24,778 nt of DNA from a virus: IMG/VR virus record IMGVR_UViG_3300043395_000741, positions 1 to 24,778 of that record; one strand, written 5' to 3'. Numbering within the stretch: position 1 is the stretch's first letter; each line of letters starts with the position of its first letter. The translations under genes and the position numbers were made by a program. This document shows positions 1 to 24,778 of the stretch, one piece after another. The notes beneath the pieces are model-generated. The model saw nothing but the letters and a program-made list of their open reading frames with translations. It ran no database searches and was not told the origin of the DNA.

Positions 1-1031
1 AAAAGGCTAAATTTGGTGATGAACAAAAGAAGATTGACGAAGATGCATTAAAAGCTAAAAAAGATTTTGAACAAAAAGCAAGAGAGTTAAGAGATGCAGC
101 AATTGAAGATGAACTACAAAAAGATTTAGCAAATCGTAAAACTAAATACGAAAAGGATTTAGCTGATTTAGAAGCTGATAAAGAGTTTATTAAGAAATCT
201 GAAACTGAAAAGGCAGATTTAAGAAAAGCATTATTAGAAGCATACAATAATGATGTTGATAAGATTGAAGAAAATAATAAACTTAAAAAGTTAGAAGAAC
301 AATTAAAGTATGATGAAGCAAGATTAAAATCATTACAGGAAGGCACTAAAGAATATTTTGCACAACAAAGAGTAATTGAAAACGATGCATACGAAGCTCA
401 AAAAGCAAAAGCAAAAGATAACGCAACTGAATTAGAAGCAATTGAAATTGCACATAAAGCAGTTCTTAAGAATATTGACCAGGCTGAATTAGAGGCGAAG
501 AGAAACTTACAATTACAGATTGCAGATTTATATGCAGGATTTGGTAGAAGTTTACAACAAATTGCAGGTAAAAATAAAGCATTAGCAATTGCAGGTTTAT
601 TAGTTGAACAGGCAGCAGGTGTTGCAACAATCATTATCAATACACAGAAAGCAGCAGCAAAAGCAGGATACTTTACACCATTAGGAATTGCAACATTAGT
701 AGCAGGAGCAGCATCAGTTGTTGCAGCAGTTGTAGCAACTAAAAAAGGAATTGACCAAATCAATCAAACACAAATACCAGGTGGTGCTAGTGCAGGTGGT
801 GGAACATCAATGGCTCAAGCAATGCCAACATATACGGGTGGTGGTGCAGGAAGTGCAACTATTCCACAAATTAATGCAAGTGGTGGAGCAAATCCAGCAA
901 CTCAAATATCTGAAACAATACAACAATCTTCATCAAAACCAATGAGAGCATATGTTGTAAGTGGTGATGTAACTACACAACAGGCATTGGATAGAAGAAC
1001 TAACAAAGGTGCAACTTTTGGATTAGGATAG
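1..1031 (+). CDS. Tail tape-measure protein, C-terminal part (5' end outside window)
   Basis: The reading frame is open from the first base (first full codon at base 3) to the stop at 1029-1031, giving about 342 residues of a longer protein. The first 190 or so residues are a charged Lys/Glu/Ala-rich coiled coil. Then comes a hydrophobic Ala/Gly/Val segment (bases about 580-740, with LAIAGLLVEQAAG and LVAGAASVVAAVVAT). The tail is low-complexity Gly/Ala/Ser/Gln and ends with the short motif AYVVSGDVTTQQ. This order is typical of the C-terminus of tape-measure proteins in Bacteroidota phages, where the coiled coil spans the tail tube and sets its length. Its neighbours, a head protease and other virion genes, fit a late module. 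An unrelated large coiled-coil virion protein is the alternative. Confidence 0.75.
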   Translation, partial: KAKFGDEQKKIDEDALKAKKDFEQKARELRDAAIEDELQKDLANRKTKYEKDLADLEADKEFIKKSETEKADLRKALLEAYNNDVDKIEENNKLKKLEEQLKYDEARLKSLQEGTKEYFAQQRVIENDAYEAQKAKAKDNATELEAIEIAHKAVLKNIDQAELEAKRNLQLQIADLYAGFGRSLQQIAGKNKALAIAGLLVEQAAGVATIIINTQKAAAKAGYFTPLGIATLVAGAASVVAAVVATKKGIDQINQTQIPGGASAGGGTSMAQAMPTYTGGGAGSATIPQINASGGANPATQISETIQQSSSKPMRAYVVSGDVTTQQALDRRTNKGATFGLG

Positions 1032-1049
1032 GAAATTTATAAAAACTAA

Positions 1050-1056
1050 TGTTAAA
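1050..1056 (+). promoter_or_regulatory. Isolated TGTTAAA box before the protease gene (weak late-type site)
   Basis: TGTTAAACATA lies in the 30-base gap after the tape-measure stop and ends just before the protease start codon at 1062. It matches the downstream half of the late element found at 9863, 17782, 19919 and 22408. The TAACTA half is absent at the required spacing (1028-1033 reads ATAGGA), so promoter function is doubtful. Confidence 0.2.
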
Positions 1057-1061
1057 CATAT

Positions 1062-2147
1062 ATGAACGAAAATTACGAAATATACGAATTAGTAATGAGA
1101 GATGATGAAGATGAGGTCTTCGCTCTATCATTAGTATCCGAGCCGGCAATACAACAAGATTTTGTTTATTTCGGTATTAACGGAAAAGAGGTAGTTCAAT
1201 TCGCAACAGCGGATGCAGATAAACATACTATTGTAGGCCCAATCTTAATTCCTGATATTAAGATATTAAGATTAAAAGATGATGGAACTCCTTACTATGT
1301 AACATTTACTAAAGAGACCGTTCAGAAATTAGCACAGAAATATATTAAAGATAATAACGCAAACAACATTACATTAGAACATCAGAAACCTGTAACAGGT
1401 GTGAGTTTGGTTGAGAGTTGGATTGCAGAAAGTGCTTTATACGATAAAGCAAAATCATATGGTTTAAATGTAAAACCAGGAACCTGGATGGGTGTTTTCA
1501 AAGTTGATAACAATGATATTTGGAATAACTTTGTAAAAACGGGAAAGGTAAAAGGCATAAGTCTTGAAGGTCTATTCACGCACGAGTTGATGAAAGCATC
1601 AAAGATTGAATTAGAATTTTTAGATAAAGATATTAACGAATTAACTGAAGATGAAGCAGAAATCTTTTTGGGATTGATTAAAAATACAATTAAGAAAGAT
1701 AAAAGATATTCAAAGGGTGAAACACTTGTTGAAGAGTCACATTCAGATTATGGTTCAGCAGTTCGTTCAAATGCAAAAAGAGCATTGAAATGGGCGGAAG
1801 AACATGGTTGGGGTAGTTGTGGAACACCTGTTGGCAAACAAAGAGCAAACCAGTTGAGTAAGGGTGAACCGATTTCAGTTGATACTATTAAGCGAATGCA
1901 TTCGTTCTTAAGTAGACATGAGAAGGATTTACAATCATCAACATCTTATTCAGATGGATGTGGTAAATTAATGTATGATGCGTGGGGAGGTAAAGCAGGA
2001 TTAAGATGGAGTAGAAACAAATTAAGAAAGTTAGGATTGTTAGTTGAAGAAGAAGCACAACCATCAATCAGTTCAACATACCCTGGTGAAGGGCCTAAAA
2101 AGAAAAAAGATTATACACATCCGGCTTTAATCGGACAAAAAAAATAA
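1062..2147 (+). CDS. XkdF-like prohead (head maturation) serine protease
   Basis: A 361-residue protein. Residues about 1-180 resemble the XkdF-like phage serine protease family (S78-type), which cleaves scaffold and capsid proteins during head maturation. Visible candidates for catalysis are His107 in TLEHQKPVTG, Glu118 in VESW and Ser167 in KGISLEGLF. A second module at about 228-328 starts GSAVRSNAKRALKWAEEHGW and contains GSCGTPVG, ANQLSKGEPIS, SDGCGKLMYDAWGG and WSRNKL. I recall this module in other phage head-protease and head-associated proteins, but its role is not known to me. A Lys-rich tail ends the protein. The gene follows the tape-measure gene by 30 bases and the next gene starts 3 bases after its stop. 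Its position downstream of the tape measure, far from the capsid gene at 20753, is unusual. The assignment is fairly secure for the N-terminal domain. Confidence 0.75.
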   Translation: MNENYEIYELVMRDDEDEVFALSLVSEPAIQQDFVYFGINGKEVVQFATADADKHTIVGPILIPDIKILRLKDDGTPYYVTFTKETVQKLAQKYIKDNNANNITLEHQKPVTGVSLVESWIAESALYDKAKSYGLNVKPGTWMGVFKVDNNDIWNNFVKTGKVKGISLEGLFTHELMKASKIELEFLDKDINELTEDEAEIFLGLIKNTIKKDKRYSKGETLVEESHSDYGSAVRSNAKRALKWAEEHGWGSCGTPVGKQRANQLSKGEPISVDTIKRMHSFLSRHEKDLQSSTSYSDGCGKLMYDAWGGKAGLRWSRNKLRKLGLLVEEEAQPSISSTYPGEGPKKKKDYTHPALIGQKK

Positions 2148-2150
2148 ACT

Positions 2151-2519
2151 ATGGCAAGTATAGTAGAAATAGTATCGTATTTTAACAACGCAAAGCAACA
2201 GGCTATCGTTTGGCATCAACAAACTGATAGTTTTTCAGAACATAAAGCATTAGAAGAATTCTATGATGAAATCGTAGGATTGTTAGATGAATTATCTGAA
2301 AGTTATGCAGGTATCTATGGAAGATTATCACCTTATGAAGTTGATGATTTAATGGATTGGACATCTACTGATGATACAATAAAGTATTACAGAGGTTGTT
2401 ATGATTGGTTGCAAGTTGAAAGAAAATCAGCACCACAAGATAGTTTCATTCAAAATCAATTGGATGAGATAACACAATTGTTAGGACAAACTCTTTACAG
2501 ATTATCATTAAGAAAATAA
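2151..2519 (+). CDS. Small helical protein, DUF5856/Dps-like pattern
   Basis: A 122-residue, mostly helical acidic protein. Near the N-terminus (residues 21-48) it has WHQQTDSFSEHKALEEFYD followed by a Leu/Asp/Glu helix. The spacing of His22 and His31 with the acidic residues recalls the HWQ...H...FYD pattern of the DUF5856 family in large phages, and more distantly ferritin-like (Dps) helices. No catalytic role can be claimed. It starts 3 bases after the protease stop, and its stop codon overlaps the next start codon, so it is translated as part of the late operon. It could be a minor virion or assembly protein. Confidence 0.6.
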   Translation: MASIVEIVSYFNNAKQQAIVWHQQTDSFSEHKALEEFYDEIVGLLDELSESYAGIYGRLSPYEVDDLMDWTSTDDTIKYYRGCYDWLQVERKSAPQDSFIQNQLDEITQLLGQTLYRLSLRK

Positions 2520-2845
2520 TGAATACAGCATCAGTTCATAACAAATTACAGAAGTTCGCACCTCAAACAATCTCTTTAAGAAGATTTCAAACCTTATTAG
2601 AGAGTTCTACTCGTAATAATCCAATAAGAGTTCAATGGGAAACCCTTGAAGGATTTACTGATTACTATTGGATGTATTGGGATGCAAACGCATATGTAGG
2701 TGGTGATGCAGGTGGTAGTGATACTAAAGCAGAAGAAGGAATGTTTAATATACAATGTTTAGGATTACAGCCTAAATGGAGAACACTTTCATTACAGACA
2801 GTAAGTAAGTGTAGATTTGAAAACCAATTATATTTAGTAAAATAA
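2519..2845 (+). CDS. Hypothetical late-operon protein
   Basis: A 108-residue protein I do not recognise. It is mixed alpha/beta: a basic helical N-terminus (about residues 1-40), then an aromatic-rich stretch (FTDYYWMYWDANAY) and a C-terminal beta-like part with WRTLSLQTVSKCRFENQLY. No signal peptide or membrane segment is visible. The start codon overlaps the stop of the upstream gene (TAATG), which supports this start and translational coupling. Its position between the protease and another head-associated gene suggests a virion or assembly role, which is inference only. Confidence 0.6.
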   Translation: MNTASVHNKLQKFAPQTISLRRFQTLLESSTRNNPIRVQWETLEGFTDYYWMYWDANAYVGGDAGGSDTKAEEGMFNIQCLGLQPKWRTLSLQTVSKCRFENQLYLVK

Positions 2846-2851
2846 TTAATT

Positions 2852-3382
2852 ATGCCAGTAAACATAAACAAAGGTGAAACCGAACAGGAGTATATATCTC
2901 GTTGTATTGGTGAAGAAATAAACAGCGGATACGAACAAGACCAGGCAGCAGCAATCTGTTACTCCTATTGGAGAAAAGATAAAATGAGTAAGATAAAAGA
3001 TACATCTGAAAAAGTAATGGCTAGAGTAAAGTTTGATACTGATTTCAGAGGTATTAATTTATTTGCAGAAGCAGATGAAGACCCTTGTTGGAGTGGTTAC
3101 ACACAATACGGGACAAAAGAATTAGATGGTAAGACCGTTCCTAATTGTGTTCCTGATAAAGAAGAGATGGCTAGAATACCAATTGAGATAGTGGGTGATA
3201 ATGAAGAAAAGATATTGGAATATTTACCTGATGTAAAGAATGGTGAGATGGAAGATACATATCTTAATAGATGTGTAATCGTTTTATATCCTGAATATGT
3301 AGATGAACAAAAAGCATATTCACTTTGTGCAGATAAATATCAAAGAAAGATAACTGTCTCTGATAAAAGAAGCGTAGAATAA
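2852..3382 (+). CDS. Head-associated protein with duplicated RC...AxxxC motif
   Basis: A 176-residue protein. Residues 11-40 hold EQEYISRCIGEEI...QDQAAAICYSYW, a short motif I recall from many phage head-associated proteins (acidic-x-FISRC ... QDQAxAICYSxW). A second, diverged copy lies at 134-163: DTYLNRCVIVLYPE...EQKAYSLCADKY. Between them are DPCWSGYTQYGTKE (77-90) and VPNCVPD (96-102), another pair often found in phage head proteins. Six cysteines fall at matching places in these motifs. The biochemical function is unknown. It lies seven bases after the upstream gene and two bases before the next, inside the late operon. The call as a virion-associated protein is from motif memory and context. 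Confidence 0.6.
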   Translation: MPVNINKGETEQEYISRCIGEEINSGYEQDQAAAICYSYWRKDKMSKIKDTSEKVMARVKFDTDFRGINLFAEADEDPCWSGYTQYGTKELDGKTVPNCVPDKEEMARIPIEIVGDNEEKILEYLPDVKNGEMEDTYLNRCVIVLYPEYVDEQKAYSLCADKYQRKITVSDKRSVE

Positions 3383-3383
3383 A

Positions 3384-3566
3384 ATGTTTAACATATTTAA
3401 AAAGTTTAATTGTGATAAGAGATTATTACAATTAGAGTTAGATATTGAACATCAGCAAAAACAAATTGATGAGTTAAGAAATCTTTTATTAGCTCTTTCA
3501 ACATCTTTGAATGAAGTTCAAACACAATTAAATTATCACATTGATAAATTCGGAAAAGGTATATAA
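3384..3566 (+). CDS. Small coiled-coil protein
   Basis: A 60-residue protein. After a short basic N-terminus (MFNIFKKFNCDKR) it is one long amphipathic helix with heptad-like Leu/Ile spacing (LLQLELDIEHQQKQIDELRN, then LLLALSTSLNEVQTQL). This predicts a coiled-coil oligomer. I do not recognise the family. Its start is two bases after the upstream stop, and its last base is the first base of the next start codon (TAATG), so it belongs to the same operon. Confidence 0.55.
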   Translation: MFNIFKKFNCDKRLLQLELDIEHQQKQIDELRNLLLALSTSLNEVQTQLNYHIDKFGKGI

Positions 3567-3694
3567 TGGCGAAATCTAAAAGTTCAAATAATAATAAAAT
3601 AAGTTTCGGTAAAAGAAAAAACGGAAGAGCTCAAAAGAGTTTTAACAAACATAACCGAAAAGATAAACAACGATACGGATATACAAAAAATTAA
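3566..3694 (+). CDS. 42-residue strongly basic protein, last gene of the late operon
   Basis: An ATG overlapping the previous stop opens a 42-codon frame ending in TAA at 3692-3694. The product is rich in Lys, Arg, Asn and Ser and contains ISFGKRKNGRAQKSFNKH followed by NRKDKQRYGYTKN. I recall very similar short basic proteins (GKRKxGKAKKxxNKH pattern) in many uncultured Bacteroidota phages, which supports it as a real gene despite its size. With such charge it may bind nucleic acid or act as a small packaged head protein, but no function is known to me. The terminator at 3721 follows 26 bases later, which makes it the last gene of this transcript. Confidence 0.6.
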   Translation: MAKSKSSNNNKISFGKRKNGRAQKSFNKHNRKDKQRYGYTKN

Positions 3695-3720
3695 ACTATA
3701 ATCATTTAAGAGTAACCGAT

Positions 3721-3747
3721 AACCCTACTAATTTAGTGGGGTTTTTT
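3721..3747 (+). terminator. Rho-independent terminator of the tail/head operon
   Basis: Arms 3721-3730 (AACCCTACTA) and 3734-3743 (TAGTGGGGTT) pair over ten bases with one T-G wobble and a three-base loop. A run of six T (3742-3747) follows. It lies 26 bases after the last gene of the late block and before a long non-coding region. Confidence 0.85.
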
Positions 3748-3794
3748 GTTGTATATATGTATATATTACGATTTTTTATATATATAAATCGTTG

Positions 3795-3854
3795 AAAAAA
3801 CCCCTATTTTCATAACTAATTGATTATCAACGAGTTATGCATTTAGGGTTTTTT
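3795..3854. repeat. Long imperfect hairpin containing repeat copy 1; possible bidirectional terminator
   Basis: Outer arms AAAAAA-CCC (3795-3804, one extra C) and GGG-TTTTTT (3846-3854) pair, then CATAACT (3811-3817) pairs with AGTTATG (3833-3839), then TTGAT pairs with ATCAA (3820-3830). The A-run on one side and T-run on the other would allow termination on either strand. The inner part, 3811-3830, is a copy of the CATAACT-n-ATTGAT-n-ATCAA repeat found again at 3991 and 4020. Confidence 0.6.
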
Positions 3855-3889
3855 AATGTATAAACCTTTAAAAATCAACAATTTAGGGG

Positions 3890-3909
3890 TGTGGATAACT
3901 TGTGGATAA
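3890..3909 (-). promoter_or_regulatory. Two exact DnaA-box sequences in tandem
   Basis: TGTGGATAA occurs at 3890-3898 and 3901-3909, an 11-base period. Its complement, TTATCCACA, is the classical bacterial DnaA box. Two perfect copies one helical turn apart are unlikely by chance in such AT-rich DNA. They lie between palindromic repeats and early promoters, suggesting recruitment of host DnaA to a phage origin or DnaA-linked control. Confidence 0.55.
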
Positions 3910-3925
3910 CTTTTTTTCAAAAATA

Positions 3926-3957
3926 TTTGGTAAATTCAAAAAATGTTCGTATCTTTG
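3926..3957 (+). promoter_or_regulatory. Early promoter P1, Bacteroidota type
   Basis: TTTG at 3926-3929 and TATCTTTG at 3950-3957 are separated by 20 bases. This matches the Bacteroidota primary-sigma consensus (TTTG, about 19-20 bp, TAnnTTTG). It shares a 22-base upstream sequence, with one mismatch, with promoter P2 150 bases downstream. Transcription would start near 3963 and run into the early genes through the palindromic repeats. Confidence 0.65.
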
Positions 3958-3990
3958 GACTGTTCCAATTGATAAAAATAGGGTTATTTA

Positions 3991-4046
3991 CATAACTCAT
4001 TGATAATCAATCAATTGTGCATAACTCATTGAAAATCAATAAGTTA
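3991..4046. repeat. Two further copies of the 20-bp palindromic repeat
   Basis: CATAACTCATTGATAATCAA (3991-4010) and CATAACTCATTGAAAATCAA (4020-4039) differ at one base and have a 29-base period. With copy 1 at 3811-3830 the consensus is CATAACT-n-ATTGAT-n-ATCAA. Copy 2 contains the perfect palindrome ATTGATAATCAAT (3999-4011). Copy 3 sits in a 25-base dyad, TAACT (4022-4026) with AGTTA (4042-4046) and ATTGA with TCAAT. They could be iterons bound by the replication initiator or operators, as they lie between P1 and P2. Confidence 0.6.
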
Positions 4047-4075
4047 GATAATATTAAAAAAAAAGTTTAAAAATA

Positions 4076-4107
4076 TTTGGTAAATACAAAAATATGTTGT
4101 ATATTTA
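4076..4107 (+). promoter_or_regulatory. Early promoter P2, Bacteroidota type
   Basis: TTTG at 4076-4079 and TATATTTA at 4100-4107 are separated by 20 bases, the same layout as P1. The last base departs from TAnnTTTG. A leader of about 125 bases separates it from the first early gene at 4236. Confidence 0.6.
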
Positions 4108-4235
4108 CCTTGTAAGTTTGAGGGATTAAATATTTCCCTTTTTATTTACATATGTGATACACTATATATTAAAATCTTTTTATAAACAAAACCCAATTAG
4201 GTGTAAAAATTGGTTATACAAAAAACACAAAAAAT

Positions 4236-4595
4236 ATGGTTTTAAAAAACAAAACACAAAAGTTATCTCCTAAAGAATTAGGTATGATTTTGAAAGGTAT
4301 GAAGTTTGTTGAAACAAATTCAACCAAAAAAGGTTTAGTAGAAGATTACTATTCAACCGATAGAGGTTATGATGAAATTTCTTTTATCATTCAGGAAATA
4401 CCTGTTGAATGTGGTAGTAAAGGTAATTACGAATATCAATCATTCAAATTAGGTATTGGAAATGGAATAGGTGAAATTCTTACATTAGATTTCAATTCAC
4501 CATTATCTTATATGGATAGAAAAACATTATGTAAGATAATCAAACAAAATTTGCAAGTAGTAAATGATATGTTAGATTTAGGATTTTCTAAATAA
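4236..4595 (+). CDS. Hypothetical early protein
   Basis: A 119-residue protein that I do not recognise. It begins with a basic stretch (MVLKNKTQKLSPKELGMILK) and continues as a mixed alpha/beta chain with FVETNSTKKGLVEDYY, a beta-like middle (FKLGIGNGIGEILTLDF) and a C-terminal helix (KTLCKIIKQNLQVVNDMLDL). No signal peptide, membrane segment or catalytic motif is visible. It is the first gene after promoters P1 and P2, where phages often place host-takeover proteins. That role is inference from position. The start is the first ATG after an A-rich leader with no Shine-Dalgarno sequence. Confidence 0.6.
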   Translation: MVLKNKTQKLSPKELGMILKGMKFVETNSTKKGLVEDYYSTDRGYDEISFIIQEIPVECGSKGNYEYQSFKLGIGNGIGEILTLDFNSPLSYMDRKTLCKIIKQNLQVVNDMLDLGFSK

Positions 4596-4604
4596 TCAAA
4601 CAAT

Positions 4605-4626
4605 GGGGAAGTGAAATACCTTCCCC
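4605..4626 (+). terminator. Intergenic hairpin after the first early gene (weak terminator or attenuator)
   Basis: GGGGAAG (4605-4611) pairs perfectly with CTTCCCC (4620-4626) around an eight-base loop, and TATTTTAAATTTT follows. The T-run is broken, so this is probably a partial terminator or an RNA-stabilising 3' hairpin. Confidence 0.55.
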
Positions 4627-4660
4627 TATTTTAAATTTTATAAAACAAAAAACAAATAAT

Positions 4661-5629
4661 ATGAACAATTTAGTATCAAAACTAAAACAACAAATCGTTA
4701 AAAATGAACAAACGATTGAACAAAAGAGAAGTGAAACTCTTAACAAAGTGAACAAAATTTGTAATTCAGAAGAAATGAAAAAGGTATTGAAAGATACAGG
4801 ATTTCTGATTGAAGATAGGGGAACATTTTTTGAGTATATGAAAAATAGAGAAAATCAAATTTTAACTTCAAAGTTCAAATCAACCGATGGTTTAGAATTT
4901 AAAATAGATTACACTTATGGTGATTATCATTCATCAATTAATCAACATTTAATCGCTAGATTTAAAATTGGTGATTGTAATGTGGATTATTCGGTAAAAG
5001 GTAAATTTACAATGAGTTATTGTAATAAGGAAGAAGATTTCAAAAAACTTAATGAATGGTATCAAAACTACGATAGGTATACCAAAGTTATTACTTCAAC
5101 ACCAATCAAAAACCTATTGGTTGTATTAAATGAATATGTTGTTGATTACAATAATTTATTGAATGATATTAATGAATATACTACTATTATTCAAACACTT
5201 GAACAAAGTGAAATAGAAGATACAATTAATGATTTTTTATCAAATGGTGGTGAATTAGAATTGGGTATTCACAAAGAATGTGATTGGGATTATGATGAAA
5301 ATGATGAAAGGGTATTCCATCTTAACGATGTTAGAGAAACAATTGGTTTGGATTATAAAGATTTGAATGGTGTGAAAGAATGGGATACAATTTCAAAGAT
5401 TAAAGTTCTTAACAAAGTGAAAGGTAAACAAAGTTGGGAAGTTGAATTGTATAGACATTCAAATAAGGATATTAATACTTTTACATATTATAATACAGGT
5501 ATCATTACAAAACAAAAATTAAGTAATTTGATAGAAAGTATGATTGAAAGTAATAAGAAAATTGATACTAAAACTCAAAATAGTATTGATTACTATAACG
5601 AAAAAACTTCAAACCAATTAGTAAAATAA
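4661..5629 (+). CDS. Hypothetical early protein, 322 residues, coiled-coil ends
   Basis: The largest protein of the early block; I do not recognise it. Residues 1-35 form a charged helix (LKQQIVKNEQTIEQKRSE). The middle is mixed, with aromatic and acidic patches (DYTYGDYHSS, then CDWDYDENDERVFHLNDV at about 207-224). A Leu/Ile/Asn-rich helical part lies around residues 145-190, and a helix at the C-terminus. It has no transmembrane segment or known catalytic motif. A 65-base gap with a hairpin separates it from the gene upstream, and another hairpin follows, so it may be controlled separately at RNA level. Confidence 0.6.
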   Translation: MNNLVSKLKQQIVKNEQTIEQKRSETLNKVNKICNSEEMKKVLKDTGFLIEDRGTFFEYMKNRENQILTSKFKSTDGLEFKIDYTYGDYHSSINQHLIARFKIGDCNVDYSVKGKFTMSYCNKEEDFKKLNEWYQNYDRYTKVITSTPIKNLLVVLNEYVVDYNNLLNDINEYTTIIQTLEQSEIEDTINDFLSNGGELELGIHKECDWDYDENDERVFHLNDVRETIGLDYKDLNGVKEWDTISKIKVLNKVKGKQSWEVELYRHSNKDINTFTYYNTGIITKQKLSNLIESMIESNKKIDTKTQNSIDYYNEKTSNQLVK

Positions 5630-5647
5630 TAATTAACAAAATGGTGA

Positions 5648-5681
5648 GTGTGGTGTAGGTTTTGCATTTTCCTACCCACAC
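5648..5681 (+). other. Intergenic hairpin after the 322-residue gene
   Basis: GTGTGG-T-GTAGG (5648-5659) pairs with CCTAC-CCACAC (5671-5681), 11 pairs with one bulged T and an 11-base T-rich loop. There is no T-run, so it is not a classical terminator. It is much richer in GC than the DNA around it. Confidence 0.5.
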
Positions 5682-5707
5682 AACATCCATAAAATAAAAC
5701 ATAAGTT

Positions 5708-5983
5708 ATGTATAAAACAAAACATCCTTACATTAAGGAAATAGATGGTGAAATGTATATTAACAAAAAGTATTTGAAAATGGTAGTTAGTATTCATAAA
5801 AAGAAAATGAGAAATAAATTAGAAAATTTAATTTATAAATTTGATACAACTGATATGGATAAAAGTGAATTTTTACAAAAACGAAACCAAATCGTTGGTG
5901 AATTAAACCGAATGGGATTATATCATAGATACTTAAGAAAGTTTTTCAATACAGAACAAATTAACGAATTAGTAAATCAATAA
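5708..5983 (+). CDS. Hypothetical basic early protein
   Basis: A 91-residue, strongly basic, helical protein that I do not recognise. It begins MYKTKHPYIKEIDGEMYINK and has a Lys/Arg-rich helix (IHKKKMRNKLENLIYKF) and a second helix around KRNQIVGELNRMGLYHRYLR. The charge pattern would suit nucleic-acid binding, but no helix-turn-helix or zinc motif is evident. It sits between two intergenic hairpins in the early operon. Its ATG follows an A-rich stretch without a Shine-Dalgarno sequence. Confidence 0.55.
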   Translation: MYKTKHPYIKEIDGEMYINKKYLKMVVSIHKKKMRNKLENLIYKFDTTDMDKSEFLQKRNQIVGELNRMGLYHRYLRKFFNTEQINELVNQ

Positions 5984-6008
5984 AGTGACAAAAACAACAA
6001 AACATCAC

Positions 6009-6037
6009 ATACAATCCACTACCAATGTGGGTTGTAT
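6009..6037 (+). other. Intergenic hairpin before the gene at 6062
   Basis: ATACAATCCAC (6009-6019) pairs with GTGGGTTGTAT (6027-6037), 11 pairs with one T-G wobble and a seven-base loop. AAACA upstream and TGTTT downstream could extend it. No T-run follows, so an RNA-processing or stability role is more likely than termination. Confidence 0.5.
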
Positions 6038-6061
6038 AGGGTGTTTCAAAAATCGTAGTTT

Positions 6062-6394
6062 ATGGAAGATTTAATACAAAAGTTAGAACAACGAATTATT
6101 GATTTAGAGAGGAGATTTTACCCTATTGAGAATATTATGTATGAACAATACGAAAAAGAAATAGAACTCCGTAAATCAACTCTAATCAATCAGGAAGGGT
6201 ATTCCTACAAAGTTCAATACACATTGGAAACGGATAAAGGTAAAAAGGATATGATTGTTGAAGTGAAAGCGTATACCGAAAAACAAGCACTATTCATTTC
6301 CAATAGGGATATAGTTTATCCGAATATGTGTAGATTAAAAGATAGTGGTAAGATTAAATGGTTTAAAACAATTAATAAACAAATAGTAAAATAA
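6062..6394 (+). CDS. Hypothetical early protein with N-terminal coiled coil
   Basis: A 110-residue protein that I do not recognise. Residues 1-40 are a charged helix (MEDLIQKLEQRIIDLERRFY). The rest looks beta-rich, with YSYKVQYTLETDKGKKDMIVEVKAYTEKQA, reminiscent of small phage domains that pair two strands with a helix, and ends basic (KIKWFKTINKQIVK). It has no membrane segment or catalytic motif. The next gene starts five bases after its stop, so the two are probably co-translated. Confidence 0.55.
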   Translation: MEDLIQKLEQRIIDLERRFYPIENIMYEQYEKEIELRKSTLINQEGYSYKVQYTLETDKGKKDMIVEVKAYTEKQALFISNRDIVYPNMCRLKDSGKIKWFKTINKQIVK

Positions 6395-6399
6395 AAAGT

Positions 6400-6591
6400 A
6401 TGGTATTAACAGAACAACAATTTCAAACATTTCAAAGAGATGAACAATTAAAAAGAATTTTATTACCGAAGATTGAAAGATTGTGGATGTATGATAGTTC
6501 GTTTCCTTTATCACAAAAAGATATGGGTGAAAGAGCTAAACTGATTGAAACAATATGTTACACAATCGCAAATGAATGGATTGAAGAATAA
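6400..6591 (+). CDS. Hypothetical small early protein
   Basis: A 63-residue helical protein that I do not recognise. Features are TEQQFQTFQRDEQLKRILLP, then SSFPLSQKDMGERAKLIETIC and an acidic C-terminus (ANEWIEE). No motif for binding or catalysis is visible. It lies five bases after the upstream gene and ten bases before the possible 20-residue peptide at 6602, close to the end of the early transcript. Confidence 0.5.
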   Translation: MVLTEQQFQTFQRDEQLKRILLPKIERLWMYDSSFPLSQKDMGERAKLIETICYTIANEWIEE

Positions 6592-6601
6592 AATAAAAAT
6601 T

Positions 6602-6664
6602 ATGACAAGAAGAGAATTTATTAAAGAGTTAATTAAATTATTTAAATTAAGAAACAATAGTTAG
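6602..6664 (+). CDS. Possible 20-residue basic peptide
   Basis: ATG at 6602 opens 20 codons (starting MTRREFIKELIK and ending FKLRNNS) before TAG at 6662-6664. The predicted amphipathic basic helix and the short A-rich gap (AATAAAAATT) after the upstream stop are like other gene junctions here. Its stop codon lies within a hairpin arm (6659-6665). Chance cannot be excluded at this length. Confidence 0.3.
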   Translation: MTRREFIKELIKLFKLRNNS

Positions 6665-6685
6665 GTTTCCATATTATTCCTAACT
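6659..6685 (+). other. Hairpin just upstream of the early terminator
   Basis: AGTTAGG (6659-6665) pairs perfectly with CCTAACT (6679-6685) around a 13-base loop. It overlaps the stop of the small peptide and is stacked two bases before the strong terminator, forming a double-hairpin end. Confidence 0.45.
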
Positions 6686-6687
6686 AC

Positions 6688-6716
6688 CCGGCATCAGAAA
6701 TGGTGCCGGTTTTTTT
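6688..6716 (+). terminator. Rho-independent terminator of the first early operon
   Basis: CCGGCATCA (6688-6696) pairs with TGGTGCCGG (6701-6709) over nine bases with one T-G wobble and a GAAA loop, followed by seven T (6710-6716). This is a textbook terminator and closes the 4236-6664 block. Confidence 0.9.
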
Positions 6717-6924
6717 ATTTAAAAAAAATGCCCCAAACGGAGATGGCACAAACCGAATGGGGCGGAGAAGTAGGTTCACTTCGTATAAAATTAGTAAAAA
6801 CTCACAAAGTATTCTTTAAGAACCTACACTATTTAACCAAACAAAATAAAAAAGTTATCAAAAAAATGAACTTTTTTTCAATTAAAATTATATTTATTAC
6901 TATACACTTTATATACGATTTTAT
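6717..6924. other. Non-coding stretch with a small structured segment
   Basis: No gene is called here. After an A-run, 6730-6782 is unlike the AT-rich surroundings. GCCCC (6730-6734) can pair with GGGGC (6759-6763), and CGG (6738-6740) with CCG (6753-6755). GAAGT (6767-6771) can pair with ACTTC (6778-6782). The rest is AT-rich and leads to a promoter at 6925. No promoter is visible before 6730, so a separate small RNA cannot be claimed. Confidence 0.35.
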
Positions 6925-6955
6925 TTTGTATTATCAAAATTTTTTCGTATATTAG
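6925..6955 (+). promoter_or_regulatory. Early/middle promoter, Bacteroidota type, before the HNH gene
   Basis: TTTG at 6925-6928 and TATATTAG at 6948-6955 are separated by 19 bases. TATATTAG departs from TAnnTTTG at one base. The element lies 31 bases before the start codon at 6986 and after the terminator at 6688, as expected for a new transcription unit. Confidence 0.55.
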
Positions 6956-6985
6956 AGTATTAACAAACAATTAAAACAAAAACAG

Positions 6986-7330
6986 ATGGCACTGATGAAA
7001 GAAATTGAGGGATACCAAAACTACTTCGTAGATACTGATGGTATCGTTTACACAAACAAAATCTCATTGAGAAACAACATTAAAGGTGAATTGAAACCTT
7101 TAACATTATCCGTTAAGAAAACAGGATACAAATACGCAAACATTTATTACGGGAACAAAGTTAAGGAAAGAAGTTCGTTAAGAGTTCATAGATTAGTATG
7201 GCAAACTTTTAAAGGTTCTATTCCTGAAGGATGGGTTATTGACCATTTGAATGGTGATAGAGGTGATAATCGTTTGGATAACTTACAATGTATCACTCAA
7301 AAAGAAAATATTAACAGAAATAAAAAATAA
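6986..7330 (+). CDS. HNH homing endonuclease with NUMOD4-like N-terminus
   Basis: A 114-residue site-specific endonuclease of the free-standing homing type, which cuts DNA lacking the gene and promotes its copying. The N-terminus (EIEGYQNYFVDTDGIVYT, residues 6-23) fits the NUMOD4 DNA-binding module. The HNH domain is at 67-110: VHRLVWQTF, then DHLNGDRGDNRLDNLQ with likely catalytic His87 and Asn95, then TQKENIN. The length is usual for this class in phages. It is the first gene after the promoter at 6925. The putative initiator gene begins one base after its stop, and a GIY-YIG endonuclease follows that gene. Family assignment is secure; the target site is unknown. Confidence 0.9.
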   Translation: MALMKEIEGYQNYFVDTDGIVYTNKISLRNNIKGELKPLTLSVKKTGYKYANIYYGNKVKERSSLRVHRLVWQTFKGSIPEGWVIDHLNGDRGDNRLDNLQCITQKENINRNKK

Positions 7331-7331
7331 G

Positions 7332-7976
7332 ATGGCAAAAAGATTTACCGATACTGATAAATGGAAAGATGAATGGTATACGGAGTTATCTAATGATTAT
7401 AAAGTTATCTGGCAGTATTTGTTAGATAATTGTGATAACGCTGGAATATACAAACGAAACATTAAGTTATTAAATTATTATTGTAATACTAATGTATCAG
7501 CTGAAGATATACTAATAGTATTAAAAGATAGAGTAAGTTTAATATCTGATGATAAATGGATAATAAATAAATTCTGTGTATTCCAATATGGAAATGATTT
7601 TCTACAAAGTAAAAATAAAGCAGTAGTATCTGCTATTAATAAACTGATAGAAAATAAACTCTATGATAACTCTACCAATACTATATTGATACCCTATCCA
7701 TACTCTATTGATACTCCCAAAGAACAAGAACAAGATAAAGTCAAAGATAAAGTTCAAGATAAAAATCAAGGAAAAAGATTAAGTAAAAGTAAAATAGAAG
7801 AATTGTTAGAAGAATTATTCTATGCTGATAAACCATCTGATATAGAAAATATATTAGATGATTTAAATGAAACAGGTTGGGATTACATATATGAAGTATT
7901 AGAAGCTACTGAAGATATGAAATATAAACTTAAACAATTAGTTCAGAATAAAGTTATCATATTACAAAACAATTAA
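7332..7976 (+). CDS. Putative replication initiator / replisome-organiser protein
   Basis: A 214-residue protein from the ATG at 7332, preferred over the upstream in-frame ATG at 7251, which overlaps the HNH gene by 80 bases. Residues 1-90 (WKDEWYTELSNDYKVIWQYL, DNAGIYKRNIKLLNYYC, KWIINKFCVFQYG) resemble the winged-helix N-terminus of phage initiator proteins common in Bacteroidota phages. A charged Lys/Gln/Asp linker follows (KEQEQDKVKDKVQDKNQGK), then a C-terminal helical part. Such proteins bind the origin and load host helicase. With no polymerase or helicase gene in view and DnaA boxes at 3890, host-dependent replication is plausible. The call is from remembered pattern and is moderately uncertain. 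Confidence 0.55.
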   Translation: MAKRFTDTDKWKDEWYTELSNDYKVIWQYLLDNCDNAGIYKRNIKLLNYYCNTNVSAEDILIVLKDRVSLISDDKWIINKFCVFQYGNDFLQSKNKAVVSAINKLIENKLYDNSTNTILIPYPYSIDTPKEQEQDKVKDKVQDKNQGKRLSKSKIEELLEELFYADKPSDIENILDDLNETGWDYIYEVLEATEDMKYKLKQLVQNKVIILQNN

Positions 7977-7986
7977 ATAAAATAAA

Positions 7987-8442
7987 ATGAAAACAAAAAT
8001 TAGTAAATGGTCAGTTTACACCATAGTAAACAATGAAAACAAAGTTGAATATGTAGGATGCACTTCAAATCCTAAACATAGATTTTACAGACACAAACAT
8101 TGGTATCAACATTCAGGTATTGGTAAATTTGCCGGTAGAGATGATGTAAGAATGGAAATCATCAGAGAGTTTGATAATCGTTGGGAAGCATTAGATTTTG
8201 AAGAACAACTGAAATTAGATTTAGGTTTATCACATCTTTCAGAAAGAACAGGAACAGGTTTAATGCCAATCAAAAAGGTAATTGCATATTCAGCAACTAA
8301 TGGTAATCAAATCGGTATCTATAATTCAATATCAGAAGCTGCAAGAAAGTTAGATATAGGATTTCGTTCTATATCAGCAAACATAAAAGGTAGATGTAAA
8401 GTTGTAGATAAAAAATATCAGTTCAAATTATTGGAAAATTAA
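7987..8442 (+). CDS. GIY-YIG homing endonuclease with NUMOD1-like C-terminus
   Basis: A 151-residue protein. The GIY-YIG nuclease core is visible as SVYTIV (9-14), YVGCTSNPKHR (22-32, with the conserved Arg32) and an acidic segment with the likely metal-binding Glu (RWEALDFEEQLK, about 69-80). The first tyrosine motif is VYT instead of GIY, a common variant. Residues about 95-150 (VIAYSATNGNQIGIYNSISE, then AARKLDIGFRSISANIKG) match the NUMOD1 DNA-binding repeat with a helix-turn-helix. It lies 10 bases after the initiator gene, so homing endonucleases flank that gene on both sides. The family call is secure. Confidence 0.85.
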   Translation: MKTKISKWSVYTIVNNENKVEYVGCTSNPKHRFYRHKHWYQHSGIGKFAGRDDVRMEIIREFDNRWEALDFEEQLKLDLGLSHLSERTGTGLMPIKKVIAYSATNGNQIGIYNSISEAARKLDIGFRSISANIKGRCKVVDKKYQFKLLEN

Positions 8443-8461
8443 ATAATTATTAGTATATTAG
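8431..8461 (+). promoter_or_regulatory. Promoter, Bacteroidota type, before the small membrane protein gene
   Basis: TTGG at 8431-8434 and TATATTAG at 8454-8461. The -7 box is identical to the one at 6948. It overlaps the end of the GIY-YIG gene, and only five bases separate it from the ATG at 8467, so the transcript would be leaderless or nearly so if this start is right. Confidence 0.45.
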
Positions 8462-8466
8462 AAGAA

Positions 8467-8676
8467 ATGGCAAACTTACTTAAACATATTCAATTAGGAA
8501 CTTATTTAGAAATCTTTCTGTTAATAATCACACTCGGTCAAAGTGAACGAATAGCTTTATTTATAGCTAAACGCTTCTTTGGCCGTAATGAGTGTGGATG
8601 TTGTGAGAGAAAAGAGAAAATGAATAGATGGACTAATCCGGACTATGATGGTAAGTGTAATCAGATTAAATTATAA
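8467..8676 (+). CDS. Small membrane-associated protein with CGCC motif
   Basis: A 69-residue protein. Residues 12-24 (TYLEIFLLIITLG) and 28-38 are hydrophobic, enough for one short membrane helix or amphipathic anchor. Then follows RNECGCCERKEKMNRWTN with Cys43, Cys45 and Cys46, and a last Cys64 in DGKCNQ. I recall short phage proteins of this form (hydrophobic segment then CGC-x-x-RKEKLN) in Bacteroidota phages, without a settled function. A holin-like role is possible by size and membrane segment, but no endolysin gene is visible beside it, so I do not assign it. Confidence 0.55.
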   Translation: MANLLKHIQLGTYLEIFLLIITLGQSERIALFIAKRFFGRNECGCCERKEKMNRWTNPDYDGKCNQIKL

Positions 8677-8692
8677 ACAAAAACAAATATAG

Positions 8693-8980
8693 ATGGAACA
8701 ACAACAAGAAACTTATTTCGCATTAAAATCAGGATTAGATGGTAATCCACAAATAGACGAGAACGCACTTTATTATATTGATTTCTCAAAACTACAAAGA
8801 ATAGAAGATTTGATTTTAATTCTCGCAGCAATCGGCTTTACATTCTCACCAAAACACCCACACTTTGAATTATTAAAACCTTTTATGAATTTAGGTGCAC
8901 CAATATTCCCTAATGGTAATCAACCTGTAAAGCATGATATTAGTTTACCAACTCTTAAAAAACCAAATGGAAATGGATAA
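8693..8980 (+). CDS. Hypothetical protein
   Basis: A 95-residue protein that I do not recognise. It begins MEQQQETYFALKSG, has a central hydrophobic helix (IEDLILILAAIGFTFS) flanked by acidic residues, and ends in a Pro/Asn/Lys-rich tail (ISLPTLKKPNGNG). The central segment is probably a buried helix and not a membrane anchor, as it is short and next to charged residues. Its 3' end overlaps the next gene by eight bases. It sits in the block of small genes between the replication genes and the terminase. Confidence 0.55.
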   Translation: MEQQQETYFALKSGLDGNPQIDENALYYIDFSKLQRIEDLILILAAIGFTFSPKHPHFELLKPFMNLGAPIFPNGNQPVKHDISLPTLKKPNGNG

Positions 8981-9206
8981 TCTTTATACAAACGAAGAGT
9001 TCAAAGAGTTAGTTCAATTCGCAGGAAGTATAACAACACACATACCTGAAGGTAAAGCAGGATATGTTTGGGATAACTATCGTAAGATAAACAACACAAC
9101 GGAAAATCAACCCTGTATGTGTGGTAGTTCTGCAGGACATTGGCGCAAAGCAATGGATAGTATTAGAGAGTATATTAAACAAAATTCGGACAAGTATAAT
9201 GGTTAA
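8973..9206 (+). CDS. Small protein with CxC...W motif, unknown function
   Basis: A 77-residue protein from the ATG at 8973. Upstream in-frame ATGs at 8934 and 8967 would lengthen the overlap with the previous gene, so this start, with an eight-base overlap, is preferred. It contains ELVQFAGSITTHIPEGKAGY and near the C-terminus QPCMCGSSAGHWRKAMDSIREYI. The last motif (CxCGSSAxxWxKAVxxIxxY) is one I recall from many short phage proteins beside terminase genes in Bacteroidota phages. Its biochemical role is unknown to me; the CxC could bind a metal. Its stop overlaps the next start (ATGGTTAA), suggesting translational coupling to the sigma-like gene. Confidence 0.6.
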   Translation: MDNLYTNEEFKELVQFAGSITTHIPEGKAGYVWDNYRKINNTTENQPCMCGSSAGHWRKAMDSIREYIKQNSDKYNG

Positions 9207-9753
9207 TGAAGTGACAGGTAGTATACAAACACAATGTGATAAAAGATTAACTATACTATATCAGCAATCACATACCTGGTTACTAAAAGCATCTTATAAT
9301 ATTTGTAAATCATTTGAAGAGAGTGAGGAATTAGTAAGTGACCTTTACCTTTATTTAGCAAAAGAATGTAGGCCTGAAATATGGTGGGGTGATAGTTACA
9401 ATTTAATCTATCTACAAAAGTTTTTAAGACATAGATGGTATAATAGGGTTGAGAAACTCAAAAGGTTTCATTATACGGATAAAAACGGGATATTTGAAGA
9501 TACATACGAAGAATACGATGAGGTGAAGGATGAGGAGATAATGAAGGCCTATGATGATGTGATGAAAGAGTTACAACATCTACAAATTACTAAACTATGG
9601 CCACAAGCCCGTTTATATGAAATGTATTGGATGAGTGATGATACTCTTAATGAAGTTGCGAAAAAGATTGGTATATCAAAGAGCACTACATTCCTTGCAA
9701 TTAAAAAGATACGCAATCATATGAGAAGTGTAGTCCAAAACCCATTCAATTGA
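9199..9753 (+). CDS. Sigma-70-like regulator, candidate late transcription factor
   Basis: A 184-residue protein from the ATG at 9199, which overlaps the previous gene by eight bases. The in-frame ATG at 9121 would overlap it by 86 bases. The N-terminal half (WLLKASYNICKSFEESEELV, then SDLYLYLAKE) resembles region 2 of extracytoplasmic-type sigma factors. The middle is acidic (EDTYEEYDEVKDEE). Residues about 150-177 (TLNEVAKKIGISKSTTFLAI, then KKIRNHMR) form a region-4-like helix-turn-helix. Small sigma-like proteins of this size occur beside terminase genes in Bacteroidota phages. Its place directly before the first TAACTA-N16-TGTTAAA element makes it a natural candidate to drive late promoters. 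A general DNA-binding regulator, or a terminase-related small protein, is the alternative. Confidence 0.6.
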   Translation: MVNEVTGSIQTQCDKRLTILYQQSHTWLLKASYNICKSFEESEELVSDLYLYLAKECRPEIWWGDSYNLIYLQKFLRHRWYNRVEKLKRFHYTDKNGIFEDTYEEYDEVKDEEIMKAYDDVMKELQHLQITKLWPQARLYEMYWMSDDTLNEVAKKIGISKSTTFLAIKKIRNHMRSVVQNPFN

Positions 9754-9776
9754 TAAGAGAAGAAGAAATATATTTT

Positions 9777-9881
9777 ATGCATTACCCTGACCATACTGCT
9801 GAATTAATGATATTCAATAGATGGGGTGATATAGTTTTTTGGATAACGATAGAAGGATTGCATAACTACAAATGGAATTAG
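9777..9881 (+). CDS. Possible 34-residue protein between regulator and terminase
   Basis: ATG at 9777 opens 34 codons: MHYPDHTAELMIFNRWGDIV, then FWITIEG and a short end, stop TAG at 9879-9881. The frame is also open upstream to a TTG at 9750 that overlaps the regulator's stop and would add nine residues (IREEEIYF region). The aromatic, mixed composition looks protein-like. I do not recognise it. Its 3' end overlaps the TAACTA half of the late element at 9863. Confidence 0.35.
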   Translation: MHYPDHTAELMIFNRWGDIVFWITIEGLHNYKWN

Positions 9882-9891
9882 GTATGTTAAA
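9863..9891 (+). promoter_or_regulatory. Late-type element before the terminase genes
   Basis: TAACTA (9863-9868), 16 bases, TGTTAAA (9885-9891). The spacing is identical to the copies at 17782, 19919 and 22408. It lies 23 bases before the small-terminase start codon. It does not match the Bacteroidota TAnnTTTG consensus. Confidence 0.5.
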
Positions 9892-9914
9892 AAAACATAT
9901 AAAACATAATTAAG

Positions 9915-10223
9915 ATGCCGTTTCAACCAGGAAACAAATTAAGTAAGGGTAGACCAGCAGGTGGATTAAATCGTTCAACTGAGCAAGCTAAATTAGCAAT
10001 TGCAAGATTAGCAAATCAGGGTTTGGATGCGATTAGAGAGGATATGGAGAGAATACGAAAACAAAATCCAGCAAAAGCAGCTGAAATCTATTTGAGGTTA
10101 TTAGAATATATCGTTCCTAAAAAGGCACAGATAGATATGAAAGCACAAATAGACCAAAATATAAAACAGATAAGTGTAAACATATCAGATGGAACTAAAC
10201 ATCAACACATCAAAGACATATAG
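9915..10223 (+). CDS. Putative terminase small subunit
   Basis: A 102-residue basic helical protein. It opens with the pattern FQPGNKLSKGRPAGGLNRST, which is common at the N-terminus of short phage proteins encoded directly before the large terminase (GNxxxxGRPKGxxNKxT). Helices follow (AKLAIARLANQGLDAIREDM; AAEIYLRLLEYIVPKKAQ). Small subunits recognise the packaging site and stimulate the large subunit. The large-subunit start codon lies within this gene (35-base overlap), supporting the pairing. Identification depends on position and on the N-terminal pattern, as these proteins diverge quickly. Confidence 0.7.
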   Translation: MPFQPGNKLSKGRPAGGLNRSTEQAKLAIARLANQGLDAIREDMERIRKQNPAKAAEIYLRLLEYIVPKKAQIDMKAQIDQNIKQISVNISDGTKHQHIKDI

Positions 10224-11361
10224 GGATATACAAAATAGTAGAAGGATTTGCATTCTCCAAGGCGGGACGCGTTCGGGTAAATCGCATTCTACGCTACAAT
10301 GGATATTAGTTCAAGCTCTATCAACTCCTAATCTTATCGTTTCAATTGTAAGAAAATCATTTCCTTCAATGAGAGTATCAATTATGCGAGATTGGATAAT
10401 GATACTGAAAGATTTAGGTATATGGAGTGAAGAACAATGGAGTGCAACCGAACACATCTATACATTTGAAAACGGAAGTATGGTTGAGTTTATGTCCATT
10501 GATAGTTCTGAAAAAAGAAAAGGTAGTAGTAGAGATATTCTTTTTGTTGATGAAGCAAATGAATTAAGTAGAGAAGATTGGTTTCAGTTATTCATTAGAA
10601 CACGCCAAAAGAGTATAATAGCATACAACCCATCATTCGGAACTAATCACTATATATTCACAGAAATACAAACACATCCTGAAGCAGACCTATACATTTC
10701 AACTTTCAGAGATAATCCATTTTTAGAGAAGCAATTAGTTGAAGAGATTGAAAGGTTAAAAGAAATAAATCCTGAATACTATAAGATATATGGTATGGGA
10801 ATGCCTGGCAATAACATAGGAACAATATTCTCAATAAACATAATAGATGAAGTGCCAGAACAGGCAGAGTTTATTGCATTCGGTATGGATTATGGATTTA
10901 GTGTAGACCCAACAACTCTAATAGCAGTAAGTAAAATAGATAAGGATTTATACATTGAGGAATTGATTTATAAAAAGGGAATGGTAACGCAGGATATAAT
11001 CAATGAATTAAAATCGTTGGATATAGATAGAAATGAGATATGGGGTGATAGTGCGGAACAAAGATTGATAGAAGAAATATATCGTTCAGGCTTTAACATC
11101 AAACCTGTAAAAAAGGGTAAAGATAGTGTAAGGTTAGGAATAGATTTAATGCAACAATACCGATTGAATGTAACAAAGAGTAGTGTTAATACAATCAAAG
11201 AATTTAGTGAGTATGTGTGGATGGTTGATAAGAATGGTAATTTTGAAAACATACCTGTTGATTACTCTAACCATAGTATAGATGCAATTCGTTATGTTGT
11301 GATGGAAAGATTAAATGCAAAGAAAATAAACGCAGGAAAATATTCAATTTCAATTAGATAA
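10189..11361 (+). CDS. terL: Terminase large subunit
   Basis: A 390-residue packaging motor that couples ATP hydrolysis to DNA translocation into the prohead and cuts the concatemer. Walker A is GGTRSGKS (25-32), Walker B ILFVDEAN (117-124, catalytic Glu122), and AYNPS (145-149) fits the coupling motif. The RNase H-like nuclease follows with Asp234 in GMDYGFSVDP, Asp288 in GDSAEQ and Asp365 in SIDAIRY. The length is normal for the compact terminases of Bacteroidota phages. The ATG at 10189 leaves a normal N-terminus before Walker A and overlaps the small-subunit gene by 35 bases. The next gene starts 3 bases after the stop. This is the most certain assignment in the window. Confidence 0.95.
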   Translation: MELNINTSKTYRDIQNSRRICILQGGTRSGKSHSTLQWILVQALSTPNLIVSIVRKSFPSMRVSIMRDWIMILKDLGIWSEEQWSATEHIYTFENGSMVEFMSIDSSEKRKGSSRDILFVDEANELSREDWFQLFIRTRQKSIIAYNPSFGTNHYIFTEIQTHPEADLYISTFRDNPFLEKQLVEEIERLKEINPEYYKIYGMGMPGNNIGTIFSINIIDEVPEQAEFIAFGMDYGFSVDPTTLIAVSKIDKDLYIEELIYKKGMVTQDIINELKSLDIDRNEIWGDSAEQRLIEEIYRSGFNIKPVKKGKDSVRLGIDLMQQYRLNVTKSSVNTIKEFSEYVWMVDKNGNFENIPVDYSNHSIDAIRYVVMERLNAKKINAGKYSISIR

Positions 11362-11364
11362 GTT

Positions 11365-11673
11365 ATGGGAGGTTATGCAAAAGCAACACATTGTAAAGAG
11401 TGTGGTGTAGAATTTAGTGAAGCAAATCCAAAATCAGAACCAAGCAGATTTTGTCATCCATGTCACAAAGCATATAATAGGAAAAGAAGTGGTTGGAGAA
11501 GTAAGGCGGAAATACAAAACTTTAAAAGTATACACAATGATGAATACTATAAAAGAATAAGAGAAGAGAATGCGGAACTACAAAGTAGAGAAGAGTGGTT
11601 AAATAAGATAAGAGAAAGATTAGATAAAGCAATAACAACATTAGATAATGATTATAAAAGGACAAGAGTTTAG
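11365..11673 (+). CDS. Zinc-ribbon plus coiled-coil protein
   Basis: A 102-residue protein. Cys10-x2-Cys13 (HCKECGVEF) and Cys30-x2-Cys33 (FCHPCHKAY) make a four-cysteine zinc ribbon at the N-terminus. After a basic stretch (NRKRSGWRSKAE) the C-terminal half is a long charged helix (YYKRIREENAELQSREEWLN and LNKIRERLDKAI). The family is not known to me. The arrangement would suit nucleic-acid binding by a dimer. It directly follows the large terminase and overlaps the next gene by 26 bases, so it may take part in packaging or in late regulation, both inferred from position. Confidence 0.6.
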   Translation: MGGYAKATHCKECGVEFSEANPKSEPSRFCHPCHKAYNRKRSGWRSKAEIQNFKSIHNDEYYKRIREENAELQSREEWLNKIRERLDKAITTLDNDYKRTRV

Positions 11674-11857
11674 TTTAGAGCAAGTAGAAGCAATGTTTGA
11701 TTTATGCACAGAGTTAATGAGTATAAACGAAACACAAAACGCACAACTGATTGCTTTTAATGCTAAACTACAAAACGAAGAGAAAAAGGTGAAAGCATTA
11801 GAGCAGAAATTATTTTTCCTATCACAAGCATTTACAAATAACACATATAAAGCATAA
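11648..11857 (+). CDS. Small coiled-coil protein
   Basis: A 69-residue acidic helical protein with heptad-like hydrophobic spacing (SLEQVEAMFDLCTELMSINE; FNAKLQNEEKKVKALEQKLF). I do not recognise a family. It starts inside the zinc-ribbon gene and its last base is the first base of the next start codon (TAATGA), so it is tightly coupled to both neighbours. A role as a partner of the following tail-chaperone-like protein is possible but unproved. Confidence 0.5.
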   Translation: MIIKGQEFSLEQVEAMFDLCTELMSINETQNAQLIAFNAKLQNEEKKVKALEQKLFFLSQAFTNNTYKA

Positions 11858-12498
11858 TGAAAAAAGAAATTAGTATAACGATGCCTGAAGGATGGCAAGA
11901 TGTAAAGTTAAAAACATATTTAGATTTAAGTAGGGATTTAGTGAACTATGAAGATGATGAGGAAGCACAGGTAGCTTTAATGTTGTATCACTTATGTGGT
12001 ATTGATGGTAATCTATTAAAGCAGTTATCACAACAATCATTCAATCAGTTAAAGCATGAATTAAATACATTTATGCAACCTGCTGAATTACCATTACAAA
12101 GGATAATCACTATAAACGGAATTGAATATGGATTTGAACCTAACTTAAGCCGAATATCTTATGGTGCATATGCTGATATATCTAAATACGATACAGTCCA
12201 AATAGACGATAATTGGGCAAAGATAATGAGTATACTATATAGACCTGTTGTGAGTAGAAATGGTGAAACATATTCAATAGAACCATACGAAGGTGTAATT
12301 GATGAGAGTAAATTCTTAAACACAACAATGGATATACATTTCGGAGCATTGTTTTTTTTTGTTCGTTTGTCAAGGGACTTACTGAATTATACCCTGAACT
12401 CTACGATAGTGATGGAGAAATATCCACACTTCAACTCAATTTTGGCAAGAAGTGGAAAGCATATGCTACCATTGTGGAACTTGCCAACGGAGATATAA
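11857..12498 (+). CDS. Tail-assembly-chaperone-like protein, zero-frame product
   Basis: In the zero frame the product has 213 residues. The first 168 (MKKEISITMPEGWQDVKLKT, LMLYHLCGIDGN, INGIEYGFEPNLSRISYGAY, DIHFGALFFF) resemble proteins of Bacteroidota phages that carry a continuous C-terminal domain. In this sequence that domain lies in the -1 frame (12360-12620). After the run of nine T (12352-12360) the zero frame continues for 45 residues (VRLSRDLLNYTLNSTIVMEK onwards) that do not look related. The pattern recalls the G/GT tail chaperones, which are made as short and frameshifted long forms. The alternative is an undercalled T-run in the sequence. Here the gene is next to the terminase and fibre genes, not the tape measure. 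Confidence 0.6.
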   Translation: MKKEISITMPEGWQDVKLKTYLDLSRDLVNYEDDEEAQVALMLYHLCGIDGNLLKQLSQQSFNQLKHELNTFMQPAELPLQRIITINGIEYGFEPNLSRISYGAYADISKYDTVQIDDNWAKIMSILYRPVVSRNGETYSIEPYEGVIDESKFLNTTMDIHFGALFFFVRLSRDLLNYTLNSTIVMEKYPHFNSILARSGKHMLPLWNLPTEI

Positions 12499-12620
12499 CA
12501 AAGATAGATAGTGTGGTGAAAGAGCCATTAGAGAAATGTTTATTACTTCTATCTTATAAAGCTGATAAAGGATTAGTGGAAAAAATGATGCATGATGCGG
12601 CTTTAAAAAAATACAACTAA
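12360..12620 (+). CDS. -1 frame extension of the tail-chaperone-like protein
   Basis: Slipping back one base on the T-run (12352-12360) enters a frame that stays open for 86 codons to TAA at 12618-12620. It encodes CSFVKGLTELYPELYDSDGE, then LNFGKKWKAYATIVELANGD, ITKIDSVVKEPLEKCLLLLS and a charged helical end (LVEKMMHDAALKKYN). The segment FGKKW...IxxLAxGDITKxDxVxxxPxxxCL is a pattern I recall as the C-terminal part of a single continuous protein in related phages. No start codon or junction signal of its own is visible near 12360. A fused product would have about 254 residues. It explains the otherwise empty stretch 12499-12620. Confidence 0.65.
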   Translation, partial: CSFVKGLTELYPELYDSDGEISTLQLNFGKKWKAYATIVELANGDITKIDSVVKEPLEKCLLLLSYKADKGLVEKMMHDAALKKYN

Positions 12621-12622
12621 AC

Positions 12623-12651
12623 CAACAACATTATTGAAAACCTATGTTAAA
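12623..12651 (+). promoter_or_regulatory. Late-type element before the fibre module, degenerate copy
   Basis: CAACAA (12623-12628) in place of TAACTA (four of six bases agree), exactly 16 bases, then TGTTAAA (12645-12651) continued by GATA as at 19941. It lies two bases after the -1 frame stop and 17 bases before the ATG at 12669. Confidence 0.4.
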
Positions 12652-12668
12652 GATATAAAGTAAAACAT

Positions 12669-12899
12669 ATGTCTGTTTGGTCTAATTCTCGTAATGGTAA
12701 TTTAAGATATTCTATTAATCGTCAAAACGCATCGGGTATCTATATTGGCCCTACAAGGGGTTTAAGTTCACCAAAGAATAATCGTAGAGGTTGTCTTTGT
12801 GTTAATGAAGATAGATATGGTAGGGATTGTTGTGGTGGTGCGTTAATATCACAAGGTATCGGTAGAATACAATCACCAGCAAATCAACAAAATCAATAA
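12669..12899 (+). CDS. Small cysteine-containing virion-associated protein
   Basis: A 76-residue protein with a Ser/Asn/Arg-rich N-terminus (MSVWSNSRNGNLRYSINRQN), then GCLCVNEDRYGRDCCGGALI (41-60) and ISQGIGRIQSP. The GCLC...CC-x-GAL...QGIG pattern is one I recall from short structural proteins of uncultured Bacteroidota phages, always near fibre genes. Four cysteines in two pairs could bind metal or form disulfides in the particle. It is the first gene of the fibre unit after the late-type element at 12623, and the next gene starts six bases after its stop. Confidence 0.6.
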   Translation: MSVWSNSRNGNLRYSINRQNASGIYIGPTRGLSSPKNNRRGCLCVNEDRYGRDCCGGALISQGIGRIQSPANQQNQ

Positions 12900-12905
12900 T
12901 AAGAT

Positions 12906-15257
12906 ATGGCGATTTATAATCAACAACAATTAATTTCAGCAAGTAACGCAACCTACTTTACAAATGTGTATGGTGGTATTAGTGCAAGTGCTGTAAGAGA
13001 TTTAAACTATTCGTGGATTAGTTCATCCGCTCTTTTATCAGGCTCTCAAACATTTGTTGGAGACCAGATTATTAGTGGTAATGTTAATATAGAGGGAACA
13101 TTTACTTCATCACTTCAAACAGGATATCTTTTAGTTGGTGATGGTAGTGGTAAAACACAAGCAGTAGCAACATCATCAATAATAGCAAACACAGATACAG
13201 GTAGTTTATTAGTAACTGCATCTTTTAATGATACCACTAGAAATATTACTTTTACAAAAGGTGATAATACAACATTTAATTTAGGTGGGTTTGCAACAAC
13301 AGGAAGTAACTCATTTACAGGCTCACAATCAATAAATGGTAATGTAACATTTAATACAACCGGTAGTGCAACTACTAATGGATTAACATTTCCAAATTCT
13401 AAAATACATCAAGATAACTTTTTAAACTTAAAAGGTTTAGGAAATGTTGGTGTAGATATATCAACTGATGGAAATGCAACTTCAACTGGTGTTAATATCA
13501 ATTTAAGAAATACTAACAACAATGGTGATATTCAATTAACTACATCTAATGGTAATATTAAATTAGATGCAGGAACACAGAATATTAATGTATATGGTGC
13601 AGTAAATTTGATAAGTGGCAGTAATGGAGGTAAAATTGTTTTCCCTAATGGTTCACAATTAAGCGGAATTACAGGTGACCAATTTAAATTTACAGCAGGT
13701 AATGATGCATCAGCTCAATTCTTAATTAATTCTTCTTCTCAACCTCTTAATTTAATATTTGAAAATAGAGGTAATGCAGGACAAACACAATTCTTAAACA
13801 TATTAGGAACTGAATTTCATAGTGCAAGTTCTTATACATTTAATGGTGGTAACGCAACATTCCAAGGTAATGTATACGCACCCAATATAACAGGCTCTAC
13901 AATCAATACAGGAAGTTTTGCAACAACTGGCTCAAATACATTTATTGGAATTGAAACTATACAAGATGCAGGTGGATATACAACAGCAATCGCTCCTTAT
14001 TCAGGAAGTTTAATATTTGTTGGTAAAACATATACATCTTCATCGTTTTCACATATAACATCATCAGCAACAGCAGCTAATTTTGTTAACTTTATTTTTA
14101 AAACAAATAATACAACTCCTAATTTAACAATTACGGGTAGTAATAATATTCTTAATCATCCTGCAGCAGCTGGTGCTGGTTTAAGATACTGGGTTGGTTC
14201 AAATAATATTTTCTTAAATGCACCACCACAGATTAGTGCTTCAATGACGCAAGTTCCAATTGTGATAAACAATAACTATGCTTTTGCAGCTACTACTTTA
14301 AGAGGGCCTGCTAGTTCATCTAACACAATTACTTATGCAGGAAATTTAGGTGTAGGTGCAACTGCTATGGGTAGTGCAGCAGCTCCACTTGATAAGTTTT
14401 CTGGCACAATAACAGTCGGTCAAAACATTTTAGGTAATTCAGTAAACCTTTTAGGTGGTATAACCCCTATAAGTGCATCATTAATATTTAGTTCAAACCA
14501 ATCAACATTTGGCCCTACAACATTAAACCTTAATTCATCATCTGTATTTGCTTTTGGAAATATAATTGGTAATACAACCCTAAATAACAACTATTATCAT
14601 ACAGCTAATCCTGATAATAATCAGTTGTATATGTTAGCTAATATAATGCAGGGAGCTCTTATTAATACATCTGGTAGTAATTCAGTTGGTGGGAACAGAA
14701 GATTTTTAACTACAAACATAATCTTTACATCAAATGGTTTACAAAATACTCCATTCTCAAATGCAAGTTCATCAATCGCACTTAATCAAGAAGGTAGTGG
14801 GTCATCATTAGTAGGAACATTAGCAGTAGGTTTAGGATTTGTAATTACAGGAAGTAGTGCAGTTCAAGACCAATTTGCTCCATTTGGATTTTCTTCAGGA
14901 AGTGGTGGAGGTAGTGCATTTTTAGGAAGATTTAACGCAGCAGATGGTATAAGAGATAAATCAGCTGAAAATGTATTAGTAGTAGGAACGGGAACATCTT
15001 ACTCAAATAGAAAGACCGGTTTATTAATTGACTCTGGCTCTAATATGTTTGTAGAAGGAACATTTAATGTATCTGGTAGTTCATCAATGACCGGTAGTGT
15101 AGCAGTGACAGGAAATCAAACACTTCAATCATATACAATATTGAGTAATGTATCAGCATCTCTAAACTTTTCAGATGATACGGCAGCGGCAGCAGGTGGA
15201 GTTCCTTTGGGTGGATTATATAGAAATGGTAATTTCGTAATGATAAGATTAACATAA
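12906..15257 (+). CDS. Large virion surface / tail fibre protein
   Basis: A 783-residue, Ser/Thr/Asn/Gly-rich beta-structured protein. The N-terminus (AIYNQQQLISASNATYFTNV, SASAVRDLNYSWISS) looks like an attachment domain. It is followed by repeated short turns of the form TGSNSFTGSQSINGNVTF, seen at about residues 130-150 and, diverged, at 340-350, typical of beta-helical or beta-prism fibres. The C-terminus, SLNFSDDTAAAAGGVPLGGL followed by YRNGNFVMIRL, is an ending I recall on virion proteins of many uncultured phages. There is no signal peptide or catalytic motif. It probably contributes to host recognition. The collagen-like fibre gene begins nine bases after its stop. Confidence 0.7.
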   Translation: MAIYNQQQLISASNATYFTNVYGGISASAVRDLNYSWISSSALLSGSQTFVGDQIISGNVNIEGTFTSSLQTGYLLVGDGSGKTQAVATSSIIANTDTGSLLVTASFNDTTRNITFTKGDNTTFNLGGFATTGSNSFTGSQSINGNVTFNTTGSATTNGLTFPNSKIHQDNFLNLKGLGNVGVDISTDGNATSTGVNINLRNTNNNGDIQLTTSNGNIKLDAGTQNINVYGAVNLISGSNGGKIVFPNGSQLSGITGDQFKFTAGNDASAQFLINSSSQPLNLIFENRGNAGQTQFLNILGTEFHSASSYTFNGGNATFQGNVYAPNITGSTINTGSFATTGSNTFIGIETIQDAGGYTTAIAPYSGSLIFVGKTYTSSSFSHITSSATAANFVNFIFKTNNTTPNLTITGSNNILNHPAAAGAGLRYWVGSNNIFLNAPPQISASMTQVPIVINNNYAFAATTLRGPASSSNTITYAGNLGVGATAMGSAAAPLDKFSGTITVGQNILGNSVNLLGGITPISASLIFSSNQSTFGPTTLNLNSSSVFAFGNIIGNTTLNNNYYHTANPDNNQLYMLANIMQGALINTSGSNSVGGNRRFLTTNIIFTSNGLQNTPFSNASSSIALNQEGSGSSLVGTLAVGLGFVITGSSAVQDQFAPFGFSSGSGGGSAFLGRFNAADGIRDKSAENVLVVGTGTSYSNRKTGLLIDSGSNMFVEGTFNVSGSSSMTGSVAVTGNQTLQSYTILSNVSASLNFSDDTAAAAGGVPLGGLYRNGNFVMIRLT

Positions 15258-15266
15258 TAGAAAGAT

Positions 15267-16826
15267 ATGAGTTTAATATTAAATGCAAGTATTCAGGGTA
15301 ACCAACAATTTACAGGTAGTGTAGATGTAACGGGCTCATTAAGTATAAACGGAACTTCTCTACCTCAAGCAGTAACACAGGGTGTGCAGGGTGTGCAAGG
15401 AACGCAGGGATTGCAAGGTGCTAATGGACAAAGTAATGCATATTTCAATTATCAAGCAAAAACAGGAACTACGAGTGGTGACCCTGCATCAGGACATTTG
15501 ATTTGGGATAATGTAACACAAACATCAGCAACATCTTTTAATGTAAGTGATACTGATAGTAATTCAAACAATGTAGATATATTTCTTTCTAATATAGGTG
15601 TTGGAAGTATAATAGTATTGCAAGATAAAAACTCTCAATCAAATTATCAGCAATGGCAAATAACTTCTAAAACTGATAACTCAACATATTGGACATACGG
15701 AGCAACTTATTTAGGTGGTGGATATTCTTTTTCAAATAATCAGGATTTATTATTCATCATCGCAGCATATCCAACAGGCCCACAAGGAACACAAGGTATT
15801 CAGGGAGTGCAAGGATTACAAGGTATTCAAGGAATACAAGGTAATTCAGGAACAAATGGAAGTCAAGGTGCAACGGGAGCGCAAGGTATAACTGGAACTG
15901 CCGGCACTAATGGAACAAACGGTGCACAGGGAGCAACAGGAGTACAAGGAACTGCAGGCACCAACGGGACAAATGGAACGAATGGTAGTCAGGGTGCAAC
16001 TGGCTCACAAGGCACTGCAGGCACAAACGGAACAAACGGAAGTCAAGGTGCCACCGGTGCACAAGGAACAGCAGGCACAAACGGAACAAACGGAAGTCAA
16101 GGAACAACCGGCTCTCAAGGAACTGCCGGCACTAATGGCACGAATGGTGCACAAGGAACTGCAGGAACTAACGGGACAAATGGTAGCCAAGGAACAATAG
16201 GAGCACAAGGAACAGCAGGCACCAATGGAACTAACGGAACTCAAGGCACGGCAGGAACAAATGGAACAAATGGAACTCAGGGCACGGCAGGAACCAATGG
16301 CACAAATGGTAGTCAAGGAACAGCAGGCACGAATGGCACCAATGGTTCGCAAGGAGCTACTGGAGCGCAAGGTGCAACAGGTGCAACGGGAGCAAGTGCA
16401 GGAATTACTTCATACACAAATCCTGGAGATAATAGAGTTATAACTTCTGTTAACTCATCTACAATAAATGCAGAAGCAAACTTAACATTTAATGGAAGTT
16501 TATTGACACTTGCAGGTGATATGACCGCAACGGGAGATATTACAGCATTCTATACATCAGATGAAAGATTAAAAGATAATATTATTCCAATAACTGATGC
16601 ATTAGATAAAGTTCGTAAACTAAATGGTGTTAAGTGGGATTGGAATGATAACGCAAGAGAAACAACTCGTTCAACTGCAACATTTGGTTTAATAGCACAA
16701 CAAGTAGAAGAAATAATACCTGAAGTAATAAGAAAAGATTACGAAGGATATTTGCAAATAGATTATTCTAAATTAGTTGCTTTATTAATTGAAGCAATTA
16801 AAGAATTGGAACAAAAAATAAAGTAA
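15267..16826 (+). CDS. Collagen-like tail fibre with C-terminal S74 intramolecular chaperone
   Basis: A 519-residue fibre. Residues 1-50 repeat the attachment style of the preceding protein (LNASIQGNQQFTGSVDVTGS). A globular part follows to about 168, then a Gly-x-y region at 171-379 made largely of TNG, TAG, SQG and ATG triplets, with ten copies of GTAGTNGTNG. Proline is almost absent, unlike animal collagens. Residues about 427-519 form a peptidase S74 chaperone: SDERLKDNIIPI, GVKWDWND, FGLIAQQVEEIIPEV and IDYSKLVALLIEAIKELEQK. In this family the domain trimerises the fibre and usually cleaves itself off before the conserved Ser of SDERLK. The protein probably forms a trimeric host-binding fibre. 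The next gene starts one base after the stop. Confidence 0.9.
   Translation: MSLILNASIQGNQQFTGSVDVTGSLSINGTSLPQAVTQGVQGVQGTQGLQGANGQSNAYFNYQAKTGTTSGDPASGHLIWDNVTQTSATSFNVSDTDSNSNNVDIFLSNIGVGSIIVLQDKNSQSNYQQWQITSKTDNSTYWTYGATYLGGGYSFSNNQDLLFIIAAYPTGPQGTQGIQGVQGLQGIQGIQGNSGTNGSQGATGAQGITGTAGTNGTNGAQGATGVQGTAGTNGTNGTNGSQGATGSQGTAGTNGTNGSQGATGAQGTAGTNGTNGSQGTTGSQGTAGTNGTNGAQGTAGTNGTNGSQGTIGAQGTAGTNGTNGTQGTAGTNGTNGTQGTAGTNGTNGSQGTAGTNGTNGSQGATGAQGATGATGASAGITSYTNPGDNRVITSVNSSTINAEANLTFNGSLLTLAGDMTATGDITAFYTSDERLKDNIIPITDALDKVRKLNGVKWDWNDNARETTRSTATFGLIAQQVEEIIPEVIRKDYEGYLQIDYSKLVALLIEAIKELEQKIK
15777..16403 (+). repeat. DNA encoding the collagen-like Gly-x-y repeats
   Basis: About 627 bases of nine-base and longer related units encode Gly-x-y triplets. 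The protein repeat GTAGTNGTNG occurs ten times but the codons vary between copies (GGA, GGC, GGG; ACA, ACC, ACG; AAC, AAT). This removes long exact DNA repeats. Open frames on the opposite strand here are a by-product of the repeat composition. Confidence 0.85.
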
Positions 16827-16827
16827 T

Positions 16828-17391
16828 ATGGCATTACCATCATCAGGTCAAATATCAATGACTGATTTCAGAACAGAAATGGGTCAAACTTCTTACAACA
16901 ATTATAGTGTAGGTGGAATGGCTTATTCTCCATGGAATGGTAATGGTTATTGGTATACACCTGTTAATATTCACACATCAAATGCAGGAAAATATCCAGT
17001 TGGCCCAACAAGTCCAATATCTTTTTCTGATTGGTATGGATATGATAATAGTTTATATTATTCACCATCGGATACTTTTAGAGATATGGTTATTAATTGG
17101 GGAGGTGTATGTTATTCAAGCACATTAACTAAATTTGATGGCGGGACATCTAATACTACATACGATATTACTATATCAGGCTCAGCAGCAGATTTTAGTG
17201 GAATAGATTATGTAAGAGTTTATTATTCTCAACCATGGAATAGTAGTGGAACAAATACAGGAAGTTATGCACCAATTCACGAAGCATTTGTAAATCAAAG
17301 TGCATACAATTACACATTTACTTATACATACAACTACGATGCAGCTAGAGGAAGTAAAATATATATTGTTGCAACAGCAGGTTGCTATTAA
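16828..17391 (+). CDS. Virion protein, fibre-cluster type
   Basis: A 187-residue Ser/Tyr/Gly/Asn-rich protein. Its N-terminus, MALPSSGQISMTDFRTEMG, and a later PISFSDWYGYD match a pattern frequent in phage virion proteins (LPSSGxISxxDxxxE...xISxSDFYG). The C-terminal two thirds are beta-rich with an immunoglobulin-like look (YDITISGSAADFSGIDYVRV; FTYTYNYDAARGSKIYIV). It probably decorates the tail tip or fibre. It starts one base after the S74 fibre gene and is followed ten bases later by another small beta-rich protein gene. The exact role is unknown. Confidence 0.65.
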   Translation: MALPSSGQISMTDFRTEMGQTSYNNYSVGGMAYSPWNGNGYWYTPVNIHTSNAGKYPVGPTSPISFSDWYGYDNSLYYSPSDTFRDMVINWGGVCYSSTLTKFDGGTSNTTYDITISGSAADFSGIDYVRVYYSQPWNSSGTNTGSYAPIHEAFVNQSAYNYTFTYTYNYDAARGSKIYIVATAGCY

Positions 17392-17401
17392 AAAATAAAT
17401 T

Positions 17402-17779
17402 ATGGGATTTAAAGTAAAAGTAAAAACAGGAACACCACTTTATAATGTGACCGTTTATACGAGAGCAGGTAATGGATTATCAACAGCCGAATATAATGTT
17501 TATTATGGGCCAGATGGTAGTAGTTGGAACTATTTAGCCGGCCCTTTGAATTCAACTTCTTGCACACAATTATCAACAATAGATACAACATTAGGCCCTA
17601 CAATTTATTTCAAATTGGAAAGGGATATTGGTGCAACGGATGTATTTTTTAATTATGCAACATCTCAATTTTGTCCATCTAATCAAGGAGTAACCTGTGT
17701 ATGGTCAGTAACACCAAGCTCTAATATGGATGTAGCACTTACTGCATATGTAATCGGTGGCGATTTAGTAGATTGTTAA
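17402..17779 (+). CDS. Small beta-rich virion protein
   Basis: A 125-residue protein that I do not recognise as a family. It is rich in Thr, Ser, Tyr and Gly with alternating beta-strand patterns (FKVKVKTGTPLYNVTVYTRA; IYFKLERDIGATDVFFNY) and has five cysteines in its second half, the last at the C-terminus. No membrane segment is visible. It is the last gene of the fibre unit. A late-type element begins two bases after its stop. Confidence 0.6.
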   Translation: MGFKVKVKTGTPLYNVTVYTRAGNGLSTAEYNVYYGPDGSSWNYLAGPLNSTSCTQLSTIDTTLGPTIYFKLERDIGATDVFFNYATSQFCPSNQGVTCVWSVTPSSNMDVALTAYVIGGDLVDC

Positions 17780-17781
17780 TT

Positions 17782-17810
17782 TAACTATTTTTTCCAGTTC
17801 GGTTGTTAAA
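17782..17810 (+). promoter_or_regulatory. Late-type element before the glycan-modification pair
   Basis: TAACTA (17782-17787), 16 bases, TGTTAAA (17804-17810), continued by TATA. With two upstream T bases the halves form the inverted repeat TTTAAC/GTTAAA. Only five bases separate TGTTAAA from the ATG at 17816, so a promoter here would give a leaderless or nearly leaderless message. Confidence 0.55.
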
Positions 17811-17815
17811 TATAG

Positions 17816-18778
17816 ATGGCAATAAATAATTTAGCAAAACGAGTTATAGAGAATGGTGGAATGATATATCCACTAACTTTTCCTACACAACAAAAAACAG
17901 CACTATTTAATCCCTCAATTTTAGTTAGAGGTGATAAAGTATTGATTAATATTAGGCATTGCCAATATACTCTTATTCACACAGATAGTAAGTTTGAAAG
18001 CAGATGGGGCCCTTTACTCTATCTAAATCCAGAAAACGATATTTCACTAACTACAACAAATTATTTAGGTGAATGGAAAGATAATCAATTGATTAATCCA
18101 ACCTTAATTGATACAACTCATTTAGATGTAAAACCTTTATGGGAATTTGTTGGTTTAGAGGATTGTAGATTAGCAGATTGGAATAATACATTATATCTTA
18201 CAGGTGTTCGTAGAGATACTGAAACTACGGGAATTGGTAGAATGGAATTATCTGAAATAAATTCTTATAAAGAAATACGCAGATACCGAATACCTACACC
18301 AAATAGGGTAGAAAGTTATTGTGAAAAGAATTGGATGCCAATATTGGATATGCCATTTCATTATCTTAAATGGTGTAATCCTGTTGAGATAGTTAAGGTA
18401 AATATTGGTGGTGAAACAGAGCAAGTATTTATCGGTAAAGAATTAGGATACACAAAAGATATGAGAGGTGGTTCACAGGTGATTACAATTGGTGAACACA
18501 GATTTTGTTTAGTGCACGAAACAGATTTTTGGAGAAATAATCAAAATAATAAAGATGCAACATATAGGCATAGAATAATTTGCTTTGATAAAGATTGGAA
18601 CATAATAAAACGAACTGAAACATTTAACTTTATGACAGGTTTAATTGAGTTTTGTTGTGGATTAGCAGAATATAAAAATAAAATATTAATTACATTTGGA
18701 TATTCAGATAACTCAGCATATCTTTTAGAATTACCTAAAGATTATTTCTTAAAATTAGTTTATGAAGGAATTGATTGA
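17816..18778 (+). CDS. GH130-like five-bladed propeller protein (glycan-active)
   Basis: A 320-residue protein with spaced signature blocks like those of GH130-type beta-propeller enzymes, which phosphorolyse or hydrolyse mannosides: NPSILVRGD (about 32), GLEDCRLADWNNTLYLTGVR (about 113), CEKNWMPI (about 168), MRGGSQVI (about 214), HETDFWR (about 233), YRHRIICFDKDW and EFCCGLAEY (about 280). The GLEDCR and EKNW blocks correspond to substrate-pocket positions in the family. Phage copies are often found with glycan genes, and their true substrates are unknown. It overlaps the following methyltransferase gene by 17 bases, so the two are co-translated. The likely role is processing of host surface or virion glycans. 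Phosphate-binding residues cannot be checked without alignment. Confidence 0.6.
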   Translation: MAINNLAKRVIENGGMIYPLTFPTQQKTALFNPSILVRGDKVLINIRHCQYTLIHTDSKFESRWGPLLYLNPENDISLTTTNYLGEWKDNQLINPTLIDTTHLDVKPLWEFVGLEDCRLADWNNTLYLTGVRRDTETTGIGRMELSEINSYKEIRRYRIPTPNRVESYCEKNWMPILDMPFHYLKWCNPVEIVKVNIGGETEQVFIGKELGYTKDMRGGSQVITIGEHRFCLVHETDFWRNNQNNKDATYRHRIICFDKDWNIIKRTETFNFMTGLIEFCCGLAEYKNKILITFGYSDNSAYLLELPKDYFLKLVYEGID

Positions 18779-19931
18779 TTTTATACAGCAACCTAACGAT
18801 GATATTACTGCATATAATTTAGCGGAATGGTATTATAGTAAAGAAGATTATGCAGGAAGTATATCTTTTTATATCAGAGTGTGTGAAGTATCAAAAGATG
18901 ATAATAGGATATATAAATCACTAATAAAAATTGCTTTAGCATTGTATAAGCAAAGTTGGAGAATAACTTATGTAAAAGGTTATCTATTACACGCTATATC
19001 AGTATTACCAAAAAGACCTGAAGGCTATTACCTATTAGCAAAAATATACGAAGAAAATAAGGAATGGCAAGAGTGTTATTCAATGTGTGAAATAGCAAAG
19101 AGTATATGTGATTTCAGTTATGTAGAAACTGATTTAGAGTATCCTGGCCATTGGGGATTTGATTTTGAAAAAAGTGTAGCGAGTTGGTGGATGGGTAGAG
19201 AAAAAGAGAGTATTGATTTATCAACTTATCTTTATGAGAATGTAGAAATGCCGGAAATGTATAAGAATGCGGTAATAGGTAATATTAATTTAGTTTATGG
19301 AACATTGGATTATCAAAAACCAACTTACAAAGATAACTACTCACAAGCATTTCAGGATTTATTTGTTCTACTAATTAACGAATATAAAAGGGATGGTAAG
19401 TATTTGGAAATAGGTGCATATCATCCATACGAACACTCTAATACCTATCTTTTAGAGAAAGAATATAATTGGAAAGGCATTTCATTAGATATAAACCCTA
19501 AAAGTGTAGTAAACTTTAATGCAAAAAGATTTAATGAGTGTATAGAAGCTGATGCAACGAGGTATAACTACAAAGAAAAGATGGATAGTTTAGGTTGGGG
19601 AACGGATTGGGATTATCTTCAATTAGATTGTGAGCCATCTGCAAATACATTTTTAGCACTTATGCAAATACCATTAGATGATTATAGATTTAGAGTAATT
19701 ACTTATGAACATGATTGGTATTTAGAAAAAAGTATATATAAGGATAAGAGTAGAAGATATTTGGAAAGTATGGGATATGAATTAATCGTATCAAATGTTT
19801 CCGTAGATAATAAATCACCATTTGAAGATTGGTGGGTTCACAAAGAATTAATTAGTAATGATATTAAAGATAAATTTCGTTCAATTAAAGAAATAAATCA
19901 TATAAAAGAATATATTTTTAACTACATATAA
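18762..19931 (+). CDS. TPR-like domain fused to FkbM-type methyltransferase
   Basis: A 389-residue protein. Residues about 1-125 look like tetratricopeptide helices (NLAEWYYSKEDYAGSISFYI; AISVLPKRPEGYYLLAKIYE). From about residue 187 there is an FkbM-type SAM-dependent methyltransferase: QAFQDLFVLLINEYKRDGKY, motif I YLEIGAYHPYEHSNTYLLE, then WKGISLDINPKSV, EADATRYN and DYLQLDCEPSANTFLALMQI. FkbM enzymes O-methylate sugars and secondary metabolites. Together with the overlapping propeller gene it suggests modification of a glycan on the virion or the host envelope. The middle part (about 125-185, with HWGFDFEKSVASWWMGREKE) belongs to neither domain clearly. The domain call is good, the substrate unknown. 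Confidence 0.7.
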   Translation: MKELIDFIQQPNDDITAYNLAEWYYSKEDYAGSISFYIRVCEVSKDDNRIYKSLIKIALALYKQSWRITYVKGYLLHAISVLPKRPEGYYLLAKIYEENKEWQECYSMCEIAKSICDFSYVETDLEYPGHWGFDFEKSVASWWMGREKESIDLSTYLYENVEMPEMYKNAVIGNINLVYGTLDYQKPTYKDNYSQAFQDLFVLLINEYKRDGKYLEIGAYHPYEHSNTYLLEKEYNWKGISLDINPKSVVNFNAKRFNECIEADATRYNYKEKMDSLGWGTDWDYLQLDCEPSANTFLALMQIPLDDYRFRVITYEHDWYLEKSIYKDKSRRYLESMGYELIVSNVSVDNKSPFEDWWVHKELISNDIKDKFRSIKEINHIKEYIFNYI

Positions 19932-19947
19932 AAAATGTGGTGTTAAA
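19919..19947 (+). promoter_or_regulatory. Late-type element before the capsid module
   Basis: TAACTA (19919-19924), 16 bases, TGTTAAA (19941-19947), continued by GATA. The upstream half lies in the last codons of the methyltransferase gene, and the ATG of the scaffold gene is 22 bases downstream. TTTAAC/GTTAAA symmetry is present. Confidence 0.55.
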
Positions 19948-19969
19948 GATAATAAAACAACTAAATAAT

Positions 19970-20722
19970 ATGAACGCAAAATCAGTATTAAATAGAATTG
20001 CTACTTTACTTATGAGTGAAGAAGTTAAATTCACAGATGCAAAAACTGCAGATGGAACAATTTTACAATCTCCAACATTTGATTTAGGTGAGTCAGTTGA
20101 AGTAATTGACGCTGATGGAAAGAAAACTCCAGCACCAGATGGTGAACACGAAATCGCATTAAAAGATAGTGAAGGTAAAGATGTAATCATCAGAATTGTA
20201 ACTAAAGACGGTAAGATTACCGAAAGAGAAAATGTTGAAGAAGAACATCCTGAAGTTGAAGATGAAATGAACAAACAAATGGATGAAGAGGTAGTTGATA
20301 AAAAGGCAGAAGAGGAAACTCATATGGCTGACGAGAAGAAAGGTGCATTAGAAGTTGATGAAGCAAAAGCTTTACCAAACACAACTGATGAAGACCCTCG
20401 TAACAGAGTAGGAACTGACAAAGATGATATGAAAGACCCAATCATCGCATTATCTTATAAGATAGATGAGTTAGAAGCAAAACTTAAACATATGATGGAG
20501 AAATTTAACACAGCATTCCCTGAAGAAGGAGCTGAAGTTAGTTCTTTAATCCCATCAGGTGAAAATATGGCAGCGGTTGACCCAACTGAAGAAGATGAGG
20601 AAGAGTTACCAAAATTAGATGGTGCTCCAGTTGACCCATTAGCTAAAGAACAAAATTCAAAGAACTTCGGTAAGAAATCAGCAGATTATCAATCTTCATT
20701 CTTATCAAAACTTTATAGATAA
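19970..20722 (+). CDS. Putative head scaffolding protein
   Basis: A 250-residue, very acidic protein directly before the major capsid gene. The start is the ATG at 19970; an in-frame GTG at 19937 would place the start inside the late-type element. Residues about 20-85 hold two similar beta-like segments around DADGKKTPAPDGEHEIALKD and RIVTKDGKITERENVEEE, a pattern I recall in scaffold proteins of Bacteroidota phages. A long Glu/Asp/Lys stretch follows, then a helix (IDELEAKLKHMMEKFNTAF) and a basic C-terminus (SSFLSKLYR) that could contact capsid protein. It is probably cleaved by the protease encoded at 1062. Function follows from position and composition. Confidence 0.7.
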   Translation: MNAKSVLNRIATLLMSEEVKFTDAKTADGTILQSPTFDLGESVEVIDADGKKTPAPDGEHEIALKDSEGKDVIIRIVTKDGKITERENVEEEHPEVEDEMNKQMDEEVVDKKAEEETHMADEKKGALEVDEAKALPNTTDEDPRNRVGTDKDDMKDPIIALSYKIDELEAKLKHMMEKFNTAFPEEGAEVSSLIPSGENMAAVDPTEEDEEELPKLDGAPVDPLAKEQNSKNFGKKSADYQSSFLSKLYR

Positions 20723-20752
20723 AAATATTATAAACAAAAAAATTTATTCACA

Positions 20753-21763
20753 ATGAACAAAAAGCAAAACTTTTTACAACCATCAATCACATCTACATAT
20801 GCAGGTGAATTTGCTGGTCAGTATATCGCAGCAGCTTTGTTATCTGCAAAAACTTTGGATAACAAGTATGTGACTATACACCCAAATGTGAAGTATAAAG
20901 AAGTAATCCAAAAGATTGCTGTTGCTAACATCGTAAACGATGCTAGTTGCGACTTCACAACTTCTGGCTCTGTAACTTTAACAGAAGCAGTTTTGACTCC
21001 AAAAGAATTACAAGTTAACTTGGAGTTATGTAAACAACAATTCGTTCAATCATGGGAAGCTCTTCAATTGGGTTACTCAGCGTTTGACACAATTCCAAAA
21101 GATTTCAACGATTACTTAATCTCTTATGTAGGCGGTATCGTAGCTCAGGCAACTGAAATTTCTATTTGGCAAGGTAATAACGCAACCAACGGTCAATTCG
21201 GTGGTTTCCAATCAGCGTTATCAGCATCAGTAGCAGCTGGAACAACTTTATCAAGCGGTTCTATCACTGCAGCAACTGGTGTAATTCCTGCATTCAGCGG
21301 TTCTTCTTTAATTGGTGGCCAACCAATTTCTGGAAGTGTAACTTCAGCGAATGTTTTATCTAAATTAGATAGTGTAGTTAACTCTATTCCTAACGCAGTT
21401 TATGGTAAGGAAGACCTTTTAATCTATGTTTCTACAAATGTTGGTAAAGCATATCAGCAAGCATTAGCAGGTGGAGCGGTAGGTGCAAATGGTTGGAACA
21501 ACCAAATGAACGTGGGTGACAAACCTTTCAACTTCAATGGTATTGAAATCGTATTGTGTCCAGGTATGAGTGATAACACAATCGTAGCAGCACAAAAATC
21601 TAACTTACACTTCGGAACTGGCTTGTTGTCAGATTTCAATGAAGTAAGAGTGTTGGATATGGCTAACATTGATGGTTCACAAAACTATCGTATCATAATG
21701 AGATATACTGGCGGAACAGTCGTAGGTATCCCAAGCGATGTAGTATACTACGGAGCATACTAA
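20753..21763 (+). CDS. Major capsid protein
   Basis: A 336-residue protein, the expected size for an HK97-fold capsid subunit after a separate scaffold. The N-terminus (NKKQNFLQPSITSTYAGEFA) is followed by a conserved-looking segment, NIVNDASCDFTTSGSVTLTE, then ELQVNLELCKQQFVQSWEAL and a Gly/Ser-rich loop region at about 155-200. The C-terminal part contains YGKEDLLIYVSTNVGKAYQQ and MRYTGGTVVGIPSDVVYYGA, resembling capsid proteins of other Bacteroidota phages. Codons ending in C (AAC, TTC, ATC) are visibly more frequent than in neighbouring genes, as expected for the most highly expressed gene. It is in one unit with the scaffold gene upstream and the tail-tube-like gene downstream. Confidence 0.85.
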   Translation: MNKKQNFLQPSITSTYAGEFAGQYIAAALLSAKTLDNKYVTIHPNVKYKEVIQKIAVANIVNDASCDFTTSGSVTLTEAVLTPKELQVNLELCKQQFVQSWEALQLGYSAFDTIPKDFNDYLISYVGGIVAQATEISIWQGNNATNGQFGGFQSALSASVAAGTTLSSGSITAATGVIPAFSGSSLIGGQPISGSVTSANVLSKLDSVVNSIPNAVYGKEDLLIYVSTNVGKAYQQALAGGAVGANGWNNQMNVGDKPFNFNGIEIVLCPGMSDNTIVAAQKSNLHFGTGLLSDFNEVRVLDMANIDGSQNYRIIMRYTGGTVVGIPSDVVYYGAY

Positions 21764-21791
21764 TTTTTAAAATTAAAAAAACAATAACACT

Positions 21792-22349
21792 ATGAGCTGT
21801 AATTTATCTTTAGGTAGACAAGAAGTTTGTAAGGAAAGTGTAGGTGGTTTACAAGGTGTATACTTTATGAACTATCCATCTTCTTCATACAATCCAACAT
21901 TCACATTGGATGGTAATGGACAAGTAACTGCATTCCCTTCAGGCTCAGTAGTTTACTACTATCAATTAAAAGGCAATAGTGCTTATACTGAAACTGTCAA
22001 TTCATCTCGCGATAATGGAACAACATTCTTTTCTCAAGCGTTAACTTTGAATTTAAAGAAGTTAACTCCAGAAATGACAACTCAATTAAAGTTAATGGCG
22101 TATGGTAGACCAGTTGCTATCATTTGGACAACAAATGGTGAAGCATTGGTTGCAGGTTTAACTAAAGGAACTGATTTGACTGGTGGAACAATTCAAACAG
22201 GAGCAGGTTTGGGTGACCTTTATGGTTATTCAATCACAATGACCGGTTTAGAACCTTTGCCAGCACAATTCATCAGCGGTTCAACTTCAACTAATCCTTT
22301 TGCAGCAGTTGGTAACGCACCAACAGTCGTAACAGGTAGTGCAGCTTAA
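21792..22349 (+). CDS. Tail-tube-like major structural protein
   Basis: A 185-residue protein with a pattern I recall from a major structural protein of Bacteroidota phages thought to form the tail tube: GGLQGVYFMNY near the N-terminus, YQLKGNSAYTETVNSSRDNG at the middle, LNLKKLTPEMTTQLKLMAYG, then GLTKGTDLTGGTIQTGAGLGD and YGYSITMTGLEPLPAQFI. It is beta-rich, with no signal peptide or membrane segment. It directly follows the capsid gene and is followed by a terminator, so it shares the high expression of the capsid transcript. Its place between capsid and portal genes is unusual for a tube protein, so another abundant head or neck role remains possible. Confidence 0.65.
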   Translation: MSCNLSLGRQEVCKESVGGLQGVYFMNYPSSSYNPTFTLDGNGQVTAFPSGSVVYYYQLKGNSAYTETVNSSRDNGTTFFSQALTLNLKKLTPEMTTQLKLMAYGRPVAIIWTTNGEALVAGLTKGTDLTGGTIQTGAGLGDLYGYSITMTGLEPLPAQFISGSTSTNPFAAVGNAPTVVTGSAA

Positions 22350-22375
22350 TCAGTAAGCACGATTGATATATAATT

Positions 22376-22404
22376 AAAGGGTATTCGTAAGGATACCCTT
22401 TTTT
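22376..22404 (+). terminator. Rho-independent terminator of the capsid operon
   Basis: AAAGGGTATTC (22376-22386) pairs with GGATACCCTTT (22391-22401), 11 pairs with one T-G wobble and a GTAA loop, followed by T to 22404. It ends the scaffold, capsid and tail-tube-like unit four bases before the next late-type element. Confidence 0.9.
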
Positions 22405-22407
22405 ATT

Positions 22408-22436
22408 TAACTATTATTAAGATAAGTGGTGTTAAA
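22408..22436 (+). promoter_or_regulatory. Late-type element before the portal module
   Basis: TAACTA (22408-22413), 16 bases, TGTTAAA (22430-22436). It lies between the terminator at 22376 and the ATG at 22467, exactly where a new promoter is needed. The leader carries AGATAAT at 22441, 22451 and 22462, the last overlapping the start codon. Confidence 0.6.
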
Positions 22437-22466
22437 TAGAAGATAATACAAGATAATTACGAGATA

Positions 22467-22823
22467 ATGCAAACATATTACCTATCAGGCTCTAATGGAT
22501 TTACAATAAGAACACAACCTTTAGGAAGTGGGTCTTTAATACTTTCATTGCAAGATATGACAACACTACAAAATGAAACAGCAAGTTTAAGTAGTGTTTC
22601 GTATAATACCTATGAAAGTTTACTATCATTTACTGCAAGTATATCATCAGCAACAACAGGAAGTGAGTATAGAGCAACACTTATTGAAAGTGGCAGTGGT
22701 GAAAAATGGCATGGTTCATTTCAGGTATTTAGACCACAATCGGTAGATAAAGCTAATTATACAAATCAGAATAACGGATACATTTCAAATGTATCGGAAA
22801 ACAAATACATAATTTTAGATTAA
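22467..22823 (+). CDS. Small beta-rich protein before the portal gene
   Basis: A 118-residue Ser/Thr-rich protein, mostly beta: TYYLSGSNGFTIRTQPLGSG, LQDMTTLQNETASLSSVSYN and SLLSFTASISSATTGSEYRA, then EKWHGSFQVF. I recall similar short proteins (LQDMxTLQNxTxSLS...YESxLxFTASI) in the head-neck clusters of uncultured Bacteroidota phages. The role is unknown; a head decoration or neck protein fits its position. It is the first gene after the late-type element at 22408 and one base separates its stop from the portal start. Confidence 0.6.
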   Translation: MQTYYLSGSNGFTIRTQPLGSGSLILSLQDMTTLQNETASLSSVSYNTYESLLSFTASISSATTGSEYRATLIESGSGEKWHGSFQVFRPQSVDKANYTNQNNGYISNVSENKYIILD

Positions 22824-22824
22824 G

Positions 22825-24150
22825 ATGGATAAAAAATTTCAACAACACTTTTCAATTGTTAATTTAGGAACACAAGATTTACCTAAAGTAATGGAAGATA
22901 CTAAAACGAGATACCAATGGGTGCCGTTTGGAGTATTTGGACAAGATGATTTCTTTCAAGCAGTATCATTAGCACATAATTTATCAACAACATCAGCAGC
23001 ATGTATTGAAGGTATTGCTGATTTGATATATGGTAAAGGTTTATACTCTAAAAAAGAAGAGTTTAATCAAACATTACAGAAATTATTACCACAGGAAGAG
23101 GTTAAGAGAGTAGCATTTGATTTAAAATTATACGGAAATGCTGCATTTCAGGTATATTGGAATGATGAACATACTAAAATCATCAAATTATACCATGTTC
23201 CTGTTCAATACTTAAGAGCAGAGAAGATTTACGCAAATCCAAAGATTGAAAATTACTTTTATTGCACAGATTGGAATGACCAAAGAGCAGTTCGTAATAA
23301 AAAAAGAATACCTGCATTTGCAACATCTAATGAAAAGTGTGAAATACTTTATGTAAAAAATTATTCACCTAATCTTTATTATTATTCCCTACCTGATTGG
23401 GTTTCATCATTACAATTTGCATATGTAGAAGCAGAATTAAGTAATCTTCACTTAAACAATATTGAAAATGGTTTCTTACCAGCAGTTTTAGTGAATTTCA
23501 ATAATGGAACTCCGGCTCCTGAAGAAAGACAAACAATTGAGGATTTGATGCAGGCTAAATTTACAGGCACAAGAAATGCAGGTAGATTTATGTTATCATT
23601 TAACGATGACCCATCAACAAAACCAACAATTGATAAAATTGAAACAGATAATTTGCATGAGAAATATGATTATGTTGCAAAATACGCACAAGATAGAATA
23701 TTAGTTTCTCACAGAATTACATCACCTCTTTTATTTGGTATAAGAACTGAAGCAAATGGTTTTAGTTCACAATCAGAAGAGATGATGACAGCGTTTAGTA
23801 TCTTACAAACAATGACAATTACACCATTTCAAAACTTAATCTTAAATACTTTAGATTTTGCATTAGCAGAAGGTGGATATGATGATTTGCAATTATACTT
23901 TGACCAATTAACTCCATTAGCAATTCTTTCTCAACAAGCAGAAGATACAGGCAAAACTATTTCTGAAGTTGCAGATGAAACTAATAAAGAAATGGAAAAC
24001 CCAGCAACAACTGAAGATAGTGGTGATGAAACAACAACTGATATTAATAAACCAACACCAACTCCACCATTAGGACAGGGGCCTGGTGAAAGTACGAGAA
24101 TTGTAAACGCATCATCAGCATTTTTTAACAAAGAATACGAAATATACTAA
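22825..24150 (+). CDS. Portal protein
   Basis: A 441-residue protein with the order of phage portal proteins, which form the dodecameric gate for DNA at one capsid vertex. Visible segments are WVPFGVFGQDDFFQAVSLAH, TSAACIEGIADLIYGKGLYS, FDLKLYGNAAFQVYW (about 100-115), YHVPVQYLRAEK and ILVSHRITSPLLFGIRTEAN (about 292-311), followed by an acidic and proline-rich C-terminal tail (about 375-425, PTPTPPLGQGPGE). The size and the motifs agree with compact portals in Bacteroidota phages. It sits in the head module next to a connector-like gene three bases downstream. Confidence 0.8.
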   Translation: MDKKFQQHFSIVNLGTQDLPKVMEDTKTRYQWVPFGVFGQDDFFQAVSLAHNLSTTSAACIEGIADLIYGKGLYSKKEEFNQTLQKLLPQEEVKRVAFDLKLYGNAAFQVYWNDEHTKIIKLYHVPVQYLRAEKIYANPKIENYFYCTDWNDQRAVRNKKRIPAFATSNEKCEILYVKNYSPNLYYYSLPDWVSSLQFAYVEAELSNLHLNNIENGFLPAVLVNFNNGTPAPEERQTIEDLMQAKFTGTRNAGRFMLSFNDDPSTKPTIDKIETDNLHEKYDYVAKYAQDRILVSHRITSPLLFGIRTEANGFSSQSEEMMTAFSILQTMTITPFQNLILNTLDFALAEGGYDDLQLYFDQLTPLAILSQQAEDTGKTISEVADETNKEMENPATTEDSGDETTTDINKPTPTPPLGQGPGESTRIVNASSAFFNKEYEIY

Positions 24151-24153
24151 TAT

Positions 24154-24672
24154 ATGAGCTACGCACTTTTTATCAACAGAGATGATATTATCAAAAATAC
24201 TCCATTACAGGGTGCAATTGATGCAGATGCATTACTTCCCTTTGTAAGAACAGCACAGGACAAATACTTAAAAAATCTTTTAGGAACTGTCCTATTTGAG
24301 TATTTACAAGCACAAATAACTGCAAACAATGTAGATAATTTGAGTATTTACTACAAAAACCTATTAAATGATTACATTAAAAATACATTGATATGGTATA
24401 GTTGTGTAGAATATATTCCATTCAGTTCTATTCAGTTTAAATCTAATGGTGCAGTTAAACAACAAAGTGAACAGGGTGTATCACCATCTAAAACTGATGT
24501 TGATTTTCTTTTACAAAAAGCACAGGAGAACGCAGATTATTACGCACTTCGTTTACAGAACTATTGTATAGCATATGTAAATCAATTACCACAATACTTA
24601 CAAAGTGTTGGTAATCAAACACAGATTTATCCTGACCAAACAAATCAGTATCAAGTAAACATAGTCCTATAA
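24154..24672 (+). CDS. Head-tail connector-like protein (DUF6712-like)
   Basis: A 172-residue, mainly helical protein. The pattern RDDIIKNTPLQGAIDADALL, then FVRTAQDKYLKNLLGTVLFE and YYKNLLNDYIKNTLIWYSCV, is similar to a family I recall as DUF6712, found after portal genes in Bacteroidota phages and thought to be a head-tail adaptor. The second half has GVSPSKTDVDFLLQKAQENA and ends with a Gln/Tyr-rich stretch. It starts three bases after the portal stop, and the next gene begins one base after its own stop. The adaptor role is inferred from position and fold pattern. Confidence 0.65.
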   Translation: MSYALFINRDDIIKNTPLQGAIDADALLPFVRTAQDKYLKNLLGTVLFEYLQAQITANNVDNLSIYYKNLLNDYIKNTLIWYSCVEYIPFSSIQFKSNGAVKQQSEQGVSPSKTDVDFLLQKAQENADYYALRLQNYCIAYVNQLPQYLQSVGNQTQIYPDQTNQYQVNIVL

Positions 24673-24673
24673 T

Positions 24674-24778
24674 ATGAGTTTTTTACAAAATAACGCCGGT
24701 GTAAATTATAGTTTATACTATAATATTTTAGATTACTTCAAAACAATAATGGTAAATCATCCATCTATTGCACAAGTT
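24674..24778 (+). CDS. Head/tail completion protein, N-terminal part (3' end outside window)
   Basis: ATG at 24674, one base after the upstream stop, opens 35 codons that run to the window edge: MSFLQNNAGVNYSLYYNILD, then YFKTIMVNHPSIAQV. The segment YFKTIxxxHPSI is similar to the start of short neck or tail-completion proteins that follow the connector in related phages, but too little is present for certainty. The frame is open to the edge and belongs to the same unit as the portal. Confidence 0.55.
   Translation, partial: MSFLQNNAGVNYSLYYNILDYFKTIMVNHPSIAQV

Follow-up and report, generated by a model that had tools for sequence, protein, structure and literature searches.

A predicted ECF-type sigma factor as candidate driver of late transcription in a lineage of Bacteroidota-type phages

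The window analyzed here is the entire viral record IMGVR_UViG_3300043395_000741, a stretch of 24,778 bases. At 9199..9753 on the + strand it carries a gene for a protein of 184 aa, assigned to the ECF-type sigma factors by PHROG 1740, TIGR02937 and predicted fold, which starts with an ATG from which relatives at 69-75% identity also align. Its start is overlapped by 8 bases by the end of an ORF for a 77-aa protein of three predicted helices with a P-C-x-C-x-S...W motif (8973..9206, +), referred to here as the partner. Downstream, a TerS-like gene (9915..10223, +) opens the late block; it has orthologs in 141/149 loci and no named family match, and it lies directly before the gene for the terminase large subunit (TerL; 10189..11361, +; PHROG 2, E 3e-38; Pfam Terminase_3, E 2e-19). 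The early block contains HNH and GIY-YIG/NUMOD homing-type endonuclease genes (6986-7330 and 7987-8442). An earlier, sequence-only reading of this DNA had proposed that the sigma-like gene is the only good candidate in the window for a specificity factor acting between early and late genes, and in a Pfam search of 20 window proteins the homing endonucleases were the only other proteins resembling transcription factors.

The assignment of the protein was examined by profile searches and structure prediction. PHROG 1740 ("RNA polymerase sigma factor") was matched by the window protein alone (E 7e-7, residues 21-179), while its Pfam matches, again with the protein alone, were below cut-off. We assembled a family set of 82 distinct proteins, each of at least 150 aa, from scans of viral contigs with the single window sigma (7 relatives from 10 stretches), with a sigma alignment (89 relatives from 153 stretches, 80 kept) and with the terminase (436 relatives from 543 stretches, 80 kept). 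All 82 members matched TIGR02937 (sigma70-ECF) at E<=0.01, the best at 4e-13, the window protein reaching 25.9 bits where the curated cut-off is 42.9, and all 82 also matched TIGR02985 (Sig70_bacteroi1) at E<=0.01, the window protein again lying under the curated cut-off. A tblastn search of 50,697 cultured-phage records with the window sigma and the sigma of locus L050 gave no match, and the cellular relatives were five weak ones, all in Bacteroidota MAGs.

The AlphaFold model made with the family alignment (pLDDT 85.7, pTM 0.43) consists of two helical domains joined by a linker that is of low confidence at residues 86-100; helices run up to residue 88 and resume at residue 108, leaving a linker of about 19 residues, within the <50 residues between sigma2 and sigma4 that are used to delimit ECF factors. 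Both domains match ECF structures. The top Foldseek match of the whole model was SigL, an ECF factor of Mycobacterium tuberculosis (E 4.5e-4). In VIA-align comparisons the sigma2 domain (residues 5-88; 9211..9462, +) matched the N-terminal SigR fragment 1h3l_B (Z 8.9, rmsd 3.0, 78 aligned residues) and M. tuberculosis SigL, 6tyg_F (Z 9.1, rmsd 3.3, 82 aligned), and the sigma4 domain (residues 112-184; 9532..9750, +) matched 2h27_D, region 4 of Escherichia coli sigmaE on -35 DNA (Z 9.5, rmsd 2.5, 69 aligned); since middling Z values are common among helical proteins, as the tool itself warns, we gave more weight to the consistent picture from profile, fold and the two domains than to any one Z. 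The region-2-like and region-4-like segments seen from the sequence thus correspond to sigma2 and sigma4 in the prediction, and a fold unrelated to sigma factors, named in advance as grounds for abandoning the idea, was not what was obtained. By profile and predicted fold, the product of 9199-9753 is predicted to be an ECF-type (group 4) sigma-70 factor.

We then considered the partner. An ORF abutting or overlapping the sigma start was present in 77/81 sigma loci, and 71/75 of the distinct adjacent ORFs encode a W...P-C-x-C...W motif, with variants of it in L026 and L125; W33, P47, C50 and W57 were invariant in 60 aligned sequences. The adjacent ORFs of L035 and L047 are unrelated to the partner and have the look of homing-endonuclease remnants: a NUMOD-like ORF occupies the partner's place before sigma (L035 4320-4550, L047 7170-7400), probably as the result of a homing-endonuclease insertion. 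The model of the partner shows three helices with a pLDDT of 91.1. It matched no known family or fold, those of anti-sigma factors included, no hit of the PDB fold search was better than E 3, and its alignment profile found nothing in three MAGs, among which there was no positive control. ECF factors are usually accompanied by an anti-sigma factor (PMC8103513), so that the partner, which appears as a co-translated protein in 73/75 distinct adjacent ORFs where a co-transcribed anti-sigma would be expected, may be regarded as a candidate anti-sigma factor, and only as a candidate.

Two sets of promoter-like sequences flank the sigma gene. For the early set, a matrix built from the upstream regions of the HNH group had the consensus TTGGTAAtaTcAaA..TTTttCgTATATTA, which at -33, and to some extent at -7, resembles the unusual -33/-7 housekeeping promoter of Bacteroidota, TTTG/TAnnTTTG (PMC6847099). 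Host-type promoters were found on the + strand at 3927..3960 (score 21.1), at 4077..4110 (16.2), before the HNH gene at 6925..6958 (37.9, an in-sample score because the matrix came from the HNH upstream group) and at 8431..8464 (18.2), at the head of the operon whose last gene is sigma. All four precede the sigma gene, and the five strongest late elements (9861-22406) all follow it, the first of them starting 108 bases past the sigma stop codon. The proposals that the gene stands just before the first late-type element, and that the early block uses host-type promoters and the late block another element, were therefore borne out, with 8431 as the last of one set and 9861 as the first of the other. 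The layout was broadly alike in four whole records (33-35 kb), some of them with weaker stray hits of either matrix. Around the promoters at 3927 and 4077 there is also a 26-base repeat of the CATAACTCATTGATAATCAATCAATT type in three copies, accompanied by inverted copies (3811-4046), which is possibly an operator or an origin.

In its original form, TTTAACTA-N17-GTTAAA, the late element occurs in three exact copies (17780, 19917 and 22406) and in one copy with 2 mismatches (9861), compared with Markov-control expectations per strand of 0.0, 0.05 and 0.9 for 0, 1 and 2 mismatches; the element is real and above chance. The exact window sequence was dropped as a definition, as it is not present in L001-L007 while a broader bipartite form is conserved. 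From aligned upstream regions of relatives we redefined the element as a probable bipartite promoter of roughly the form [T/A]AAC(T/G)A-N17-TGTTA(A/T)(A/T). On the + strand of the window it lies before the TerS-like gene 9915 (9861..9895, score 22.1) and before genes 12669 (12621..12655, 16.9), 17816 (17780..17814, 24.8), 19964/19970 (19917..19951, 23.8) and 22467 (22406..22440, 21.9), scores that are not independent because four window sites served as seeds for the matrix. Before gene 1062 the window has the TGTTAAACAT core alone (1050..1059, +), without a recognizable -35 box and with a score of -7.6, yet 13/20 relatives score at least 9 at this gene. In genes 17816 and 1062 the GTTA core lies about 11 bases 5′ of the start codon (17805-17816 and 1051-1062; the median in relatives is also 11), so their late transcripts may have little or no leader.

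To score relatives, the matrix was trained on two or three gene groups and applied to groups outside the training, with a cut-off of 9. At this cut-off the element was found upstream of gene 22467 in 19/19 cases, of gene 19964 in 31/33, of gene 17816 in 3/4, of gene 12669 in 35/78 and of TerS in 26/94, in addition to the gene 1062 group, against a mean of 0.1-0.8 in shuffled sequences. It was found upstream of sigma in 0/85 cases, of TerL in 0/78, of gene 11857 in 0/89, of gene 8693 in 0/74, of the MCP gene in 0/30 and of HNH in 1/26. With gaps of 16-18, a cut-off of 7 and an in-sample matrix, the TerS and gene 12669 groups rose to 92/94 and 77/78, and in 41/92 TerS sites the spacing was shifted by one base. 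Across phage loci totalling 2.10 Mb, part of them overlapping, the matrix gave 356 sense and 14 antisense hits of at least 16. Dozens of related phages thus carry the element in front of six orthologous late genes, with hardly any copies in antisense orientation. ECF promoters are described with AAC at -35 and CGT at -10 (PMC8103513); here AAC was exact in 118/243 elements and the -10 box had TGTT, not CGT, in 232/243, while the presence of GTT in 241/243 is partly by construction, because the elements were selected by the matrix. The window excerpt L008 and the cellular loci L149-L153 were excluded from the phage motif counts. For TerS, a free motif run took another register covering the -35 half only, and the full element came from seeded runs. 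De novo runs on coding upstream regions (sigma, TerL, gene 11857) yielded gene conservation only and were not used.

We asked how regularly the sigma gene accompanies the element. In the first set of loci the gene lies 342-2575 bases before TerL in 122/149, the other 27 having at most 2,021 bases of upstream sequence present; in a second set, gathered from a more distant terminase, it was found in 46/70 loci, with 23 of the loci short. The remaining locus of the second set, L208, has four strong elements and 3,076 bases upstream of TerL without a sigma gene. Two ORFs there (175-2669), which fill the distance from the contig start to TerS in the place expected for sigma, we take to be methyltransferase-like from their motifs; the contig begins inside them, so a sigma gene may lie past its end. 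All 20 records of 30-35 kb have exactly one sigma gene. Late elements conserved in phages that lack the gene would have spoken against the proposal, and among the relatives with elements none was shown to lack sigma, L208 being a fragment that could be read either way. Four distant cultured phages with a related TerL (BK745P1, FPSV-S18, BV283P1 and sniff9-1) matched no sigma profile at E<=1 and had no element set, with a single element hit of 16.0 in sniff9-1, where it lies in antisense to TerL; at their distance these phages make no strong control. The phages are assigned to Bacteroidota hosts tentatively, on the basis of the promoter type, the cellular relatives of sigma and terminase relatives in Bacteroides phages (38% identity).

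The -10 box of the element occurs in three dialects, set by the letters that follow GTT: AA (TGTTAAA), AT (TGTTATT) and TT (TGTTTTT). In 219 pairs drawn from 78 phage clusters, the -10 letters of different promoters of one phage were concordant in 83.1%, compared with a mean of 33.7% and a maximum of 46.1% when letters were permuted within genes, and concordance without TerS reached 94.3% of 88 pairs. As these promoters sit at non-homologous places, the agreement points to one trans-acting reader. In contrast, the -35 letters agreed between promoters of one phage in 25%, versus 19% when permuted (maximum 28%). The contigs are fragments, and some carry more than one locus; clusters were merged only at 1,500 shared identical bases, giving 108. 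Of these, 106 phage clusters were labelled, four with a -10 class outside AA, AT and TT were left out, and 69 of the remaining 102, those with full TerL and sigma, entered the residue-column and tree analyses.

On the trees of these 69 phages, 5 dialect changes were needed for sigma and 14-15 for TerL. When nine other gene trees were compared on the same phages, they required 4-19 changes versus 3-5 on the sigma trees, and sigma needed fewer changes than any of them. Partial trees were built against circularity: sigma4 only needed 8 changes, sigma without columns 26-36 and 62-84 needed 7, and sigma2 only needed 5, while TerL blocks of 100 columns needed 14-16. Normalized mutual information with dialect was at least 0.4 in 20/156 variable sigma columns versus 3/319 TerL columns, a comparison that is partly unfair because sigma evolves faster than TerL. 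The top five sigma columns by this measure were 31, 77, 69, 73 and 34.

Most of the dialect-following positions (66, 68, 69, 70, 73, 74, 77 and 80) lie in residues 66-80 (9394..9438, +), the predicted end of loop L3 and the helix that would read the -10 box, as picked out by mutual information and by independent pairs. For AT/TT contrasts across well-supported branches of the TerL tree, positions 77, 74, 69 and 31 changed in the same direction in 6/6, and positions 80, 73 and 30 were concordant in nearly all six; for region-4 position 174 the contrasts on the same tree gave 1.1 against 0.7. In the comparison of AA with the rest, columns 34, 168, 33 and 140 came out strongest; two of these belong to region 4, and no column reached p 0.05 at the median. 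Since 6 pairs allow no p below 0.031 in any of the 159 columns, significance after correction is out of reach for individual residues, and what argues for dialect reading by this region is the clustering of positions on one helix rather than any single residue. Loop L3 comprises residues 56-67 in SigL and 63-72 in sigmaE (PMC6372665), and its equivalent here, judged from aligned structure ranges, is approximately 57-70, the next helix carrying 69-80. ECF promoters are described as often having AAC at -35, with -10 specificity set by the L3 loop of sigma2 (PMC8103513, PMC4598750, PMC6372665), and exchanging this loop between ECF factors is reported to transfer the -10 specificity with it (PMC8103513, PMC6372665).

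The recognition-helix stretch of sigma4, by column counts in the alignment, comprises residues 160-172 (SKSTTFLAIKKIR in the window; 9676..9714, +). Around its start I159, S160 and T163 are invariant in 82 sequences, with K161 conserved in 80 and S162 in 81. Since this helix is nearly invariant and the -35 letters have no phage pattern, the covariation is real but mainly involves region 2. The sequence-only reading had looked to region-4 residues for covariation with the element; covariation was indeed found, mainly between region 2 and the -10 box, and the expected pairing of region 4 with the -35 box did not appear, both being nearly constant.

Taken together, these data make it very probable that the phage has an ECF-type (group 4) sigma-70 factor of its own and that this factor turns early into late transcription during infection. 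Host holoenzyme would transcribe the early block from host-type promoters, and the operon ending in the partner and sigma genes would be started from the promoter at 8431. The phage sigma would then bind host core RNA polymerase, with sigma4 reading the [T/A]AAC(T/G)A box and sigma2 the TGTTA(A/T)(A/T) box about 17 bases downstream, and packaging, structural and tail genes would be transcribed from 9861 and from the elements that follow it. Across the relatives, the predicted reading helix of sigma2 changes along with the three -10 dialects. The role of sigma as driver of the late element, together with core polymerase binding, direct promoter recognition and timing, we infer from what is observed of domain make-up, element, gene distribution, promoter order and coupled change.

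Alternatively, the protein could be a sigma-like activator that helps host holoenzyme at upstream sites, of the sort of RinA/ArpU or T4 gp33. RinA/ArpU of Gram-positive phages are encoded before the terminase and are needed for packaging and structural genes, a gene place shared by the protein described here, and the sigma4-like HTH is its most conserved part. However, the protein has a complete sigma2 domain whose residues track the -10 box, tracking that an activator bound upstream would not need, and the late elements lack the host -7 box TAnnTTTG. We consider an activator improbable. Among the 25 families listed in the profile search of the sigma set there was no ArpU/RinA family. Even less probable is that the late element is read by a different phage product, for example a single-subunit RNA polymerase or some other regulator, with sigma controlling something else. 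Many genes in the related phages are without known function, and the absence of PF00940 matches in the 20 records of 30-35 kb proves nothing by itself, given that no control genome was matched either, but a single sigma gene is found in every one of these records, and none of nine other genes is tracked by the dialect as closely as sigma is. Least probable of all is that the element, instead of being a promoter, is an operator in which a dimeric regulator binds the inverted repeat TTTAAC...GTTAAA. In its favor, the window boxes are perfect inverted repeats and symmetry exceeds permutation in the gene 12669 group taken alone (1.3 vs 1.1 of 3 letters, 0/1000), but over 241 elements it does not (1.32 vs 1.30 of 3), the halves do not change together, the spacing at TerS sites varies by one base and the hits are strongly strand-biased.

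Returning to the sigma factor that would switch transcription, the claim that the pairing of a small sigma-like protein with such a promoter had not been described proved too broad as regards phages in general, and stood for this lineage and this promoter, for which no paper on a small phage sigma in Bacteroidota phages was found in the open-licence literature. The dialect switching and the three-helix partner likewise did not turn up there. The gene for Xpf precedes the terminase genes of PBSX and drives its late operon, and likewise in the window lineage a phage gene before the terminase is associated with late promoters of its own. We know of no dialect series for Xpf. The sigma of phiEco32/7-11 is ECF-like. 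Both Xpf of the defective Bacillus subtilis prophage PBSX, which is described as a group 4 factor of 19.95 kDa with sigma2 and sigma4 (PMC10141391), and the factor reported here are small two-domain group 4 factors carried in a phage or prophage; Xpf differs in coming from another bacterial phylum. Like the present factor, that of phiEco32/7-11 has its own late promoters for structural genes, with early genes served by host promoters, but its hosts are enterobacterial and an anti-sigma factor is also encoded (PMC4331800). Neither for gp79, a name taken from a PDB entry title in the fold search, nor for phiEco32 in combination with the ECF family was a paper found in the open-licence literature. 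Chromosomal ECF factors of Bacteroidota are related through TIGR02985, which matches all 82 phage members, but differ in that the phage sigma appears not to be autoregulated, with no element in its 85 upstream regions and a host-type operon promoter, and sits in an early-to-late switch; positive autoregulation is usual in ECF factors, with exceptions named (PMC8103513). As far as is known, lineage and promoter are new, and dialect switching was not seen in the earlier cases.

We lean slightly toward a joint reading in which these phages hold a natural series of sigma-promoter pairs, the dialects being read at helix 66-80 and residues 30-34 and the P-C-x-C partner, possibly a new type of anti-sigma or co-factor, perhaps governing the activity of sigma. 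With the same slight preference, the late promoters of a genome would change together and the pairs would move among phages by recombination. If true, this would fill in the transcription programme of widespread uncultured Bacteroidota phages, and the natural pairs could possibly provide matched parts for Bacteroidota laboratory strains. The dialects switched several times against the terminase background, which makes the co-change of sigma2 and the -10 box a testable question.

Two observations concern the late block itself. A collagen-like run of 9-base (Gly-x-x) repeats lies at 15783-16401, inside a tail-fibre-like gene. Gene 20753 (20753-24150), labelled capsid/MCP by us on a match to PHROG 11320, a group without assigned function, and a weak match to the virion structural PHROG 1623, precedes the portal gene at a long distance from the terminase, which is an unusual order.

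Follow-up and report, generated by a model that had tools for sequence, protein, structure and literature searches.

On balance, we think that a siphophage gene makes two forms of a tail assembly chaperone from a run of nine T's, with the slip most likely being made by RNA polymerase. The gene is in a 24,778-nucleotide stretch of viral DNA ("the window"), and the host of this siphophage is probably a member of the Bacteroidota. The parts of the gene are:

11857..12498, + strand: zero-frame gene for the predicted 213-aa short form (N-domain, residues 1-168, and a 45-residue tail)
12352..12360, + strand: slippery run of nine T's
12360..12620, + strand: -1 frame that encodes the C-domain of the predicted 254-aa long form (86 codons and a stop)
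12361..12498, + strand: dual-coding overlap of the zero-frame tail and the -1 frame C-domain

At the run, the zero-frame codons are TTG TTT TTT TTT GTT, and this frame stops at 12498. The first codon that differs in the -1 frame is TGT at 12360, and the stop codon of the -1 frame is at 12618-12620. The predicted products are 213 amino acids (with faithful reading) or 254 amino acids (168 + 86), and 168 residues are common to both. No other T run in the window has eight or more bases. An initial annotation of this sequence had reported the nine T's, the end of the zero frame, and the open -1 frame, and we confirmed all three. It also described the 86-residue domain as having no start of its own. 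In the window, ATG, GTG, and TTG are absent from the -1 frame near the run (the earliest start codon is a GTG about 40 codons in). Among the relatives, there is no conserved start codon, and 30 of the 92 distinct sequences described below have no start codon at all before codon 45 of the -1 frame. We rejected an internal start for the C-domain because a start codon is not conserved.

We propose that faithful mRNA, with nine U's, would be translated to the short form. An mRNA with one extra U (U10), or else a -1 step by the ribosome, would give the long form, whose last 86 residues would come from the -1 frame. The two forms would act together as a tail assembly chaperone, like gpG and gpGT of phage lambda or gpE and gpE+E' of phage P2. 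The tape measure protein would be bound by many short copies and a few long ones, and the long ones would recruit tail-tube subunits through their C-domain. The occurrence, direction, and level of slippage are all part of this proposal.

We searched viral contigs with the N-domain and found 72 relatives. Together with the window, these give 46 distinct sequences around the run. We also ran a peptide search with the C-domain, which does not select for the run, and the best 80 of 567 relatives gave 46 further distinct sequences. In both sets, all 46 sequences have an unbroken T9 or T10 and the same -1 relation between the two frames. These 92 distinct sequences include the isolate P12024S, and protein identity among them is as low as 26-31%. 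T9 is found in the isolates P12024S and P12024L, whose homologues are about 31% identical; they and a third contig (T9 or T10) likewise have the same -1 relation. The codons at the run are TTT TTT TTT in the majority of relatives, with CTT TTT TTT TTA, GTT TTT TTT TAC/TGC, or CTT TTT TTT TAT in the others. In other words, the codon phase of the run shifts among relatives while its length (T9 or T10) and the frame relation persist. With L072 and P12024S as queries, we looked for relatives that diverge further but found near copies only, and one scan of bacterial genomes did not confirm any prophage relatives. We considered Flavobacterium phage 6H as a distant homologue and set it aside, as it lacks the T run and its frames are unclear.

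The initial annotation had raised the alternative that ten T's were miscalled as nine, so that the gene would really be one continuous frame. Homopolymers are error-prone, and some proteins in BFVD hold both domains as one chain. (Five BFVD proteins of 234-267 amino acids, such as A0A6J5N0W0, match the models for the N-domain and the C-domain together, so the two parts do occur as one chain in some phages.) However, 92 distinct sequences and two sequenced isolates share one and the same -1 relation, and T9 and T10 variants alike keep it. The length of the run is also constant within each of 15 groups of near-identical contigs, and the zero frame is under selection, as discussed below. Because every relative keeps the same -1 relation, a miscall is ruled out in practice, and we give sequencing or assembly error a negligible chance. 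The suggested check, which was to align relatives and see if the run and both frames are kept, found both in all 92 distinct sequences. It is also very unlikely that the switch is phase variation in the DNA, with T9 and T10 genomes in the population that encode short-only or long protein. Replication tends to slip on long T runs, but none of the 92 distinct sequences has a run length that would restore the frame, and the 15 groups of near-identical contigs are uniform in length, although assembled contigs hide minor variants in a population.

Both frames are kept past the run, and selection keeps both of them open. In the -1 frame, the C-domain is conserved, with a mean column identity of 59%. 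The zero frame stays open for about 40-65 codons past the run in all of the relatives tested except for P12024S (26 codons). As a null model, we held the -1 protein fixed and redrew its codons, which gave a mean open length of just 10.7 codons. The openness of the zero frame was significant (P ≤ 0.01) in 29 of 36 sequences, each tested singly. Since selection holds the zero frame open for about 50 codons after the run, the overlap is dual-coding. At fourfold sites, synonymous divergence of the -1 frame rises from 0.358 in the overlap to 0.488 downstream of it. Sequence conservation of the zero-frame tail is only slightly above the null (0.489 vs. 0.434; the shuffle null for the tail was built on the codon usage of one genome), so we claim only the openness of the tail firmly, and we dropped the idea that its sequence is strongly conserved. 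The short form is thus predicted to carry a kept tail of about 50 residues. Because the T run is unbroken in every relative examined, the most likely reading is that programmed slippage yields both a short and a long protein from a single gene. Judging from the genes alone, the two-product architecture, with a common N-domain and a product that is longer by a -1 shift, is present in all 92 distinct sequences.

About 15 nt 3' of the run, GGACTT (window 12373-12382) is nearly invariant in most relatives. This motif includes a fourfold-degenerate leucine position of the -1 frame, and variation there is almost nil. The invariance may be due to Asp-Leu in the zero frame or to a nucleic-acid signal.

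To consider which enzyme might slip, we note that polymerase slippage depends on the length of the run, while ribosomal slippage needs an in-frame heptamer. We counted the distinct T runs in about 1.35 Mb (including redundancy) of related loci and found 567 runs of T5, 164 of T6, 48 of T7, 5 of T8, 77 of T9, and 61 of T10. Runs of nine or more are restricted to two conserved sites, save for one intergenic run before a small-terminase gene, and none of the T8 runs are in coding sequence. So, comparable runs are avoided elsewhere in the coding sequence of these loci, while at the chaperone site, a homopolymer of about nine or more is kept in all 92 distinct sequences, whatever its codon phase. 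In contrast, nine T7 runs in heptamer phase (in-frame T_TTT_TTT) are tolerated elsewhere in coding sequence. (As for runs of nine A's, the one in the window, at 4056-4064, lies outside of the called ORFs, and those in related loci are likewise mostly noncoding.) The distribution of T runs fits with a published report that in many bacteria, coding regions are under selection against long A/T runs of about nine bases (PMC1088944), and with slippage by the E. coli polymerase on runs of at least seven, with a bias for T's (PMC6260861). If slippage is real, then comparison of these sequences suggests that it is likely due to the polymerase, because the length of the run is conserved instead of one heptamer, because no conserved RNA structure was found downstream, and because coding runs of T8 or more are confined to two sites while the heptamer is tolerated elsewhere.

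The slip might instead be classical -1 frameshifting by the ribosome, at T_TTT_TTT (T_TTT_TTA where the run is T10), and the length of the run would then be a by-product of selection for many phenylalanines. This is a more serious contender than error or phase variation, but we still consider it doubtful. Ribosomal slippage is possible because a heptamer of the form X_XXY_YYZ, namely T_TTT_TTT, is available in frame at the run in every sequence, and lambda and numerous other phages are known to use this route (PMC5009743). On the other hand, versions with T7 or T8, which would preserve the heptamer, were never found at this site among the relatives examined, even though the heptamer alone is tolerated elsewhere. 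Also, in E. coli, A_AAA_AAG is far more shift-prone than U_UUU_UUU (PMC5009743). A 7-bp hairpin just 3' of the run, which would favor the ribosome, is possible in a subset of relatives, but it is not conserved: 71% of cells are paired, which is barely above shuffles, and RNAalifold does not predict a structure at this position. Among 29 aligned sequences, we found no conserved RNA structure downstream of the run that could serve as a stimulatory element, and we dropped the idea of one there. Not all -1 ribosomal sites need such an element. Overall, the programmed -1 switch of the initial annotation is strongly supported by conservation, but a ribosomal mechanism seems less likely than transcriptional slippage, which that annotation did not consider.

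The second conserved site is a T10 in a neck or tail-completion-like gene. In many relatives, this gene is a fusion of about 285-290 amino acids, with the T10 at about codon 167:

L078 (relative G003), 1412-2275, minus strand: second-site fusion gene
L079 (relative G004), 4732-5598: second-site fusion gene
L161-L240: also second-site fusion genes

The context CTT TTT TTT TTR is kept in all 59 distinct sequences. The +1 frame stops at once in all of them, and in 57 of the 59, the -1 frame stops within four further codons. None of the 33 clusters shows any variation in the codons CTT, TTT, and TTT. Because this is so even though CTT accounts for just 10.6% of leucine codons, no single heptamer explains the T10. 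From the positions of these stops, slippage at the second site would truncate the protein instead of extending it, and the predicted slipped products end where the unfused homologue ends. L078 has an unfused copy (172 aa, 9298-9816 in reverse-complement coordinates) beside a fused one (287 aa, 9819-10682). The window ends 105 bases into its tail-completion-like gene, and the start of this gene is most similar to the unfused version in G001.

Is the protein a tail assembly chaperone (TAC)? PF10109 (Phage_TAC_7) matches 14 of 35 members, within residues 2-73 of the N-domain, with a best score of 19.5 bits, which is under the curated cut-off of 25. PHROG_166 ("tail protein") matches 26 of 35 members (best 2.5e-7), and PHROG_3140 (TAC) matches 8 of 35. 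The predicted N-domain model has good confidence (pLDDT 87.5), and its fold matches an annotated TAC in BFVD (probability 0.99, TM ~0.4). The predicted C-domain model is weak (pLDDT 68). Sequence and fold searches of PDB gave no convincing relative, from which it does not follow that the fold is novel. In the complete relative G001, we found no rival chaperone candidate between the neck and tape measure genes. Because the family matches are weak but consistent, and because the complete relative has no other candidate, a chaperone role is likely. The position of the gene does not add support. Its neighbors and the contig ends are:

10189..11361, + strand: terminase large subunit
12669..12899, + strand: small cysteine-rich protein, the conserved next gene
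3..1031, + strand: tape measure protein, C-terminal part only (truncated at the contig end)
24674..24778, + strand: tail-completion-like gene, start only (truncated at the contig end)

The chaperone-like gene follows the terminase in the window, in P12024S, and in three relatives (G001, G003, and G004); the position directly upstream of the tape measure gene, which is usual but not strictly required, was not seen in any of them. Longer contigs of relatives encode terminase, capsid, portal, an HK97-gp10-like neck protein, and a tape measure protein, and the full-length tape measure homologue matches PHROG_3336/1538. If slippage is real, the protein might instead have another role in virion assembly, near terminase and tail fibres. 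The gene's position, the sub-threshold scores, and the long, kept zero-frame tail would fit such a role, but it would leave the consistency of the N-terminal matches and the missing competitor in G001 to be explained, and we consider it unlikely. So, the chaperone identity given in the initial annotation holds up by family matches and by elimination but not by gene position. Within the tail-fibre block, window 15267-16826 encodes a collagen-like (GxQGxxG)n repeat protein. The long antisense ORFs over these repeats are probably spurious.

More broadly, it could well be that virion assembly in a large Bacteroidota siphophage lineage is governed by polymerase slippage at two opposite T-run switches, one that extends the chaperone and one that truncates the tail-completion protein. 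We see this broader claim as evenly balanced. Frameshifting in tail chaperones is the textbook example of recoding in phages and is taken to be ribosomal. The scheme of two products is already known; the surprising parts are the polymerase mechanism and the paired second site. The T9/T10 run, the selection on the zero frame, and the mirror-image second site point to transcriptional slippage as setting the ratios of virion proteins. If true, this would be the first demonstrated case of transcriptional instead of ribosomal slippage in phage tail genes: in the open-access literature, we found no paper that describes transcriptional slippage as the usual way in which phage tail genes are expressed. 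Public databases misannotate genes like this one, and homopolymer "errors" in contigs of this kind should be left uncorrected.

Like lambda gpG/gpGT and P2 gpE/E+E', the gene has a short form and a -1 extended form with a common N-domain, and P2 gpE and Mu gp41 belong to Phage_TAC_7, the family that our N-domain matches weakly. The shift site of P2 is a T-rich heptamer too. But lambda and P2 have one heptamer, instead of an uninterrupted T9 or T10; their zero frames have a few codons past the site, instead of about 50; their genes precede the tape measure gene instead of adjoining the terminase; and here we did not find a conserved RNA stimulator. Across annotated chaperone frameshifts, the zero frame extends a mean of 26-36 nt past the site (PMC10274946), which is far exceeded by the roughly 50 codons here. 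In the Nonlabens phages P12024S and P12024L, genes 38/39 form a homologue that likewise has T9 and this -1 C-domain, with the zero frame ending 26 codons past the run; the P12024S annotation splits the two parts into separate hypothetical genes. In Shigella spa13 and in bacterial IS elements, a run of about nine A's or T's likewise allows a C-terminal extension to be read from a different frame, and homologues likewise keep the run (PMC5009743, PMC1088944). These are not phage tail genes, and slippage in spa13 was shown by experiment, while here we infer it. The second site resembles dnaX of Thermus thermophilus, in which unslipped mRNA gives the long product and slipped mRNA reaches nearby stops in the other frames and gives the short one (PMC1088944), but dnaX has an A9 in a DNA polymerase gene, while the second site is a T10 in a tail-completion-like gene of a phage.
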